Of a stretch of DNA of 64,000 nt, positions 1-64,000 are shown one piece after another; position 1 is the first letter of the stretch, and each line of letters begins with the position of its first letter. The position numbers and the translations under genes are program-made. Below the pieces are notes generated by a model, which was given only the letters and a program-made list of their open reading frames with translations, was not told where the DNA came from and searched no databases. The stretch is from positions 5,208,001-5,272,000 of the forward strand of contig NZ_CP151726.1 of assembly GCF_038443385.1 (NCBI RefSeq), written 5' to 3'. This DNA is from Stieleria varia. GTDB lineage: Bacteria > Planctomycetota > Planctomycetia > Pirellulales > Pirellulaceae.

Positions 1-378
1 ATGAAGATCTTGGCCACAGTTACAATGGCTTTGTTGACGTTTGCGATGATCGGGTGCGATGAGTCGATGCTGGATGAACAAGCGGACTCCATTCGTGACA
101 CGACACAGGAACAGGCGGAAGACATTCGTGACACATCACAGAATGCAGCAGAGGCCACTCGTGAGGCGTCACAGAATGCGGCAGAAAACCTTCGAGATCG
201 TGCGGACAACGCTTCCGAGTCCGTCCAAGACGCGGTAGAAAACAAGGCAGACGCGATCGAGTCGAGGGGCGAATCCAAAGCTGATGCGCTCGAAACCCAA
301 GGCGAAAACAAGGCCGACGCGGTCGAAGACCTTGGGGAAGAGAAAGCTGATGCGGTAGAAGAACTCGATGACAAATAA
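1..378 (+). CDS. Small lipoprotein with repetitive acidic/alanine-rich helix
   Basis: The 125-residue product starts with a lipoprotein signal: a charged start, a hydrophobic stretch to about residue 17, then a lipobox-like IGC with Cys19. The rest is low complexity and probably one long amphipathic helix. It has D-T-x-x-x-A-E-x-x-R units near residues 33-60, followed by K-A-D-A-(I/L/V)-E units repeated about every 11 residues from 82 to 122. Such proteins are usually anchored in the cell envelope, but no enzymatic domain is visible. The stop overlaps the next gene by 11 bases, which suggests co-translation. The ATG is the first base of the window, so an upstream extension cannot be excluded, although the signal peptide makes this start plausible. 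Function unknown. Confidence 0.7.
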   Translation: MKILATVTMALLTFAMIGCDESMLDEQADSIRDTTQEQAEDIRDTSQNAAEATREASQNAAENLRDRADNASESVQDAVENKADAIESRGESKADALETQGENKADAVEDLGEEKADAVEELDDK

Positions 379-1084
379 TACTGTCGCAGACATTCCTCCC
401 AAAAGTACAACACGGCTGACGATCCTCGCGATCGTGGCCGTGTTGGTCATTTTGGGCGCCGTCGTCGCCTGGGTGCTGCTAAAGCCAATAGATCATCTCG
501 CATCGGGAAAAAAGGACGACACGATCATCATCGACTGCGACTTTGACAAGTTCCGGCAGATCATGGTCAGAAAGAACGCAACAGCGGCAATCCTTGGCCA
601 GTCCGGAATGAGGTTGATCAGCGATCGTCTGCAAGACGTGCAGGTGGACTTGAGCAAGGACGATCGGCCGATCCTCAATGCGATTCGCGGCAGGTCAAAA
701 TCGGACGTCAATGCGATCAAGCATCTCACCGTGAGCCTGAACGATCCTACGCTGCACGCGGACGAATTGCAGTTACGTCAAGTTGCTGAAATTGAGCCGG
801 GTCTGATGTACGTTCGAACTTCATCGTTACGCGAAGCGGGCAGGTTGCTGAACTACGAGACCACCTTGACGGCCAAACCGAGTGGCGAAAAAACGGAAGT
901 TCAGTTGTCAGTAGAGTTAACGGTCAACACGTCGGTCCCGAAACTTTTTGTCAGTCATGCGGAACGAGAGGTGCAGCGAGCAGCTGATGATGCGGTCGCA
1001 GGTCAAGCGAAATCAATCCGAGATTTTGTCACACAATACGCAGACCAACGATTGATCTTGCCTGAATTTCGGGGAGTGAAGTAG
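368..1084 (+). CDS. Single-pass membrane-anchored hypothetical protein
   Basis: The 238-residue protein has a short polar N-terminus, one hydrophobic segment at about residues 18-39, and a soluble remainder of about 195 residues with no motif I recognise. The topology suggests an inner-membrane anchor with the C-terminal part in the periplasm. Its start lies inside the last 11 bases of the preceding lipoprotein gene, in another frame, so the two probably form a translationally coupled pair and may act together in the envelope. Function is unknown; a role in the envelope is inferred only from topology and from the lipoprotein neighbour. Confidence 0.65.
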   Translation: MTNNTVADIPPKSTTRLTILAIVAVLVILGAVVAWVLLKPIDHLASGKKDDTIIIDCDFDKFRQIMVRKNATAAILGQSGMRLISDRLQDVQVDLSKDDRPILNAIRGRSKSDVNAIKHLTVSLNDPTLHADELQLRQVAEIEPGLMYVRTSSLREAGRLLNYETTLTAKPSGEKTEVQLSVELTVNTSVPKLFVSHAEREVQRAADDAVAGQAKSIRDFVTQYADQRLILPEFRGVK

Positions 1085-1193
1085 CGAATCCGCCGTCCTG
1101 GATTTCGCGGGAACTCTTTCGCGGGGGAATCTTGGCGAATGGTGGGACGAGCTGGGAGGAATGCCGGCGAATTCCAGTACGAGGGTTTGGTCT

Positions 1194-3014
1194 TTAGTCT
1201 CTGGGGATGTCGTACTCGGTGAGTTTCCGGTAGGCGGTCGCCCTACTAATCCCCAGCAACTTCGCCGCTTCGGGGACGCTGCCTTCAGTGCGTGCGAGCG
1301 CTTTGCGGATCAGTCGGCGTTCCCACTCATCGATTCTCAAGGTGTCCATGCTGCTCAACCCAGTGTCACGCAGTCCCAGATCGTGTGCTTCGATGGCGGG
1401 ATCGTCCGCCATGACCACGGCGCTGTCGATGACATTTCTCAGTTGTCGGACATTTCCCGGCCAAGGGTATTCTTGCAATCGCACACGGGCAGCGTCGGAC
1501 AACTGCAGTCCGCTACGGCCGTGTTGGACACGGAAGTGCTCCAGAAAGTGATCGATCAGCAAGTTCAAGTCGTCCTCTCGTTGTCTCAGCGGCGGCACGA
1601 GCAACTCAAAAACGCTGAGTCGAAAGAACAGGTCTTCTCGAAACCTCCGCTCACGAACAAACTCTGCTAGGTCTCGATTGGTCGCAGCAATCACGCGGAC
1701 GTCCACCGATACTTGATCGGTACCGCCGACCGGCAAGAACGGATGGCCTTCCAAGATACGCAATAGCTTGGCTTGTCCGTCCAGCGTCAACTCACCGATT
1801 TCATCCAAGAACAGCGTTCCGGTGTGAGCTTGCTGAAACCAGCCGTCGTGATCGGCGTCGGCCCCCGTAAAGGATCCTTTCTTGTGACCAAAGAGCTGGC
1901 TTTCGATCAATTCGGACGGGATCGCAGCGCAGTTGACGGTCAACATCGGTCGCATCGACCGCAAGCTGTTTTCGTGAACGGCGCGGGCGACGAGTTCTTT
2001 TCCACATCCGCTTTCGCCCCGGATCAGCACGCTGCCTGATGCGCGAGCGACGCGAACAATCTTTTCCTTCAATCGCATCATCGGCGCACTCAGACCGATC
2101 AAATCCTTTGTGTCCGCGTTTCGCTGTGAAATGCGTTGGTGGTCGTTTCGCAGGACGTCCTGTTTCATCGCACGTACCAGGGCAACGGCCAGCAACCTAG
2201 CGACGACGATCGCCAACTCAAAACAGAGTTTGTCGAATGAAGGTTCATTGCGGTACAGATGCAGAACACCTAAACGTGACTTACCCGCATCCAAAGGAAC
2301 ATAGATCGCGTCGGACCATTTTCCCAACGACGGTGTGTCGTCTTGGTCTTGATGTTTATTGACCCAGATCGCTTCCCCGTCTTTGACCACCCGCCGGATC
2401 ATTTCGCGACTGAGTCTGATCGTGTTGGCGGAGGACTTTGGGTTCACTCGCTGCGGTTTGTAGCGTCCTTCGCCGGCATCAAACGAGACGCCGACAGCAT
2501 CAGCAGAGGTCATTTTGCGGAGTTGTGCCAACACCACATCAATGGTCCCATCGGGATCTTCGTTGCGCAGCAGCTCCAGGCTCAGCAGATACAACTCGCG
2601 GAGATAGCCGGAGTCGTTCAGGCTGGTCAGCGGATCCAGCTCCCGTTCGACCGATTGGCCTTTGACAAAAACATCTTGAACGACTGTCTGATAAGTCTCA
2701 TCGCCGTCGACGCTGTCAGACGAAGGCTCGATCAACATCAACTCGGTTCCACCGATGGTGATCGTGACTTGGTCCAACAGTCTCGCGTGTTCGATCTTTT
2801 GATTGTTTACCAGGGTGCCATTGCGACTGCCGGTATCGCGTATCTGCCAGCAATCGTCCTCACGAAACACGACCGCGTGGAATCGGGAGCTGACGGGATC
2901 AGAAAGCATGATTTCGCAACTAGATCCTCGACCGATATGCATCGGTCGATCGGGATCCAGAGCGAAGTGTCGGCCCTTTTCAAGACCAGACGTGACGGCC
3001 AAGTATGCAACCAT
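1194..3014 (-). CDS. Sigma-54-dependent transcriptional activator with FHA and GAF-like domains
   Basis: The 606-residue enhancer-binding protein has an N-terminal FHA domain (about 5-95; IGRGSSCEI, SSRFHA, DTGSRNGT), which in this family binds phosphothreonine. A GAF-like sensory region follows (about 135-285), then the AAA+ domain (about 303-535) with Walker A GESGCGKE at 333-340, the sigma54-contacting loop GSFTGA at 380-385 and Walker B LFLDEIGE at 401-408. A Fis-type helix-turn-helix ends the protein (EAAKLLGISRATAYRKL). It should activate RpoN promoters in response to Ser/Thr kinase signalling and a GAF ligand, in place of response-regulator phosphorylation. It stands alone, with no kinase or clear target operon beside it. 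The FHA domain starts a few residues after the chosen ATG, which supports this start. Confidence 0.9.
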   Translation of the reverse strand: MVAYLAVTSGLEKGRHFALDPDRPMHIGRGSSCEIMLSDPVSSRFHAVVFREDDCWQIRDTGSRNGTLVNNQKIEHARLLDQVTITIGGTELMLIEPSSDSVDGDETYQTVVQDVFVKGQSVERELDPLTSLNDSGYLRELYLLSLELLRNEDPDGTIDVVLAQLRKMTSADAVGVSFDAGEGRYKPQRVNPKSSANTIRLSREMIRRVVKDGEAIWVNKHQDQDDTPSLGKWSDAIYVPLDAGKSRLGVLHLYRNEPSFDKLCFELAIVVARLLAVALVRAMKQDVLRNDHQRISQRNADTKDLIGLSAPMMRLKEKIVRVARASGSVLIRGESGCGKELVARAVHENSLRSMRPMLTVNCAAIPSELIESQLFGHKKGSFTGADADHDGWFQQAHTGTLFLDEIGELTLDGQAKLLRILEGHPFLPVGGTDQVSVDVRVIAATNRDLAEFVRERRFREDLFFRLSVFELLVPPLRQREDDLNLLIDHFLEHFRVQHGRSGLQLSDAARVRLQEYPWPGNVRQLRNVIDSAVVMADDPAIEAHDLGLRDTGLSSMDTLRIDEWERRLIRKALARTEGSVPEAAKLLGISRATAYRKLTEYDIPRD

Positions 3015-3267
3015 GAATCATTCATCTGTCGACGAAAGTCTGCCCGCAGGATCATCATGCGAGCCGAATGGGAAACTCCACGCCTCGGTACCAAGTCTCG
3101 AGATGAGTCTCGAAATGAGTCTCGAACAGCCACCGCTTCTGCCGTTGATGCATCGCTACCTTAGCTGTCTCATTTTAAGGCGCAGTGTCCCTGGGTGAAC
3201 CTCATTTGGCTCGTCAACGAACGATTCATTCGGAAAAAAAGGCAAAAACGAGGCTTCGGACTCTTGT
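3015..3267. other. Intergenic region upstream of the sigma-54 activator
   Basis: 253 bases between two minus-strand genes, carrying the leader of the activator. A short direct repeat (gagtctcgaaatgagtctcg type) lies near 3100-3127. I see no convincing terminator or gene. Confidence 0.4.
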
Positions 3268-4518
3268 TCAGCCAGCTGCGACGCGGATCAAGCCATTTTC
3301 GGTTCGCAGAAACAAGCTATCACCGCTCACAGCGGGGCTGGCAAGAATCTTTTCACCGATGTCCGATTCACCGATCACTTCGCCTTCGTCCCCACGGTCG
3401 GCCACGACAACACATTTTCCGTCCGCGTCCAGGATGTAGATACCGGTTGCCGTCATCACTGGCGTGGCCCAAACATTGCTGAGTTTTCCAAGTCGAGCTT
3501 GCCAAAGCACGCTTCCATCGCTCAGGGAGCCGGCGACCAGCACGCTGCCTCTACCCATGTAAACGCGATCTTGTGAAACGACCGGCGTGCATCGCTGCGG
3601 TCGCAGTTTTGAGCTTTCCCACGCGATCGATGCGATTTCACCGTCACTCAAGTTGTCATCCAAACGCAATGCGGTTGTGTTGCCACCGGGAATGATGACG
3701 AAGGGATCCGAGTAGGCGATCGACGCAGTGCCATCGCCGCCGAAATCAAAATGCTGAACGGTCTCGCCGGTCAGTCCATCGATGATGTCCACGCTGGATC
3801 CATCATTCAGAATAAATCCGGTACGTTGATCTTTCAAAGTGATCGGTTGTGGGGACGACCAATTGGAGCGTGCTGATCGGTCGATCGTCCACAGAACCTC
3901 GCCGGTCGACGCGTCCACCCCGGCGGCAAACGAGTCTCCTTGATTCTCCAATTGCACCATCACGACACCACCACTGACGACGGGAGAGCTACTCATGCTG
4001 ACGTCGTTGCCCGTTTTGGGATGATCGAGCGCCAGGGCTCGGTACCATTGCAGCCGACCCTCCAGGTCATAGCAAACTAGGTCACAACTGCTGAAGAGTG
4101 CGAAGACTCGCTGCCCATCGCTGGCCGGTGTGGGCGACGCGTTGCTGCTGGTGGGGTGAGTGAAGGGGCGTCCCGTCGCTCGCATCGGGCGCGACCAATT
4201 CTTCACGCCGGTTTCCACCGAAAAGGACTCGACATACAGGTCACGCTCGTCTTCACCACCGCAACCCGTCACGATGACTTGATCACCGATCACCAGCGGC
4301 CCGCCGATTCCTCGTCCGGTGGTACGGATATTCCAGGCCACGTTTTCACCCGACTCGACATCAAACGTAGCGGGTGTTTTGGCATCAGGTGCGCAACTCT
4401 TGCCGCCTCCACGGAACGAAAGCCAGTCCTGGGACGAGACGTTCGTGGACGAAATCAATGGCAACAGCAGAAAACACGTCAGCGGAATGAAGCGAATTGC
4501 AGGAGGTTGATGGTTCAT
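3268..4518 (-). CDS. Secreted PQQ-like beta-propeller protein
   Basis: The protein has 416 residues from the chosen ATG at 4518. A longer frame would begin 26 residues earlier, but that extension is polar and the chosen Met is followed directly by a signal peptide (hydrophobic LTCFLLLPLIS, then cleavage near the SSQ-D site). The mature protein opens with a W-L-S-F-R-G-G-G segment and carries repeated blade motifs such as VYMGRGSVLVAGSLSDGSVLW, GVDASTGEVLW and YILDADGKCVV, typical of the PQQ/quinoprotein-like propeller fold that is abundant in planctomycetes. Such proteins lie in the periplasm. Many lack bound PQQ and act as scaffolds, so an enzyme activity cannot be assigned. No cytochrome domain is present. 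Confidence 0.8.
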   Translation of the reverse strand: MNHQPPAIRFIPLTCFLLLPLISSTNVSSQDWLSFRGGGKSCAPDAKTPATFDVESGENVAWNIRTTGRGIGGPLVIGDQVIVTGCGGEDERDLYVESFSVETGVKNWSRPMRATGRPFTHPTSSNASPTPASDGQRVFALFSSCDLVCYDLEGRLQWYRALALDHPKTGNDVSMSSSPVVSGGVVMVQLENQGDSFAAGVDASTGEVLWTIDRSARSNWSSPQPITLKDQRTGFILNDGSSVDIIDGLTGETVQHFDFGGDGTASIAYSDPFVIIPGGNTTALRLDDNLSDGEIASIAWESSKLRPQRCTPVVSQDRVYMGRGSVLVAGSLSDGSVLWQARLGKLSNVWATPVMTATGIYILDADGKCVVVADRGDEGEVIGESDIGEKILASPAVSGDSLFLRTENGLIRVAAG

Positions 4519-4644
4519 GATCGAGATCGGCGTTTGAGGAAAAATGATGTTTCGGTCTGGGCACAGTCTGTGAACAAGGCGGCGCTCAATGGACACGACC
4601 TACCCTTCGGGCGCGGGTTAAACGAAAATTAAACGGCATTGTGT

Positions 4645-5841
4645 TTACTCGGCCTCGGGAATTGCGGCTCCGGACGGATCGGTAAACCGGAATTGGAACT
4701 GCCAGTCTTGCGCCCATGGTTCCGTCTGTGCATTTTGAAGCACTTTGATCAAGATCGCGTTGTCGCCGGGTTGCAGTTCACAGAGTCCGACATATTGGTC
4801 GATGCGTGTGCCGGAGTGGTAAACGTTGTTAGCAAGAACCAGACGCCCGTTGACCCAGACCTTGTTAGCAGTGATGCATCCCAGTCGTGCCTCGGCAGGT
4901 CCGGCACGTTGTGGATCCACTTTGAAATTGACGAAAGCGTAACTCACGGCGTCCTTGGCATTGGCAAGTGATGGATTCAGATCCACCATGCCCATTTCTG
5001 ATTCGCTAGTGACGGATTTCCACTCGACCGGTCCGTCCTTTCCCTTTTCTTTCTGAGCCGCTGCATCGGACATCGCGATCGGGCTGCCGTCGGTCAAGTA
5101 ACGTTGTTCAGGGGGATACGCGGTGTCGAAATGCTTGCTGTCCGTGTTATCAAAGGGACCAATGATCTGCCAATTTCGAACCAAGCCGAGCGCTGCGGCA
5201 ACATCGACTTCGATATCCAATTTGGCCAATGCATCGGCCGCGGTCTTGAGCTGATCGGGTCTTCTCGCATCGTTGACGATCGACTGATAAGTTGCGATCG
5301 CCGATTCACGGTCGTCTGTCTTGACTGCAATACGTGCGTTCTCCAACAGCGTCTTGATCTTCAGGTAACGTACGGGCAGCGAAGGATCAGATGCTGCATC
5401 GGCCAACAGTTGTTGTTGATCGGCACCGTTTGCGATCAAGAGCTGGAACGCCAGATAGCGTCCGTCGGGATCGTTGCCGCGATCGTCAAAGTACTGTTGC
5501 ACCATCTCAGTGGGAAAGTCACCGTTGTCAGCAACGTCACTCGCAATGCTCCGCAGCCAGTTCTTGCCGCGTTTGGTTGCACCGGCGAATGAGTCTAAAA
5601 CAAGGCCGATCCGCTCAGCGGGCAGCGAAGCAACGACGGACGCGGACGCAACGGCTCGGGTGTGAGCTGCAGCGGAGTCATCGACTTGGGTGATCTGTTC
5701 CAACGCAGCAACAACGGCTTGATCTTGTGCCGCGACGTCCGTCTGAGATTTCTGGTCAGCAAGGACTGCTCTGGGTGTGTGGATGCCAAGGGGAAGCAAC
5801 AATAGGCAAGCGATAACGGGAAAAAGCGGTTTGCGTTTCAT
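4645..5841 (-). CDS. Secreted hypothetical protein with C-terminal sugar-binding-like domain
   Basis: The protein has 398 residues from ATG 5841. The longer frame adds 14 polar residues before the Met-Lys-Arg-Lys of a clear signal peptide (IACLLLLPLGI, cleavage near VLA-D). The middle part is alpha-helical, HEAT/TPR-like and alanine-rich (about 45-215). It is followed by a segment beginning LVRNWQIIGPFDN, which in planctomycete secreted proteins commonly introduces a beta-sandwich domain. The end (KVWVNGRLVLANN, GDNAILIKVLQN) resembles galactose-binding/jelly-roll folds that hold an accessory sugar-binding site. No catalytic residues are evident. It lies 126 bases upstream of the PQQ gene on the same strand, so the two may be co-transcribed. 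Role in polysaccharide handling is inferred only. Confidence 0.7.
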   Translation of the reverse strand: MKRKPLFPVIACLLLLPLGIHTPRAVLADQKSQTDVAAQDQAVVAALEQITQVDDSAAAHTRAVASASVVASLPAERIGLVLDSFAGATKRGKNWLRSIASDVADNGDFPTEMVQQYFDDRGNDPDGRYLAFQLLIANGADQQQLLADAASDPSLPVRYLKIKTLLENARIAVKTDDRESAIATYQSIVNDARRPDQLKTAADALAKLDIEVDVAAALGLVRNWQIIGPFDNTDSKHFDTAYPPEQRYLTDGSPIAMSDAAAQKEKGKDGPVEWKSVTSESEMGMVDLNPSLANAKDAVSYAFVNFKVDPQRAGPAEARLGCITANKVWVNGRLVLANNVYHSGTRIDQYVGLCELQPGDNAILIKVLQNAQTEPWAQDWQFQFRFTDPSGAAIPEAE

Positions 5842-6052
5842 GACCAACGGACGCCGATGGGAGGATTTTGTGTGTGCGGCCACACAGCGAGCACACTTCG
5901 TCCAAAGTTTACCGAACTGAAAACCTCCCCGCGAGCAGACGGGACAGATTGCCTGCCAGTTTCACTCACCAGGTTCACCCGCGTGTCTCGCGATGCGATA
6001 GAATCGTCGGGCAGCCCAGCCTTTTCTTCTTCCCAGACGCGGTTTTCATACG
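5842..6052. other. Divergent intergenic region
   Basis: 211 bases between the minus-strand secreted protein and the plus-strand DUF1559 gene. It must hold both promoters, but I see no strong -35/-10 pair or operator that I would assign. Confidence 0.35.
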
Positions 6053-7345
6053 ATGCGGCAGACTCAACCGATGCGCAGGCCTGGATTCACGGTCCTGGAG
6101 ATGTTTGCCGTCCTGCTGGTCATTACGGTCTTGATCTCGTTGTTGTTGCCCGCCGTCCAGTCTTCTCGAGAGGCCGCACGGCGATCGAGTTGCCAGAACA
6201 ATTTGCTGCAGGTCGGGATGGCGGTGCACCTGTACCACGAGGCATTTGACCATTATCCGGTCCAATTGCACGGAACGGATGGCAACGTCACGCCTGGGAA
6301 GGATAACGATCGCAGACTCAGTATCTTTGTCGGTCTGCTGCCGTTCATGGATGGCAATGTGCTGTTTGAATCGATCCAAAGCGAATTGGTAGAGAATGAC
6401 TTCGACGAAATGGACATGTGGATGGGTGATCCGGCAGCATACAACGCGGAAATGCGCGTCGACGAGTCAGAAGGATATGAGTCAGTGGCAGAGTCCGATT
6501 CTGAAACCAAGACACAACGAAAGTACTTTCCCGCAGGTGGTCCTGAGCCATTCACCCAAACATACCAACCGTGGATGATCGAGACGTCGCCACTACGATG
6601 CCCAAGTGATCCAGGTATTGGGGCACCTGGTCTTGGACGCATCAACTATGCGGCATGCTTGGGCGATGGCATTGTGGGGTGCAACACGGGGCCATTTGTC
6701 GATCGCGCCGGCACATGGGTGTTTGATTCGAACATGCAACGGCAGTGCGAAGCATCGATGCGTGGTATCTTTGTTCCACGCGTGGTCACCCGTAAATCCG
6801 ATGTGACGGATGGACTGTCCCACACGATTCTGTTGGGTGAAATCGCGACCGACCTCGGCGACCAAAACCGTTTCACCACGCCATGGTTTGGTGCAAGCGA
6901 AGCCGAACTATGCGAGAATCCCGTTCGGGGAGATTCCAATACGGAGCCGGAGCGGCCCATGTATTGGATCGACTCGCCGAAGCTGTTGACGAACACCGAT
7001 AGCAGTTGGAATCGAGGGATGTCTTGGGCGGACGGCATGCCGTTGCACACGTCCTTTCAAACCATCTGGCCGCCAAATTCGCCGATCGTTGTCACGGCAA
7101 ACTCGGATACGGCGTCTGGGATCTTCTCCGCCAGCAGTCGGCATCTGGGCGGCGCGAGCGTTTACTTTGCCGATGGTGCAATCCGGTTCATCAGCGACAG
7201 CATCAACGCCGGGGATGCGACTGGCTCCATCGTTTGCATCGGCAGCAGCAATCCACCGGGCAGTGAAAGTCCGTTTGGTGTTTGGGGAGCACTCGGGACA
7301 AGATCATCCAACGAACTGAAGTCATTTTCGTTGCCTGATCGTTGA
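6053..7345 (+). CDS. DUF1559 protein with prepilin-type N-terminus
   Basis: The 430-residue protein starts with a type IV prepilin-like leader: R-P-G-F-T-V-L-E-M, with cleavage expected after Gly11 and Glu at +5 of the mature protein, then a hydrophobic helix to about residue 31. The DUF1559 (SBP_bac_10-like) region follows, including the S-R-E-A-A-R-R-S-S-C-Q-N-N-L segment and the C-terminal V-Y-F-A-D-G-A-I-R-F-I motif. These families are greatly expanded in planctomycetes and resemble type II secretion pseudopilins. The real function is unknown. A second Met at codon 7 (6071) would give a shorter leader and is equally possible, because neither ATG has a strong Shine-Dalgarno sequence. It is monocistronic as far as the window shows. 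Confidence 0.88.
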   Translation: MRQTQPMRRPGFTVLEMFAVLLVITVLISLLLPAVQSSREAARRSSCQNNLLQVGMAVHLYHEAFDHYPVQLHGTDGNVTPGKDNDRRLSIFVGLLPFMDGNVLFESIQSELVENDFDEMDMWMGDPAAYNAEMRVDESEGYESVAESDSETKTQRKYFPAGGPEPFTQTYQPWMIETSPLRCPSDPGIGAPGLGRINYAACLGDGIVGCNTGPFVDRAGTWVFDSNMQRQCEASMRGIFVPRVVTRKSDVTDGLSHTILLGEIATDLGDQNRFTTPWFGASEAELCENPVRGDSNTEPERPMYWIDSPKLLTNTDSSWNRGMSWADGMPLHTSFQTIWPPNSPIVVTANSDTASGIFSASSRHLGGASVYFADGAIRFISDSINAGDATGSIVCIGSSNPPGSESPFGVWGALGTRSSNELKSFSLPDR

Positions 7346-7400
7346 TTCCGTGAGCCGACGGCGCTGGGCTGGGCTGTTCAAAATTTGGCGTTGTCACTGA

Positions 7401-7458
7401 TTTTGGTTTTGCATGTTTTGTTCCGCGAAGCTCCTTCCGTCGAGCTTGTCTCGGCGGA
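7401..7458 (+). repeat. 58-bp dispersed repeat, copy 1
   Basis: Identical over 58 bases to 34085-34142 in the same orientation. Its last ~26 bases (ttccgtcgagcttgtctcgg core) recur inverted near 16656-16681. In both full copies it sits in a gene-free repeat cluster. Confidence 0.8.
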
Positions 7459-7496
7459 GGAAACAACTGACGGCTACTTCGCACGCCAACAGAATT

Positions 7497-7543
7497 TGCC
7501 CACCACCCGCGAATCGCCTTCGGCGATTCGCGGGTGGTGGGCA
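7497..7543. repeat. Perfect 22-bp inverted repeat (hairpin)
   Basis: Arms 7497-7518 and 7522-7543 are exact reverse complements with a 3-base loop (ttc). It follows the DUF1559 gene by about 150 bases and no T-run follows, so it is a palindromic repeat, not a typical intrinsic terminator. Confidence 0.85.
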
Positions 7544-7661
7544 GGTGAATGTGCTTCTGTTGACGGTAGCTACCAGTTGCTGCTCCGAACCGGGACAAGC
7601 CCGGCGGAAGCAAGAAAAAATCTTGCGGAAAATAGGACCAAAACCCCAACTTTTTAGCAGT

Positions 7662-7794
7662 CTAGTGCATCATCCGGTCTTGATTTTGAGGTTAACCGTT
7701 TTGGCGTTAGCCACGGTTGTGTCACGAAAACCGTGGCTAACGCCAAGACGGCTCATCTACCGAACCCACGTTCTAAGACTGGACGATGCACTAG
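7662..7794 (+). repeat. 133-bp palindromic element, copy 1
   Basis: One of three copies (others 41398-41530 and 57716-57848), each exactly 133 bases and bounded by CTAG. Terminal arms of about 20 bp begin ctagtgcatc, and an inner palindrome centres on the gtgtcacg loop. This copy differs from the others at a few bases (catccggtct instead of cgtccagtct). There is no coding capacity. The structure is that of a MITE or large REP/BIME. Confidence 0.85.
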
Positions 7795-7900
7795 GGCATT
7801 GCGCACACTGTTAGGGTATTTGAACGCGGTTTGCGCAGTGTAGGCCCGCTCCCGGACCTTGCTTCGCTCGATCCGACCTCCCCCAAGTTCCTTGGCGGAG

Positions 7901-7951
7901 GTGACAGTAGACAAGAAACGGCTTGAAGAAAAACGCCGAAACATCAAGTCA
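7901..7951 (+). repeat. 51-bp dispersed repeat, copy 1
   Basis: Begins gtgacagtagacaagaaacg and matches 17005-17055 with only a few substitutions. Both copies follow a g-g-a-g-g-t-g context and end in catcaagtca. Confidence 0.75.
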
Positions 7952-8070
7952 ACGCCAAATTCCGATCAGCCCAGCGCTATCGGTTCACAAGAATTGCTCA
8001 ACGCACGAGATCAACAGCCCGCTCACGCGTCGCGGCTCACGGCGTTTGGTGGTGCCGTACGATGTGTCGA

Positions 8071-8550
8071 TCAGTGCTTGATCGAGTTTGCGATTTCACC
8101 CAGCAAGCTGCGGACCGTGTTGGCGGGTTGATAGCCGATGCGGTGCGCAACCACTTTTCCTTCCGGCAAACCGATCAATGTGGTCGGATACGCAGGGACC
8201 TTGATTCGCGATAGTGTTTCCGCATTGTGTTCGGGTGTGAGTCGAATGGCGACATATCCATCTCGCAACTGTTGTGTCACCGATTGATCGCACCACGTGT
8301 CACGTTTCATCGCGTCACAGTAGATGCATTGACGTGACGTGATGAAAATCACCATCGGTCGCTTCAACTGACGGGCTTGTCTCCAACCTGCTTCCAGGTT
8401 GTCGTGCCACTGCACCCCTGATGCGGGAGACATCTCGGCAGTTGTGCTGACAAGCTGTGGTGTTTCCGCTGAACTTGACCCTACGGACAATAAGAGCAGG
8501 AGGGATCCGAATCCCATTGCAACCATGATTCTTTTCACGGCAGATTCCAA
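8071..8550 (-). CDS. Secreted thioredoxin-like protein (DUF255/YyaL-type fold)
   Basis: The 159-residue protein has a signal peptide (MGFGSLLLLLSVG, cleavage near SSA-E) and one thioredoxin-fold domain. The redox motif is C-I-Y-C (about residues 86-89), in the context ITSRQCIYCDAMKRDTW, which resembles thioredoxin-like proteins that reduce or monitor disulfides in the periplasm. The cis-proline loop is visible as VPAYPTTLIG. It probably acts on extracytoplasmic thiols or in cytochrome maturation, but no partner gene is adjacent. A start at Met9 or Met12 is possible, since the first eight residues are dispensable. It is divergent from gdhA across a 1.3-kb repeat region. Confidence 0.8.
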   Translation of the reverse strand: MESAVKRIMVAMGFGSLLLLLSVGSSSAETPQLVSTTAEMSPASGVQWHDNLEAGWRQARQLKRPMVIFITSRQCIYCDAMKRDTWCDQSVTQQLRDGYVAIRLTPEHNAETLSRIKVPAYPTTLIGLPEGKVVAHRIGYQPANTVRSLLGEIANSIKH

Positions 8551-8713
8551 TGATTAGGAAGGTTAGTAGGAATAGAGAGACAAAGTCTACTCACTTTGGT
8601 TGCTAGCGGAAACACGGAGGCCCACAAATAGGGTTTTTGGGTGGTTTGAAGCCATTGGACTGTCAAAAGGTTGGCGTTGACATTGTTTTCTCTGTCCATG
8701 TTTTCCATGCATC
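8551..8713. other. Leader region of the thioredoxin-like gene
   Basis: 163 bases between the start of the thioredoxin-like gene and the tandem array. It must hold that gene's promoter. No operator or RNA structure stands out. Confidence 0.35.
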
Positions 8714-9535
8714 GCAATCAAAGTGAGCCTCAGGCGCTAGCCGTGGGCCGGCACCACAATCCGCCTCAGGCCCACGGCTAGCGCCTGAGGCTCACTGGGG
8801 TCACCAGCTGCGCCGCAAGGGTAAAATAAACAGCAATCAAAGTGAGCCTCAGGCGCTAGCCGTGGGCCGGCACCACAATCCGCCTCAGGCCCACGGCTAG
8901 CGCCTGAGGCTCACTGGGGTCACCAGCTGCGCCGCAAGGGCAAAATAAACAGCAATCAAAGTGAGCCTCAGGCGCTAGCCGTGGGCCGGCACCACAATCC
9001 GCCTCAGGCCCACGGCTAGCGCCTGAGGCTCACCGGGGGCACCAGCTGCGCCGGGAGGGTTAAATAAACAGCAATCAAAGTGAGCCTCAGGCGCTAGCCG
9101 TGGGCCGGCACCACAATCCGCCTCAGGCCCACGGCTAGCGCCTGAGGCTCACCGGGGTCACCAGCTGCGCCGGGAGAGTTAAATAAACAGCAATCAAAGT
9201 GAGCCTCAGGCGCTAGCCGTGGGCCGGCACCACAATCCGCCTCAGGCCCACGGCTAGCGCCTGAGGCTCACTGGGGTCACCAGCTGCGCCGGGAGGGTTA
9301 AATAAACAGCAATCAAAGTGAGCCTCAGGCGCTAGCCGTGGGCCGGCACCACAATCCGCCTCAGGCCCACGGCTAGCGCCTGAGGCTCACTGGGGTCACC
9401 AGCTGCGCCGGGAGGGTTAAATAAACAGCAATCAAAGTGAGCCTCAGGCGCTAGCCGTGGGCCGGCACCACAATCCGCCTCAGGCCCACGGCTAGCGCCT
9501 GAGGCTCACTGGGGTCACCAGCTGCGCCGGGAGAG
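8714..9535. repeat. Tandem array of seven 119-bp hairpin units
   Basis: Units start at 8714, 8833, 8952, 9071, 9190, 9309 and 9428, with an exact 119-base period. In the first unit the arms at 8723-8749 and 8769-8795 are 27-base perfect reverse complements around a 19-base loop (ggcaccacaatccgcctca); the same hairpin recurs in every unit. Units differ by only a few bases, mainly in the linker (caagggtaaaataaaca versus ggagggttaaataaaca) and at ctcactgggg/ctcaccgggg. Conserved linkers rule out CRISPR spacers. The array lies between two divergent genes, so it is probably transcribed into the gdhA leader or acts as a DNA-level element. Confidence 0.95.
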
Positions 9536-9540
9536 CATCT

Positions 9541-9610
9541 CAGCCGCCACGCGATAGCGTCCGGTTCTTACACCTATACTCAGGAACCGGACGCTATCGC
9601 GTGCCGGCTG
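9541..9610. repeat. Hairpin with 20-bp arms (gcgatagcgtccggttc family)
   Basis: Arms 9548-9567 and 9584-9603 are perfect reverse complements, and outer bases cagccg/cggctg extend the stem with a mismatch. A related, less perfect copy is at 16801-16866. It directly follows the tandem array. Confidence 0.85.
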
Positions 9611-9880
9611 ATGAATAATTCGGGCTAGCGGGGCAGGAGCCGCCTCTTACTTTCCCATGGTCCACTTCGCTCCCACAAGATGGCGAATCTCCGCCACTAA
9701 ACTGCTGGCCCGAGCGCATCGATGGCCGCTGCGTAGGATATCCCTCATCGATTCGACCCATTCGCCCAGGATTCTTGCCTTCTCTCTCGGGTTACCCACG
9801 CACACTTGCGTTGAACTGAATCCCCCGCGGGAAGTGCTTTACCGCCTTGCCAAATCTTACGAGTCCCCAGGAATGTTTTT
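9611..9880. other. gdhA leader region
   Basis: 270 bases between the last hairpin and gdhA. AGGA about 9 bases before the gdhA ATG is a plausible ribosome-binding site. A 75-codon frame (9657-9884) overlaps the gdhA start but is not convincing. No clear promoter hexamers are seen. Confidence 0.4.
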
Positions 9881-11218
9881 ATGAAAGAGATCGATCAATT
9901 CATGGATGGACTGCGGAAACGCAACCCACATGAGGTGGAGTTTCACCAAGCGGTGGAGGAGGTGGTCGAATCAGTGATGCCGTGGTATTTGGACCACAAG
10001 GAATACCATCGCGAGCAGATCCTGGAGCGCACCACCGAACCGGATCGCATCATCATCTTTCGTGTCTGTTGGGAAACCGACAGTGGCGATGTCCGCGCCA
10101 ATCGCGCATGGCGAGTTCAATTCAACCATGCACTGGGACCGTACAAAGGCGGATTGAGGTTCCATCCCAGTGTGACGCAGAGCGTGCTGAAGTTTCTGGG
10201 GTTTGAACAGATCTTTAAAAACAGTTTGACCGGATTGCCGATGGGCGGAGCCAAGGGCGGTTCGAACTTCAATCCCAAGGGCAAGAGCTCTCGTGAAGTC
10301 ATGCGGTTTTGCCAGTCGATGATGGTGGAGCTGTCGCGACATATCGGGGAAGACGTCGACGTGCCTGCAGGGGACATCGGCGTTGGTGCTCGCGAGATCA
10401 GCTATCTGTTCGGCCAGTACATGCGTTTGGAAAATCGCTGGTCGGGCGTTCTGACCGGCAAGGGACAGACGTTCGGCGGCAGCGCCGTGCGCACCGAAGC
10501 GACCGGGTACGGATGCGTGTACTTTTGCGAGCACATGCTGAATCAACACGGCGAAGGAATCGCTGGTAAGACGGTTGCGATCAGCGGCAGCGGAAATGTC
10601 GCGACCTACGCAGCGGAAAAGGCGATTGAAAAAGGTGCCAAGGTTTTGACATTGAGCGACTCGGATGGATTCATCGAAGTCAAAGGTGGCTTGTCGATGG
10701 AACAATTGCAGTTCGTCAAAGATCTTAAAGAAAACCGTCGTGGGCGGATTTCGGAAGTTGCGGACACGTTTGCCGGAGTCACCTACCACGCCGACGCGAC
10801 GCCATGGGGAGTGGCCTGTGACATTGCGATGCCATGCGCGACGCAAAACGAGATGGACGACCACGATGCCAAGACACTCGTGAACAATGGCGTCATCGCG
10901 GTTTGTGAAGGGGCCAATATGCCGCTGACCAATCACGCCGCGGGCGTACTGGCCAAGAACAATGTGCTGCATGCCCCCGGCAAAGCGTCCAATGCGGGCG
11001 GCGTTGCGGTGAGCGGATTGGAACAGAGCCAAAATGCGATGCGAATCAGTTGGGACCGCGACGAAGTCGACACGAGATTGCAAAAGATCATGACGAGTAT
11101 CCACTCACGCTGTGTCGAGCACGGCGAGCACAACGGCAGGGTGAATTACGTCACGGGCGCCAATATCGCCGGATTCAAAAAGGTAGCCGACGCCATGCTC
11201 GCCTACGGCGTGGTTTAG
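9881..11218 (+). CDS. gdhA: NADP-type glutamate dehydrogenase
   Basis: The 445-residue hexameric-type glutamate dehydrogenase assimilates ammonium into 2-oxoglutarate to give glutamate in the cytoplasm. The substrate domain contains GPYKGGLRFHPS (about 86-97), the catalytic lysine in GGAKGG (Lys125) and the catalytic aspartate in PAGDIGVG (Asp165). The dinucleotide-binding fold starts at ISGSGNVA (about 234-241). S-D-S-D-G after the second strand resembles NADP-using small enzymes more than NAD-using ones, but coenzyme choice is an inference. Length matches the family (about 445-450). It is monocistronic, with the seven-unit hairpin array in its upstream region, so nitrogen-dependent control there is worth considering. 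Confidence 0.97.
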   Translation: MKEIDQFMDGLRKRNPHEVEFHQAVEEVVESVMPWYLDHKEYHREQILERTTEPDRIIIFRVCWETDSGDVRANRAWRVQFNHALGPYKGGLRFHPSVTQSVLKFLGFEQIFKNSLTGLPMGGAKGGSNFNPKGKSSREVMRFCQSMMVELSRHIGEDVDVPAGDIGVGAREISYLFGQYMRLENRWSGVLTGKGQTFGGSAVRTEATGYGCVYFCEHMLNQHGEGIAGKTVAISGSGNVATYAAEKAIEKGAKVLTLSDSDGFIEVKGGLSMEQLQFVKDLKENRRGRISEVADTFAGVTYHADATPWGVACDIAMPCATQNEMDDHDAKTLVNNGVIAVCEGANMPLTNHAAGVLAKNNVLHAPGKASNAGGVAVSGLEQSQNAMRISWDRDEVDTRLQKIMTSIHSRCVEHGEHNGRVNYVTGANIAGFKKVADAMLAYGVV

Positions 11219-11326
11219 CCACGGGGCTGTTTGCCTCGAAGCCGAAGGCGCAGGCGGAAGCGGCGGATGATTTTGCGGGGGGCGCGGATGGTGGTGGCGA
11301 TGGCGCCTGCGGCTAGTCGTTAAACG

Positions 11327-11364
11327 AAAAAAAAAACGGCATGACGGGTGGCCGTCATGCCGTT
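11327..11364 (-). terminator. Intrinsic terminator of rpoD
   Basis: Read on the minus strand: a 13-bp perfect stem (11352-11364 with 11335-11347), a 4-base loop, then ten T's (11327-11336, partly in the stem). It lies 28 bases after the rpoD stop. In the plus direction it could weakly stop gdhA transcripts, since only a short T-rich stretch follows. Confidence 0.9.
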
Positions 11365-11391
11365 GGTTTTCTTCAATGCATTCTGATCGGA

Positions 11392-13053
11392 CTACGCGGC
11401 GACCTTCAGGAACGATGCGATGCGATTGGCTCTCGATGGGCTCTGCAACTTCGCAACCGCCTTGGCTTCGATCTGCCGAACGCGTTCGCGGGTGACCTTA
11501 AAGATCCTGCCGCATTCTTCCAGCGTGTAGCTGTAGCCGTCGACCAAGCCGTAGCGAAGACGAATGATTTCACGTTCGCGGTAGGTCAGGGTCTTGAGCA
11601 ATTCGTCGATCTTGCTACGCAGCATGCCGCTGGCTGCCATGCGTACCGGGTTATGGCTATCGTTGTCTTCGATGAACTCACCAAAGCTGCTGTCTTCGCC
11701 TTCACCGACCGGGCGATCCAAACTGACGGGGTGGCGACCGATGTCCATCACGCGACGAACTTCGTCCAATGGCACCTCGGTATCCTCCGAAATCTCCATG
11801 TACGTGGGCTCACGTCCGAACTCTTGGGTCAGGCGTTTTTGCGACTGACGAAGCTTGCTGAGCACATCGATCATGTGCACGGGAATGCGAATCGTGCGTG
11901 CTTGATCTGCGATCGCACGCGTGATCGCTTGGCGAATCCACCAAGTCGCGTAGGTGCTGAACTTGAATCCGCGACGATACTCGTACTTGTCCACAGCTCG
12001 CATCAGGCCGGTGTTTCCCTCTTGGATCAAATCCAGGAAGGACAAACCGCGGTTGCGATACTTTTTGGCGATTGAAACCACCAAACGCAGGTTTCCGCTG
12101 CTGAGTTCCCGCTTGGTGGTTTCGTAGCGGTCAAAGTACTCGCGTGCTTTGACCACTCGGTTGTGCAAGCTCGTGGGGCTTTCTTGCGTCAGCAGCATCA
12201 GTTCGCGTTGCTCGCTACGCAAATTCGCTGCTTCGTCTCGGCTCACCGCATCGCCGGCCAGTTCTGACAAGCGTTGGCGGATGAAGTTCATTCGTTGCGA
12301 GATGTTTTCCAGTTGTTGCAACATCGGTGTGACGCGGCGACTGCGAAGGCTCAGCTCTTCGACCAACTGCAAGCACTTTTGTCGACGCATGATGAAGCGT
12401 CGGCGAACTTCAGCTTTCAAACGCGGCGAAGTGCTCTTGCGGACCATCAAATCAAAGTCGAGTTTGTTTTGCTCGATCAGCATGTCCAGCGTTCGCAGGT
12501 TGTGCGGCATGCGAGCGGAAATCTGCTCCTTGGTCAATCGCTCGGTCAAGGAGACCTTGATCGTGCGGTCAAAGGGCAGTTCGCCTTGATGGACGCGATG
12601 CAGAGTCGCGACCGTGTTACGCAAGGCGTAGTCGGATTCAAGCAACGCACGACGGAATTGCCGACGGGTGACTTCGATCTTCTTTGCCAACGAGATTTCT
12701 TCTTCTCGGCTCAGCAAGGGGATTTCGGCCATTTGGCTCAGGTACATCCGAATCGGATCATCGCTTGCCTTGGGCATGTCAGGCGTCGCCAAGTCGTCTC
12801 CACCCAAATCCGTGGACGGAGGACGCATTTCGATCACATTCGGCTCAGGCCGACGCGACAACGCGGGATTGAACTCATGAGCCGATTCAACCAGGCGGAT
12901 GCCTTTTTTCTCGATCGCCAACAAGAGTTGGTTCAGCTTCTCCGGATTGACGTCTTCGTCCGGCAGATATTCGTTGACTTGGTCATAAGTCAGATAGCCT
13001 TCCTTGGCCGCTCGGTTGATCAACACCGAAAGATCTTGTTCCATCAGTTGCAT
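11392..13053 (-). CDS. rpoD: Primary RNA polymerase sigma factor (sigma-70)
   Basis: The 553-residue housekeeping sigma factor directs RNA polymerase to -35/-10 promoters. Region 1.1-like N-terminus ([14 protein letters not shown]) is followed by region 1.2 ([21 protein letters not shown], about 96-116), a long non-conserved segment, and region 2 ([21 protein letters not shown], then [17 protein letters not shown]). Region 3 contains the primary-sigma signature G-E-F-I-E-D-N-D. Region 4 has [15 protein letters not shown] and the helix-turn-helix [13 protein letters not shown] near the C-terminus. It is downstream of dnaG on the same strand, 189 bases away, a remnant of the classic macromolecular-synthesis arrangement without rpsU. 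A second in-frame Met at codon 4 is an alternative start. A strong terminator follows. Confidence 0.97.
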
Positions 13054-13242
13054 CGTTCCAAAACCTCATGTCTTGAGTGTTCACGCATCATTTGCGTGAG
13101 ATGTTTGTGTGGCGGCAAGTCCACGGGACGAACTCGCCGGTAATTCAATCCGTTACGATATGGCTATTGCGGATAGCCATGAGAAAGATAGCGCTGGGTC
13201 GTCTTCTCCTCCTGAGATAGTGGCCGATGCGTGTGGTAAGAA

Positions 13243-15234
13243 TCAGTTGATCTGCTGCCGTGCTTTTTCCGAATCAAAGAGTTGCTTCAAAAGCGCCAAC
13301 TCTTCGTCTTCATCCATCACTGTCGTTGCAAGTTTCGCAATCTGACGTGATGTCTCTGCCTCCGACTCTCGCAATCGATAACGAGCGACGACAGCGAGGT
13401 ATCGTTCTTCTGCTGTGAGCGAAATCTTATCCCCTCTTTGCTCAATGCGGAACAGCAGGGTAGTCACTTCGTTCTTCAAAAACTCATTTTCTAATAGCAG
13501 CAATAGTGACTGCGAGGTTAAGTCACGTCCTTGCAAGTCCAGGTCTTGGTAGGCGGAAAGCAACATCTTAGCGGTGTTGGACGACAACCAATCCGGATCG
13601 ATCGCTTCCACTGCAATAGCTGCCAAGTCGGGTGATTCGATCAATGTTTCAAAGAGTTCCCGATCGATCCCGCTGAGCGATTGCTGCAACACTTCGGCGA
13701 CATGCGATGTCGGCTCGTCATCGTAAGCAAAACCGCTCGGTGCAAAATCAAATCCATCCATGTCCGCCGATTCGGCGAGCATCAGGTTGGGATCGAATGA
13801 GCCGTCGGCCGATTCGCGAGTTTGGGGTTTTGGTTTGTGGCCTGATTGTTCTTTGCTGCGAGCGGCCTGCAAACGGAACTTGGCCCGCGCCGCACTTTGC
13901 TTGGCAATCTCCGCACGTCGAGCGACGACGCGCTGTTCGAGTTTTTCCGTGGTGGTGCCAAAGGTTCGTGAAAGTCGCAACAAGAGTTGGTCTTGTTTGA
14001 CCGGGTCCATCTTGGGAGCCGAAGCGATCACGCCGACCATGGTGTCGATCGCGTGCATCACGGCATGCGTGTCCGTTGCGATGTCAACGCCTTCGGTCAG
14101 CTTCGCCAGTTTGTGGGACAAGCAGTCGGGGGCGTCCGCAACCAGTTGCTCAAACGCCTCGCGTCCATGCTGTTGCAAGTAGTCGGCGGGGTCACTGCCG
14201 TCGGGCAGCGTCAGGACTCGCAAATCCGCGTCGGCTTGGACGAATAGTTCCAGCACTTCGTCGGCGCGTTTTTGTCCCGCCGCATCGCCGTCGAGCACCA
14301 AGACGACACGTTGGGTAAGGCGTTTCAGAATGTCGACATGTGCAGCGCCCAATGCGGTGCCCAAGACTGCGACGACGGGTTCGATGCCGGCTTGGCGAGC
14401 GGCGACCACGTCCGTGTAGCCTTCCATCACAAGAGCTTGGCCGCCCTTGCGGATCGGCTCGCGTGCCAACTGCATGCCGTAGAGCACATTGGATTTTCGA
14501 AACAGCAAGGTTTCCGGGCCGTTGATGTACTTGCCGCCAGCGTTCTCTCCATGACGTTTCGCGATCTCGGGGATCACACGACCGCCCATGGAAATCGCCC
14601 GGCCTTGAATGTCATGAATCGGGAACATCAACCGTCCACGGAACATGTCATAGCTGGACCCGTCTTTGCGATGAAAGGCAACGCCGGCGGCGTGCGCGAT
14701 CTCGGGTCGAAACTTGTTTTGCTTCAGCAGGTTGATGACAAAATCCCAGCTGTCGGGTGCGAAACCGATCTGGAATCGTTTGCGGTTCTCGTCGTCCACG
14801 CCCCGAGCGGCCAAGTAATCGCGAGCGATCTTTGCGTCGTCGGTCTTGGGACTATCGAGCTGCTGAAAGTAAGCGTCGCAAACAAGCTGGACGGCAGACA
14901 ACAGGGTCGATTTGTCTTGGGCGCTGCCCGCCTCCACCTGCTTTCCGGCTTGGATCTCAATACCAGCTTGCTCGGCCAGCATTTTCAGCGCGGTAAAAAA
15001 ATCGACGCCGTCGCGACGCATCACAAAACTGAACACGTCCCCGCCGATGTCACACGGCCAACATTTCCAGGATTGGCGTTCCCGGTTGACTTGGAGAGAG
15101 GGGGACTGATCGTTGTGCCACGGACACTGAGTCACATACAAACGACCCTTTGGCTGTAACGACAGCGATGAACCGATGACATCTACAATGTCAACGGCGC
15201 TTCGCACTCGTTCTTTCAGGTCGAAGTCCATCAT
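13243..15234 (-). CDS. dnaG: DNA primase
   Basis: The primase makes RNA primers at the replication fork and works with the replicative helicase. From the chosen Met pair (15234 or 15231) it is 663 residues. A longer frame adds 38 residues of unrelated sequence before MDFDLKERVRSAVDIV, the normal N-terminus. The CHC2 zinc ribbon is C37-P-W-H40 with C58-W-P-C61. The RNA polymerase core has F-P-I-H-D-I-Q-G-R-A, and the TOPRIM segment has the catalytic glutamate in VMEGYTDVVAA and VLVLDGDAAGQKR. A helicase-interaction domain of low conservation ends the protein. rpoD follows on the same strand, so co-transcription is likely, though the 189-base gap leaves room for a separate rpoD promoter. Confidence 0.96.
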   Translation of the reverse strand: MMDFDLKERVRSAVDIVDVIGSSLSLQPKGRLYVTQCPWHNDQSPSLQVNRERQSWKCWPCDIGGDVFSFVMRRDGVDFFTALKMLAEQAGIEIQAGKQVEAGSAQDKSTLLSAVQLVCDAYFQQLDSPKTDDAKIARDYLAARGVDDENRKRFQIGFAPDSWDFVINLLKQNKFRPEIAHAAGVAFHRKDGSSYDMFRGRLMFPIHDIQGRAISMGGRVIPEIAKRHGENAGGKYINGPETLLFRKSNVLYGMQLAREPIRKGGQALVMEGYTDVVAARQAGIEPVVAVLGTALGAAHVDILKRLTQRVVLVLDGDAAGQKRADEVLELFVQADADLRVLTLPDGSDPADYLQQHGREAFEQLVADAPDCLSHKLAKLTEGVDIATDTHAVMHAIDTMVGVIASAPKMDPVKQDQLLLRLSRTFGTTTEKLEQRVVARRAEIAKQSAARAKFRLQAARSKEQSGHKPKPQTRESADGSFDPNLMLAESADMDGFDFAPSGFAYDDEPTSHVAEVLQQSLSGIDRELFETLIESPDLAAIAVEAIDPDWLSSNTAKMLLSAYQDLDLQGRDLTSQSLLLLLENEFLKNEVTTLLFRIEQRGDKISLTAEERYLAVVARYRLRESEAETSRQIAKLATTVMDEDEELALLKQLFDSEKARQQIN

Positions 15235-15816
15235 TGTCGGACTCGGCGACTCCAATGAGACGTACCTTGGCTTGTCTGGCGAAACATTCCAGGGGGCGCA
15301 CACGCATCCCCGTTTCTTGTTCCACCACCAAACGGCCGGCGAAATCATCCGGATCGGTCCACTCGAATCCCGTCACGGGATTGGACCACATCCAAGTGGC
15401 CACACGAGCAAATTTCGATCACACGCACTCCGTTGCAGCGTACCAGATTGAGCCAGCTAACAAGAGACATGGCTGCCGATCCGTATCGCCACGAGCGAAG
15501 ACCGATTCTGCGAAAACTGAGATTTCGGGTCAAGATCAATTTGCCGGCTGCCGAGACCGCGAGCCAAGTCCGTCAATCACATAGAAAAAGGACACTTCTC
15601 GCTGATCGCCACTCCGCAAAACGCTCGTTCCCAGGCTAACGCCTGAGAACGAACTGCCATGGAGGCTCTGCCTGGCGAAAATCAGCGAGGCTTGGAAAAT
15701 GTCAGCAGATCGGCAGGCAGGAGCCTGCTAATCATTGGGTTCCCAGGCAGGAGCCTGGGAACCAGTGGTGCAGTGGTCGCGATCAGCTAAAAGTGTCAAA
15801 GAACGCGACAGAATCC
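15235..15816. other. Intergenic region with two palindromes
   Basis: 582 bases upstream of dnaG on the minus strand. Two hairpins of one family are seen: 15626-15651 (cgttcccaggc...) and 15738-15763 (ggttcccaggc with gcctgggaacc, 11-bp arms, 4-base loop). Short frames here have no domain, homology or RBS support. Confidence 0.6.
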
Positions 15817-16545
15817 TTACGAGGACGGTCCGTTTTGATGAATTCGTGGCAAATAAATATCGATTTGTTTCTCGCCAAAGATTCGATATTTTACGCCGTG
15901 ACACCAAAGCTCAAAATAGCTCGCCAAGGGATCGTCCAGCCCCACGGATTCTCGATAAAACGGCCACATCAGATGGTCCCGCAGCATGGGATCGCAAGCG
16001 ACGAAGTAGTAAGCAGGACGCAATAGCTCGGCATGAGGATCCACCCCTGAGATCGATTCACACATCGCCGCACAAGCCTGAGTGACCGTTTTCATCAACC
16101 GCGAACGCTCCTCATCACGCTTGGGGGCCTTGGGTGGAATCCCTTCCAGGACTCGGACCGATGGCGTTTGCGAAAGAACGGACACTATTTCCAGATTCCC
16201 AACTTTCTCGGCGATCCGAACAAGCCCGGTGAGCCACTGACCGGCCAACTGCTCCGCGTCCGCCGGATCCAGCGGCTGAGGCTTTCGGACGACAAAGTAA
16301 GCGTCTTGTCCGCCTCCGGGACGTTGGCTGTTGCCCGCTGCGTCATAAAGTTGCCCGAGCCTGTCATGAAGTTCGTCGCCGCACGGCAAAGTCCGAATCA
16401 GCGACGCAAGTGACTCGCCGTCGGGCCGAAACATCTGAAAAATGCCAATCAGCGAATCCGCGTCGCCATTGTCTTGCTCCGGCGCAGAGACGCCAAGCCG
16501 TGCGGTTAAATCGCGACACTCACTGAGAAACGCTGCTGTGGACAA
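15817..16545 (-). CDS. Hypothetical protein
   Basis: The 242-residue protein has no signal peptide, membrane segment or motif that I recognise. Composition is that of a normal cytoplasmic protein with mixed helices (DGESLASLIRTLPCGDELHDRLGQLYDAAG) and an aromatic-rich C-terminus (YYFVACDPMLRDHLMWPFYRE). The N-terminal Met start is accepted because the next internal Met lies at about residue 38. It is flanked by repeat-rich gaps on both sides and is probably monocistronic. Its function cannot be inferred from neighbours. Confidence 0.6.
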   Translation of the reverse strand: MSTAAFLSECRDLTARLGVSAPEQDNGDADSLIGIFQMFRPDGESLASLIRTLPCGDELHDRLGQLYDAAGNSQRPGGGQDAYFVVRKPQPLDPADAEQLAGQWLTGLVRIAEKVGNLEIVSVLSQTPSVRVLEGIPPKAPKRDEERSRLMKTVTQACAAMCESISGVDPHAELLRPAYYFVACDPMLRDHLMWPFYRESVGLDDPLASYFELWCHGVKYRIFGEKQIDIYLPRIHQNGPSS

Positions 16546-16800
16546 GTTATCGATCTGCCGCTGGTGAAGGGGAGTTGGGTTTGAAATCGCTTCATGATAT
16601 CGAGTCGTCTAGCGGCGTGTTGGCTTGCGAAGGTAGCCGTCTGTTGTTTCCCCCGCCGAGACAAGCTCGACGGAAGGAACTGGACTGCTCAAAGTTTGGG
16701 GTTGTTTCTTTTTGGCTTTGCGCAAGTTTATGTCCCTACTGCCGGCGCAGCTGGTGGCCCCCAGTGAACCTCAGGCGCTAGCCCGGATATTGCATCAGCC

Positions 16801-16866
16801 GGAGTGCGATAGCACCCGGTTCTCGTGTTTTGCCGTGTGAACCGGACGCTATCGCGTTGCGGCTGA
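16801..16866. repeat. Hairpin, gcgatagcg family copy 2
   Basis: Imperfect palindrome: agtgcgatagcacccggttc opposes gaaccggacgctatcgcgtt around a tcgtgttttgccgt loop, and flanking cagccg/cggctg bases match those at 9541-9610. Confidence 0.75.
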
Positions 16867-17004
16867 TATGCGCAGACTGTTTTTGTGCCAATCCGCATAA
16901 ACCATTTGGTGCAAACGTATTGCGAAGACTGTAGTCAGTGGCGTGAACAATCCGGGCTAGTGCCTTGCGGCTCACTAAATCAGCAGTCTCCGCAGCTGGG
17001 GGAG

Positions 17005-17055
17005 GTGACAGTGGACAAGAAACGGCTCATAGAAAAACGCCGAAACATCAAGTCA
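17005..17055 (+). repeat. 51-bp dispersed repeat, copy 2
   Basis: Matches 7901-7951 in the same orientation with a few substitutions, in gene-free sequence about 200 bases before blaI. Confidence 0.75.
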
Positions 17056-17151
17056 CCCCCAACCTCTGAACAGCCCAGGCGTAACGCACTCGGGCTGATC
17101 CAACACCCAGGCTTGCCATGAAAAATCGCCCCAAATCCGAACGGATTTCAC

Positions 17152-17187
17152 TTGACTTTACGACAACGTTCGTAAACCATTACGAAC
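17152..17187 (+). promoter_or_regulatory. Likely blaI promoter region and BlaI operator
   Basis: A perfect 8-bp inverted repeat with a 4-base spacer, GTTCGTAA-acca-TTACGAAC, occupies 17168-17187. TTGACT at 17152-17157 is a good -35-like hexamer and the dyad covers the expected -10 region, although no strong -10 is seen. BlaI/MecI dimers bind dyads of this kind at their own promoters, so autorepression is the natural reading. It is 64 bases before the blaI ATG. The operator assignment is inferred from position and symmetry. Confidence 0.7.
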
Positions 17188-17251
17188 ACTGTCATAAATC
17201 CGGTTGGCGAGCGGCAGAAAGCGGACTCCTTTTCGATAACACAAAGCGATC

Positions 17252-17677
17252 ATGGCTAAGAAACGACCGGCGCTCAGACTGACCAGCGGAGAAGTCGACT
17301 TGATGGACTTGCTCTGGCGACACGGACCGATGACGCTGCAACAGGCTCACCGCGCGTTCGAGTCGGATTTCCCGAGTAAGTCCGTCGGGTACACGACGAT
17401 GCAGACTCGTTTGAATCGTTTGGCCGACAAAGGGTTTGCATCGCGATCACCGGATCGACCCGCGGTGTACGCGGCTGCCATCGATCGCTCGGATGTGCAA
17501 GCTGATCATTTGGACGATGTGCTAAAGCGTTTGTCGGGCGGCAGCGTCGTTCCGCTGGTTGCACACTTGGTCCAAGATCGACAGATCGCGCCTGAGGAGT
17601 TGGCCGAGCTGAAGCGTTTGGTTCGCCAAGCGGAGAAGGATTTGAAGAATGCATCGCGAAACGAGGAGGCAGAATAA
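17252..17677 (+). CDS. blaI: BlaI/MecI/CopY-family transcriptional repressor
   Basis: The 141-residue winged-helix repressor has the family's N-terminal sequence L-T-S-G-E-V-D-L-M-D-L-L-W (about 10-22) and a recognition helix around VGYTTMQTRLNRLADKGFA. The C-terminal dimerisation helix ends near residue 130 (EELAELKRLVRQAEKD). Known BlaI proteins bind dyad operators as dimers and are inactivated when a BlaR1-type protease relays a signal. The start is well placed for the family. The stop overlaps the ATG of the BlaR1-like gene by one base. In planctomycetes such pairs are frequent and often not tied to beta-lactamase; no lactamase is present here, so 'blaI' names the family only. Confidence 0.92.
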   Translation: MAKKRPALRLTSGEVDLMDLLWRHGPMTLQQAHRAFESDFPSKSVGYTTMQTRLNRLADKGFASRSPDRPAVYAAAIDRSDVQADHLDDVLKRLSGGSVVPLVAHLVQDRQIAPEELAELKRLVRQAEKDLKNASRNEEAE

Positions 17678-20265
17678 TGAGCGAGCCGGTCGCAGCATTC
17701 TCGCTGCATTCCCCCTTGATCGTCACCACGATGATGCTTGCCAGCTGCGGCCTCGTCGTCGCTTGGATCTTGAGAACGTTTCAAATCCGGTCGCTTCGGC
17801 TTCGCTCTGTCTTGATCACTGGTGTATTGCTGCAGGGAGCAATGTTTGCACGCATTCCGATTCACCTCGGGCTTTGGGAATCCAACTCAGCGGGTCATGT
17901 GGACGTAGTATTGGATGAATCGAGTTTGCCGAGTTCCTCTTTGGGCGGCTTGCCAAACCAAGCGAGTTCGTTTGACGCGTGTGTCGGGGAAATGGCAAAT
18001 GGCGAAGCGGTCCGTTCAGCGGAGAATGGTTCCGCGTTAGGACTGCTGGGAAATGGCGACGTGGCGGTGCTGGGGCGATGGTTTGCTGCGATGGAGTGGC
18101 AGCGCATCACCACGGTGCTTTGGTTCGTTTGGGCGGTTGGCGTGCTGCTGCTGGTGACGCGAACGATTTTCACGTATCTGCGAATGCTGCATCACGTGCG
18201 CCGCTTGCCTCTCGCGGATCAGAAATGGCAGAGAGACTGGCGAACCGTACTACGGACACATGGAGTGGCATCTCGCGTCTGCCCGGTCCTGCAGTCAGAA
18301 TCCGTTGGTCCCATGTTGGTTCGCTTGCCCGATCAATACGCCCTCGTCATTCCTCGCGCGTTCTGGGAACGCTTGACCGACATCCAGCGGCAAGCCGTCA
18401 TGACGCACGAAGCGCAGCATTTGTCTCGGCGAGACGTGTGGCGACAGCTCGCCGCTCGATTCATTGCGACCATTCATTGGTTCAATCCTGTGGCGTGGTG
18501 GGCCGTCCGTCGACTCGATCAAACCGCAGAACTGGCATGCGACCGCGCGGTGGCACAACGGGGCAACGAATACTCTGCGGGATTTGCCGGCGCTCTGCTC
18601 ATGCTGGTTTCAGACATGCCGGCACAGAACGTTCACCAAGTAGCTTGCACGGCGATGGCCACGCCGCCGCTGACACGCCGCATCACCGATCTTCTCCACC
18701 CTTCAGGTCACAAGGACTCCGTTATGAAATCCCTAGCGTTGCTATTGCTGTCGGTTGTCGTCGTGATGGCCTCCTGCATTCAGTTCCGTCTCACTGCGGC
18801 CGACACCACCACACAAGATTCACGAGCCGAGGTTGGCTCCGGCGATGCATTGCCGGTGATCGACGACGCCGAATTGGCAGAATTGGTCACTCTGTTTCGC
18901 TCGCTGGACGACAGTGACGGAGCGTCCAAGCAACTCCTTGCGTTGACAGAATCGACGGGCGGAAAACTTGCGTTGAGTGGATACATCGATCAACTGCGTG
19001 GCGATGCAATGCGATCGATCAAGGATCGGGCGATCGAGGTGTATGGCGAGGCAATGTTTGAGAAGTCACCCGAGGGTCTACGTTTACGTGATCAAGGCAA
19101 GGCCGATAAATGGACCAATGCTGCCAGGCGTCTTGATGAAAGCGTACGCGGTATTCAGGCTGCTGCGTCCGAAACGGTCAAGCAACTTGATGACAGCAGC
19201 AATGCAGGCGTCTTGCTGAAAAGATTCCTTTCCGACAAAGAGGCCTCGATCGCTTTGTTGTTGTTCGAAATGGACTCTGGAGGCGATCCCGTAGCCGCGT
19301 TCATCAACAAAGCATTGACCAAGATCTTGGTGCAACGAGGTGACGGCCAATATCAGGTGATCGCGTCAGCGAAGGCGGAAGCGGAGAAAGAAGCGGCGAA
19401 GTTTGAGACGGCAGCATTGATTGCAAAACGTCTGAAGAAACAGCTTCCGATTTTCGCCGGCGAATTGGACATGACCGACGAAACCAGCAAACGCTTCGCC
19501 GACTATTTGAATAAACCTCTCATGTCCAACGTGATCGCCATCGAGCTGGCCAACAAGAACGGTGCCACTCCGGTCTCCGCCGTGGAGAAGCTCTTTGAGT
19601 CCCTCGAGTCGGCTTGCCAGGAAACCGCCAACGGACTGAGGCTTCGCGACGGTGAGGTGCGGGACAAAGTAGACGAGCTATGCATGATCGTTGATCGAGC
19701 CGAGACGCTGGTGCAACGCACGGGCGAACGACTGATCGAGATCGCCGACTCAATGGCCGATGACGAAGTGTCCCAGAGACTGGCCGCAGTGATGCGTCAA
19801 GACTTGCTGGCCACTCTGGTCGCCGCGGAGATCCCCTACAGCGACTCGATGGCTGGTGACGAACTGCGGACGCTGTTGACGCAGGTCTTGGAAAAGGGCG
19901 ACTCAGGAGGTTTGGTTGTGCGAAGCGATCGAGCCGACGAGCTGTCGGAGAAAATGTCTGAACTCTTGGAAACCTGTCGAAGCATTCGCCGCTATGCCGT
20001 CATGGTCGATGAACTGCTGGAGCAGATGGCAGATCAAGAATTGGTCGCAAAGATGGGCGATGTCGGTCGCTATTTGATCTTGGATGAAGTCCGCCGATAC
20101 GTCGAGTCGGCACGCCCCGATGCCGTTACGCTGGTCCGTGAACACTTGGTTCAAGATGATGGAAAGGGAACGCTGACGCTTCGCGATTCCAGCCGTGTGC
20201 TGATCGCACAACTGACACGTCAAGCCGACCGGCTGAATCAAGCGAGCCCGGCCGATGATTTCTAG
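17677..20265 (+). CDS. BlaR1-like M56 membrane metallopeptidase with large C-terminal domain
   Basis: The 862-residue protein has membrane segments near residues 16-32, 43-60 and 144-170, and the zinc-protease motif H-E-A-Q-H at about 248-252 (VMTHEAQHLSRRD). A downstream acidic residue lies in TAELACDRAVA. Another hydrophobic segment (about 350-367, SLALLLLSVVVVMASC) precedes a roughly 495-residue helical, Glu/Asp/Lys-rich domain that resembles no penicillin-binding sensor. In BlaR1 systems the protease domain lies in the cytoplasm and inactivates BlaI, while the C-terminal part outside senses ligand. Here the outer domain is long and coiled-coil-like, so the signal is unknown. The ATG overlaps the blaI stop, and the stop overlaps the next gene by 11 bases. 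Confidence 0.85.
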   Translation: MSEPVAAFSLHSPLIVTTMMLASCGLVVAWILRTFQIRSLRLRSVLITGVLLQGAMFARIPIHLGLWESNSAGHVDVVLDESSLPSSSLGGLPNQASSFDACVGEMANGEAVRSAENGSALGLLGNGDVAVLGRWFAAMEWQRITTVLWFVWAVGVLLLVTRTIFTYLRMLHHVRRLPLADQKWQRDWRTVLRTHGVASRVCPVLQSESVGPMLVRLPDQYALVIPRAFWERLTDIQRQAVMTHEAQHLSRRDVWRQLAARFIATIHWFNPVAWWAVRRLDQTAELACDRAVAQRGNEYSAGFAGALLMLVSDMPAQNVHQVACTAMATPPLTRRITDLLHPSGHKDSVMKSLALLLLSVVVVMASCIQFRLTAADTTTQDSRAEVGSGDALPVIDDAELAELVTLFRSLDDSDGASKQLLALTESTGGKLALSGYIDQLRGDAMRSIKDRAIEVYGEAMFEKSPEGLRLRDQGKADKWTNAARRLDESVRGIQAAASETVKQLDDSSNAGVLLKRFLSDKEASIALLLFEMDSGGDPVAAFINKALTKILVQRGDGQYQVIASAKAEAEKEAAKFETAALIAKRLKKQLPIFAGELDMTDETSKRFADYLNKPLMSNVIAIELANKNGATPVSAVEKLFESLESACQETANGLRLRDGEVRDKVDELCMIVDRAETLVQRTGERLIEIADSMADDEVSQRLAAVMRQDLLATLVAAEIPYSDSMAGDELRTLLTQVLEKGDSGGLVVRSDRADELSEKMSELLETCRSIRRYAVMVDELLEQMADQELVAKMGDVGRYLILDEVRRYVESARPDAVTLVREHLVQDDGKGTLTLRDSSRVLIAQLTRQADRLNQASPADDF

Positions 20266-21568
20266 CCTTCTAGCAACAGCGTTCCTGATCCTCATCGCGA
20301 CCTCCACTGCGTTTGCGCAACAGGCTCCGCTCTGCGACGACAACACCTTTGTGCGCCGGGCATCCCTCGATTTGATCGGACGGATCCCAACCGTCGACGA
20401 GCGAGAATCGTTTCTGAGCACAGGCGACCGGGCGGCGTTCGTGGACCAGTTGCTGGACCATCCCGAGCACGCACGTTTTTGGTCTCAACATTGGGCGACG
20501 TTGCTCGTGGGACGTTTCCCTATCCGAGAAACCGACCGTGAGCTACTGCGTGCTTGGATCGAGCAGTCGATTTTGGCAGACAAGCCGCTGGATCGCATGG
20601 CGTTTGAGTTGATCAGCGCGTCCGGCGTGTCCACCTTGGACGGCCCGACGAACTACATGATCGCCAACCGTGACGACCAAGTTCTGCGGCTGGGGCGTGT
20701 GTTCTTGGGAGTCCAGTTGGACTGTACCAAGTGTCATGATCATCCGACGCAGCGGTGGACGAACGCAGATTATGTTGCGATGGAACGTTTCTTTCGGCCG
20801 TTGCGATTTCGAGAAGTGTCTGGCGGGGTGGAGGTTTACGACGAAGGCAACCTGTCCAGCGACGCGGAGTTGCCGCAATTTCTAAGTGGACGCGAACCGC
20901 TCACATCGGCTTGGCGCCGCGAACTGGCGTTGATGGTCGTACAGAGCAAGCCCTTCAGCAGAGCGATGGTCCAACGTGCATGGCATTGGACAATGGGCGG
21001 CGGAATCAGTGGCGACGTGGATGCCGTCGATCGTGATTCGAATCCGATTGCTTTTGCGAGCTTGGAACAACTCTCTGAGCGTTTTCGCAGCAGCCGATTT
21101 GACTTGGACGAACTGCTCCGCGAAATCTGCTTGTCACCCGGCTATCAATCGCAAGTCGCTTTGGACGCGGCGAACGATTCGCCGTCAAGTGAATGGGAGC
21201 CTCAACGAGCGACCCGCATGCTGCTGCCCGAACAGTGGATCGCGTCGGTGGCGATCTTGACCAATGCGAACACCGCGAATTCGCGTCCGCCATCGGCCGC
21301 GGAGCTCTCCGAGCAAACGCGTGAGTTGCTGGGGCAGCCGCAAAGCACACTCGGCAGCGATCCCTTTGATCGGACGCCGACCAGTCAACAAACATTACGT
21401 GGTTTGAATCGCAGCGTGTCGTCCAGCTTCACGCAACTGGACAAGTTGTTTCTTGCGGCGTGGGGCCGTCCGCCGACCGACGCAGAACGAGAGTCATTGG
21501 GGACGTTGACGTCTGATCAATCCTTGTTTGTGATCATCCAAAGCAATCCTTTTTTGTTGAATCAGTAA
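20255..21568 (+). CDS. Secreted DUF1549/DUF1553 cytochrome-like protein
   Basis: The 437-residue protein has a signal peptide (LLATAFLILIATSTAFA-Q). The DUF1549 core starts at about residue 31 (RRASLDLIGRIPTVDERESF) and includes a CxxCH heme-binding motif, C-T-K-C-H (about 155-159). DUF1553-like elements follow (FSRAMVQRAWHWTMGGG, about 236-252). It lacks the N-terminal PSCyt1 domain of larger members such as the gene at 52411, so it is a short version. Planctomycete DUF1549/DUF1553 proteins are always paired with DUF1501 proteins and are thought to be envelope proteins, but their function is not established. The ATG lies inside the blaR1-like gene by 11 bases. The DUF1501 gene follows by 1 base. 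Confidence 0.85.
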   Translation: MISSLLATAFLILIATSTAFAQQAPLCDDNTFVRRASLDLIGRIPTVDERESFLSTGDRAAFVDQLLDHPEHARFWSQHWATLLVGRFPIRETDRELLRAWIEQSILADKPLDRMAFELISASGVSTLDGPTNYMIANRDDQVLRLGRVFLGVQLDCTKCHDHPTQRWTNADYVAMERFFRPLRFREVSGGVEVYDEGNLSSDAELPQFLSGREPLTSAWRRELALMVVQSKPFSRAMVQRAWHWTMGGGISGDVDAVDRDSNPIAFASLEQLSERFRSSRFDLDELLREICLSPGYQSQVALDAANDSPSSEWEPQRATRMLLPEQWIASVAILTNANTANSRPPSAAELSEQTRELLGQPQSTLGSDPFDRTPTSQQTLRGLNRSVSSSFTQLDKLFLAAWGRPPTDAERESLGTLTSDQSLFVIIQSNPFLLNQ

Positions 21569-21569
21569 C

Positions 21570-22790
21570 ATGAGACAGACCACACGCCGCGAGTGCTTGG
21601 CCGCAGCCGGATCGGTCGGACTTTGCGCCGCTTTTGGAAATCAGCTTGCCGCCGCCACGCCACGTCTCAGTCAGACAGCGCCCTTTCGACGATGCTTGGT
21701 CCTGTGGATGGAAGGGGGCCCGAGCCACATCGACACATTCATCCCCACCCGAGATGAACATGTTCAGACCGCTCTGGCGGACATGCCCTTTGCACCCGCG
21801 ATGCAAGCGTTTGTGGCGTACGCGAGCGACCTGTGTGTCGTGAAAAGTGTTGGTGGCAGAGAAGGAGAACACGTTCGAGCGTCATCGCTGCTGCACACCG
21901 GCTTTGCGCCCAGCCCTTCGTTCCCTAGGCCTTCGTTTGGATCGATGGTCTCGCATTCACGTATCGATGAAGGCCTGCCACGTTACGTGACCTTGGGCAA
22001 TCAGGCTTACGGCCCCGCGTTTCTGGGCGTGGAGAACGGTCCGTTTGTGATCAGTGATCCTGAACAAGCGATGCGTCAGATTCAGCGACTGGGCAAGCGA
22101 ACCGTAGAACTGGATGCACTGCAACGTTTCAACCAACTGCATCACTTGGGCGATTCACGGGCGATTCGTGATGCGTCCCAGCGGCGTGACGCCTCGGTCG
22201 ACTCGGTTCGGCGACTGTTGGCAACGGACTTTGGCGACGCCCTGGACACCACGCGGGCACCGTCTGATCAGCGCGCGGCGTATGGCCAAGACGAGTTTGG
22301 CAAACGGATGCTGGCTGCGCGACGACTGCTGGAGGTGGGTGTCCCGATCGTGGAAGTCCAACTGGGCGGGTGGGATTCGCATGTGGACAATCTGAGAACG
22401 GTAAATCGATTGTGCGGTCAACTGCTGCCACCTTGGATCGCGTTGATCGAAGACCTCAAGCGGACCGGACAATGGAGTGACACTTTGATCGTTTGGGTTG
22501 GAGAGTTTGGACGCACCCCCACCATCAACGGCCGAGCCGGACGAGATCACTACCCAGAAATCATTCCCGTCGTACTTGCCGGCGGCAATCTGGGCGGACA
22601 CGTCGTTGGTGCCACCGACAACCAAGCGGGCAGTCGCGTCGGGCCAAAACACACCGTCGCGGATCTGATGGCAACACTGCTCTTCCTGATGGGCTTGGAT
22701 ACTCAAACGGAATACACCACGAGCTTTGGAAGCCCCACATCGATGACAGATGGTGGAACACCCATCGATGAGATCGTGAAACTCGTCTAA
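21570..22790 (+). CDS. DUF1501 (sulfatase-like) secreted protein
   Basis: The 406-residue partner of the DUF1549 protein starts with a twin-arginine-like leader (T-T-R-R-E-C-L-A-A-A-G, hydrophobic to about residue 28). DUF1501 hallmarks are the early L-W-M-E-G-G-P-S-H-I-D-T-F segment, the central VPIVEVQLGGWDSHVDN segment and the late TLIVWVGEFGRTPTINGRAGRDHYP. The family resembles alkaline-phosphatase/sulfatase superfamily enzymes, with conserved Asp/His metal-site candidates in G-W-D-S-H and G-R-D-H. It is translationally close to the preceding gene and completes a blaI-blaR1-DUF1549-DUF1501 run. Activity is unknown. Confidence 0.88.
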   Translation: MRQTTRRECLAAAGSVGLCAAFGNQLAAATPRLSQTAPFRRCLVLWMEGGPSHIDTFIPTRDEHVQTALADMPFAPAMQAFVAYASDLCVVKSVGGREGEHVRASSLLHTGFAPSPSFPRPSFGSMVSHSRIDEGLPRYVTLGNQAYGPAFLGVENGPFVISDPEQAMRQIQRLGKRTVELDALQRFNQLHHLGDSRAIRDASQRRDASVDSVRRLLATDFGDALDTTRAPSDQRAAYGQDEFGKRMLAARRLLEVGVPIVEVQLGGWDSHVDNLRTVNRLCGQLLPPWIALIEDLKRTGQWSDTLIVWVGEFGRTPTINGRAGRDHYPEIIPVVLAGGNLGGHVVGATDNQAGSRVGPKHTVADLMATLLFLMGLDTQTEYTTSFGSPTSMTDGGTPIDEIVKLV

Positions 22791-22935
22791 AGACTGCCAA
22801 ACTTTGCAGAAATCGTTTGATCGATGCTGACATCGCCGCCTGACGTTTGATAACGAATCTGATTGCCGGGGAAGTCCACCCCCGTGTGTTTTTTACAGGC
22901 AAGCAATCTTATTCGTTATCACTCTGGCAACTCTC
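22791..22935. other. Short intergenic region
   Basis: 145 bases between the DUF1501 gene and the DUF481 gene. No terminator is visible, so read-through is possible. Confidence 0.35.
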
Positions 22936-24231
22936 ATGGCAGCAAATCGCCCCGGGTCCGGTTTCCGACGTTTCGTCGGCATCGGGATCATCTGGACCTT
23001 TTGGATCTCTCCGCTGGTTTGGAACGCAACTGCATGGACGCAAGACATGGCTCCATGGCAACTCGGCATGCCACAATTCAACCCCGACGCCACCGCTGCC
23101 AATACGTATACCTATAACGCAGCATTACCTGCGGCAAACACCGCTGCCAACACGAGCGCCAACACGAGCGCCAACATGAGCGCCAACATGAGCGGCGGTA
23201 CCCCGAGCTATCAACTGCCGGTGGATCCCGCTTCGGCCGCACTGGCCTCCGCCGAACTAGCCGCCACGGTCAACGGAAACGATGGTGTGTTTCAATTGCC
23301 TGGCTATCGGATGCAGGACGGCGACTCAGCGACAGATATCCAACTGGCGGCGCACGCGCAGCAACCAATGCTTGATGCGCCGACCACCGGAACTTATCCG
23401 ACACTGCCGATCGCTGATCCCGCGACATCGGACATTCCACCCGCAATCCCCGGGATGGACGAAACCTTGGGCTCGGCCATCGCACAAGACATCGCGAGCG
23501 AGATCCCGCCGCTGCAACAGGAAGTCGAATCGTGGTACATGTATCCTTGGCGATGGATGACCCAAGGATGGCAGAACCATGCCGAGTTGGGTTTGGACGG
23601 AAGCCGCGGAAATGCTCAAACGCTGGCGATTCAAACCGGTTTGGAGATGAAACGCAAAACGGATCTTTATACCTTGGGAATCGATATCGACTACCGATTC
23701 GCCAACACACGCAACCAAGTGACCAATCAAGAGCAGACGACCGAAGACAACGGGCGATTCAACTTGGACTACGACCGCTTGCTCAATGATTCGCCGTGGT
23801 CGGCGTTTGGCAAGTTCGGCATGGAGTTCGATCAGTTCAAAGCCTTTGACCTACGATTGAACTTGAACGCTGGTGTCGGATACCACTGGATCCGAAACGA
23901 TCGTACCACTCTGGTCACTCGCTTCGGTTCGGGTGCATCGAAGGAGATCGGTTCACCAGATGACGCTTGGAAACCGGAAGCTGTGTTTGGGTTGGAAAGC
24001 GAACACCAGCTCAACGCGTCCAACAAACTGAAAGCCAAGGTCGATTATTTCCCCGCCTGGGAAGACTTCAGCGACTACCGTTTGGTCACCGACCTGGGCT
24101 GGGAAATCCTGCTCAACGACTCAGAGAACTTGAGCCTGAAACTCGCTTTGACCGACCGCTACGACAGCACGCCGCAAGGTGCCAAGCCCAACGACGTGTA
24201 CTACTCCCTGTTGTTCCTGGTCAAATTCTGA
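22936..24231 (+). CDS. DUF481 outer-membrane-like protein with N-terminal Asn-Thr-rich repeats
   Basis: The 431-residue protein has an N-terminal hydrophobic segment (about 13-36, FVGIGIIWTFWISPLVWNATA) acting as signal. A disordered region follows with A-A-N-T/S-A-N-T/S-A-N-M repeats at about 68-85 (DNA 23134-23192), then a Pro/Ala-rich linker to about 190. From about 205 to the end is a DUF481-type beta-barrel: alternating strands such as LYTLGIDIDYRFANTRNQ, GKFGMEFDQFKAFDLRLNL and LVTDLGWEILLNDSENLSLKLALTDRYDS, ending in a terminal aromatic F. Such barrels are found in the outer membrane and are uncharacterised. The Asn/Thr repeats may tether or space the barrel. Confidence 0.8.
   Translation: MAANRPGSGFRRFVGIGIIWTFWISPLVWNATAWTQDMAPWQLGMPQFNPDATAANTYTYNAALPAANTAANTSANTSANMSANMSGGTPSYQLPVDPASAALASAELAATVNGNDGVFQLPGYRMQDGDSATDIQLAAHAQQPMLDAPTTGTYPTLPIADPATSDIPPAIPGMDETLGSAIAQDIASEIPPLQQEVESWYMYPWRWMTQGWQNHAELGLDGSRGNAQTLAIQTGLEMKRKTDLYTLGIDIDYRFANTRNQVTNQEQTTEDNGRFNLDYDRLLNDSPWSAFGKFGMEFDQFKAFDLRLNLNAGVGYHWIRNDRTTLVTRFGSGASKEIGSPDDAWKPEAVFGLESEHQLNASNKLKAKVDYFPAWEDFSDYRLVTDLGWEILLNDSENLSLKLALTDRYDSTPQGAKPNDVYYSLLFLVKF
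23134..23195 (+). repeat. Coding repeat encoding (S/A)-A-N-(T/M) units
   Basis: Short direct repeats of the type gccaacacgagc/gccaacatgagc run about five times inside the DUF481 gene, with almost identical DNA. This suggests slippage-prone copy number. Confidence 0.75.
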
Positions 24232-24869
24232 TCGCTGTTTTGTCACGTAGGCGAGTCTCTCGGGAAGTGCGGTAAATAAAAGTAGGATGGGCACTCTTGC
24301 CCGTCTGTGATCTCTCGGGCAAGAGTGCCCAAGCTACATGAGTTATTTTCCACACGTCCCGAAGGGACAGAAAAAAGTAGCCCAGGGCGGCGCTGCGTCG
24401 CCCTGGGCTTTCATGTTCGGCCCCTTTGGGGCGTGGCGACAATAAGTGGATTTAGCTAACCCCTCAGTCGCGGATGCGACGACAGCATACAGCCTGGGGC
24501 GCGAGCCCCAGGTGAACACCGCCCGACGCCGCCAACAAGCCGCGGAGCGGCGACAGATTGCATCCGGACCACCGCGTGCTGTGGGCTACACCAAACGTTC
24601 TATGCTGTCGCTGCTCCGCAGCTTCTGGGCGGACTCGCTTGCAGAAACATGGGGTTGGCACCCCATGCTGTATGCTGTCGCTGCTCCGCAGCTATCGGAG
24701 CTAACCCGGGGTGCGCTGGCTTCGCCGCGACCCCAGGCTATGTTGTTTAACCACTTCGTGGTCGGTTTGGAGAATAAGTGTCCACTCTCGTTACCAAAAT
24801 CACGCGAAGCGATGATTGCTAAGTGGATTTTGCGACACTTATTTTCCGCACGTTCCGAGAGAGACGCGA
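24232..24869. other. Mosaic of dispersed repeats between DUF481 and patatin genes
   Basis: About 640 bases without a supported gene. Hairpins: gggcactcttgcccg (24289-24303) with cgggcaagagtgccc (24316-24330), probably serving as a terminator, and gcccagggcg (24380-24389) with cgccctgggc (24399-24408). The rest is GC-rich, with repeated tatgctgtcgctgctccgca segments (24600-24619 and 24669-24688). A 189-codon frame at 24446-25015 is only translated repeats. Confidence 0.7.
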
Positions 24870-25895
24870 CTACGTGGGCGCGCAAACTCGCTGTGAGAAC
24901 TTTCGATGCGGTAGCTCGGCGAGGACACGCCGTCCCGCTCGGCGGCCTTCTTCGATCAGTCGCTCGGGATTTCGAAAATCGTACCAGTGGCGATGCCCCA
25001 CATCGGGACGGATGATCAGGTCGCCGTGTCGCAACGAGTGACGACGGTGCAGTTGCTCGCCGATCTCTTCCACCCGCATCATCACTTCTACTGCCGACTC
25101 ACAGGGGCCGGAGCGTTGCAGCCCGCTGCCCACATCCACTCCGATGACCAAGTCCGCGGGGTACGATTTCGCAATCGTCAACGGCAACGAATCCAACACT
25201 CCGATGTCGCACAACATCGCATCGCCCCATGCCACGGGCGGAAAGAAGCCGGGGATCGCGGTCGATGCCAAGATCGCTTTACGCAACGAACCAGTTTCCA
25301 AAACGATGCGATGCCCACTGACCAAGTCGGCGGCGACGATGCTGATCGGGATCGCCGTCTCTTGCAGATCGATGTCCGGTATCAATTGCTCGATCGCTTC
25401 GTCAAGGATGCCGCTGGTCATCAATGCCGGCCCACTGAGCAATCGACCGACATGCCGACCGGTGCGGATCAAGCGAACGATGCGAGTGTACCAATCGCTG
25501 TACCAGACGCTGGAGGGTGGTGTCGCGACGACACGACCCTTGCCTCGCGATCCGACCTGTGACGCAGAACCGAGCAGTTGATTGCATGAAGCGGAAAACA
25601 TCGGCGAGTCAAGGAGTTGCATCGCGGCGGCTTGCATACGGTAGATGTCTTGATGAACGGCATACAAGCCGCCCATCAGACCTCCGATGCTGACACCAAC
25701 GATACGCTCGGTTAGAACTCCTGACTCGCCGATCGCTTCCAGTGCACCCAAATGTGCTAATCCACGCGCACCGCCACCGCCCAAGGTGACGACAGCGCGA
25801 CATGGCCCTGGTTCTGGCGCAGCAGTCTTGCTGCTCGGCAGAGCAGGTAAATCAAGTAGTTTCATCGATCTCAATGCCTCCTGGTGCGTTGACAT
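24870..25895 (-). CDS. Patatin-like phospholipase
   Basis: The 341-residue patatin-fold hydrolase cleaves acyl chains from lipids. The oxyanion loop G-G-G-G-A-R-G (about 39-45), the nucleophile G-V-S-I-G (Ser about 69) and the aspartate of the Ser-Asp dyad in C-D-I-G-V-L (Asp about 234; D-G-A/G in most members, here D-I-G) are all present. No signal peptide is seen, so it is probably cytoplasmic or membrane-associated. The first Met or Met11 could start. The stop codon (TAG at 24870-24872) falls in a dispersed repeat, which also encodes the last few residues (RVCAPT). The neighbouring minus-strand fad genes make a lipid-breakdown role likely. Confidence 0.88.
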   Translation of the reverse strand: MSTHQEALRSMKLLDLPALPSSKTAAPEPGPCRAVVTLGGGGARGLAHLGALEAIGESGVLTERIVGVSIGGLMGGLYAVHQDIYRMQAAAMQLLDSPMFSASCNQLLGSASQVGSRGKGRVVATPPSSVWYSDWYTRIVRLIRTGRHVGRLLSGPALMTSGILDEAIEQLIPDIDLQETAIPISIVAADLVSGHRIVLETGSLRKAILASTAIPGFFPPVAWGDAMLCDIGVLDSLPLTIAKSYPADLVIGVDVGSGLQRSGPCESAVEVMMRVEEIGEQLHRRHSLRHGDLIIRPDVGHRHWYDFRNPERLIEEGRRAGRRVLAELPHRKFSQRVCAPT

Positions 25896-25904
25896 GTATC
25901 GTAA

Positions 25905-26012
25905 GTCAGGCTCGTGTACGTCAGGCTTTCTAGCCTGACTTGTTTGGGGTAGGTCAGGCTAGACAGCCTGACGTACGTGGGGTAAGTCAGGCTGGAAAGC
26001 CTGACGTACTTG
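25905..26012. repeat. REP-like palindromes (gtcaggct...agcctgac)
   Basis: Three hairpin units in a row around 25911-26007, such as gtcaggctttctagcctgac, gtcaggctagacagcctgac and gtcaggctggaaagcctgac. Related units lie at 38657-38689. The acyl-CoA dehydrogenase stop codon (TGA, 25987-25989) falls in the last unit. Confidence 0.85.
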
Positions 26013-28041
26013 GGTACGACTGCATGATCGGACCGGACTTGATGCCGGACAGTTCACTCCAGCCGTCGTTCGCGATGGTTGCTCCCAATTGTGTGACTTG
26101 TCGATAGTCCGCATCGCTGGGGGCTCGACCGGTCAGCTTGCCACGTAGCTCTCGGCAAACCGTGTCGGCCGCTGCCCTCGTGACTGGATCCTTGACTTCT
26201 GCCGCGTACAACGCTGTGACCAACATGGTGACGGCGTTCTGCACACGCAAGGACAAAGCCGACATGCGGCATTGACGATCCGCAAGCTTCAGTTGATGCC
26301 GGCGCATCGTTGAACTGATCTCCATCGCACTGCGCGACAAGAGATCTTGCGCAAACCGTACATGACCATTCAGTTCGTTGGTGAAGTCGCCGGAGCCGCC
26401 CGACACGGTCGACCATGACGAACCCATTATCATGCGTTTACCGTACCAACTGCCGTATTTCATCATCGGCCCACGCAACGCCCACAGGTGCGCCGGATTG
26501 ATCAGGCTGGGTTGACGCACTCCCAGATCGTTCAGCGTGCGACCGATCGGTTCAAAGTACTGCTTGCCGTGCGCCTTAACGAGCGACTTAAAGAATGCCA
26601 TCGCCAGCATCTCTCCTTCGCCCTCATAAATGCACGGAGCCAAGAAGTCGTGCACGTTGTCGCCAAACAAGTGTCCGTGCAGAAAGGAACGGCCACCGTG
26701 GGTCTTCATGAACAGCTCGATCGCGGCTTCCTTTTGCGACTCGCTGCCGAAGATCTTGGCGATGATGCATTCCATCTCCCCGCGGTATCCTTGATCGAGC
26801 AAGTTCGCGCACCAGTGGGTCAACGCATCGCAGGCGACGATCAAACCGGCCATGCGACCGACGCGGCGACGCACCAGTTCGCGTTGATCGATCGACTGAC
26901 CGTACGTCTTTCGAAACTGTGCCCAAGGCAACATTTCCGCTAACATCCATCGCATCGCTCCGGCCGCGTTGGCACACAAGGAAACACGTCCGAGATTCAA
27001 TCCGTGATAGGCGATCGTCAGCCCGTCTCCCCGCATCGGCTGTAGCAAGTTCTCGGCCGGGACGCGGAAATTCTTGAACACTAACGCGTTGTTGTGTGCG
27101 TGACGCAGCGCGTACAGGCCGTAGCTGTCGATGTGAAAGGTTTCCGTGTCGGTAGCTGGCAGCTCGGCGATCAACACCGCCGGCCGTCCATCGATCTTGC
27201 AAACCAGCCCGATCGTTCGCCCATAAGTCGCATTGGTGATGAAAAGCTTTTTGCCGTTGACGACGTATTCATCTCCGTCGCGAACTGCCGTGGTCTTCAG
27301 CGCGGTCAAGTCGCTGCCGGCGCCGGGTTCGGTCAACGCGAACGCGGAGAGACGTGATCCGTCGGCCAGCCCAGGCAGCAAGCGTTCCTTTTGGTCGTCC
27401 GTGCCGAATGATCGAACGGGATCAACGGCGCCGATGCAACCGTGGACGGACGCCAAGCCTGCCACTGTCGGATCGACCGTCGCCATTCGCGTTATCATTC
27501 TGGCAAAATCACGCATGGTCGCGCCGCTACCACCGTATTGAGGGCTGACCAGCAATCCCCAGTAACCCGCATCGGCCAAGTCCATCATGACTTCGTCGGT
27601 GATCTTGCCCGCTGAGTTGAACAATGTCCCTCGGTCGCGATGCATCCGAGTGATTTCGACACTGCGATCGATCACACGTTGCACGGCTTCACTGGGCAAC
27701 GACAAGCTCGGTCGAAACGTTTCCGTGTCGACGCGACGATCCCAGACAGCACGGTGAATCGGGCTGCTGACCGTTTGATACTTGGTCGCAAACAAATCTT
27801 CCACTTGATCGTCCGCGGTGTCCAAGACGCCCGTTCGCTTGGCTTCCTCTTCCGACGCACCGCCAAGACGCAACGCGACTTCGGCGAACGACTCAGGACC
27901 ACTGGAGCGAACCACGTCGTCCGTTGCCCCATTATCGGATGGCAACGTGGTGTCCGTGGATACCGGTTGTTCTTTGGTGTGACCGGTGACCAAGACGCTG
28001 TCGTCGTTGAGCGGCGTGTTGTGATTGATGTCAGTACTCAT
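25987..28041 (-). CDS. Acyl-CoA dehydrogenase, long form
   Basis: The 684-residue FAD enzyme oxidises acyl-CoA to 2-enoyl-CoA. A roughly 115-residue N-terminal extension precedes the catalytic domain and is polar in its first 50 residues. FAD/substrate motifs include A-F-A-L-T-E-P-G-A-G-S-D (about 232-243), and the likely catalytic base Glu lies in Y-E-G-E-G-E-M-L. The C-terminal roughly 190 residues (after about 490) are an extra helical domain like that of long-chain acyl-CoA dehydrogenases. AGGAGAG, 8 bases before ATG 28041, is a good ribosome-binding site and fixes the start. It lies 66 bases behind the FadJ-type gene. Its last seven residues and stop codon come from a REP unit. Confidence 0.92.
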   Translation of the reverse strand: MSTDINHNTPLNDDSVLVTGHTKEQPVSTDTTLPSDNGATDDVVRSSGPESFAEVALRLGGASEEEAKRTGVLDTADDQVEDLFATKYQTVSSPIHRAVWDRRVDTETFRPSLSLPSEAVQRVIDRSVEITRMHRDRGTLFNSAGKITDEVMMDLADAGYWGLLVSPQYGGSGATMRDFARMITRMATVDPTVAGLASVHGCIGAVDPVRSFGTDDQKERLLPGLADGSRLSAFALTEPGAGSDLTALKTTAVRDGDEYVVNGKKLFITNATYGRTIGLVCKIDGRPAVLIAELPATDTETFHIDSYGLYALRHAHNNALVFKNFRVPAENLLQPMRGDGLTIAYHGLNLGRVSLCANAAGAMRWMLAEMLPWAQFRKTYGQSIDQRELVRRRVGRMAGLIVACDALTHWCANLLDQGYRGEMECIIAKIFGSESQKEAAIELFMKTHGGRSFLHGHLFGDNVHDFLAPCIYEGEGEMLAMAFFKSLVKAHGKQYFEPIGRTLNDLGVRQPSLINPAHLWALRGPMMKYGSWYGKRMIMGSSWSTVSGGSGDFTNELNGHVRFAQDLLSRSAMEISSTMRRHQLKLADRQCRMSALSLRVQNAVTMLVTALYAAEVKDPVTRAAADTVCRELRGKLTGRAPSDADYRQVTQLGATIANDGWSELSGIKSGPIMQSYPSTSGFPA

Positions 28042-28107
28042 TGTTACTCTCCTGTTTGTGAAAACTCACTGCCCCAGTTCGTCAGCCGGAATCGTCGCTT
28101 CAATGCA

Positions 28108-30299
28108 TCATGGTTTTGCCGTTGCTGGTTGCTTGCTGAGACTGGTCGCCAAAAAACGCTGTCCACTGCCCGCCATTGCGATCAATGACTCGGGAGGACT
28201 GAACCGTGGTCCGTGGATCGACCGGAGGATTTTCATGTTGCCCATTACACGATCCGCACCGATCGAATCGATGACGGACAGCGGTCCGCCTCGATGCGGC
28301 GCAAAACCGGTGCCAAGAACCATCGCCAGATCGATCGCCCAAGCGTCTGCGACCACGTGCTCCTCCAAACAGCGGACCGATTCGGCCAACATCGGGTAGA
28401 CCAAACGACGTTGCGTGTCATCCAGTGAATCGCCAGGGAATCCTCCAGGAATGGTGGCGGGCATCACTCGCCTCGACTTCTGTTGCGTTACCGCAACGCG
28501 TTTGCGTTTCTCGTGGTAGTCGTAAAATCCGACCTTGGTTTTCTTGCCCAAGTGGCCGCGATCCACCATCGTTTGCAACGTGTCGATCACCGCCGAAGCA
28601 TCGGGCAGCACGCTTTGCAATCCACCGGCAACGTGCAGTGCCACGTCCAAGCCGACTTGATCCAACAATTCAAGTGGTCCCATCGGCATGCCAAAACGCT
28701 TGACCGCACGATCGATCGACTCGACACTGTGACCTTCGGCGACCATCCGGATCGCTTCGCCCAAATAAGGAAACAACACGCGGTTGACCAGGAACCCGGG
28801 TGAATCGTTCGTCACGATCGGTGTCTTGCCGAGTGCACGCACCAGTGTGACCAATCGGGCAACGGTCGCCTCGGAGGTTGTTGGTCCACGGACGATCTCG
28901 ACCAACTCCATCGCGTGAACGGGATTGAAGAAGTGCAATCCGGCGAAATTGTCCGGTCGTTGCAGGCCTTTACTCATCTCGGCGACGCTGAGCGACGATG
29001 TGTTGGTCGCCAAAATGCAATGCTTTGCCACCATCGGCTCCAGATCACCCAGCACTCGTTGTTTGACATCCATTCGTTCCACGACGGCTTCGACGATCAA
29101 GTCCGCGTCGGCCAAGTCGACTTGCAGAGCCGTCACAGAAACCTTGGAACGCAGGTCAACGCGTTGCCCGTCATCGAAACGCTTGCGATCGGCGTACTCG
29201 TCGATCATCCGGTCCACGTTCACACGTGCCTTCTCCGCGGTCGCCGCATCGATTTCTTTGAGGCAGACCGAGTATCCGCGGGTTGCGGCGAGCTGTCCGA
29301 TGCCAGCGCCCATCGCACCGGCGCCGACCACGCCGACCTTGCGAATCGGCAATTCCATTACCGCACGCGTCTCGCCTGGCGTCCACGTCCGTGGATTTCG
29401 AGCGGACTCGCGGGCAAAGAACAGTCTCAGCAGTTGTCGGCACGTCGGTGTGGCCAGCAGCTTGATGAACTCACTTCGCTCGGTATCAAACCCGCTGCGG
29501 TCCCCTCGATAGCCGTCGGAAATTGCGTCGATTGCCGAGCTCAAAGCTGGATAATGATCCGCGTGTTTCGCAATGCTCCGTCGAGCTGTCTTGAGGATGT
29601 AGCGGCGGCCCATCGACGTGGAATCGATCAGCCTGCTGAACCAACGTCGCACGATACGTTGACGCGGTTTCTTACCCGTCGCCAACAGGTGCGCAAACGC
29701 GTTGACTTCTTCGGTCCAATTCTCTGGCTTGATCGCGCGATCGACCAGTCCCATCCGCGCCGCGCGTCCCGCATCGACCTGAGTCCCCTGCAGGATCATC
29801 TTCAGACCGGCGGCCAAGCCGACACGAGCCGGCAAACGTTGCGTGCCTCCCCAGCCTGGGATCAAGCCGAGTTTGATTTCCGGTAATCCGATTTTGGTGC
29901 TGCTGTTGTCGCGGGCTAATCGATGGTCACATGCGAGTGCCCACTCCAAGCCGCCACCGAGGCAGGGCCCGTGCAGCACCGCGACCGTTTTCATTCGCAG
30001 ACGTTCAATGCGTGCAAAGAGCGATTGCCCTGCCACCAGCAACGCTTCGGCTTGCTCGGGCGATTGGATCGATTCAATGATGGCGATGTCGGCGCCGGCC
30101 AGGAACCCGCTTTCCTTGCCGCTTTCGAACAGGACGACGGAGGCGGTGACGTTTTCCTCCAGGTCGGAAACGATTCTTTCCAGCTCGGTCATCACGTCGT
30201 GCTGCAGAACGTTCATCGGCCGATTGGGCACGTCGAGTACCACATGGCAGATCGCGCCGACTTCCGTCACGGTAAAGTTCTTGTAGTCATGAGCGTTCA

Positions 30300-30300
<1 letters not shown>
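28108..30300 (-). CDS. fadJ: Bifunctional enoyl-CoA hydratase/3-hydroxyacyl-CoA dehydrogenase (FadJ/FadB type)
   Basis: The 730-residue protein catalyses two consecutive beta-oxidation steps. The start at 30300 (MNAHDYKNFTV) drops 89 residues of non-homologous sequence from the longest frame, and the ATG overlaps the thiolase stop (TGATG). The N-terminal crotonase domain (about 1-190) includes H-G-P-C-L-G-G-G-L-E-W-A, with oxyanion-hole glycines. The dehydrogenase domain starts with the NAD-binding V-G-A-G-A-M-G-A-G-I at about 323, and the catalytic histidine lies in F-F-N-P-V-H-A-M-E (His about 463). The C-terminal 3HCDH domain ends the protein. It forms the trifunctional partner of the upstream thiolase. 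Confidence 0.95.
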
Positions 30301-31602
<1,302 letters not shown>

Positions 31603-31610
<8 letters not shown>

Positions 31611-33423
31611 CTTGAGATCCTCCTGGCGCGGCGACACTCGATTCCGCCGACTCGCTGGCTTCCCTCAGCTTTCGGCGGATGACTTTGCCGAGAAAGTTTC
31701 TTGGCAAATCGTTTGAACATGCGGTGTACTTCCGGGGACGCTTGTGCTTGGACAGCGATTTCTCGCAGTGAGCACGCAACGCGGCTTCATCCATTTCCTC
31801 GCCAGGTTCCATGACCACGTACGCCGAAACGATTTCCCCGCGTTGGGGATCCTTTTCGCCGATCACGGCCGCGTCACGCACGCCCGCGAAGTCTTTCAAC
31901 TTCGCTTCGACTTCTTTGGGATACACGTTGAACCCGGAGGTGATGATGAGGTCTTTCTTTCGACCGACGATGCTGTAGTAGCCGTCGGGATGGCGGACCG
32001 CTAAATCGCCCGTGTACAACCATCCGTCTTGAATGGCTTCGCGAGTTGCCGTCGCATCACCCCAGTATCCCAGCATCACTTGCGGTCCCTTGATCGCCAG
32101 CTCGCCGACCGCCCCCACGGGCATGTCGATCGACAAGTCATTGGGATCTACGATTCGACATTTGGTGTGGGGCAACGGCAAACCGATCACGCCGTAGCGA
32201 GCAGGGCGGAACAAGTGTCCCACGTGCGTGACCGGAGAGGCTTCGCTCAAACCGAATCCCTCCACGATCAACGCGTTGGAGTGCTTGCCGAACTCGATCG
32301 CCGTGGCCGGGTCGAGGGATGCGCCCCCCGAGATCACCCATCGCAACGAATCCAACCTGGTAGGATGGGAGGCCAAGTGTGCGTTCATCGCGACGAGCAT
32401 CGCCGGCACGGCGTGCATCACCGACGGTTGGTGCGTTTCGATCAGTCGGATGACTTGCGCGGTATTGAATCGATGATGCATCACCAAGGTTGCCCCCATC
32501 ATCGCGCCGCCCATCAACGTTGCGGACATGCCGTAACTGTGAAAGAAAGGTAGCACCGCTAGCATCTTTTCGATGCCAAACGAACGCTTCGTCCACACGT
32601 ACTGTTGCCATGCGTTGGCGACCAAGTTCGTGTGGCTGAGAGTCACGGCTTTGGGTTGCCCCGTCGTCCCGCCGGTGGGCAGAATGAATGCCGGATCGCC
32701 AGCCGGGTCGATGTTGATCGGTTGCCAAGCCCGATCGATTTCATCCATTTGTTCCCAAAACCATCCAATGGTGTTCTCCGCCGTATTGCTACGTTGACTG
32801 AACCATTGGTAACCGCGTTTGAGCAAGTATCCGATTTGCTCGTGCGCAGCCAAGTGTTTACGAATGGAAACCAACAGCGTTGTGCGATTTTGTTTCGCGT
32901 TACTCTTGGCTCCGTCGTCCAGCAAACTGGTCAACAAGTCCAACGCAATCACGAATCGACAACGAGTGGATTTCAGCATCGCGCTGATTTCGCTTGAGAC
33001 CATCAATGGGCTGAGCGCCAGCACAACGCCCCCGGCCCGCCAGATCCCGTTTGCCGCGATGGCAAACTCAGGAACATTGGGCAATAGGATCGCAACGCGA
33101 TCACCCGGGCGTACGCCTAGCCGTTGCAGCATGGCCGCACATCGGATCGAGTCCGCGTTGAGGTCTCGAAAAGTAAATTGCGTTTCACCGTACTGAACGG
33201 CGACACGATCGGGCAATTGCTCGGCCGCGTGCTGCAAGACGCCAAAACACGGTACGTTTCGGTAGCTCGACAGACCGCTCGCTCGAACCGACGACCGCTT
33301 GGGAGAGGACTGCCGCAAGGCATCCATCATTTGCGAAGCGATAGCGGTGTCATGATGAACGGATTCATCATGAATGGGGGAACGTGCGTTTCCATCGCCC
33401 CCGCTCGGGTTCGAATTCAACAT
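31603..33423 (-). CDS. fadD: Long-chain acyl-CoA ligase (FadD-like, AMP-forming)
   Basis: The 606-residue ANL enzyme activates fatty acids to acyl-CoA. ATG 33423 is chosen because GGGAGGT lies about 7 bases upstream; the longer frame adds 58 residues without homology. The ANL phosphate loop is ILPTGGTTGQPKA (about 250), followed by the adenine/acyl motif (VEGFGLSEASPV) and the hinge-domain motifs Y-T-G-D-L-A and S-I-V-G-R-K-K-D-L-I-I-T-S-G-F-N-V-Y-P-K-E-V. It is the first gene of the coupled fad run: ligase, thiolase, FadJ, then acyl-CoA dehydrogenase. Its N-terminal ~35 residues are polar and disordered. Confidence 0.93.
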
Positions 33424-33917
33424 CGCGAGACCTCCCTTCGTCGGCGCTCGTGCGCCGAAGGTGGCCCGGTGAGGGGGTTCCGTCTCGCTCGCGGGTTTCC
33501 ATTGCGAGACCGGACTGTGGTGGTGAACCGAAACGGAACCCCTCAGTGGTTGATTAGCACGCCTATCGGACGACGTGGGGCAGCTTGCCGCTGCCACTGC
33601 CTTGCAGTCCAGGAAGATCGATCAAACCGGGCCATGGTCAATGTCCCTGTCATGCACTCGATTATACGCCAATGTCCAGCTAGCGTGAACTGAAATCCCG
33701 CCAAAAACCTATAAAGGCAATTTCTCTACCCTTGTCGGTTTGCCGTCATCGCGGTTCTGTTTGACGCGTGGTCTGGGCTGATCAAAATCTGGGGTTGTGG
33801 CACTGTGTCGCTACGCAAGTTTCTGTCACCTCTCCCGGCACAGCTGGAGAGGTGGCAGTCATGAGACTCGGCTCAGCTCGTTTGGTTTGTGTTTGCGCGG
33901 ATGGTGGTGTTCGTTTT

Positions 33918-33963
33918 CGACTTGGAAAGTCGAACGACAATCGTCGCTCGACTTTCCAAGTCG
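33918..33963. repeat. Perfect 15-bp inverted repeat
   Basis: cgacttggaaagtcg at 33918-33932 opposes cgactttccaagtcg at 33949-33963, loop aacgacaatcgtcgct. It is part of the repeat cluster between fadD and the OleC-like gene. Confidence 0.85.
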
Positions 33964-34084
33964 ATAGCGTGCCCCGTCAAGCGTTTTGCGATTCCCAATC
34001 ATTGACTTGCTCAGACAGGCCCACCGCCCTCGCATTCGCCTAAGCGAGACGTCACCCCAAGTTCGTTGGGGGAGGTGACACGGG

Positions 34085-34142
34085 TTTTGGTTTTGCATGT
34101 TTTGTTCCGCGAAGCTCCTTCCGTCGAGCTTGTCTCGGCGGA
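34085..34142 (+). repeat. 58-bp dispersed repeat, copy 2
   Basis: Identical to 7401-7458 over all 58 bases, in the same orientation, again in gene-free sequence. Confidence 0.85.
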
Positions 34143-34181
34143 AGCAAGAAAAAAACAACACCAAACTTTGAGCGGTCCAAG

Positions 34182-35867
34182 CTAAGCGTCGCCGGCGAGC
34201 TCGTTGGCGAGCTGTTCTCGAAAGATTTTGCTGTTGTGGCGAATGTCCACCGGTAGTGGAGAATCACGCACGATGATTTCGTCGATCCGCATGGTCAGCG
34301 GATTGCGTTTGGCCAAGTCCAGCAACTCGGCGACCAGTTCACTGCGCTGCGCATCGGTTTGTGGCAATCGGTCTGGATAGGTTTCTACCATGACGACCGG
34401 TTTTTGATTGGGTCGCTGGCCGCGTGGCACCAAGGCGCTTCGGTACACCGCTGGATGTGCGTTGAAGATCGCTTCGCAGGGAACGCTGAACCAAGTCTTG
34501 TTGCCGTCAACCACGCGATGAGCTTTTCTGCCACAGAACCAAAATCGGTTGCCATCATCCAAGTAGCCGACGTCACCCATCCGATGCCACACGCGATCTC
34601 CATCGGCGACTTTGTGAATCGCGTTTTGATCCGCCCGAACAACATACTGTGTCGTCACCATGGGGCCACTGACCATCAACTCACCGATCTTGCCCGTCGG
34701 CAGGATCTGAGCGGACGCGATGTCGGCAATCGGTCCGTCATCGATTGCGATCACGCGCCACTGCACGTCGGGGAATGGCGTGCCCACGCAGACACCTTTG
34801 CCTTTCGCGGCGGCCGGCCCTGTTTCCGCGATGACTTGACGCGACTCGATCGATGCGATCGGCAAGGCTTCGGTTGCACCGTAGGGCGTGTGAATGTCGG
34901 CATCGGGATCGATCAGTTCGCGGAGCCGCAGCATCGTTTCTGCGGGAACCGGAGCGCCGGCGGAGAGCACGCGTTTGAGTGTTGGAAAGGGACGTGGGAC
35001 GTTGTTGTTTGCAGCCCAGCGGACGACGGTGTTCCAAAGTGCCGGTGAACCGAACGCTTGGTCGATCTCCCATTGCTGGCAGGCTTCCACTAATCGCTGC
35101 GGATTCACGTCCGCTGGTCGAGTCGGGTCCATGTCCGGGATCACCGTGGTCACACCCATCACGGCGTCGAACAAACCGAACAATGGAAAGCACGCGAGGT
35201 CTTTGCTGCCGCGATGGATGTCGTAACGCGCGCGGATGCGATCGATTTGCGAATGAAATGTTCCGTGCGTGTAGAGCACGCCCTTGGGTGGACCGGTGCT
35301 GCCGGTGGTGAAGATGATTGCGGCGGGATCACCATCAGTGACGCTCGGCATCGCGACGTCGGTTGAATCCAGTGGCTTTTCGCCGAGCGATTTGATTTGC
35401 GCCAGCGTTTTTCCACCCCAAAACCAGCGACGCCCCACCGTCACGTTCCACCGAGCGTCAGGAAATCGACCACGCAGGACCGAGCGTACGGCTTGCGCTT
35501 TGGGGATTCCCACAAATCCATCTGGTCGAGCGTCCGCCAGGCAGCGAACCAAGTGTTTGCGGCCCATTCCGGGGTCGATCAATACGGACACCACGCCTGC
35601 TTTGAGCAATGCAAAGACGAGCTCAATGAATTGAGCGCTGAACGGGACCAGCATCGCCAGACGCATGCCCGGGCGAACGCCCCAACGCAGCAATCCCCTC
35701 GCGATGGCTTCGCTGGATTCGTCCAAGCTCTGAAAGGTTGTCAGCGAGTAACTTCGATTGCCGTCAGGTTGGGGCGGACCGTCGGGTTGTGCAATGGCGA
35801 TCCCTCCGGGCGTCAATCCGGCGATGGCCCTCAGTCGTGCGGCAACGTTTCGATCCGTAGATGTCAT
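34182..35867 (-). CDS. OleC-like AMP-dependent synthetase (beta-lactone synthetase family)
   Basis: The 561-residue ANL protein matches the OleC subfamily in several hallmark stretches recalled from the family: V-L-I-D-P-G-M-G-R (about 95-103), F-V-G-I-P-K-A, R-R-W-F-W-G-G, P-D-M-D-P-T-R-P, Q-A-F-G-S-P-A-L-W and T-P-Y-G-A-T-E-A-L-P. The phosphate loop FTTGSTGPPKG is at 186-196. Characterised OleC enzymes turn beta-hydroxy acids into beta-lactones in olefin biosynthesis. The usual OleA, OleB and OleD partners are not in the window. Here it is the third gene of a coupled run behind mch and an ATP-grasp gene, with an ATGA overlap (35864-35867), so another substrate is quite possible. Confidence 0.85.
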   Translation of the reverse strand: MTSTDRNVAARLRAIAGLTPGGIAIAQPDGPPQPDGNRSYSLTTFQSLDESSEAIARGLLRWGVRPGMRLAMLVPFSAQFIELVFALLKAGVVSVLIDPGMGRKHLVRCLADARPDGFVGIPKAQAVRSVLRGRFPDARWNVTVGRRWFWGGKTLAQIKSLGEKPLDSTDVAMPSVTDGDPAAIIFTTGSTGPPKGVLYTHGTFHSQIDRIRARYDIHRGSKDLACFPLFGLFDAVMGVTTVIPDMDPTRPADVNPQRLVEACQQWEIDQAFGSPALWNTVVRWAANNNVPRPFPTLKRVLSAGAPVPAETMLRLRELIDPDADIHTPYGATEALPIASIESRQVIAETGPAAAKGKGVCVGTPFPDVQWRVIAIDDGPIADIASAQILPTGKIGELMVSGPMVTTQYVVRADQNAIHKVADGDRVWHRMGDVGYLDDGNRFWFCGRKAHRVVDGNKTWFSVPCEAIFNAHPAVYRSALVPRGQRPNQKPVVMVETYPDRLPQTDAQRSELVAELLDLAKRNPLTMRIDEIIVRDSPLPVDIRHNSKIFREQLANELAGDA

Positions 35868-36787
35868 GAGGAAACCGCCGCGTTTGCATCAGGAACGCAG
35901 GTTTGCTGCAGGGCATGAATGATCCGCTCGGCCAAGTTTTCGTGGATCACACTTTGAGCACCCCGCCAACCTGGAATCGCGTTGACCTCCAACAACATCG
36001 GACCCTGGTCGGAATCGATGAAGTCCACCGATGCAAAGGTCAGTCCGATCCGTTTGGTGATCCGCAACGCTTGTCCTGTCAGTTGTTCGCTGGGCGTGAT
36101 TCGCGAAGGCAAGGCGCCGACGGACACATTGGTGCGAAAGTCGGCGGGATTTTCTCGCCTGATCGCGAACACATCTTCGCCGATCACCAAAAGTCGTGTA
36201 TCACGGCCTCCCGGCAAAACGAATTTCTGAACATAGAAAACGGCATCCAAACGCTCGAGAGTCGCAAACGTGTACCAAGCGAGTTGTTCGTCCGTGATCC
36301 GCATCACCCCGCGTCCTTCGCCGCCAAAGATCGGTTTGACCACGCAGTCGCCGCCGAGTTCGCGAAACGCGTCCATTGCTGCGCGACGCGATTGGACGAC
36401 TCGTGTTGCCGGTACGGCGAAACCCAAGTTTGCGGCAACGGCCAGAGTCGCGAACTTGTCGATCGCAACCTCCAATCCCCGCGGCGAGTTGATGATTGGG
36501 TAACCGGCTGCTGCGTGCGCGTGCAGGATCGCCAGACGAAACGTGATCTGTTCCATCGATCCGGCTGGCATCGTGCGTGTCAAGATCGCGTCGAATTCGC
36601 TCAACCTCCCCGCATCGCAACGCAACTGGACGGGGCTGCGAGAGTCGTTCGACGCATCAATGTCAGACTGCAGCGATTCATAGCTCGCTTGCGAGAGCGA
36701 CACGCCGGCGTGATCGGCCGCGGCGGCGAGTTGATCGAAGTGCCAACCGGGGCCACCGCCCAGCACGAGAAAACGGAAGCCGGTCAT
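35864..36787 (-). CDS. RimK-like ATP-grasp ligase
   Basis: The 307-residue ATP-grasp protein is assigned from MTGFRFLVLGGGPGWHF at 36787; a longer frame would overlap mch by 88 bases. The ATP-binding half contains K-P-I-F-G-G-E-G-R-G-V (about 168-178), and metal-binding residues lie in LLEVNAIPGWRG near the end (Glu and Asn). RimK-type enzymes join an amino acid, often glutamate, to a carboxylate. Its ATG overlaps the mch stop by 4 bases (ATGA), and it is joined by the same kind of overlap to the OleC-like gene. RimK-like genes in other H4MPT clusters are thought to work on the cofactor's tail, so that role is the best guess. Confidence 0.85.
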   Translation of the reverse strand: MTGFRFLVLGGGPGWHFDQLAAAADHAGVSLSQASYESLQSDIDASNDSRSPVQLRCDAGRLSEFDAILTRTMPAGSMEQITFRLAILHAHAAAGYPIINSPRGLEVAIDKFATLAVAANLGFAVPATRVVQSRRAAMDAFRELGGDCVVKPIFGGEGRGVMRITDEQLAWYTFATLERLDAVFYVQKFVLPGGRDTRLLVIGEDVFAIRRENPADFRTNVSVGALPSRITPSEQLTGQALRITKRIGLTFASVDFIDSDQGPMLLEVNAIPGWRGAQSVIHENLAERIIHALQQTCVPDANAAVSS

Positions 36788-37782
36788 GACCCCAACGAAG
36801 CCCTTAACCCGAACGAGGTTCTGAGCACATCGACGTCGAGTTTGCCTGCGGAGAACGTGCGGCCGGAACAAAGGTTGTGGATCGTCACCATCGCGGGACT
36901 GAACAACAATGGGTCGACCTTATAGAAATCGTATTCGTAGTCCTTGAAGATTTGTGCGAAGGGACGCCCGTAGTCGGACGAGGAACAACTGGGGACTTCC
37001 GCGATCAACTCGGCGACTTCCTCATCATCGCACTCCACCCACAAAGTCACGCGGGCTCCGTACAGCATCGCATCGTTGGTTCGTCCGATTCCGGCAACCA
37101 TGTCGCCCGGTTTTGCGGGCGGCGGCAGCGGAGCGAAACCGGTTGCCGAAATGATGGAGGTCACGTCAAACTCCAGTTCGTGCAGTTTGTGCATGGCAGT
37201 TTCGATGCTTCTCGCGACCACTTGGACGCTGCCGGCGATCGAAGTGCTGGGGGCAATCGCCAGAGAGATTTTATCAGGCGATACACCACAGTCTTTGGCG
37301 ATCAACGCGATGGCCGATGCACTGGGATACTTGTCCGACTCCAAGACTCCCACTGCATGTTCGCTCGGTTCGGTAAGCCCCAGTTCAGTCAGCACCGGTT
37401 CTTTGCCCCTCAGCAAACGCATCGGGCCGCTGCCCATGGCAAAGAAATCGTCGGTCTGAATCGGCCACCCTGCGTACTGGCATCCGAGGCAGGAGATCAG
37501 TGGATTGTCGGTGTGAACGAACACACCGTTTTCAACGGCGAATGTGCCGGGGTCGCAGGGAGTGATGCTCACGTCGGCTTCACCGCCCATGCAGATTTTG
37601 GCCAACAGGAGTCCAGCGGCAAGCGAACCGGGGCGATTGATGCCGGCGTCCAGCAGCGTCGCACCTTCGACCGACGCCACGCATGTGCCGCGAATCGCAT
37701 TGTCAGACGGGCTGCGGGGGATCCATCGGGCGGCTCGTGAATTGATGGACAGCATCTGCGACTCATTCGGGTTGGCATTCAT
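36784..37782 (-). CDS. mch: Methenyltetrahydromethanopterin cyclohydrolase
   Basis: The 332-residue enzyme hydrolyses methenyl-H4MPT to formyl-H4MPT, a step in formaldehyde oxidation or one-carbon transfer in methylotrophs, methanogens and many planctomycetes. Family features seen are D-A-G-I-N-R-P-G-S-L-A-A-G-L-L-L-A (about 46-62), I-S-C-L-G-C-Q-Y-A-G-W (about 95-105), M-G-S-G-P-M-R-L-L-R-G-K-E (about 115-127) and the C-terminal SSSDYGRPFAQIFKDYEYDFY. The length fits. It is the first gene of the coupled mch, ATP-grasp, OleC-like run. No fae, fhc or mtd genes lie within the window, so the rest of the pathway must be elsewhere. A Met at codon 10 is an alternative start. Confidence 0.92.
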   Translation of the reverse strand: MNANPNESQMLSINSRAARWIPRSPSDNAIRGTCVASVEGATLLDAGINRPGSLAAGLLLAKICMGGEADVSITPCDPGTFAVENGVFVHTDNPLISCLGCQYAGWPIQTDDFFAMGSGPMRLLRGKEPVLTELGLTEPSEHAVGVLESDKYPSASAIALIAKDCGVSPDKISLAIAPSTSIAGSVQVVARSIETAMHKLHELEFDVTSIISATGFAPLPPPAKPGDMVAGIGRTNDAMLYGARVTLWVECDDEEVAELIAEVPSCSSSDYGRPFAQIFKDYEYDFYKVDPLLFSPAMVTIHNLCSGRTFSAGKLDVDVLRTSFGLRASLGS

Positions 37783-38061
37783 GAGAAAAAATGTCTCGCA
37801 AGATCGCCTGCCTGTCTAGCGGGCTGTTGATTTGGCGCGTCACGCAATCCTTGTGAGCCGATGGCGCTAGCCACGGGCCTTGTGAGCCGATGGCGCTAGC
37901 CACGGGCTTCGAAGGGTTCGATCATGACCATAAAGCCCGCGGCTATCGCCGTCGGCTCACTCAATCAACGGGACTGCACAAAACCGACTCAATACGTCAT
38001 CTTAACAAGTGCCGTTTTTGACAGAATCCTCACGCAGTCCAGCAATCCCCGGCAACGCGAC
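37783..38061. other. Intergenic region with gtgagccgatggcgctagcc repeats
   Basis: 279 bases between divergent mch and def. Two direct copies of gtgagccgatggcgctagcc begin at 37853 and 37881, and an inverted partner ends at 37960, forming a large palindrome. The def promoter must lie close to 37960-38061. Confidence 0.65.
37853..37960. repeat. Palindromic repeat related to the tandem-array hairpin
   Basis: Two direct copies of a 26-base unit and an inverted, slightly diverged copy (gcccgcggctatcgccgtcggctcac). The cgctagcc...gggc core resembles the 27-bp arms of the 8714-9535 array. Confidence 0.7.
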
Positions 38062-38646
38062 ATGGCCCTCGACATCATCATGCATCCCCACCCGACCCTG
38101 CGGTATCAGAGCAAGCCGATACGGCGGGTGGATGCCGAATTACGCAAGATTGTCGACGAGATGTTTGACTTGATGTACGAATCCAGCGGCGTCGGACTTG
38201 CGGCCAACCAAGTGAACTTGCCGCTCAAGCTGTTTGTCGCCAACCCGTCTGGGGTTCGCGGGGACGGCGAAGAATTTGTTGTCATCAATCCGGAAATCCA
38301 ACGCCCCAAAGGCAGCGAAGTAGCCGAGGAGGGTTGCTTGAGTCTGCCCGGTGTGCTGGGAGATGTGAAACGCCCCAAGTCGATTCAGTTGAGTGCTTAC
38401 GATTTGAAGGGAAACGCGGTGGACGTGACCGTGGATGGATTCCTGGCGCGAGTCTTTCAACATGAAATCGATCACCTCAACGGCATCATGTTCTTTGATC
38501 GAATGGCCGATGATGCTTTGGCGGAGATCGCGGGCAGGATCCAAGAGTTCGAGCTGGATTTTCGCTCCCGTCAGTCCGCCGGCGGCTTGGCGGACGATGC
38601 GACTTTGTTGGCTGAACTGACTCAATGGACCGACAAGTACGCGTGA
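38062..38646 (+). CDS. def: Peptide deformylase
   Basis: The 194-residue metallohydrolase removes the formyl group from new proteins. The start is ATG 38062 (MALDIIMHPHPTLRY); a longer frame adds 46 residues of repeat-derived sequence. All three signature motifs are intact: G-V-G-L-A-A-N-Q-V (about 46-54), E-E-G-C-L-S-L-P (Cys about 95) and Q-H-E-I-D-H-L-N-G (the two His and Glu about 138-142). fmt follows after 84 bases, so the deformylation/formylation pair is together as in many bacteria. A REP hairpin lies in that gap. The C-terminal part is somewhat longer than the E. coli enzyme. Confidence 0.96.
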   Translation: MALDIIMHPHPTLRYQSKPIRRVDAELRKIVDEMFDLMYESSGVGLAANQVNLPLKLFVANPSGVRGDGEEFVVINPEIQRPKGSEVAEEGCLSLPGVLGDVKRPKSIQLSAYDLKGNAVDVTVDGFLARVFQHEIDHLNGIMFFDRMADDALAEIAGRIQEFELDFRSRQSAGGLADDATLLAELTQWTDKYA

Positions 38647-38654
38647 GGTGAGGT

Positions 38655-38692
38655 CAGGGTATGTCAGCCTGGAAAGGCTGACGTACGAGTGA
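38655..38692. repeat. REP-like hairpin between def and fmt
   Basis: A single tatgtcagcctggaaaggctgacgta unit (gtcagcct/aggctgac arms), related to those at 25905-26012. It could reduce read-through into fmt. Confidence 0.75.
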
Positions 38693-38730
38693 CTGACTTA
38701 CTTTTTCCCATTCCCAGCGGAGCGGACTGC

Positions 38731-39684
38731 ATGCGATTGATTTTGATGGGCACCGGACCTTTTGCGGTACCTTCCTTTGACGCCCTCCGAGCAGCCGGTC
38801 ACGAGATTGCATTGGTCGTGACCAAACCCGAGCCGCAGGTCCGTAGTCGCAAAGGACCGCCGCCGGCACCGGTTCGCCAATGGGCGACGGAGAATGACTT
38901 GCCCGTGTTCGACCCGGTCAGCATCAATGAGTCGGATGCGATCTCGCACATCACATCGCTGCGTGCGGACTTGCTCGTCGTTTGCGACTACGGGCACATT
39001 TTGGTCTCCGGCGCTTTGGCAGCGGCCCCGCTGGGCGGGATCAATCTGCACGGTTCGTTGCTGCCCGCCTACCGAGGCGCCGCACCGGTTCAGCGAGCCC
39101 TGCTCAGCGGCGATCGCGTTACCGGTGTCACGGTGATCCACATGACGCCCAAGCTCGATGGTGGTCCTATCTTGGCGTCAGTGGAGACCCCGATCCGAGA
39201 CGATGAAACCGCCGGTGAATTAGAAACACGTCTTTCTGAACTCGGCGTTGCGATCACGTTGCGATCGGTCGAAATGCTGGCACAGTGGGATCGACAGAGC
39301 GAGATCGGAGAACCGCAGGATCCGGCGAAAGTCAGCAAAGCCCCACGGTTGAACAAGGCCGAGGCAAACATCGACTGGACCCGCACGGCACGTGAAATCG
39401 ACTGCCTCGTCCGCGGCATGCAGCCCTGGCCGGTCGCCTTCACTCACGTGGCGACCCACCCGGACAAGCCACCGGTGCGGCTGGCGATCTTGGAGGTCGA
39501 AGCGGTTGAGGCCGATACATCCGGTCTCCAGCCGGGCCAAATACTCGGCGATGGAAACTTTTCTGTCGCGGTGGGTGATGGTGCGATCGCCGTCAAAAGG
39601 CTGTGTCCTGCGGGAAAACGCGAGATGGGAGGAGAAGAGTTTCTGCGTGGACATCAGCTCGGCCGTGGAACACCGCTGTCGTGA
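38731..39684 (+). CDS. fmt: Methionyl-tRNA formyltransferase
   Basis: The 317-residue enzyme formylates initiator Met-tRNA with 10-formyl-tetrahydrofolate. ATG 38731 (MRLILMGTGPFAVPSFDAL) is the normal family start; the frame from 38689 adds 14 residues. The catalytic region has the family's N-L-H-G-S-L-L-P-A-Y-R-G-A-A-P (about 107-121; Asn and His catalytic) and the late aspartate in T-P-K-L-D-G-G-P-I (about 141-149). The C-terminal OB-like domain starts near 210. It is the partner of def. Confidence 0.96.
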   Translation: MRLILMGTGPFAVPSFDALRAAGHEIALVVTKPEPQVRSRKGPPPAPVRQWATENDLPVFDPVSINESDAISHITSLRADLLVVCDYGHILVSGALAAAPLGGINLHGSLLPAYRGAAPVQRALLSGDRVTGVTVIHMTPKLDGGPILASVETPIRDDETAGELETRLSELGVAITLRSVEMLAQWDRQSEIGEPQDPAKVSKAPRLNKAEANIDWTRTAREIDCLVRGMQPWPVAFTHVATHPDKPPVRLAILEVEAVEADTSGLQPGQILGDGNFSVAVGDGAIAVKRLCPAGKREMGGEEFLRGHQLGRGTPLS

Positions 39685-39806
39685 AACCGGAATCAGCAGG
39701 TTTGGTTTCAAGATGTAACGATTGTCCGGCCGATACGCATTGCAACGACTATTCTCGTTCCGCTTTTGCACTGTTGACGCAGTTTCGACTGGAAGGCACC
39801 CAAGCC

Positions 39807-40043
39807 ATGAGCCGCACCACCAAACCTGGACCGATTGCCCGAACCGCCGCGATGCTGATTGTCGCTGGAGGATTGCTGGCCAGCACCGGGTGTCAAGTCT
39901 CGATGAACGGCCAGAACCTGCCAAGCCCCTACTATTTGCAGGACGACATCCAGTATTTCCCAGCCGGGCCAGAGTTTAAACTCAGCCGTGAAGCTGCCGC
40001 GCTGCGGGCCGCAAGGGCTCAGGAGAAACTGGATCGGCAGTAA
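39807..40043 (+). CDS. Small lipoprotein
   Basis: The 78-residue product starts at ATG 39807, behind GGAAGG about 10 bases upstream; the longer frame from 39603 overlaps fmt. It has a charged start, a hydrophobic helix (about 14-26) and a lipobox A-S-T-G-C (Cys29). The mature part carries Y-Y-L-Q-D-D-I-Q-Y-F-P-A-G-P-E-F-K-L-S-R-E-A, which I associate with small conserved planctomycete lipoproteins. It ends with an Ala/Arg/Glu-rich helix. Function unknown. It lies behind fmt but is probably transcribed separately. Confidence 0.75.
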   Translation: MSRTTKPGPIARTAAMLIVAGGLLASTGCQVSMNGQNLPSPYYLQDDIQYFPAGPEFKLSREAAALRAARAQEKLDRQ

Positions 40044-40051
40044 CGTCCAAG

Positions 40052-40166
40052 TAGTCTGGGACAGCTAGAAGTTAGGGTTTGCCGACGTGGATCTTGCCAA
40101 AGATCCCACCGCTACAGGATCTTTAACAAGATCCACTACCCTAAAGATAAGTTGTCCCAGACCACT
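40052..40166 (+). repeat. Palindromic element with ctgggac/gtcccag ends, copy 1
   Basis: The element begins tagtctgggacagc and ends gttgtcccagaccacta. Inside it holds ggatcttgccaaagatccc and gatctttaacaagatcc hairpins. The second copy is at 41596-41724. Confidence 0.75.
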
Positions 40167-40189
40167 AAGTACTTTCTGCTGAGTCCCGT

Positions 40190-41350
40190 TTGGATCCTGC
40201 TCCCATCAATCCGTATCAAGCACCTCAACCGTCCGTTGAGGTGCCGACACTGGAACGTCTGCTCGGCTCCGAACCGCTACGGTTTGAGTTCACGCTGACG
40301 GACCAGGGTATCCGACGCGCGTTGCGAACCACTCAAATCCGCCCGGAGATCATCAATCTACGCGGCGGCTGCGGATTTCTTGCCATTGTGCCACTCGCGT
40401 TCCTCACGTTCGCACTCTTGGTCGGCGGCACAAGCCTGTTGATGCTCGGATTCACCATCGTCATTTTTTCGATGAGTGTCTTTCCGACGCTTTATTTGAT
40501 GCGCACGCTGGTCAAAGCACACCAGCATATCACGGGGCCGGCTCGTGGTTGGATCGATGCGACATCGCTGCATATCGAGCAAGCGAACCAGACACGCATC
40601 ATGTATTTCGATGCATTGGTTTCCGCAAAACACTCTCAGGACTGGTGGGCGCTGTCTTTCGAACAGACCCGCAGCCAAATGGAGTTCTTGCCCCGGTCCG
40701 CGTTCACCGATCAAGGTCGACTGGAGGACACGATCACAGTCGTTGATCAGTTGATGCCGGACACGAAACCACAGCCCGTGGACCTGCGTCGATTGGAATT
40801 GCCGACAAGGCCTCTGGAATTCACGCCGGGTGACAACGCGATCCTCTACTCTGGCAAACTCTACATGGAGGATTTGGTCAACACCGAGTTCATGTCGATC
40901 AACCGGAGGGCGGCTAAGATTTCATGGTTCATCGTGCTGCTCATCTTGATCGCAGCGATTGTGATCAGTGTGACGCTTGGCGACAGTTTTTTTACCGCAC
41001 TCACTGCAGTGGTTTACGTGTCGGTATTCTTGCTGCTCATCGTCAGAGCATACCTCAAGATCCGCAGAGCCAAGAAACACAGCCGCGACGACACCCAGGA
41101 CAAACAGATCGTGTGGTGTTCCCGCGGCTGGTTTGACGCTGACGGCATCGTGTCCTCCACGATCTCCGGTGAATCCAAAACGAAATGGGCTCACTTCACC
41201 AAAGCCGAAGTGACTGATCGCGTGATCGCATTGCAGAGTCCATCGCCCAGAGCTTGGCATCTCTTTGGCCGAGATCAATTCGAAAACGACGAGCAGTGGG
41301 GCAACGCGACTGATTTGGTTCGAAACAGCGGCTTGTTGATTGAATCGTAG
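40190..41350 (+). CDS. Membrane protein with two transmembrane pairs and YcxB-like segments
   Basis: The 386-residue protein starts with TTG at 40190; the ATG alternatives are well inside. N-terminal N-P-Y-Q-A-P-Q-P is typical of small planctomycete membrane proteins. It has two pairs of transmembrane helices (about 63-100 and 245-283), each followed by a soluble segment (about 110-225 and 295-386). The segments after each pair resemble one another and contain tryptophan/phenylalanine-rich YcxB-like stretches (HSQDWWALSFEQTRSQMEFLPRSAF; WAHFTKAEVTDRVIALQSP). The architecture is an internal duplication. No catalytic function is inferred. Confidence 0.7.
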   Translation: MDPAPINPYQAPQPSVEVPTLERLLGSEPLRFEFTLTDQGIRRALRTTQIRPEIINLRGGCGFLAIVPLAFLTFALLVGGTSLLMLGFTIVIFSMSVFPTLYLMRTLVKAHQHITGPARGWIDATSLHIEQANQTRIMYFDALVSAKHSQDWWALSFEQTRSQMEFLPRSAFTDQGRLEDTITVVDQLMPDTKPQPVDLRRLELPTRPLEFTPGDNAILYSGKLYMEDLVNTEFMSINRRAAKISWFIVLLILIAAIVISVTLGDSFFTALTAVVYVSVFLLLIVRAYLKIRRAKKHSRDDTQDKQIVWCSRGWFDADGIVSSTISGESKTKWAHFTKAEVTDRVIALQSPSPRAWHLFGRDQFENDEQWGNATDLVRNSGLLIES

Positions 41351-41397
41351 GTAGGTCACTCTTGACCGAACTGGTGCACTTAGGCAGGAAAGAGTGA

Positions 41398-41530
41398 CTA
41401 GTGCATCGTCCAGTCTTAGAACGTGGGTTCGGTAGATGAGCCGTTTTGGCGTTAGCCACGGTTTTCGTGACACAACCGTGGCTATCGCCAAAACGGCTAA
41501 CCCCAAAATCAAGACCGGACGATGCACTAG
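41398..41530 (-). repeat. 133-bp palindromic element, copy 2 (inverted)
   Basis: The same element as 7662-7794 and 57716-57848, in the opposite orientation, again 133 bases between CTAG ends. The inner part reads ttagaacgtgggttcggtag first, and the loop reads cgtgacac. Confidence 0.85.
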
Positions 41531-41595
41531 TGCATGGGCGCCTGTCACCACGACGCAAGTGGTAGTATCGACTTGGTTTACGTTGAAAGTAGGAC

Positions 41596-41724
41596 GTTAG
41601 GTTTTGCCGATAGGGGATCTTGCCAAAGATCCCACCGCTACATGATCTTTAACTACCCTACAGATATGCTACAGGATCTTTAACAAGATCCACTACCCTA
41701 CAGATATGTTGTCCCAGACCACTA
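41596..41724 (+). repeat. Palindromic element with gtcccag end, copy 2
   Basis: Begins gttaggttttgccgataggg and ends gttgtcccagaccacta, as at 40071-40166, with an extra internal gatctttaactaccctacag repeat. The left terminus (tctgggac) of copy 1 is missing. Confidence 0.7.
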
Positions 41725-41845
41725 GCCTAGTGATCTCACCGGTCGCCTTCTTTGTCATTGGCGTCGAATTGACAACAATCATGCGCTCTGCTCGACTAAA
41801 ATCTCTGTCAGTCGACCCTCTGCCCCTCAATTTCGGACCAACATC

Positions 41846-43390
41846 ATGCGACTCGGGATCTGTCTGCTCCTGGCCATTGCTGCCACTTGTCTGTTTGTAA
41901 ACAGCTCCAACGCTCAAGGCCTGGACTCGGCCAAGCAATCGGTTGTCGCTTTCGACATCCAGATCGCCAAAATCCGCAGTGGATCTCTGGCGCAAAAAAT
42001 GCACTTTGACGACATGATCGCCGAAGCTCAGCGTAACCAGCGAATGAATGAAGTCGACCTGACCAAGGTTGACCGAATCATCGGCTCGGTCAGTGCACCT
42101 GAAGGTATCGCTGCCGTTGCCGGAATGGGGCGTGGCGATAATCTCCCGATGGACTTCTTTGTGAGAATTCTGTTCAGCGATGCCGCTGGTGCAGAAAAGA
42201 TGTATCAAGAGTTCCTGGGTAAGAGCAAAGTCGTGGAAGCCAATGGACGCACTTTTCTGAGACCCAAAACGGAGAACGATCCACAGAACATTTCGATTTG
42301 CCGCATCGACCCCAAGACGATCGAGTTTGGTACCGATGGATACGTGATGCAAACCACACGAAACTTTCGCACCGATAAGCTAACAGCGACCTGGAACGCG
42401 ATGCCCAACAGCCCCGTGCGTGTTGCCGTGGACTTGGATGGCGCTCAAGCGTTGATTACAGAAGCCGTTGCGATGGCACAGCAGCAGTTGCCGCCCCAAG
42501 CGATGATGTTTGTGGACATGGTGACCAAGATGTCGACGCTCAGCATCGTCGCAGATCCCGATGACAGTCCAATGTTGTTGTTGACCACGACCGGTAAAGA
42601 CGCCGAAGCAGCCACAGCGATAGAAGCCACACTGAACGGAGTCCTGGGTATGGCTCGCGTCGGTGGCCAACAAGCCGTTGACTCGATGAAAGAGTCGGAT
42701 CCCGAACTGGCAGCAGCCGGAGCCTCCATCTTGGCAAGCCTGCAAGCAAAACGAAATGACTCTGTCGTCACAGTCGAAATCCAACGTCCTGCGGGATTGG
42801 AGGAAGCCTTGTCGGCAGCGATCACCAAAGCACGAGGCACGGCCCAACGAATGAAGGGCATGAACGACGTCAAACAAGTCGCTTTGGCGATTCATAATTT
42901 CGAAGCCTCCTATGGCCGACTGCCATGGGCGCCCTTGAACGACCAAAGCGATGATTTGAGCTGGCGGGCCAGGGTGTTGCCGTTTGTGGAGCAAGCCCGC
43001 TTGTACGACCAGCTGGACATGACGAAGGGAGCTGCCGATGCGCCCAACAGCCAATTTGCCGATCAGATGCCGATCGTGTTCGGTGCGGACGGATCGCACT
43101 CAGGCATCTACACGGTTTCTCACGACGTGATGCCGAGTCGATTTCGTGACATCATCGACGGCATGTCCAACACGATCATGTTGATTCAAACCGATGGCGA
43201 CGTGCCGTGGCTGAAAAAGGGTGATTTGACGATCGATGAAGCCGTCACCGTGATCACTTCGTTGCCACCGGGACAATCCGTCAACGTCGGCTTCTACGAC
43301 GGCAGCGTCCGGGCGATGGACTCCAGCGCCTCAGCCGACAACCTCCGCGCGATGATGACCTACAACGGCAAAGAAGTCATCGAGTTTTAG
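41846..43390 (+). CDS. DUF1559 protein with Sec signal and no prepilin leader
   Basis: The 514-residue secreted protein has a Sec-type signal peptide (LLLAIAATCLFVNSSNA-Q), not the prepilin leader seen in the protein at 6053. A first half of about 330 residues has no domain I recognise. The second half holds DUF1559 elements: VKQVALAIHNFEASYGRLPWA (about 347-367), LSWRARVLPFVEQARLYDQ and the FYDGSVRAMD terminal motif (about 486-495). Such split versions may be periplasmic relatives of the pseudopilin-like proteins. No operon partner; repeat elements precede the gene and a REP-like hairpin follows its stop. Confidence 0.82.
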   Translation: MRLGICLLLAIAATCLFVNSSNAQGLDSAKQSVVAFDIQIAKIRSGSLAQKMHFDDMIAEAQRNQRMNEVDLTKVDRIIGSVSAPEGIAAVAGMGRGDNLPMDFFVRILFSDAAGAEKMYQEFLGKSKVVEANGRTFLRPKTENDPQNISICRIDPKTIEFGTDGYVMQTTRNFRTDKLTATWNAMPNSPVRVAVDLDGAQALITEAVAMAQQQLPPQAMMFVDMVTKMSTLSIVADPDDSPMLLLTTTGKDAEAATAIEATLNGVLGMARVGGQQAVDSMKESDPELAAAGASILASLQAKRNDSVVTVEIQRPAGLEEALSAAITKARGTAQRMKGMNDVKQVALAIHNFEASYGRLPWAPLNDQSDDLSWRARVLPFVEQARLYDQLDMTKGAADAPNSQFADQMPIVFGADGSHSGIYTVSHDVMPSRFRDIIDGMSNTIMLIQTDGDVPWLKKGDLTIDEAVTVITSLPPGQSVNVGFYDGSVRAMDSSASADNLRAMMTYNGKEVIEF

Positions 43391-43576
43391 TAGTGGTAGG
43401 TCATGCTCTGCATGACATAAACCTGTGTCGGGCTTGCTATCGTTTGACCCGTAGCCGAAGGCGTAGGAAGCACCACCAACAGGATTGCACCGCAGCGTCA
43501 TAAGCCGCGTCCGCCTACGCCTTCGGCTGCGGGTCAAACGCAGTGGTCGGTCATGCTCTGCAGGACCGACCACCGC
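43391..43576. repeat. Palindromic region between convergent genes
   Basis: Contains gtaggtcatgctctgcatgac (43396-43416), the facing ggtcatgctctgcaggacc (near 43551-43569), and the complementary pair cgtttgacccgtagccgaaggcgtagg / cctacgccttcggctgcgggtcaaacg. The region probably folds into a long hairpin that separates the two convergent genes. Confidence 0.75.
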
Positions 43577-44842
43577 TTACCTTGCATCGATGACTTCGAT
43601 TCTTGGTTCGGCCAAGTACACGATCGGCATGTCGCCGGTGTCGGTTGTGAAGTAGGGAATGTGATAGATGCCACATCGAAGTTGTCCGCCGCCGGTCGGG
43701 TCGACTTGTTGCCATCCGGTTTCTTCGCGATAGAACTCGGCCCAGATGTGTCCGGCGCTGCCGTAAAACCAACCGCCAATCTGTCTGCTGGGGACACCGG
43801 CGGCGCGAGCCAGGGTGACGAAGCAATCGGAGAAGTCCCAGCAGTGACCGAAACGCTGGTTAAGAACCTGCAGTGTTCCCCATCGTGACCCGGTTTGCCC
43901 GGAGTACTTGAGGTTTCGGCCGGGGGCGAGCCATTGCAGAATCGCCATGGCTTTGGCGCCATTGGAGTCTCGACCGGCTGTGATCTGTTTGGCAAGTTCA
44001 ACGATCTGAGGTTCATCGGCCGGCCAAAAAGTTGTAGCTGCGGTCATTTCGCGTCCGGGAGGCTCGCGTTGTTGCGTCAGCCCGGTCATGCCAACGGTCA
44101 CGTCCATCGCGGTCGTCACATAGGGGACGCCGTAACGCTGTGGCGGTTCAGGAAACGTGTAGTGGACAGAGCTGCCGCCAGCGGTCGCGCCGGAGGACTC
44201 TGGCTCAAAGAGGTAATCACTAGCGACTGGGTTGGAAGCGGGTTTTCTAAGTTTGAGTGAATTGCCAAAGGTGAATTGTTGGGCAAGTTCGCCGATTTCC
44301 GCTGCGGCATTCTCATCATCCTCCGTAGCGACCGACGCGAATTCTTGGAACAGTGGGTTGCAAGCCATGTAGTCGGCTTTTTCAATCAAGGCCAGTTGAG
44401 CCGTCACCCGGTATCGCACTTGATTGGGTTTGGGCAACAGGCCCAGCTCATACGACGTCTTCAACGCCAACGCTTCATCGGCATCTTGGCCGACGTATTC
44501 GACCACCGTCGTTCCTTTCTTGACACAATACGGATAGGGCTTCAGTTTCAATAGCGCCGAATGAATCGCGTCGGCATCGGCAGCCGTAACAGCTGTGAAC
44601 GCATTGACTTGGATAGTTCGCCCGTGCACGCGCAAGACGGTGTTGGAGAGTCGATTGACGTTACCGCCAAATTTTTCTCCGATCATTTTGGCTTGATCAG
44701 TCGGAATGGCCAGCGATCGGGAAACGAACACGCCCGGTGGCAAACCGCTAAAAATGGATTCCGTGGGTGGATCGCATCGAGCGGGTGTGATGATCGAAAG
44801 CACCAGGGCGATGGCGAACAGAGTTGAGAGAGGTTTTGGCAT
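43577..44842 (-). CDS. Secreted transglutaminase-like cysteine protein
   Basis: The 421-residue protein has a signal peptide (LFAIALVLSIITPARC-D), which may also be a lipobox-like site. The C-terminal transglutaminase-like domain contains the Cys-His-Asp triad at about Cys334 (F-G-H-C-W-D-F), His365 (G-H-I-W-A-E-F) and Asp381 (Q-V-D-P-T). Upstream is a roughly 220-residue region without recognised domain. Transglutaminase-like proteins of this type act on peptide bonds or crosslink proteins outside the cytoplasm; the exact activity is unknown. It is divergent from the isomerase gene at 45078. Confidence 0.85.
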   Translation of the reverse strand: MPKPLSTLFAIALVLSIITPARCDPPTESIFSGLPPGVFVSRSLAIPTDQAKMIGEKFGGNVNRLSNTVLRVHGRTIQVNAFTAVTAADADAIHSALLKLKPYPYCVKKGTTVVEYVGQDADEALALKTSYELGLLPKPNQVRYRVTAQLALIEKADYMACNPLFQEFASVATEDDENAAAEIGELAQQFTFGNSLKLRKPASNPVASDYLFEPESSGATAGGSSVHYTFPEPPQRYGVPYVTTAMDVTVGMTGLTQQREPPGREMTAATTFWPADEPQIVELAKQITAGRDSNGAKAMAILQWLAPGRNLKYSGQTGSRWGTLQVLNQRFGHCWDFSDCFVTLARAAGVPSRQIGGWFYGSAGHIWAEFYREETGWQQVDPTGGGQLRCGIYHIPYFTTDTGDMPIVYLAEPRIEVIDAR

Positions 44843-45077
44843 CGGATTATGTTTTATTGGTCGTCAATCGGGGGTCTTTCAGCATAACAGAGTCGTGATG
44901 ACCGGACTTCAGGCGATTCGAGAAGACTCGCTTGAGCGGGCGTGTGTATACTGGAGCGAATAGCGAATTCCAGGGCATGCTGGCTGGGCCAGGTTGAATC
45001 GAGCCGACACAATTGGGCCGACACAATGGGGCCGAGTCTGAGCATCCGCCAAACTTTCCCCTGAATCTAAAACCAAC
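44843..45077. other. Divergent intergenic region
   Basis: 235 bases between the transglutaminase and isomerase-like genes. A tandem ggccgacacaat repeat (two copies near 45003-45030) is visible. Both promoters must be here. Confidence 0.4.
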
Positions 45078-45956
45078 ATGAAACGACGTCATTTCCTTGG
45101 GGCTGGTGCGGTCGCCACCCTTGCACTCGCAAAGCCTGGTTTCTTGTACGCGTTGGATGCGGACAATGTCTATCGAAAGAACATCGGGATTCAACTTTAC
45201 ACGCTGCGGAATCAGATCAACGCCGATGTCAAGGCGACCCTCAAAGCGGTCGCCGATGCCGGGTACCGTCAGGTGGAACCGTACGGATTTCCCAATGCCG
45301 TGCCGATGATCCAGGCGGCTCGCGACAACGGCATGGAAATTCACTCCAGCCACTTTGACTGGGACAGCGTTGTCAATCCGGATGACAAAGGTGTTCGCCC
45401 GTTTTCAGAGATCCTCGATGCGGCCAAAGACGCCGGGCTGACTCATTTGGTGGTCCCCTATTTGGCCGATCGAAATCGCAAGAATCTGGACGACTACAAA
45501 CTGCTGGCCGAGAGATGCAACAAAGGGGCCGAGGAAGCAAAGAAGGCGGGCATCCAGCTTGCCTACCACAACCATGCGTTTGAATTCAAACCGATGGATG
45601 GCGGTAAGACAGGCTACGACGTGATGATGGCTGAGTTTTCCGACGAGATGAAATTTGAAGTCGATGTGTTTTGGGTCGAGGTCGGCGGGCACAACCCGGT
45701 CGACCTGATCGGCAAACTGAAGGGCCGTGTGTCGCAATTGCACCTCAAAGATTTGAACGCATCAGTGAAGACACCGAATTTTGGTTCGGTACCCAACGAA
45801 GCGTTTGAGGAACTCGGCGACGGCGTGATCCCGATGGAGCCGATCATCAAGGCAGCAGCCGACGCAGGCGTCACGCACTGTCATGTCGAGCAGGATCAAT
45901 CGCCCGATCCGCTGGCAAGCATTCGGCAGAGCATCGACTACCTCAAGACGCTGTAG
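45078..45956 (+). CDS. Sugar phosphate isomerase/epimerase-like TIM-barrel protein (secreted)
   Basis: The 292-residue protein has a twin-arginine-like leader (M-K-R-R-H-F-L-G-A-G-A, hydrophobic to about 25) and an AP-endonuclease-2/xylose-isomerase-like TIM barrel. Motifs include I-G-I-Q-L-Y-T-L-R (about 36-44), Y-H-N-H-A-F-E-F (about 156-163; His/Glu metal-site candidates) and Q-L-H-L-K-D-L (about 216-222). H-C-H-V-E-Q-D-Q near the end also fits the metal site. Planctomycetes have many exported versions, probably acting on carbohydrates or inositols. The exact substrate is unknown. A 17-bp direct repeat follows the stop. Confidence 0.88.
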   Translation: MKRRHFLGAGAVATLALAKPGFLYALDADNVYRKNIGIQLYTLRNQINADVKATLKAVADAGYRQVEPYGFPNAVPMIQAARDNGMEIHSSHFDWDSVVNPDDKGVRPFSEILDAAKDAGLTHLVVPYLADRNRKNLDDYKLLAERCNKGAEEAKKAGIQLAYHNHAFEFKPMDGGKTGYDVMMAEFSDEMKFEVDVFWVEVGGHNPVDLIGKLKGRVSQLHLKDLNASVKTPNFGSVPNEAFEELGDGVIPMEPIIKAAADAGVTHCHVEQDQSPDPLASIRQSIDYLKTL

Positions 45957-45963
45957 CGTTCGA

Positions 45964-45997
45964 GTGGTTTGTCAGCCCAGGTGGTTTGTCAGCCCAG
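45964..45997 (+). repeat. 17-bp direct repeat
   Basis: gtggtttgtcagcccag occurs twice in tandem (45964-45980 and 45981-45997), overlapping the end of the zinc-ribbon gene, whose stop (45989-45991) is in the second copy. Confidence 0.75.
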
Positions 45998-46342
45998 GTT
46001 GGCTCGGTTCTGCATCATCATCGACTTCATGAAATCCGGCACGGCTCCGATGTAGCAATCGCAGTGACTGCAAACCGATGCCGATGCGGAAACGGATACG
46101 CCGCAACGGGTACATGGACGCATCAACTCGGTCTCCGAGGGTGCGGTATGACTTGGAGGTGGGGTTCCCAGAATTCGGACCACAGCGGTGTCTGAGACCT
46201 GCTGCTTGTAGGTTTCACCAAAAATGAACTTGCTCTTGCATTTCGGGCAAGCGATTTGTTTGCCGATCAGTTGAGCCGGTCCTCGCAGTTTGTGTCCATT
46301 GGGACAATCGCATGTGAGTTTTTCATCGGTGGGTCGTACCAT
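45989..46342 (-). CDS. Small zinc-ribbon protein
   Basis: The 117-residue cytoplasmic protein is assigned from ATG at about 46342; a longer frame from 46396 begins with TTG and adds 18 residues. Three cysteine sites are visible: C-D-C near the N-terminus, C-P-K-C (about 31-34) in a zinc-ribbon context, and C-T-R-C ... C-S-H-C-D-C in the second half. Two ribbons or rubredoxin-like knuckles are therefore likely. Weak GGGAA lies upstream of the ATG. Planctomycetes have many short proteins of this zinc-ribbon type. Function unknown. Confidence 0.7.
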   Translation of the reverse strand: MVRPTDEKLTCDCPNGHKLRGPAQLIGKQIACPKCKSKFIFGETYKQQVSDTAVVRILGTPPPSHTAPSETELMRPCTRCGVSVSASASVCSHCDCYIGAVPDFMKSMMMQNRANLG

Positions 46343-46836
46343 TCTTGTTCCCTTTCCCGTGTTTGTGATCGGCCGAAGGTGAGTGCAAAGCATCAAACTC
46401 AGCCTGTTGTCTTACGATGGTCCGTCATGATCGACTGGAGCATGAATCATTGGTGCCCGTTCAGGTCGCATGGCATCGCCAAGTCATCGGATTTTCTGTT
46501 CGCTGAGAATCGTAGGATCTTGGCAATTCCGCCATCCGCGTCCCTTCGCCACAGGGCGATCGAAGCGAGAAGGGGCAATTTCTGATTGTTTTGTATCCAG
46601 TGATTGAACCACACAAGCCAAGGCTTGTTTCGAAAAGAAATCGGGCGATCAAAGCGATTGTTTTGGGAAGTTTTCCTGTTTCACGCTTTTCCCCTCCTTT
46701 TCGTGCCCTCTGCAACAGTCATTCACGCGTCAGCAACATCTCTCGCTTTTTCCCGCAGCGGTTTTCGTGGTAGAATGCACTCGTCGAAACGTGACACATT
46801 GCCCCAGCCAAATTGCTCCCGTCGAGGATCCCCCCG
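46343..46836. other. Intergenic region before the cytochrome gene
   Basis: About 490 bases with no supportable gene, palindrome or terminator. Both divergent leaders must be here. Confidence 0.4.
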
Positions 46837-47799
46837 GTGCTCCGATCTCATCACCTGACCCGAGTTTGTGTTGTCGTTTTGGTGATTGCCACGCTGGGCT
46901 GGTTAAAAGTCTCGGCGGACGAAAAGCGTGCTGCTCCGCCGCAGTTTTCCGACAAGGACCTTGAAACCGTCTTCTTTGACAAACTCACGGACGCGTTTCG
47001 GGGAGAACGTCCTTCCTTGTCCAAAGTCCGCAAGGCCGCTGCGGCGACAAACGTCGCTGCTGACACTGCGCCGGCGGCCGGTTCCAACGGTGGGGCGGCG
47101 GAGGGAGGAAATCTATGGACAAAGCTGATCACGCCGGTCTCGCTGGAGGACGAAGTGAAGCGGGTGAAGCTGCACTACGACGGCGTGATCACCACGCCCA
47201 GCGCGTTCAACAGCGGTGGCTATCAAGATGCAAGATTGGACCTGACGATCCTGGCCACCATGTTCGCCGTCATCTCCGAGCACGAAGGAGACGTGCGTTG
47301 GAAAAGCAGTGCCGCGGCGGCTCGCGACATCTTGGCTCGAACCGCGTTTCGCTGCAGCTCAGGCTCGACCCAGGTCTACAATGAAGCGAAGACGCGGAAA
47401 GCGGACTTGCAGGATTTGGTCAGCGGATCGGGACTTTCCGGCCCGGCCAGTTCCGAAGCCAACGACTGGTCCGTCGTCGCCGATCGTTCGCCGATGATGG
47501 AGTACTTGGACGAGCTGAAGGAATCACTCAAAGGAGCGACCAATAGCGAGAGCACGGTCAAAGATGACCCAGCGACCGCACGTCGAAACGCAGAGCTGAT
47601 CGCAGTGGTCGGTGAAGTCTTGATTCAGGAAGGGCTCGATGACGCGGACGATAAAGACTATGTAGCGTTCAGCAAAGTGATGACGTCGGCGGCCAGCGAT
47701 GTGACTCGAGCGATTGAACTCGGCGACTACGATGCGGTTCGAAAAGCCGTCGGCGCAGTCACGCAAAGCTGTGACACATGCCACGACCAATACCGATAA
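46837..47799 (+). CDS. Periplasmic c-type cytochrome-like protein
   Basis: The chosen GTG at 46837 gives 320 residues; GAGG lies 9 bases upstream and a TTG start at 46813 would add eight. A signal segment (TRVCVVVLVIATLGWLKVSA-D) leads to a mature region that begins with acidic and Ala-rich linkers. One heme-binding motif, C-D-T-C-H, sits six residues from the end (SCDTCHDQYR), as in class II cytochromes c where the heme is near the C-terminus. The preceding helices (residues about 85-310) are compatible with a helical-bundle cytochrome c'-like fold, but sequence identity cannot be judged by eye. It could serve electron transfer in the periplasm. Confidence 0.72.
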   Translation: MLRSHHLTRVCVVVLVIATLGWLKVSADEKRAAPPQFSDKDLETVFFDKLTDAFRGERPSLSKVRKAAAATNVAADTAPAAGSNGGAAEGGNLWTKLITPVSLEDEVKRVKLHYDGVITTPSAFNSGGYQDARLDLTILATMFAVISEHEGDVRWKSSAAAARDILARTAFRCSSGSTQVYNEAKTRKADLQDLVSGSGLSGPASSEANDWSVVADRSPMMEYLDELKESLKGATNSESTVKDDPATARRNAELIAVVGEVLIQEGLDDADDKDYVAFSKVMTSAASDVTRAIELGDYDAVRKAVGAVTQSCDTCHDQYR

Positions 47800-47806
47800 C
47801 AGCCCT

Positions 47807-47832
47807 CCCCGTAATGGGATTCGCCAGAATTC
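47807..47832 (-). repeat. 26-bp dispersed repeat, copy 1
   Basis: Read on the minus strand it is gaattctggcgaatcccatt plus acgggg, matching 52321-52346 with one substitution. A degenerate tccccagaattccc segment follows near 47871. Confidence 0.7.
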
Positions 47833-47931
47833 CCCCCAGAACAAAACATCAACTCTCAACGGAAAGGAATTCCCCAGAATTCCCTTCGCAACGGGTGTCG
47901 GACGAAGTCCATTGACTGAAAGGATGAAACC

Positions 47932-49614
47932 ATGGCACCGAGTGATCCGCTACGTCGCAGCATGGCCAACGTTTCGATCGGCCAGTATCTGATCCAACGC
48001 TTGCGTGACTATGGGATCGAACAAATGTTCGGCATCCCAGGCGACTACGTGTTGTCGTTCTACAGCGAACTGGAAAAGAGTCCGATCGAAGTCATCGGAT
48101 GTACGCGAGAGGACTGCGCCGGCTTCGCCGCGGATGCCTACGCGCGGCTCAGGGGCATGGGAGCCTTGTGTGTCACCTACTGTGTCGGCGGATTGAGCGT
48201 TTGCAATTCGATTGCCGGCGCTTATGCGGAGAAATCACCAGTGGTCGTGATCAGCGGATCGCCGGGTCTGAAGGAACGTGGCGGCGGGACGTTGCTGCAC
48301 CACATGGTCCGCGACTTTCGGACTCAATATGACGTCTTTGAAAAGTTCACCATCGCGGGTACGGAGCTGTCCGATCCCGTCACCGCGTTTTCCGAAATCG
48401 ATCGTGTCCTGGACGCTTGCGATCGTTACAAACGACCTGTCTACATCGAATTACCCAGAGACATGGTGCATGTTGTTCCGCCGGTGACCCATGGCTACCG
48501 AGGCCACGTGCGTGAACCAGACTCCGGTGCGACAGCAGAAGCCGTTGCCGAATCGGTGGCCCGAATCGCCCAAGCCGAGAAGCCGGTCATCATTGCCGGG
48601 ATCGAAATCCATCGCTTCGGACTGCAAGACGAGTTGCTCGCACTGGCGGACAAATCGCAAATCGCGATCGCGACAACCATGCTGGGCAAGAGTGTGGTGA
48701 GCGAACGTCACCCTCGGTTCATTGGATTGTACGAAGGAGCCCTGGGAAATCAGGATCTGACACGGTTCGTGGAGGAAAGCGATTTGGTGTTGCTGTTGGG
48801 CGCCTTTCTCAGTGACATCAATCTTGGGATCTACACCGCGCAACTGGACCCGACTCGCTGTATCTATGCGACCAGTGAAGAAATCCGGATTTCGCATCAT
48901 CACTACCACAACGTTTTGCTGCGAGAGTACCTGCAGTCGCTCGTGGCGTCCGAGCTGAAGCCCACCGGGCGGACGATTCCCACTTCGTTGGTCTGTGGAG
49001 CAGGTGAAGTTGGCCAGGACCACGAACCTGCCGACGAACCGCTGACAACGAGCTGGATGGTAAAACGGCTCAATCGCCTGATTGATGCCGACACGATTGT
49101 CATCGCTGATGTCGGAGACTCGTTGTTTGCGGCCACCGAGTTGACGATTCATGATCGAGGCGAGTTCCTCGCACCGGCATACTACACCTCCATGGGTTTC
49201 AGCATTCCGGCCGCCTTGGGTGCGGCCACTGCATGCTCAGACCATCGAGTCGTTGTGCTTGTCGGCGACGGTGCCTTTCAAATGACCGGTCAAGAACTCA
49301 GCACGCTGGTGCGTTACGGTCACAATCCCATCGTGATCTTGTTGGACAATCACGGATACGGAACCGAACGCTTCTTGCACGCCGGTCAGTGGCGGTACAA
49401 CGAGATTCAACCGTGGAACTATACCCAGCTATTGTCCGTGTACGGTCGCGGCGAGTCTCACTTGGTGACCACCGAGCGAGAGTTCCAGGCGGCCTTGGAG
49501 CATGCGTGGCGAACGACCGATACGCCGCATTTGATCCAAGCCAAACTGCTAGAGGGCGACGCCAGTCAGACCCTCAAGAACTTGGCCGAACGAATGGGCA
49601 AGAACGTCGGCTGA
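47932..49614 (+). CDS. Thiamine-diphosphate-dependent 2-keto acid decarboxylase (pyruvate/indolepyruvate decarboxylase family)
   Basis: The 560-residue enzyme has the three-domain TPP architecture. The N-terminal pyrimidine-binding part contains the activating Glu in C-T-R-E-D-C-A-G-F-A-A-D-A-Y-A-R (about 57-72) and an adjacent H-H pair (about 123-124), which is typical of pyruvate/indolepyruvate decarboxylases. The C-terminal PP-binding motif is G-D-G-A-F-Q-M-T-G-Q-E-L-S-T and later D-N-H-G-Y-G-T-E, the GDG-(X)n-N type. Known enzymes decarboxylate pyruvate, phenylpyruvate or indolepyruvate to aldehydes; which acid is used here is not determined. AAAGGATG is upstream of the ATG. No aldehyde dehydrogenase or aminotransferase is adjacent. 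Confidence 0.88.
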   Translation: MAPSDPLRRSMANVSIGQYLIQRLRDYGIEQMFGIPGDYVLSFYSELEKSPIEVIGCTREDCAGFAADAYARLRGMGALCVTYCVGGLSVCNSIAGAYAEKSPVVVISGSPGLKERGGGTLLHHMVRDFRTQYDVFEKFTIAGTELSDPVTAFSEIDRVLDACDRYKRPVYIELPRDMVHVVPPVTHGYRGHVREPDSGATAEAVAESVARIAQAEKPVIIAGIEIHRFGLQDELLALADKSQIAIATTMLGKSVVSERHPRFIGLYEGALGNQDLTRFVEESDLVLLLGAFLSDINLGIYTAQLDPTRCIYATSEEIRISHHHYHNVLLREYLQSLVASELKPTGRTIPTSLVCGAGEVGQDHEPADEPLTTSWMVKRLNRLIDADTIVIADVGDSLFAATELTIHDRGEFLAPAYYTSMGFSIPAALGAATACSDHRVVVLVGDGAFQMTGQELSTLVRYGHNPIVILLDNHGYGTERFLHAGQWRYNEIQPWNYTQLLSVYGRGESHLVTTEREFQAALEHAWRTTDTPHLIQAKLLEGDASQTLKNLAERMGKNVG

Positions 49615-49696
49615 TATCCAACAGATTGAACGGCACTGTTTAATCGCATGGTTCCGATCGAATCAGCTGCTCCGTTTCCTAACAGCAAACCATTTC

Positions 49697-51232
49697 ATGA
49701 AACGTACTCTGGCACTGCTTATCTTATTTTTCCTCGTTGCTTGCGATGTCATTGCCCAGACATGGCCGCAAGCGGCGGGTCCAAGCGGTGATTTCGTTGC
49801 CGACGGATCTGCGGTTTCTGATTTCAGCGTTTCACTCGACAAGAATGTGCTCTGGACGACGCCGCTGCCAAGCACCGGACAGGGGACTCCAGTCGTGGTC
49901 GACGGAAAGGTTTTTCTGACATCGCACGCTGCGATCTCAGCAGATAGCGAAACGGGCAGCGATATCCTCGGGATGTGTTTCGACGCGAAGACCGGCGTCG
50001 AGCTTTGGCGTCGCGAGATACCGGGCACCCGCGAAACCGACTTGTCCAGCTTGTTCAGCGACAACACTGCGGCATCGCCCGTTGCGACTGAACACGCGGT
50101 GTGCTTTATCAATGTGGGCGGCACCTTGGTCACCTTTGATCTTGATGGCAACGAACTGTGGCGATCGGTTTGGACTCCCTTTGGACGGCACCACGCCCGG
50201 GGACACGAACCGATGCTGCACGATGGCCACGTGATCTTGATGCATGTGCCTCGAACGGATTTGCCCATCTCGGCAACGACCAAAGCGGGTGCGCAACCTT
50301 TGGGGACCGACTACGAATTGTGGACACGTCTGCAAGCGTATGATCTTGCCACTGGGAAACGTTCTTGGATCGCCGACGCGGGGACTTCGGTTCACTGCAC
50401 GTCGATCTTGCAAACGCTGCCGAATGGTCACCACGCGATTTTGACCGGTCGCGGAGGAGGCCACCAGCCGCCGGAGAAACCCTACGGACTTTCACTGATT
50501 GATGCATCCAACGGTCACAGCATCTGGGACCGCGAGATCCCGGGTTACGCGGCACATCAAAATGTGTGCTGGGACGGTCGTCGGATCGCGTGCATGATCG
50601 GCAGCGAACATTGCACGCTGGACGCGATGACGGGAAAGGAAATTCTGCGAGCATCATTGCTCGACAACGTAAGTATCTGTCGCCACATCGACGGACACTA
50701 CGTCACGCAGCACAATCAGTCCTTGTCGGCCACCAAACAGCGTGCCAGAGGCATCACGTACCAAACCAACTGCTTGGTTGGCGACTATCACTATTTTTTG
50801 GCACACCATGATCATCTCGTCGGACGCGTGAATGTTCAGAGTGGAAAGGTCGAGTATTTGCAGGTGCCCGTCCAGGTGATTCGCAACCCGGGTAAGAGCG
50901 ATGAACTGCTATGGGACAAGGCTCTGCCCAACGACATGAAGAACGCGGATGGTTTCCTCGCGACGCAGGACAAACGCAACGCGGGCAGCGGCTGGGGCCA
51001 CGTTTCAGCGGCCAGCCCCATTGTCGTCGGTGACCTGATCTACATGCCCACGATGGTGGGAACGGTTTACGTTTTGAGATGGAACGCGGATGATTTGAAC
51101 GCGGACGCATTGGTGTCCATCAGTGATCTCGGCCCGGCCGGCGAAACATGGTCCCTATCCAGTCTCGCCTACGCCGATGGTCGACTGTACGCGCGGACGC
51201 TGAAGCAGTTGATTTGCATTGGACTAGAGTGA
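49697..51232 (+). CDS. Secreted PQQ-like beta-propeller protein
   Basis: The 511-residue protein has a signal peptide (LALLILFFLVACDVIA-Q) and a mature region opening with W-P-Q-A-A-G-P-S-G-D-F, the same kind of opening as other planctomycete PQQ-domain proteins. Blade motifs such as CFDAKTGVELWRREIPG, VTFDLDGNELWRSVW, AYDLATGKRSWIADAG and LTLDAMTGKEIL recur. C near residue 16 and the signal cleavage are ambiguous, so a lipoprotein form is possible. A periplasmic scaffold or enzyme role is not determined. It is 82 bases behind the decarboxylase gene, so both could share a transcript. Confidence 0.85.
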   Translation: MKRTLALLILFFLVACDVIAQTWPQAAGPSGDFVADGSAVSDFSVSLDKNVLWTTPLPSTGQGTPVVVDGKVFLTSHAAISADSETGSDILGMCFDAKTGVELWRREIPGTRETDLSSLFSDNTAASPVATEHAVCFINVGGTLVTFDLDGNELWRSVWTPFGRHHARGHEPMLHDGHVILMHVPRTDLPISATTKAGAQPLGTDYELWTRLQAYDLATGKRSWIADAGTSVHCTSILQTLPNGHHAILTGRGGGHQPPEKPYGLSLIDASNGHSIWDREIPGYAAHQNVCWDGRRIACMIGSEHCTLDAMTGKEILRASLLDNVSICRHIDGHYVTQHNQSLSATKQRARGITYQTNCLVGDYHYFLAHHDHLVGRVNVQSGKVEYLQVPVQVIRNPGKSDELLWDKALPNDMKNADGFLATQDKRNAGSGWGHVSAASPIVVGDLIYMPTMVGTVYVLRWNADDLNADALVSISDLGPAGETWSLSSLAYADGRLYARTLKQLICIGLE

Positions 51233-51274
51233 CGCTGGGCTATTTGCCCTTCGGTACTCTCACTTCGCTACTGG

Positions 51275-51997
51275 TCACACACGTCGGCGTCGGACAGCCA
51301 TGATTCCGCCGATCAGTGTCAACAAGATGAATGCGGACGGCTCAGGAACCGCGCTGACTTGCCCCAGCATCACATGGTCGAAAACGTAACGCATCGTGCC
51401 GCTGCCGAGTTGCGTGGTCAAACGAACCTGTGAAATTGAATTGTTTCCGCCGTCGTCGTACAGGCCGAGGAAGTACGCCGTGTCATTGACTGGCAAATCC
51501 TCCTGCTCCAGGGCTGTCCCGACACTGACCGTCGCCAATCCACCGGTGGTCGACAATGCGATGGTGCCAGCATTGATCGGATTGAATCGATCAAAATAGA
51601 CAAACAAACCAACCGAGTTCTGTGCCTGATCGAAGTCAAAGACAACTTCGCTGGTTTCATCAAATGTGACCGTCGGCGGAATCACTCCAATTGGATTCTC
51701 TCGGTTGACGAAATTGGAAACAGAATTGATGCCAAAGGTCGGGCCGTTTGCCAAAGCGTCTCCCCCGGCGTCGGAGATCATCAACACATCACCATTGGTC
51801 TCCGTAAAGGTGATCCCGCTCAACGCATTCAATGAGGTTCCGGACGCCGTCGAGTCAAAGTCGACAATCTGCTGAGTTGCCGAAGTGTTCGCGCCGTAAA
51901 CTGTCAGCGATGACGTCGAAACAATGGCCGCAGAGGAAATCATAGGAAAGCACCCACAACCCACCACGACGGCTGAAATCAAGACAAGTCGATTCAT
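51275..51997 (-). CDS. Secreted protein with PEP-CTERM sorting signal
   Basis: The 240-residue protein has an N-terminal signal (LVLISAVVVGCGCFPMISSAA) and a C-terminal PEP-CTERM tail: V-P-E-P-S-A-F, a hydrophobic helix (ILLTLIGGIMAV) and R-R-R-R. PEP-CTERM proteins are recognised by exosortase and cut in the tail, then placed on the surface, often in exopolysaccharide. The central part is Ser/Thr-rich with beta-type strands, without known catalytic motif. No exosortase is seen in the window. It is divergent from the cytochrome gene at 52411. Confidence 0.88.
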   Translation of the reverse strand: MNRLVLISAVVVGCGCFPMISSAAIVSTSSLTVYGANTSATQQIVDFDSTASGTSLNALSGITFTETNGDVLMISDAGGDALANGPTFGINSVSNFVNRENPIGVIPPTVTFDETSEVVFDFDQAQNSVGLFVYFDRFNPINAGTIALSTTGGLATVSVGTALEQEDLPVNDTAYFLGLYDDGGNNSISQVRLTTQLGSGTMRYVFDHVMLGQVSAVPEPSAFILLTLIGGIMAVRRRRV

Positions 51998-52410
51998 GTC
52001 ATTTTGCCCAAAAGATGAAGTATCACAGATGTGCTGGGCATTTTAGCGTACTCACACCCCTCAGTGGGGAAGCCAGGAACGCCATGCAACAAAAATGCGG
52101 CAACTGTCCACTGGTCCACTTGGACGGGCCCACTTGGACGTATGCTGATCCGCCCGCTGCGTCCTCTTCGTCGCCTTCGTCGCCTTCGTCCTATTCGCCC
52201 CGTCAGTGTCACTGCCAAACTGACGCAGCCCAGTGGCCTAGCGAAAAGACGCATTTGATTCCTGCTAGAATGATGGTCAGCAACGAACGAACCAATGCCC
52301 CCAAAAAAAGCATGTCGAGAGAATTCTGGCGAATCCCACTACGGGGTACGAGGGCGGGTGATTCGTTGCTGCTGAAGCTTGGAAAAGGTTGAAACCCAAA
52401 CACCAATGGG
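51998..52410. other. Divergent intergenic region with short repeats
   Basis: 413 bases between the PEP-CTERM gene and the PSCyt1 gene. It contains gtcgccttcgtcgccttcgtcc tandem repeats (near 52170-52191) and the second 26-bp repeat (52321-52346). No gene is supportable. Confidence 0.55.
52321..52346 (+). repeat. 26-bp dispersed repeat, copy 2
   Basis: gaattctggcgaatcccact plus acgggg; matches the reverse complement of 47807-47832 except for one base. Confidence 0.7.
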
Positions 52411-54852
52411 ATGTTTTTGATGTTGAGGATGAGTTTTCTCCTGTCTTTGTTCCTAATCTGCGTTGCAGGTGGGCTGAATGTCTGCGCGGCGGAGATCGAT
52501 TTTTCGCACGAGATTGTTCCAATTCTCAATGCCAACTGTGTTACATGCCACGGTGGGCGAGAGAGCGAAGGCGATTTTTCGCTCAACACGCGAGAATCAC
52601 TAGTTGATTCGGGCATGGTGGACATAGGCGACGCAGCGGCTTCTCATTTGGTCGATTTGATCGCGTCGGATGACACAGATATTCAGATGCCGCCGTCGGA
52701 CCGACCTCGGATGTCGGATCGCGAGATCCAACTGATTCGCCGTTGGATCGACGAAGGAATGAAATGGGAGCCAGGGTTCTCGTTTGAAATTCGCAGCTAC
52801 GAACCACCGGTGCGTCCGCGGCTGGTGACGCTGCCGCCGCCGACACCGGGGCGTGAACACCCGATCGATCGATTGTTAGATCGTTACCTTGCCGAGCGTG
52901 ATCTGAACGTCCCCGCGACGATCGACGATGCAGCATTTCTCAGACGCGTCCATTTGGATTTGATCGGGCTATTGCCGACGCCGGAGCAATACAGCGATTT
53001 CCTCGCCAGCGGTGCAGAGGGTCGTCGTGAGAAACTGATCGATGATCTGCTATCCAGGCGGATCGAGTATGCCGATCACTGGCTCACTTTTTTCAACGAT
53101 TTGCTGCGAAACGACTACAGCGGAACAGGTTTCATCACCGGTGGTCGAAAACAGGTCACGGAGTGGCTCTACTCGGCGTTGTTGGCCAACAAGCCCTTTG
53201 ATGAAATGACACGCGAATTGGTTGCCCCGCCGACGGCGGCCAGCCAAGGTTTCATCGATGGGATCAAGTGGCGTGGAGAGGTCAGCGCCGGACAAACGAA
53301 CGAGATTCAGTTTTCGCAAAGCATCTCGCAATCGTTCTTGGGGATCAACATGAAGTGTGCTTCGTGCCACGATAGTTTCATTGATCGCTGGACGCTGAAG
53401 GAAGCGTACGGATTGGCGGCGGTTTATGCGGACGCGCCATTGGAGTTGCATCGTTGCGATAAACCGACCGGAGAAACCCAAGCCGCCGCGTGGCTGTATC
53501 CGGAACTCGGACAGATAGATCCCAGTGCACCAAGAGCAGAGCGATTGCGTCAACTGGCCGGCTTGATGACCGATCCGCAAAACGCCCGCTATGCTCGAAC
53601 GATCGTCAATCGCTTGTGGAACCAGATGATGGGCCGTGGTTTGGTTCATCCATTGGATGCGATGCAGACCGAGCCTTGGAATGAAGAGTTATTGGATTTC
53701 TTGGCCAACGATTTTGTCGCCAACGGATACGATTTGAAGTCCACCCTGCGACTGATCGCGACATCGGAGGCCTATCAATCTCGCACCGAAATCGTCGATG
53801 GCGACGACGGCGGTCAGTACGTTTACCGGGGACCTCGCCAACGTCGATTGACGGCCGAGCAGTTCGTTGACGCGGTTTGGCAATTGTGCTCCGCCGCACC
53901 GACCAAGTTTGATGCTCCGGTGTTGAGAAGCACTGTCACGGATGCCGAGATCGCACAAACGCAGATCACCGGTAAATGGATATGGGGGAAACTGCAAAAC
54001 GGATCGTCACCGGGCGGCGAAGAATTGCTGATTCGCAAGACGATCGAACTGCCCGCGGACGTTTCTCAGGGTGGCGCCGTGATCACTTGTGACAACGAAT
54101 ATGTCCTCTACGTTGGCAATCGACAGATCATCGCGGGGACCGATTGGACTCAGCCGCAGGCTGTCTCAATGACCGGGGTGCTCAAGAAAGGTAGCAATCA
54201 GATTGTCATCAAAGCAAAGAATGCGGGGGCGGTGGGTGGAATGAACCCCGCCGGCTTGTTCTTTCAAGCTTCCTTGAAGCTGACCGACGGCAGCGAGGTC
54301 AGCATCGCGAGTGATGAGACATGGCAGTACAACCCCGAGGTGCCCGAGTCCCGCGAGGGCAGAATGTCGGCACCGAAACAGGGTTGGCAACCCGTTACAA
54401 TCGTTCCAGGTCTGGATGTGTGGAACAAGGTGCTCGATGAGCAAGCCCGTCGGTTGTTGGCACCGATCATGACGACCGGTTCATCTGGCAAAATGATCCG
54501 GGCATCGTTGATGAAGAACACACCGTTGATGCAGTCCCTGGGGCGCCCGTTGCGTGAGCAGATCGTGTCGATGCGACCGGACGGCTTGACGACGTTGGAA
54601 GCCATCGATCTGGCGAACGCGGAGACGTTGACTCAGTGGTTGGCGCAGGGTGCCGAGCATTGGTCGGCTCGCGATTGGCAGACAAGTGACGCGTTGGTCG
54701 AGGAAATGTTTGTCGCAGCGTTGTCGCGTCAGCCGACACCAGGCGAACGGAACTTGTTGGTGGCTGCACTCGGCGAGCGTCCCGATCCGCAGTCCGTTCA
54801 AGACGTCATGTGGACGATTTTGATGCTGCCGGAATTCATGCTGGTGAGATAG
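52411..54852 (+). CDS. Planctomycete cytochrome with PSCyt1-DUF1549-DUF1553 architecture
   Basis: The 813-residue secreted protein has a signal peptide (LSLFLICVAGGLNVCAA-E). The PSCyt1 cytochrome domain has C-V-T-C-H (about 43-47), followed by DUF1549 at about 145-360 with its second heme-like motif C-A-S-C-H (about 315-319). DUF1553 begins at about 390. An inserted beta-rich region, about residues 530-670 (LLIRKTIELPADVSQGGAVI, YVLYVGNRQIIAG, QIVIKAKNAGAVG), resembles a jelly-roll carbohydrate-binding fold inside DUF1553. It is the classic partner of DUF1501 proteins. In-frame Mets at codons 4 and 7 are possible starts. The gene is followed by the DUF1501 gene after 22 bases. Confidence 0.9.
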   Translation: MFLMLRMSFLLSLFLICVAGGLNVCAAEIDFSHEIVPILNANCVTCHGGRESEGDFSLNTRESLVDSGMVDIGDAAASHLVDLIASDDTDIQMPPSDRPRMSDREIQLIRRWIDEGMKWEPGFSFEIRSYEPPVRPRLVTLPPPTPGREHPIDRLLDRYLAERDLNVPATIDDAAFLRRVHLDLIGLLPTPEQYSDFLASGAEGRREKLIDDLLSRRIEYADHWLTFFNDLLRNDYSGTGFITGGRKQVTEWLYSALLANKPFDEMTRELVAPPTAASQGFIDGIKWRGEVSAGQTNEIQFSQSISQSFLGINMKCASCHDSFIDRWTLKEAYGLAAVYADAPLELHRCDKPTGETQAAAWLYPELGQIDPSAPRAERLRQLAGLMTDPQNARYARTIVNRLWNQMMGRGLVHPLDAMQTEPWNEELLDFLANDFVANGYDLKSTLRLIATSEAYQSRTEIVDGDDGGQYVYRGPRQRRLTAEQFVDAVWQLCSAAPTKFDAPVLRSTVTDAEIAQTQITGKWIWGKLQNGSSPGGEELLIRKTIELPADVSQGGAVITCDNEYVLYVGNRQIIAGTDWTQPQAVSMTGVLKKGSNQIVIKAKNAGAVGGMNPAGLFFQASLKLTDGSEVSIASDETWQYNPEVPESREGRMSAPKQGWQPVTIVPGLDVWNKVLDEQARRLLAPIMTTGSSGKMIRASLMKNTPLMQSLGRPLREQIVSMRPDGLTTLEAIDLANAETLTQWLAQGAEHWSARDWQTSDALVEEMFVAALSRQPTPGERNLLVAALGERPDPQSVQDVMWTILMLPEFMLVR

Positions 54853-54874
54853 CGTTGGTAAGACAGGAATGAAC

Positions 54875-56329
54875 ATGAGTGATCTAATGAAGAACGAAGA
54901 CCAGCCCAAAGCGATCGTGCGGCGTGATTTTTTGCGAGGATTGTCCGCTGCGTCTCTGGCGGCGTTGGCATGTGGTGCGCCGCGTGCTTTGTCGGCCACG
55001 GAAGTAGTGGAGCAGCCCGAACCGAGCGCCGATGCGTGCATTTTGATCTGGTTGGCCGGCGGTATGGCGGCACCCGATACCTTTGATCCCAAACGCTATT
55101 TGCCGTTTGAAAAAGGATTGAAAGTGGCGGACATGCTCAGCACGTTTCCGTCGATCGATACGGCGGTGGACCAAATCAAAATCTGCGAAGGACTGGAACA
55201 GATTGCGTCTGTCATGGATCGCGGAACACTGATCCGCTCGCACGTGCAACCGGATTTGGGCAGCATCCTGCACTCGCGTCACCAGTACCACTGGCACACC
55301 GGGTACGTTCCCCCGCAAACGGTCGCTGCACCGCATATCGGGTCGTGGATGGCCAAGGTGCTCGGTGCGCAGAACGACGTCATGCCGGCGTTCGTCAACA
55401 TCGGTCAACGTCTGGAGGGCGTCGGTGAAAGCGAGGAGCTCAAGGCGTTCACCACCGCGGGTTTCTTCGGCAGCGAGTTCGCACCGATGAATCTGCCGTA
55501 TCCCGATCAAGCCGCGATTTCGGTGCGTCCGCCCAAGGGAATGGACGCGCAGAGATTTGCAAATCGCGATCGATTGTTCCGCAGGCTGGTCGACCAGAGT
55601 CCGCAGCGAGAGTATCTCAGCGATTTCCAGCAGGAGTCCATGTTGCGATCGATGGACAATGCGTATCGGTTGCTGAGTAGCGAAAAGCGAAACGCGTTCG
55701 ACATCACGCTGGAGGAGAAGTCGAGTTACGACAAGTACAACACCAGCCGATTCGGACAAGGATGCTTGTTGGCGAGGCGATTGGTGGAAGCCGGATCACG
55801 GTTTGTCGAGGTCACGACGGAGTACGTGCCGTTCTTGCATTTCGACACGCACAACGATGGGCACACGACGATGACGAGAATGCACTCCGAGATCGACGGG
55901 CCGATCAGCCAACTGATTTTGGATTTGGAGTCGCGAGGGTTGCTCGATCGCACCTTGGTCGTGATCGCGTCGGAGTTCAGTCGTGACGCATTGATCGAGG
56001 GCGTTCCGGGGTCGACAGCGAAAGACCAGGCGCGTGACAAAGTCGATGTGATCAGTGAGATGAAACACTTTGGACTGCACCGGCATTTCACCGGTGGCTC
56101 CAGCGTTCTGATGTTTGGCGGTGGCATTAAACGCGGTCACTTGCACGGCGCAACGGCGAACGAACGCCCGCTGGTGGCAATCGAAGACCCGGTGTCGATC
56201 GAAGACATGCATGCGACGATCATGACCGCGATGGGAATCAGTCCCCGCACGGGTTTTGACATCGAAGGACGCCCGTTCTACGTGACCAAAGACGGCAAGG
56301 GCGTTTCGCAGGACGCGTTGTTCGCGTGA
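54875..56329 (+). CDS. DUF1501 (sulfatase-like) secreted protein
   Basis: The 484-residue protein is assigned from ATG 54875, with AGGA 6 bases upstream; the ATG at 54869 has that AGGA too close. A twin-arginine-like leader (R-R-D-F-L-R-G-L-S-A-A, hydrophobic to about 42) is followed by DUF1501 features: I-L-I-W-L-A-G-G-M-A-A-P-D-T-F-D-P, RSHVQPDLGSILHSRHQYHWHTG, VEVTTEYVPFLHFDTHNDGHTTM and TLVVIASEFSRDALIEG. His and Asp residues in those stretches are candidate metal ligands. It pairs with the preceding cytochrome. Function unknown. Confidence 0.88.
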   Translation: MSDLMKNEDQPKAIVRRDFLRGLSAASLAALACGAPRALSATEVVEQPEPSADACILIWLAGGMAAPDTFDPKRYLPFEKGLKVADMLSTFPSIDTAVDQIKICEGLEQIASVMDRGTLIRSHVQPDLGSILHSRHQYHWHTGYVPPQTVAAPHIGSWMAKVLGAQNDVMPAFVNIGQRLEGVGESEELKAFTTAGFFGSEFAPMNLPYPDQAAISVRPPKGMDAQRFANRDRLFRRLVDQSPQREYLSDFQQESMLRSMDNAYRLLSSEKRNAFDITLEEKSSYDKYNTSRFGQGCLLARRLVEAGSRFVEVTTEYVPFLHFDTHNDGHTTMTRMHSEIDGPISQLILDLESRGLLDRTLVVIASEFSRDALIEGVPGSTAKDQARDKVDVISEMKHFGLHRHFTGGSSVLMFGGGIKRGHLHGATANERPLVAIEDPVSIEDMHATIMTAMGISPRTGFDIEGRPFYVTKDGKGVSQDALFA

Positions 56330-56346
56330 CGGTTGTTTAGGTCGAG

Positions 56347-56447
56347 GTAGGTCATGCTCTGCATGACGCCATACGTTTCTCGCAACCTAGCAGTCGCCTA
56401 GCATTTAGACGGGTAGACCGTATTTCGTCATGCAAAGCATGACCTAC
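56347..56447. repeat. Two hairpins between convergent genes
   Basis: gtaggtcatgc (56347-56357) opposes gcatgacctac (56437-56447), and each end also holds its own small hairpin (gtcatgctctgcatgac and gtcatgcaaagcatgac). The stop codon of the next minus-strand gene (56444-56446) is in the right arm. Confidence 0.8.
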
Positions 56448-56803
56448 TTTTGAATCACTTGGCTGATTGCGTTGACGGCGGTGCGTAGCGAACGGGCGGC
56501 CATGACGAAATTGGTATGCCCGCTGACTTCCGGTTGGATTTCTTCGTACAACTCGGTGGCTCGACGCAGCTTGGAAAGTTTTTTCTTGGCCATTTTCAAA
56601 TAGGCTTTGACGTCCACGGACTCGTCCATGGGACCGACGGCCAAGATGAAGTCGTACAGATCGCGGACCACGCCCCGCAGCTCTTCATCCTCTTCGGCTT
56701 CGTCGGCATGTTTGAGAAACGTGCGCACCATCCAGACGTGGGCGATCTGGGTATCGATCGCCCGAACATCGCTGATCAACGCATCGGAGTCGTCTGCGGA
56801 CAT
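56444..56803 (-). CDS. Hypothetical small helical protein
   Basis: The 119-residue protein starts at ATG 56803, four bases behind the stop of the upstream membrane-protein gene; a longer frame adds 39 residues without support. The sequence is almost all helical and charged (DADEAEEDEELRGVVRDLYDF-type acidic stretch at about 32-50; KAYLKMAKKKLSKLRRATELYEEI basic helix at about 62-85). No domain I recognise. Because of the tight spacing it is probably co-transcribed and co-translated with the membrane protein. Function unknown. The final residues and the stop lie in a palindromic repeat. Confidence 0.65.
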   Translation of the reverse strand: MSADDSDALISDVRAIDTQIAHVWMVRTFLKHADEAEEDEELRGVVRDLYDFILAVGPMDESVDVKAYLKMAKKKLSKLRRATELYEEIQPEVSGHTNFVMAARSLRTAVNAISQVIQK

Positions 56804-56807
56804 CGAA

Positions 56808-57428
56808 CTACTCGGACTCAGTTGCCGTCTCGGACGGGGCTGCGTATGGATTGACTGCGTCCGTGTGCGAGGGTGTCTCGGCTGCGTGCGGTGCGGCATG
56901 TTCCGCGTGACCACCGGCACCGGGACTCGGTGCCGCGTGACCGTGTGGCGTGTTCATTGCCACGATCACGACACCGACGACGGTCAACAGCATTCCGCCC
57001 CAGAGCGGAACGCTCATCTGATTCACACCACCGAGCTTGATGGCCGAGACGATCGCGGTGACCGAGACGGCGCCTCCGAACACGATGGGCATCACCAACA
57101 ATGCGTTGCCTTTGCTGATCATCATCGCGCTGGTCAAACAGATTGCACCGAAGGCTCCAAGACAGCCGGCGAGGAAACCCCATTTAGCAGCAGGGTAGTA
57201 TTGTCCAGAGTAGCTGAAACTGTCACCTTTGATTTTCATCACGGCGAGGCCGCCGATGATCGCGATCACGAGGTAGGCGATACCGATGAACACGTAGGGT
57301 TTGAAGGGCGACCAAAGGGGCCTGCCGTCCAGTTTCGGAGCTTGTGCGTTACCAATCGTGGGGCCGTAGCAGCCCCAAAAGATGGCGGTGCCGAGGGCAA
57401 AGAGAATGGGAATCAACATCTTGTTCAT
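56808..57428 (-). CDS. Multi-pass membrane protein, DMT-transporter-like
   Basis: The 206-residue protein has hydrophobic helices near residues 6-22, 46-66, 82-104, 108-131 and 139-160, with GGAV-like glycine motifs (FGGAVSVTAIVSAI) that recall drug/metabolite exporters, but it is half the usual size. A His/Ala/Pro-rich tail follows (about 160-195), then N-P-Y-A-A-P near the end, a planctomycete feature also seen in the 40190 gene. The tail could bind metals or act as a linker. Substrate unknown. A helical protein follows after four bases. Confidence 0.7.
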   Translation of the reverse strand: MNKMLIPILFALGTAIFWGCYGPTIGNAQAPKLDGRPLWSPFKPYVFIGIAYLVIAIIGGLAVMKIKGDSFSYSGQYYPAAKWGFLAGCLGAFGAICLTSAMMISKGNALLVMPIVFGGAVSVTAIVSAIKLGGVNQMSVPLWGGMLLTVVGVVIVAMNTPHGHAAPSPGAGGHAEHAAPHAAETPSHTDAVNPYAAPSETATESE

Positions 57429-57715
57429 GTCATTTCAGGCGAGGGGATGACGGACGGGTTTGGGAAACACGTAGGCGAGCCTCTCCGAGGCTCGCAAATT
57501 TCGCGTCTCGGAGAGACGCGGCTACGTGGTTTGGATGTGTTTGGGGACCACTATCCCGGATTATTCATGCGGATGATTGATTTTAGCGCAATCAGATTCT
57601 TGACAATGAGTTGTGACATCGTTGGGAAATGCAGATTGTTGTTCATCACCCGACGCGTAAGCGAGGGATTTACTGAGTATCCCTCGCTTACGCGTCGGGG
57701 CATGGATCATTCGGG
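57429..57715. repeat. Hairpin region downstream of ychF
   Basis: 287 bases. One perfect 21-bp hairpin, cccgacgcgtaagcgagggat (57649-57669) with its reverse complement at 57679-57699, loop ttactgagt. A second palindrome of gcgtctcggagagacgc type lies at 57511-57527, and the gcctctccgaggc hairpin at 57479-57491. No gene. Confidence 0.8.
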
Positions 57716-57848
57716 CTAGTGCATCGTCCAGTCTTGATTTTGGGGTTAGCCGTTTTGGCGTTAGCCACGGTTGTGTCACGAAAACCGTGGCTAACGCCAA
57801 AACGGCTCATCTACCGAACCCACGTTCTAAGACTGGACGATGCACTAG
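57716..57848 (+). repeat. 133-bp palindromic element, copy 3
   Basis: Same element as 7662-7794, in the same orientation, with CTAG at both ends. The CTA of the right terminal CTAG (57845-57847) is the TAG stop codon of ychF on the minus strand, so the element begins exactly at the gene's end. Confidence 0.88.
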
Positions 57849-58936
57849 GTCTTATTGAGGAAGTGGCAGATGTCACCGTCTTGGACGATGTAGTCTTTGC
57901 CTTCCACACGTAGTTTACCGGCTTGGCGAATGTCTTTCTCGTTGCCGTAGGTTTCCAGGTCCTCCAGCGTGTAGACTTCGGCGCGAATGAATCCTTTTTC
58001 AAAATCGCTGTGGATCACTCCGGCGGCTTGGGGGCCGGTCGCACCAACCGGGATCGTCCACGCCCGGACTTCTTTTTCTCCGGCGGTGAAATAGCTTTGC
58101 AGGCCGAGGGTTTTGTAGATCGCGCGGGCGATGTGATGGAGTGCCGGTTCGGCCAAGCCGACGTCGGCGAGCATCTCGTCGCGGTCTGCGGGATCCAGTT
58201 CGGCGATTTCCGATTCGAGTTTGGCGCTGACGCAGACGATCCCTGCGCCTGCTTTGTCGGCGTGATCGCGTACGAGCGTGACCAGGGGGTCTTTGCCCTC
58301 CAGGTCGTTTTCGCTGACGTTGGCCACGTACAAGATCGGCTTGGCGGTCAGCAGTCCAAAGCTACTGATCGCTTTGGCTTCGGCGTCGGACAGTGTCAGT
58401 GTTCGTAGCGGCTGTTCCGTTTCCAGGTGTGCGTTGCATTTTTCGATCGCGTCCAAACGCACCTTGGCTTCTTTGTCGCCCGCGCGTGCGGCCCGCTGAG
58501 CTTTGCCGATCGCGTTTTCCAGCGTCTGCATGTCGGCCAGCATCAGCTCGGTGTCGATCGTGTCGATGTCGGCCAGCGGGTCGACTTTCCCGGCCACGTG
58601 GATGACGTCAGGGTCGTCAAAGCAGCGGACGACTTGAACGATTGCGTCGACTTCGCGGATATGGGTCAGGAATTTGTTCCCGAGACCTTCGCCGTCACTG
58701 GCACCTTTGACGATCCCGGCGATGTCGACCAGTTTCAGGGCGGCCGGGATGATTTTTTGCGGCTTGATGTATTTCGTGATCCTTTGCAGACGTGGATCGG
58801 GCACACTGACGATGCCTTCGTTGGGCTCGATGGTGCAGAACGGGTAGTTTTCGCTCTGTGCCGATTGCGAGCTTGTCAAAGCATTGAAAAGGGTGCTTTT
58901 GCCGACGTTGGGCAATCCGACGATCCCAGCTTCCAT
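57845..58936 (-). CDS. ychF: Redox-responsive Obg-like ATPase YchF
   Basis: The 363-residue P-loop protein has the same length as E. coli YchF. The G1 motif G-L-P-N-V-G-K-S-T (about 7-15), DIAG (about 71-74) and the TGS-like C-terminal domain are present. The altered G4 motif N-V-S-E-N (about 206-210) is expected of YchF, which prefers ATP over GTP. It binds ribosomes and modulates oxidative stress responses in other bacteria. Its stop codon is formed by the end of the 133-bp palindromic element, but the length is normal, so the protein is intact. Confidence 0.95.
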
Positions 58937-59207
58937 AACGTGTGATCAAATTTGGGGAAAACGGTTGGTAGGTCCAGAGGCGGAAATCGTATCATCCGAC
59001 CTGCTTTCTTCGTAGGGCGGCGCGTCTGCATTTGGCGAGCGTCCGATGAAGGCCGTCAAGATGTTTTCCGTTGGGGTCGCCGGGGTCCCAATCGAACGAT
59101 TCCCCGGTAAACTTTGGGCACCGTAGCGACGCGACCTTTGAGAATCCGCCCGCGACAGTTCCCCCCAACCTCTGAATCTCCCCTGATTGGCGAAAGTCGA
59201 CCGCCTC
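58937..59207. other. Divergent intergenic region
   Basis: 271 bases between ychF and the KAS III gene. Promoters for both must be here, but I see no clear operator or hairpin. Confidence 0.4.
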
Positions 59208-60212
59208 GTGCCCTACGCTCAACTGGATCAGATCGCCGTTCACTTGCCCGAACGGATCGAAACCAACGCAGAACTTGCACGTGAGTTTCCGCGTTGGGAC
59301 ATTCCTTTGATCGAAGAGAAAACGGGAATTCGCCAGCGACATATCGCCGCTGAGAACGAAACCTCCAGTGATTTGGCGGTGGCGGCGGCGGAGAAGCTGT
59401 TTTCAGAGCACGGAATTGATCGCGGGTCGATCGACTTTTTGATGCTATGCACGCAAACGCCCGATTATCCGTTGCCCACGACGAGTTGTCTGATCCAAGA
59501 CCGATTGGGTCTGAGCACCGGGTGTGGCGCGTTTGATTTCAATTTGGGCTGCAGCGGCTATGTGTACGGCATGGCGATGGCGGACGGGTTGATCCAGAGC
59601 GGTGCGGCTCGACGGATTTTGTTCATCACCGCCGAGACATATTCCAAATACATCGATGCGGAGGATCGCAGTCTACGAACGATCTTTGGCGATGCCGCCG
59701 CGGCGACGTTGATCACGGCGGCTGAGACACCATCGATGTGGGGGTTCAAATTTGGCAGCGATGGCAGCGGCGGCGACATGCTGCTGGTCGGCGACGGAGG
59801 GACTCGGGTCGCAGAGGATGCGATCCAGCCGCGACACCGAAAACGCTGGAAAAGCCGCTTGTACATGGATGGGCCGAGCCTGATCGAGTTCACCGTGGAG
59901 GCGATTCCCAGGTTGGTCGAGGAGATTTTGGCTGAGAATGGATTGAGCGACGGAGAGATCGGCAAGTACTTGATGCACCAGGCCACCTGGAAGATGCTCG
60001 ATCAACTCCGGGAGCGAATGGGGGTTTCGCCGGACCGGTTGCCGATCGAGTTGTCGGACGTCGGCAATACGGTTTCGTGCACGCTGCCGATTTTGATCGA
60101 TCAAATGCGAAATCGTGGCGGATTGGACCCCAAATCGGTTAACATGCTGGTGGGATTTGGAGTCGGTCTTTCGTGGGCCGGCTGCCTTTGGAAAGACCAA
60201 GCCAACGGTTGA
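59208..60212 (+). CDS. 3-oxoacyl-ACP synthase III (KAS III)
   Basis: From GTG 59208 the protein has 334 residues (MPYAQLDQIAVHLPER); a TTG at 59187 would add seven. The catalytic triad is visible: Cys in D-F-N-L-G-C-S-G-Y (about 115), His in L-M-H-Q-A-T-W, and Asn in V-G-N-T-V-S-C. KAS III condenses acetyl-CoA with malonyl-ACP to start fatty-acid synthesis; this version is somewhat diverged from FabH, so it may use another acyl-CoA. The yqgE gene follows after 3 bases, making them likely co-translated. It is not near fab genes, which supports a specialised role. Confidence 0.88.
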   Translation: MPYAQLDQIAVHLPERIETNAELAREFPRWDIPLIEEKTGIRQRHIAAENETSSDLAVAAAEKLFSEHGIDRGSIDFLMLCTQTPDYPLPTTSCLIQDRLGLSTGCGAFDFNLGCSGYVYGMAMADGLIQSGAARRILFITAETYSKYIDAEDRSLRTIFGDAAAATLITAAETPSMWGFKFGSDGSGGDMLLVGDGGTRVAEDAIQPRHRKRWKSRLYMDGPSLIEFTVEAIPRLVEEILAENGLSDGEIGKYLMHQATWKMLDQLRERMGVSPDRLPIELSDVGNTVSCTLPILIDQMRNRGGLDPKSVNMLVGFGVGLSWAGCLWKDQANG

Positions 60213-60215
60213 ACC

Positions 60216-60893
60216 ATGAAAACGAATTTGAGCGGTCGTCTACTCATCGCCTCGCCTTACTTGAGCGATCCCAACTTCATGCGTTCAGTGGTCTTGATCA
60301 TCCGGCATGATGTCGAAGGTGCCTTTGGGCTGCTGATCAATCGACCGACACTTCGTCGCTTTCGCGAATTGGTCGAGATGAACCTTTCGACCGGCTCGGT
60401 GCGAGAGGACGATTTCATTTTTCAAGGCGGACCTGTCGATGGACCTCTGCTGGCTTTGCACGACTTGGCCGGCGTAGGGGAACCGTGTGGGCAGGCAGAA
60501 CCCAAGAACGATGCCGAGTTCTACGGTCCGATGGAATCGCATTCACAGGGCGCCAAGCACACCGTGTTTGATCATCCCGCCGAACCTTGGGGATCGATGT
60601 CGATCGAGTTGGGCAATCCGCCGGCTTGGATCACCGGAGACGACGACCATTTGCGAATTTTGCTCCGCCGACCCGATGCGCGGGTCCGCTACGTCCATCA
60701 GTACAGCGGATGGGGACCTGGGCAGTTGGAGGACGAATTGGAAATGGGCGGTTGGCTGATCGGCGACGCAACCGCGGATTTGATCTTTGGCAACGTCGAC
60801 GAGATCTGGGAAACCGCGGTGAAGCGATGTGGTCATGAGATCCTGGCGTCCATCTCTCCCGGCATTCGCTTTGTCGACCCGATCGTGAACTGA
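60216..60893 (+). CDS. yqgE: YqgE/AlgH family protein
   Basis: The 225-residue protein has the DUF179 fold, recognised by G-R-L-L-I-A-S-P-Y-L-S-D-P-N-F (about 7-21), R-S-V-V-L-I-I and the G-G-P-V-D-G-P-L segment (about 72-79). The late YSGWGPGQLEDEL is also conserved. AlgH affects alginate production in Pseudomonas; the molecular function is unknown. The start ATG lies 3 bases after the KAS III stop, so this is the second gene in the cluster. Confidence 0.9.
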   Translation: MKTNLSGRLLIASPYLSDPNFMRSVVLIIRHDVEGAFGLLINRPTLRRFRELVEMNLSTGSVREDDFIFQGGPVDGPLLALHDLAGVGEPCGQAEPKNDAEFYGPMESHSQGAKHTVFDHPAEPWGSMSIELGNPPAWITGDDDHLRILLRRPDARVRYVHQYSGWGPGQLEDELEMGGWLIGDATADLIFGNVDEIWETAVKRCGHEILASISPGIRFVDPIVN

Positions 60894-60934
60894 ACGATGT
60901 TTCCAACACGGAATGGCGGGAAAGACATTTGTCG

Positions 60935-61675
60935 ATGAGGCGTTTTGTAATTGGCGACATTCATGGATGCTCCAAAGCGTTGCGGACGCTGATCGAAACG
61001 ATCGCACCGACCCCAGAGGACGAGATCGTTTTCCTAGGCGATTACGTCGATCGCGGACCCGATAGTCGCGGTGTCATCGACCAAGTCATTGAGTTGCAGG
61101 AGCAATGCCGTGTCGTTGCCTTGCTGGGAAACCATGAGATCATGCTGCGTGGCGTCGCCATGCGTGGGCTGGACCCCAAAGTTTGGCTTGCCAGTGGTGG
61201 GCACGCGACGGTTGCCAGCTACGGCGGTTCACTGTCAAAGATGCCGGAGTCTCACGAAAACTTCTTTTGCAATCTGCAGCATTTCTATGAGACGAGCGAT
61301 AACATCTTTGTACATGCTTGCTACGAGTATCACTTGCCCATGGACCAACAGTCCGAAGAAATGATGTTTTGGAGTCATCTGACCCACCCGCTGCCTCCGC
61401 CACATTCCAGTGGCAAGCGGGTGTTCGTCGGACACACACCTCAACCCGGCGGCGTCGTTTTGGACATGGGCTATCTGGTTTGCGTCGATACCTATTGTTT
61501 CGGTCATGGGTATCTCACCGCCATGAACGTTGCGACCAACGAGATGTATCAAGTTGATCGCAAAGGGTTTCGCAGGCGAGTTCCCGCGGAGGATTTTATC
61601 GCTGGCGTGCGGTGGGCGTGGAAACGTGTCCGCAAGCTGATTCGCTCGTCACCAGTGGAGCAGAGAGACGCATGA
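60935..61675 (+). CDS. Metallophosphoesterase (serine/threonine phosphatase-like)
   Basis: The 246-residue protein is assigned from ATG 60935; a TTG two codons earlier would add Met-Ser. The calcineurin-like motifs are all present: G-D-I-H-G (about 7-11), G-D-Y-V-D-R-G (about 35-41) and G-N-H-E (about 67-70), with later metal-binding His in V-H-A-C and G-H-T. The family includes protein phosphatases and diadenosine tetraphosphatases; which substrate is used is unknown. The ATGA overlap (61672-61675) couples it to the histidine kinase, so it may affect signalling. Confidence 0.88.
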   Translation: MRRFVIGDIHGCSKALRTLIETIAPTPEDEIVFLGDYVDRGPDSRGVIDQVIELQEQCRVVALLGNHEIMLRGVAMRGLDPKVWLASGGHATVASYGGSLSKMPESHENFFCNLQHFYETSDNIFVHACYEYHLPMDQQSEEMMFWSHLTHPLPPPHSSGKRVFVGHTPQPGGVVLDMGYLVCVDTYCFGHGYLTAMNVATNEMYQVDRKGFRRRVPAEDFIAGVRWAWKRVRKLIRSSPVEQRDA

Positions 61676-63123
61676 TGCAAGGACGCGGGTTGGTCGGAAC
61701 GAGGCCACAGGCGGGAGGCGACGACGTGGACGATCTGCCGGATGATTCCTCAGACGATTCGTCGGCGCATGGTTTCAAGCCGTCACCGCTGTTTCATCAG
61801 CCACAATTGCGTTGGACGATCATCGGTATCTCATGCATTGTGATTAGTGTCGCGATCGCGATCGCATTCGATGCAAAGCCGACTTCGATTTTGATCGCCA
61901 CGGTCGCATCGGCGTTCTTGGTGGGAACGATTCTGTGTCTAGTGCAGATCAATCGATGGGAACAAGCCGGTTTGTTTTACGACGACCAGCACGCCGAGTC
62001 AGCGAAATGGAGTTCCCGCTGGAGAGCATTGCATGCGCAGTCGCAACAGACTGTCACCGTGCTGTCACACCTGACCGATGGCGTCATCATGCTCTCAGCC
62101 GACACGCAAATCTTGTTGATCAACAGTTCTGCTCGGCGTTTGTTGGCGCTTTCGCCGGATCACGTTTTGCTCGGACGCCGACTTGCGGAAATCGTTCGTG
62201 TGCCGGAGATCACCCATGCCGTCCAACAGTCTCTCAAGAACGCAACGGTTGGCAGAAAGTCGCAAACCCGTGAGCTGACCGACAGTATCAACCAAATCGA
62301 AATCATCGATGGTGCCACCGTGCGTCCGATCAGCGTTCGGATCAATCGCATCTCCGACTCGTCCGACAGCAATTTGATTTTGCTGATCAGGGACGAAACG
62401 GATGCCCAGCGTGTCGAAGCGATCCGACGAGAATTCATCGCCAATGTTTCACACGAATTGAAGACCCCGTTGGCGGCCATCAAAGGATACGCGGAGACGG
62501 CGGAACTGGCGATCGAAGATGACCCCCAAGCCGCTTCGCACTTTGTTCGTCAGATCGGCGGTCAATGTTTACGACTGGAAAAGCTGGTCGCCGACATGAT
62601 GCAACTGGCCAGAGCACAATCCAGCCGCGAAAATTTGGACATTGTGCCGATCTCACTTGAGCAAGTCGTTGAGAAGTCGATGACTTCGTTTCATCCGATC
62701 GCCGAAGCCAAAGGCGTCGCATTGAGCTTCCTCCGCGATGAGACCTCTGGCGATCATGAGCATCTCAAAGTGCTCAGCGATGCGGAGGCAACACTCACGA
62801 TTTCGAACAACTTGATCAGCAACGCCATTCGGCATACGCCCAGCGGAGGTCACGTTCAAATCCGTGTCGAGCGTCGTGATAATCATGTCGCATTGGTCGT
62901 CAGTGATGACGGGGAAGGCATCCAGGCAAAGGAACTGGACCGAATCTTTGAACGTTTTTACCGAGTGACCAAGGCTCGCCAACCCAAGGACGGTGGCTCA
63001 GGAGTCGGGCTTTCTATCGTCAAGAATCTGGCTCGCGCTCTCAACGGACAGGTCAATGTGAAAAGCAGTCCGGGCAAGGGGTCGACCTTTGAAGTCCTGT
63101 TGCCAGCGGTACTAAGCGACTGA
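61672..63123 (+). CDS. Sensor histidine kinase (PhoR-like)
   Basis: The 483-residue membrane kinase starts at ATG 61672, overlapping the phosphatase stop by four bases. A cytoplasmic N-terminus of about 48 residues, rich in Asp/Ser, is followed by two transmembrane helices (about 49-70 and 74-96), then a PAS-like domain (about 125-245). The HisKA phosphoacceptor is in F-I-A-N-V-S-H-E-L-K-T-P-L (His about 261). The HATPase has N-N-L-I-S-N-A-I-R-H (N box), D-D-G-E-G-I (G1) and G-S-G-V-G-L-S-I-V (G2). No response regulator gene lies next to it, and the gene after it is a giant secreted protein. It is the fourth gene of the KAS III run. Confidence 0.92.
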   Translation: MMQGRGLVGTRPQAGGDDVDDLPDDSSDDSSAHGFKPSPLFHQPQLRWTIIGISCIVISVAIAIAFDAKPTSILIATVASAFLVGTILCLVQINRWEQAGLFYDDQHAESAKWSSRWRALHAQSQQTVTVLSHLTDGVIMLSADTQILLINSSARRLLALSPDHVLLGRRLAEIVRVPEITHAVQQSLKNATVGRKSQTRELTDSINQIEIIDGATVRPISVRINRISDSSDSNLILLIRDETDAQRVEAIRREFIANVSHELKTPLAAIKGYAETAELAIEDDPQAASHFVRQIGGQCLRLEKLVADMMQLARAQSSRENLDIVPISLEQVVEKSMTSFHPIAEAKGVALSFLRDETSGDHEHLKVLSDAEATLTISNNLISNAIRHTPSGGHVQIRVERRDNHVALVVSDDGEGIQAKELDRIFERFYRVTKARQPKDGGSGVGLSIVKNLARALNGQVNVKSSPGKGSTFEVLLPAVLSD

Positions 63124-63506
63124 CGTAATCGTTGTCCCAGCATGGCTTTGGGGCACGGATGCCGGTTCACCGCTCGGCCTGACCATAGAACGTCCGTACA
63201 CCTCTCTCTTTAGCGGACTTCATCGTCGCGGGGGAGGAGCGAGGTTGCAGTGAACTGCCTGGCAACTCGGCCGGCAACTGGCTGGCAACTGGGCTGGAGT
63301 CTCGGCCGGCAACTCGGCCGGCGCTCCGACCGGGAAAATGAACTTACATCGTTCTTGTATCTTGCCAGGCCTGCTTGGGTTACGATGCTAGCTATCTTGC
63401 GCGACCCGCATGGTTTACCATATCGGATCGGGGCTTGACCAAGATGTCGCCCTTGCCGGCTGATGACGCACACTTGAATCGCAACAATGAGAATTAGGAA
63501 CAGGCA
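63124..63506. other. Intergenic region with repeats upstream of the giant protein
   Basis: 383 bases. Near 63262-63320 short repeats ggcaactcggcc / ggcaactggctggcaactggg occur several times. AGGA stands about 10 bases before the next ATG. No gene or terminator is assigned. Confidence 0.55.
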
Positions 63507-64000
63507 ATGATCTTTCGTCGCAACCGCTCCATTGATCGCAAGCACCTCAAACAAGAGCGTGAGACAAAACGGCGTCGACTGAGCAAGCTCATGTCGCGAC
63601 GACCACAGGTCGAGTCGTTGGAGGATCGCCGTTTGTTGGCGGTGGACATCTCGTTAGCTGCCAGTACTGCAACGGTGAACAGCGATGGCGCCGCCGACGA
63701 AATGTTGATCACAGTTGATACAACGACCGCAGGCGGACCGCTCTTACAGCACAACCGCTTCACTGCAGGCGATGTCGGTTATGCATCTGACTTGGACTGG
63801 GACAGCACCGTAGCGGGCGAACAGACTTTAGCCGCGTTGGCAACTTCCACCATCAACATTGCCAACATGGGTGCCGGGGACGACACGATCCGCATCGTAC
63901 GAGGGAACGATGGGGTCACTGGATCAGGCGACATCAACGCATTCATCGACACAGATGCCGGCGGCCCTGGCGATGACACGATAATCGTTGATGACAGCAC
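63507..64000 (+). CDS. Start of a secreted LEPR-XLL-type giant protein (partial)
   Basis: ATG 63507 opens a frame that runs off the window end (164 codons seen). The basic N-terminus (RRNRSIDRKHLKQERETKRRRL) is followed by V-E-S-L-E-D-R-R-L-L-A-V-D (about residues 35-47), a variant of the LEPR-XLL motif that stands at the start of very large secreted planctomycete proteins. The remaining sequence is Ala/Gly/Asp/Thr-rich with D-G, G-A-G-D-D-T and G-P-G-D-D-T segments (near 125 and 155), like calcium-binding or cadherin-type repeat regions. These proteins usually reach thousands of residues and are exported. The frame is clean to the edge; function unknown. Confidence 0.82.
   Translation, partial: MIFRRNRSIDRKHLKQERETKRRRLSKLMSRRPQVESLEDRRLLAVDISLAASTATVNSDGAADEMLITVDTTTAGGPLLQHNRFTAGDVGYASDLDWDSTVAGEQTLAALATSTINIANMGAGDDTIRIVRGNDGVTGSGDINAFIDTDAGGPGDDTIIVDDS

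Follow-up and report, generated by a model that had tools for sequence, protein, structure and literature searches.

A seven-unit hairpin array upstream of gdhA in Stieleria varia is very probably a tandem amplification of part of a REPIN-carrying MITE

The window analyzed here is a stretch of 64,000 nucleotides of Stieleria varia DNA (NZ_CP151726.1, positions 5,208,001 to 5,272,000), taken from a genome that consists of a single 9.72-Mb contig. Between a thioredoxin-like gene and gdhA lies an intergenic tandem array, for which Tandem Repeats Finder (TRF) reports a period of 119, 6.9 copies, 98% matches and no indels (8714-9533). Its description as part of the gdhA leader holds in a positional sense only, since the left-hand gene points away and the array ends about 350 bp 5' of the gdhA start. 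The features of the locus and the related copies in the window are as follows:

8071-8550, minus strand: thioredoxin-like gene (Thioredoxin_7, Pfam PF13899, E = 1.4e-12), transcribed away from the array
8656-8722, plus strand: left end of a MITE, with the degenerate terminal inverted repeat (TIR) TGGACTG-TCAAAAGG-TTGG and the left arm GTTGACATTGTTTTCTCTGTCCATG...GCATCGCAATCAAA (consensus match)
8714-9533, plus strand: tandem array of seven hairpin units, period 119 (TRF, repeat search)
8723-8795, plus strand: hairpin 1 (REPIN), arms 8723-8749 and 8769-8795, loop 8750-8768
8842-8914, plus strand: hairpin 2, identical to hairpin 1
8961-9033, plus strand: hairpin 3, identical to hairpin 1
9080-9152, plus strand: hairpin 4, identical to hairpin 1
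9199-9271, plus strand: hairpin 5, identical to hairpin 1
9318-9390, plus strand: hairpin 6, identical to hairpin 1
9437-9509, plus strand: hairpin 7, identical to hairpin 1
9510-9535, plus strand: truncated right arm of the MITE, TGGGGTCACCAGCTGCGCCGGGAGAG, with the right terminal repeat missing (element consensus, sequence)
9543-9617, plus strand: hairpin from a different repeat family, CAGCCGCCACGCGATAGCGTCCGGTTC...GAACCGGACGCTATCGCGTGCCGGCTGATGAATAATTCGG, directly next to the array (read from the sequence)
9881-11218, plus strand: gdhA, NADP-specific glutamate dehydrogenase (NCBIfam PRK09414 equivalog, E = 3.5e-213)
16681-17077, plus strand: second MITE copy, reversed, with a further inserted element splitting its hairpin (TIR 0 mismatches, right arm 0 mismatches)
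37849-37950, plus strand: sister REP family GTGAGCCGATGGCGCTAGCCACGGG, a tandem pair and an inverted copy (TRF, sequence)

The coordinates and anatomy given by the first-pass annotation (period 119, seven units, identical perfect arms, 19-nt loop) are correct. The arm GTGAGCCTCAGGCGCTAGCCGTGGGCC and its reverse complement are the same in all seven hairpins, as is the 19-nt loop; the arms are 27-28 nt long, reaching 28 nt in the five units that have T as the next base. All variation is confined to the 46-bp linkers between the hairpins, where 11 substitutions were counted in 276 bases versus none in 511 hairpin bases, and several of the linker changes form one block. Hairpin 1 folded as DNA reaches -41 kcal/mol (z = -12), and one unit folds with a z of about -9, none of 200 shuffles folding as well. 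A chance origin of these hairpins is excluded. The statement that palindromic tandem DNA of this kind is normally unstable was too strong, as arms of 27-28 nt are common in REP elements.

To follow the hairpin through the genome, we searched for its core, GGCGCTAGCCGTGGG. It occurs at 756 sites with at most one mismatch, compared with 6 for the reversed control, and at 911 sites with at most two mismatches, compared with 92, which bears out the assignment of the arm sequence to a dispersed family. The two similar cores that had been pointed out in the window differ in kind: the one at 16763 belongs to the same MITE, broken by another element, while the one at 37853 belongs to a sister REP family. 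The claim that the hairpin is arrayed only upstream of gdhA proved wrong. Among the positions listed and the regions fetched we found at least a dozen other arrays of the same hairpin with 3-8 units each, and the periods seen are 99, 119, 154, 158, 159, 168, 181, 188, 206, 208 and 237. They include eight units of 237 bp at 4.70 Mb, where the unit is the whole 226-bp element described below plus 11 bp, seven units of about 180 bp at 3.57 Mb, seven units of 159 bp joined at CAGCTG/GACTGC at 6.79 Mb, and five units of 99 bp at 3.10 Mb. In a 464-kb sample, made up of twenty 20-kb stretches at even steps and the window, the core or a sister core is present in 8 of the 15 tandem arrays with a period of 40 or more; the window array is the largest core-bearing array of this sample, though not of the genome. 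Since the unit breakpoints differ between arrays, these sequences suggest that arrays have arisen independently, many times. The recent amplification that had been considered for the locus is borne out, with the hairpin family carried in a MITE and repeatedly arrayed. The near identity of the units is real, but a comparison of twelve arrays showed that it is not peculiar to the window array.

An alignment of dispersed copies (consensus of 30 copies) places the hairpin mostly in a 226-bp gene-free element with TIRs, arranged in the order TIR TGGACTGCTCAAAGTTTGG, left arm GTTGACATTGTTTTTTCAGTCCATGTTTTTGTTCCATGCATCGCAATCAAA, 73-bp hairpin, right arm TGGGGCCACCAGCTGCGCCGGCAGTAGGGACATAAACTTGCGCAAACCCAAAAAGACACAACA and inverted terminal repeat. 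In the reference copy the TIRs match each other perfectly for 24 bp, and 162 matching pieces of the element were found in its own genome. The non-hairpin part of the element had no match in 13 other genomes of the genus, and the hairpin part alone was matched in 2 of the 13. The flanks of the same copy agree best at exactly 9 bp (0.53 versus 0.41 for cross-pairs, permutation p = 0.0005), and the 9-bp match is also present in a second, partly overlapping set (p = 0.0026); no comparable signal was obtained at other flank lengths in either set. Clear target duplications are GAGTTGCCC/GAGTTGCCC (locus L229) and GCGTTAGCC/GCGTTTGCC (locus L017). TIRs together with a fixed target duplication are the hallmark of MITEs that a DDE-type transposase has mobilized. 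Short, without a gene, and bounded by TIRs and 9-bp target duplications, the 226-bp element is a MITE, and most hairpin copies in this genome appear to have been moved by it. A TIR-spacing search recognized no autonomous transposase with these TIRs among the TIR sites listed; TIR pairs 1.5-2.1 kb apart hold nested arrays or IS1380 IS with other TIRs. IS1380 was ruled out as the partner of the MITE, its TIR being CCGGATATTGCATC and its place of insertion the inside of a REP arm.

Two IS1380-family IS copies with this TIR were located (L192:741-2243 and L194:969-2471, at 3.289 and 2.396 Mb). Both are inserted precisely at the GCTAGC centre of a REP arm, in one case of this family and in the other of the sister CCGAT family, and their positions suggest that REP cores are landing sites of this IS. 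In the window, 7370-7664 and 33774-34179 hold elements with related terminal repeats (TGGGCTGTTCAAAATTTGG or similar), very different interiors and no such hairpin, and 25945-26014 is a tandem pair of a different palindromic repeat, GTCAGGCTAGAAAGCCTGACGTACG.

At the gdhA locus, 8656-8722 differs from the TIR consensus of the 226-bp element by 4 mismatches and from the left-arm consensus by 2, and this left arm lies directly before hairpin 1. Each 119-bp repeat unit joins the final 9 bp of the left arm to the hairpin and to about 37 bp of right arm. Beyond unit 7 the right arm breaks off near position 9535, and next comes the other family's hairpin at 9543-9617, a sequence also found beside these elements elsewhere in the genome (e.g. 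at L193 and L022). As the right TIR is missing from this copy, its own target duplication cannot be read there. Judged by these matches, what was amplified in tandem in the window array is an internal part of a MITE that lacks its right end. Duplication of local host DNA around a REPIN was also considered as the source of the linker and was ruled out, since the linker matches the arms of the dispersed element.

Each unit carries what is, by its sequence, a REPIN-like hairpin of two inverted REPs of the GGCGCTAGCC type: the copy number is high, the inverted REP pair forms a hairpin, and a RAYT-type gene is flanked by the same REP. A GTAG-tagged REP, as in class 2 RAYT systems, was ruled out, as there is no GTAG/GGAG foot and the arm begins with GTGAGCCTCAGGCG. 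The genome gave 27 Y1_Tnp hits. One of them, the protein P0001 (151 aa, G000:C1:8465637-8466089), is encoded between copies of the very hairpin seen in the window array, present in small arrays on both sides. In P0001 and its relatives, N85, H86 and H88 (NHVH, HUH), W125, Y146 and Q151 (Y....Q) are invariant in 26 sequences. The predicted fold of P0001 (AlphaFold2, pLDDT 82) matches IS200/IS608 TnpA with Z of 10-11 and TnpA-REP 4er8 with Z of 8.0, while a sequence search of solved structures gave weak hits only. For class 3 TnpA_Y1, the available part of PMC6006769 lists the motifs NHVH, W[TA] and Y....Q, a short core and a hairpin foot CnGA. In its motifs, size, host range and high-copy flanking hairpins, P0001 fits this class of HUH/Y1 proteins. 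The arm foot is AGCCTCA (CCTC) in this genome's subfamily, AGCCGAT or AGCCGAC in several relatives, and AGCCGCA or AGCGGCA in others; with CCTC instead of CnGA, the subfamily falls partly outside the class 3 definition.

Relatives of P0001 in other planctomycetes have diverged hairpins (AGCCGNNGGCGCTAGCCNCGG) near the gene, often at both ends. Around 36 such loci, a set that takes in some non-planctomycete loci, the core motif reaches a density of 3.7 per kb at distances of up to 250 bp from the gene, versus 0.08 per kb beyond 1 kb; the motif lies near the gene in 21 of the 36 and on both sides in 16. A second gene of class-3 type (7588182-7588625, in L054 at 7,586,829-7,590,056), which shares 44% identity with P0001, lies next to an array of ten 110-bp units made of a sister hairpin with the core GGCGTTAGCC (ATCAGCCGATGGGCGTTAGCCCCGGTT). 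Across 149 genomes of the family, an association between RAYT presence and REP copy number is weakly supported, as it depends on the threshold (Fisher p = 0.0001 at an excess of at least 5, p = 0.11 at an excess of at least 25).

Other REP-like repeats were also encountered. At L032 (3,216,664), a more typical Y1 transposase-like gene is flanked by four copies of another repeat, CAGACGGTAGCCGTGGGTCGCCGAAGGCGCACCCACGGT. In a 5.8-Mb genome of the same family (G093), the near-identical core GGCGCTAGCCGCGGG is present in about 300 copies, often in runs with a spacing of 24 bp; this genome has no P0001 relative at E = 0.001, one weak Y1_Tnp match and two stronger, more typical ones.

Taken together, we consider it very likely that the array arose when part of a mobile element was amplified in tandem on the spot, the hairpin family of this element being linked to class 3 TnpA_Y1 and scattered by a MITE. 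The hairpin family belongs with a single-strand nuclease of class 3 TnpA_Y1 (RAYT-like), which is encoded elsewhere in the genome and presumably acts on the hairpins. One REPIN of this kind lies inside the 226-bp TIR element, which a DDE transposase probably moved and which spread the REPIN to many sites, leaving 9-bp target duplications. A copy of the MITE that inserted between the thioredoxin-like gene and gdhA lost its right end, and a 119-bp segment of it was multiplied to seven tandem units, probably through replication slippage or unequal recombination that the hairpins promoted. Such an array would serve no selected purpose at gdhA: most likely it is parasitic genomic DNA rather than a device that controls gdhA.

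A further-reaching proposal, which we regard as tentative and rather doubtful, is that a DDE-type MITE took up a REPIN belonging to a class-3 TnpA_Y1 system, two unrelated transposition systems thus meeting in one element, and that the hairpin is kept uniform over hundreds of copies by REPIN-templated conversion or TnpA_Y1-driven replacement, seeding arrays wherever it lands.

In 30 dispersed copies not picked by arm sequence, hairpin divergence is lower than that of the MITE flanks by a factor of 3.2 (p = 5e-5), in arms and loop alike. An earlier estimate was discarded as biased because its loci had partly been picked by an exact arm match; the effect is smaller but clear in the 30 copies. 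Because of this lower divergence, some selection or homogenisation evidently acts on the dispersed hairpins. It could stem from selection, from conversion among hundreds of copies or from replacement by new REPINs, and the data do not separate the three. Over twelve arrays, a total that counts the RAYT-side array twice (L141 and L162), the substitution rates of hairpin and linker (0.011 and 0.015) do not differ significantly (p = 0.10), and stronger conservation of hairpins than of linkers was rejected as a general rule for arrays. For the window array itself, pure drift after duplication does not predict invariant hairpins with varying linkers. This counts against the amplification reading, as do the lower divergence of the dispersed hairpins, the missing right TIR of the window copy, the failure to recognize a transposase among the TIR sites listed and the CCTC foot.

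In E. coli, the REP arrays known as BIMEs are gyrase or architectural-protein sites. By analogy, the arrays could be nucleoid or supercoiling organisers selected genome-wide and not for gdhA, a reading that we judge very improbable. It would be in line with the high copy number, with the constraint or homogenisation of the hairpins relative to their MITE flanks and with the BIME precedent in the accessible text of PMC2817692. However, the family is nearly confined to this genome: other genomes almost lack the exact GTGGG form, and the congeners searched have 0-147 near matches, mostly of the GCGGG form.

That the array is a cis-acting regulator of gdhA, kept by selection as a set of 5' leader RNA hairpins or a multi-site binding array, seems to us highly improbable. 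Its position upstream of gdhA, the seven invariant hairpins among variable linkers and the great stability of one unit as RNA (-77 kcal/mol) speak in its favor, but the same hairpins occur at hundreds of other loci, and about 260 bp of unarrayed DNA between the hairpin at 9543-9617 and gdhA leave room for a promoter. A sigma-70 promoter scan before gdhA found none and is uninformative. For four congeneric gdhA orthologues (81-83% identity), the array hairpin was absent from the fetched upstream DNA (up to 1.5 kb) of all four, whose neighbouring and upstream genes also differ from those in the window. No Rfam family reaches its gathering score on the array; matches to microRNA models were set aside as generic hairpin matches far below that score. 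No array-specific conservation was found either, and the functions that had been suggested (protein-binding decoy, RNA leader hairpins, chromosomal organiser) gain no support from these three results. Lying between divergent genes, the array cannot terminate either of them. Given the orthologues without hairpins, the divergent flanking genes and the lack of an Rfam family, a gdhA-specific role is unlikely, while a side effect of the array on expression is possible.

An assembly artefact, that is, a wrong copy number or misjoined repeats, is scarcely credible: assemblers can miscount short tandem repeats, but the genome is one contig, the linkers carry variants that distinguish the units, the MITE left arm precedes the first unit just as the structure of the element leads one to expect, the genome has comparable arrays of different period, and one miscounted unit would leave the identification unchanged.

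The preferred reading, amplification of part of a REPIN-carrying MITE, is a caution that conspicuous hairpin arrays 5' of a gene need not regulate it. According to the available part of PMC6006769, class-3 TnpA_Y1 was described from a couple of dozen sequences, and its origin and behaviour are said to need experiments. The cognate hairpins of this class are now traced across planctomycetes, with one genome holding hundreds of copies and many arrays. Whether class-3 nucleases move or maintain REPINs, and how hairpins drive array growth, are thus made testable.

The closest known counterparts are the REPINs of P. fluorescens SBW25 (Bertels and Rainey, 2011; PMC3116915), which share with the present family the inverted REP pair forming a hairpin, the high copy number, a RAYT gene with clustered copies beside it and tandem clusters including flanking DNA, an arrangement already known for REPINs (PMC3116915, PMC3733652). 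The present family differs from them in its REP sequence and foot and in its perfect 27-28 nt arms; the largest ordered cluster in SBW25 has four REPINs, whereas arrays here reach 7-8 units, and most copies here, unlike those of SBW25, lie inside a TIR element. The GTAG/CGTC REP superfamilies (PMC3733652) are reported from Planctomycetes too, but the terminal tags GTAG and CGTC are both missing from the hairpin family here. Class 3 TnpA_Y1 REPtron-like systems, as far as the accessible portion of PMC6006769 describes them, likewise encode an HUH/Y1 protein (about 150 aa; motifs NHVH, W and Y....Q), and occur in Planctomycetes flanked by high-copy atypical hairpins. Their foot is CnGA and that of the present family CCTC, though sister families do show a CnGA foot (GCCGAT, GCCGAC); the tandem arrays and MITE capture seen here are not mentioned for class 3 in that portion of the source. 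The BrickBuilt MITE of Porphyromonas gingivalis is similarly an intergenic MITE with tandem repeats inside, but it has a 23-nt unit without spacers and 19 copies in the genome, and no REP hairpin is described for it in the available part of PMC4596501. The combination of a class-3 REPIN-like hairpin in a TIR MITE with repeated arraying was not found in the open-licence literature searched. A REPIN inside a MITE, linked to a little-studied class-3 system, its hairpins diverging about three times less than the flanking MITE sequence, may be regarded as mildly new.

Follow-up and report, generated by a model that had tools for sequence, protein, structure and literature searches.

Our analysis describes a self-contained, putatively regulated cassette of four genes in Stieleria varia, and on balance we favour the view that the repeat domain carried by its sensor protease works together with the exported DUF1549 and DUF1501 proteins encoded downstream. 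The window, i.e. the whole stretch of 64,000 nucleotides that was analyzed, covers positions 5,208,001-5,272,000 of a 9.72-Mb genome represented by a single contig. Its + strand encodes, in this order, a BlaI-like repressor, an M56 protease, a DUF1549/PSD1 protein and a DUF1501 protein (Table 1). The junctions are an overlap of 1 base, an overlap of 11 bases and a gap of 1 base. ORF calls and Pfam matches agreed to the base with the gene order, families and junctions proposed in an earlier sequence-only reading. This anatomy suggests joint control of the four genes. A DUF481 gene at 22936 was considered as a fifth member and rejected, as it is located about 145 bases away behind a terminator-like hairpin and was not found in the neighboring loci examined. 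Beyond close relatives no other conserved neighbor genes were found, except for two clusters that each reached one more distant locus.

Table 1. Features of the cassette (positions in the window)
Feature	Positions	Strand	Basis
Candidate -35 box TTGACT	17153..17158	+	read in sequence
Putative operator dyad 1, TTTACGA-N6-TCGTAAA	17157..17176	+	perfect 7+7 dyad; conserved in relatives
Putative operator dyad 2, ATTACGA-N6-TCATAAA	17179..17198	+	22 bp from dyad 1
BlaI/MecI-type repressor, 141 aa	17252..17677	+	Pfam PF03965 (Penicillinase_R) 1.7e-21, 77.1 bits vs cut-off 22.6
M56 sensor protease, 862 aa	17677..20265	+	Pfam PF05569 (Peptidase_M56) 8.4e-31, residues 132-337
New C-terminal domain, M56 residues 393-862, ending -DDF	18853..20262	+	hhalign of repeats, AlphaFold2, alignments
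Short DUF1549/PSD1 protein, 437 aa	20255..21568	+	Pfam PSCyt2/DUF1549 9.7e-34 and PSD1/DUF1553 7.8e-15
DUF1501 protein, 406 aa	21570..22790	+	Pfam PF07394 2.5e-79, 267.7 bits vs cut-off 27

The C-terminal ~495 residues of the protease had been read from the sequence as a charged helical region and not a penicillin-binding domain. The second part of this description holds, as Pfam detected no penicillin-binding domain in residues 371-862. The first part had to be revised: the region is not an anonymous charged stretch but consists of five tandem repeats of about 90 residues each (393-504, 505-594, 595-689, 690-782, and 783-862). No Pfam family scored above cut-off in the 492 residues following the last predicted membrane helix, and self-BLAST of the domain found no repeats; they were revealed by profile comparison. 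Based on a profile of 27 relatives, the units were alike in all ten pairs (hhalign probability 82-96% with insert columns). Without insert columns nine of the ten pairs exceeded 91% and one reached 46%. In the controls, values remained below 7% for reversed units and reached at most 15% for slices taken from three other alignments. The fold prediction that the sequence-only reading had recommended yielded helical repeats with a recurring order of helices, hairpin, and long helix (AlphaFold2; pLDDT 90.1, pTM 0.74). Foldseek found no match in the PDB at E<=0.001 for this domain or for the DUF1549 model, which leaves room for a known fold, and the best VIA Z of the repeat domain, 4.3, is uninformative for helical repeats. 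Neither the domain nor the four-gene cassette was found described in the open-access literature searched. The domain would represent a new sensor type for M56 proteases.

Where the contig leaves the C-terminus intact, the protein terminates with -DF in 31 of 32 loci; in the remaining one (L111) 16 more residues follow this motif. The domain gene overlaps the DUF1549 gene by 11 bases in 7 of 29 loci scored, and by its coordinates also in L052, and is separated from it by 11-749 bases in 19 of the 29 relatives. Where the genes overlap, the bases encoding this end are at once the beginning of the next gene, which could explain the conservation of -DF. In loci with gaps of up to 749 bases gene overlap cannot explain it. 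The -DF end may therefore serve as a docking tail.

Searching with a profile of the repeat domain identified carriers in 22 out of the 241 genomes from the family and in 11 out of 68 genera; within the genus, they made up 8 out of 14 genomes (own genome included). Wider, overlapping draws gave 4 of 392 genomes for the phylum and 9 of 397 for the class, and class searches around two further genomes, G251 and G442, added no carriers among 1 and 14 genomes, respectively. After broken pieces and overlapping named and unnamed loci had been merged, 35 distinct loci including the window remained. In 26 of these the domain is fused to the protease, in 3 it is free, in 2 it is fused to a GH39-like part, and 4 are cut before that part. 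A neighborhood of BlaI-BlaR1 and DUF1549/DUF1501 genes, which the earlier reading had suggested looking for across planctomycete genomes, proved to be conserved and specific: a short DUF1549 gene lies directly downstream of the domain in 32 of the 35 loci. The other three are the two GH39-like fusions (L112, L113) and L114, a fragment of 98 residues at the end of a contig, which was counted as a miss. The DUF1501 gene is next in all 28 domain loci whose contig continues. Conversely, among 80 DUF1549 loci listed, the domain lies upstream in each of the best 20 (tblastn E<=4e-59; next 1e-45) and in none of the other 60, which encode longer DUF1549 proteins. The order of repressor, M56 protease with repeat C-terminus, short DUF1549/PSD1 and DUF1501 is kept in many Pirellulaceae and other Planctomycetes of many genera. 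The closest named carriers among the matches listed belong to Pirellulaceae and unclassified planctomycete assemblies, and two domain loci (L100, L101) derive from genomes of the same genus. One of the best 20 loci listed, from a Verrucomicrobiales assembly (L134), contains the last three parts on a contig that is cut before any protease part.

Three loci (L115, L122, L126) encode the domain beside DUF1549/DUF1501 as a free, full-length protein, which starts with a signal-like segment and ends in -DF. They are identical to L107 (a Rubripirellula MAG), L057 and L247, respectively. No BlaI or M56 match was found in these loci, which stem from metagenome assemblies with about 0.9 kb of upstream sequence for L126 and about 1.5 kb for L122. 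The 11-base overlap with DUF1549 is present in L107 and L057. In the tree, L115 joins the fused L097 (100/99), L126 joins the fused L119 (100/99), and L122 joins L133 with weak support (82/91); the free-domain lineages are scattered among fused ones. The simplest reading is that the switch was lost three times while the domain was retained. Since a free exported form next to DUF1549/DUF1501 persists in three lineages, where neither protease nor repressor was seen, the domain seems to be more than a sensor of an inducer. Probably it functions jointly with the DUF1549/DUF1501 pair, having been incorporated into the sensor by most lineages.

Alternatively, the genes may form a plain inducible operon, in which the role of the domain is limited to sensing an inducer from outside, without any part in DUF1549/DUF1501 function, the free forms being leftovers of decay. 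That three lineages keep the complete domain with its signal-like start and -DF terminus, and that two of the free-form loci have the 11-base overlap, would be unexpected under decay, and we regard this explanation as rather unlikely. It gains from the finding that the protease takes different sensors. Among 39 M56 genes from eight genomes (11 in the own genome, 28 in seven others), 4 directly precede a same-strand DUF1549 gene followed by DUF1501: the window and L195 in the own genome, and L098 and L216 in G222. The sensor of L195 is of the CarboxypepD_reg/Ig-like type, and its locus carries a dyad that differs by eye (CCTAAT...ATTAGG). L216 has another sensor with no match to the repeat profile. 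Thus, M56 control of DUF1549/DUF1501 extends beyond the repeat-domain cassette, and the pair can be switched without this domain.

Hints to the biological context of the proposed working partner come from two other classes, in which the domain precedes a GH39-like part (L112 and L113; Pfam E 3.7e-18 and 4.5e-13). Both contain WNEP and (S/T)EW stretches, which we take to be the catalytic motifs. The neighbors of L113 are polysaccharide export, sugar transferase, glycosyltransferase and deacetylase genes. The two neighbors of L112 that were tested are peptidase M20-like pieces, with no polysaccharide genes among them. Both fusions form long branches whose place in the tree is unsure. These secreted glycosidases share the repeat domain with the cassette, at their N-terminal side, but are single enzymes that lack a protease, and no DUF1549/DUF1501 neighbors were found. 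One might guess that the ligand of the domain is an envelope or exopolysaccharide polymer.

If the domain is such a partner, the cassette could work as follows. At rest, a BlaI-like dimer would occupy the two promoter-overlapping dyads and hold down the expression of all four genes. The M56 protein, given its BlaR1 layout, would expose its C-terminal domain outside the membrane, where the domain would bind the DUF1549/PSD1 and DUF1501 proteins or a polymer on which both act. Substrate or complex would alter the state of the domain, the protease would be released and the repressor cut, and the operon would be de-repressed until the newly exported proteins clear the signal. Cutting of the repressor by the M56 protease is assumed by analogy to BlaR1 as described in the available text of PMC9834060. 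A bolder version, which we offer only tentatively, is that the five-repeat domain with its -DF tail is a third DUF1549/DUF1501 subunit built into a BlaR1-type protease. The machine would then report its own state to the promoter, lineages that lose the switch would keep the subunit, and the machine would handle envelope or exported polysaccharide, as the GH39-fused copies may indicate. The trigger of repressor cleavage, once found, would give the signal and probably the substrate as well.

The region delimited in the sequence-only reading begins at 17152, and both repressor-type dyads are located at 17157-17198. These dyads are the only zero-mismatch sites of TTACGA-N6-TCRTAA in a scan of the 9.72-Mb genome. 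A genome-wide regulon of the cassette repressor was considered and rejected, as matches with at most one mismatch (14 forward, 17 reverse) were no more numerous than those of a control with the pattern reversed (18 and 19). In 20 out of 23 BlaI loci, TTTAYGAC-N4-GTCRTAAA was found twice 5' of the repressor gene, at a distance of 21 or 22 bp (scores 21-28 of 28), with all remaining segments of the same 20 loci scoring 19 or less. A TTGAC box directly precedes the tandem operator in 19 of the 20. The three other loci (L050, L052, L124) are without a clear second dyad. The 23 loci exclude those cut before the promoter and L110, a broken copy in two frames that is near-identical to L103; the operator of L244 was placed separately, because its called BlaI start lies too far upstream. 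In the free-domain loci, L115 and L122 showed no tandem operator site, and L126 a weak one at a looser threshold that yields about 8 matches per 379 kb of shuffled sequence. With these dyads the cassette has, as far as sequence shows, putative operators of the inverted-repeat kind that BlaI/MecI repressors (Penicillinase_R) use at their own promoters. A sigma-70 scan reported no promoter at the TTGACT box. The available text of PMC7253601 states TACA/TGTA for operators of the CopY/BlaI/MecI group and discusses operator pairs in terms of repression at two levels.

A separate promoter of the DUF1549 gene, which had been named earlier as an argument against joint regulation, has no intergenic room in the window because the M56 and DUF1549 genes overlap. 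In relatives with a gap such a promoter may exist; in the same-genus loci read, palindromic repeats make up much of this gap, which showed no conserved promoter-like pattern.

Hydropathy predicted membrane helices at residues 14-32, 44-62, 147-165, and 352-370 of the M56 protein, with HEAQH in the third loop between helices 3 and 4. Residues 139-369 align with the solved BlaR1 structure 8exs (E 9e-8). Thus, the protein has the HExxH motif and four membrane helices of BlaR1/MecR1. HExxH is present in all 26 fused forms including the window, and BlaI is encoded upstream in 25 of them, the exception being cut by a contig edge. It seems improbable that the M56 part mainly tethers or processes DUF1549/DUF1501 at the membrane with transcription control being secondary: the operator is conserved and a repressor adjoins every uncut fused form, even though the DUF1549 gene is accompanied more strictly by the repeat domain than by the repressor. 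A true beta-lactam receptor responding to penicillins or cell-wall damage as in staphylococci is suggested by the identical repressor and protease families, but was rejected as very improbable, since the C-terminal part contains no penicillin-binding or beta-lactamase domain (Pfam), the NCBIfam model blaR1_generic scores 65.7 bits, below its cut-off of 400, with an alignment confined to residues 140-368, and the cassette is without a beta-lactamase.

A profile of seven cassette-type repressors matched the solved MecI/BlaI structures (1sd6, 1okr, 1sd4). The position aligned to the BlaI cleavage site is His-Leu and not Asn-Phe, the latter being a feature of the staphylococcal members and not of the whole Pfam family Penicillinase_R. 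According to the available text of PMC9834060, Phe at P1' is almost invariant in BlaI. Hence, if M56 cuts at this position, its pocket must differ. The cassette resembles the BlaI-BlaR1 and MecI-MecR1 systems of staphylococci and bacilli in repressor family, M56 HExxH between helices 3 and 4, a C-terminal domain past the last helix, and two promoter dyads. Apart from the cleavage position, it differs in its sensor, where five helical repeats take the place of the penicillin-binding domain, and in its DUF1549/DUF1501 targets.

The DUF1549 gene product matched DUF1549 with 117.6 bits (cut-off 29.8) and DUF1553 with 55.4 bits (cut-off 28.5). It carries an N-terminal signal-like helix and a CTKCHDHP stretch with CxxCH, the motif to which haem is covalently bound in c-type cytochromes; the C, C, H, D, H and P of CxxCHDHP are invariant in all 23 members compared. 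A relation to the phycobilisome linker fold is tentative at most: 122-130 residues of its AlphaFold2 model (pLDDT 81.9, pTM 0.85) could be superposed (VIA Z 5.2, rmsd 3.6-5.0). Of the 23 members, 5 gave weak matches to PBS_linker_poly (phycobilisome linker), the best with E 0.00098, ApcE was the top but weak match in a PDB profile search (E 0.026), and DUF1800 matched the PSD1 region weakly. The DUF1501 protein begins with a twin-arginine N-terminus, MRQTTRRECLAAAG. Its best PDB matches were sulfatases, with weak E values of 1.1-1.7, and it may belong to the alkaline phosphatase/sulfatase superfamily.

No assigned biochemical function for DUF1549 was found in the literature searched, nor any paper mentioning DUF1501 along with DUF1549. 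In the available portions of the respective papers, nothing is said to be known of PSCyt functions (PMC5615132), DUF1501 is called uncharacterised (PMC4452313), and for one DUF1549 gene control by an ECF sigma factor is proposed (PMC2754498). As judged from sequence, the cassette shares with the PSCyt2-PSD1 (DUF1549/DUF1553) and DUF1501 pairs of Planctomycetes and Verrucomicrobia the two families, their adjacency, their probable export, and CxxCHDHP. In contrast to these pairs, it has its own switch, the repeat domain was always upstream among the loci found, and its DUF1549 protein is about 440-515 aa as called, the long kind having several hundred aa more. The available text of PMC5122149 describes DUF1501-DUF1800 pairs adjoining bacterial chitin synthases. 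Such pairs likewise combine DUF1501 with a partner of unknown function and a link to polysaccharide genes, but the partner here is DUF1549, and a BlaI-M56 switch is not mentioned for them in that text. The host genome contains 60 DUF1549 copies over the cut-off, and a subset that comes with a switch and an operator of its own, as well as with an obligate third partner, provides an entry point to the function of this family.

The DUF1549 protein of the cassette may resemble phycobilisome linker domains, as sequence and fold comparisons independently but weakly suggest. Among 23 DUF1549 members the best match to PBS_linker_poly was weak (E 0.00098), and so was the fold comparison of DUF1549 with a phycobilisome linker (Z 5.2, VIA). 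Weak matches to DUF1800 were found in the PSD1 (DUF1553) region of DUF1549 proteins.

Two further kinds of cassette were found. The sensor part of the second one, L195 from the same genome, is CarboxypepD_reg/Ig-like, and the dyad located 5' of this cassette (CCTAAT...ATTAGG) is by eye unlike those of the window cassette. In L216, which represents a third kind, the M56 protein apparently ends C-terminally in three copies of another unit, again judged by eye.

In same-genus relatives REP-like palindromes, GTTCCCAGGCGGGAGCCTGGGAAC and others, occupy the gap between the M56 and DUF1549 genes; in L104 they are arranged as several tandem copies of a unit of about 150 bases. Outside the cassettes, the repeat domain of the M56 protein was found N-terminal to a GH39-like glycosidase in secreted-looking proteins, and the fusion gene of L113 sits within an exopolysaccharide-type gene cluster. 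The DUF481 protein carries a run of NTSANTSANMSANMS-type repeats at its N-terminus.

Coordinates of the features discussed (per locus unless stated otherwise)
Feature	Location	Coordinates	Remark
DUF1549 gene of cassette	window	20255-21568	
DUF481 outer-membrane-like protein	window	22936-24231	~145 bases 3' of cassette
Additional DUF1549 match	window	52861-53433	G000:C1:5260861-5261433; within 819-aa open frame
BlaI-M56-DUF1549-DUF1501 cassette, second	L195 (G000:C1:8690000-8706000)	4098-11058	
BlaI-M56-DUF1549-DUF1501 cassette, third kind	L216 (G222)	941-7387	minus strand
M56-DUF1549 gap with REP-like palindromes	L104	9012-9765	
M56-DUF1549 gap with REP-like palindromes	L098	8299-8520	
M56-DUF1549 gap with REP-like palindromes	L101	8866-9195	
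Repeat domain-GH39-like fusion	L112	4335-7274	
Repeat domain-GH39-like fusion	L113	6396-9455
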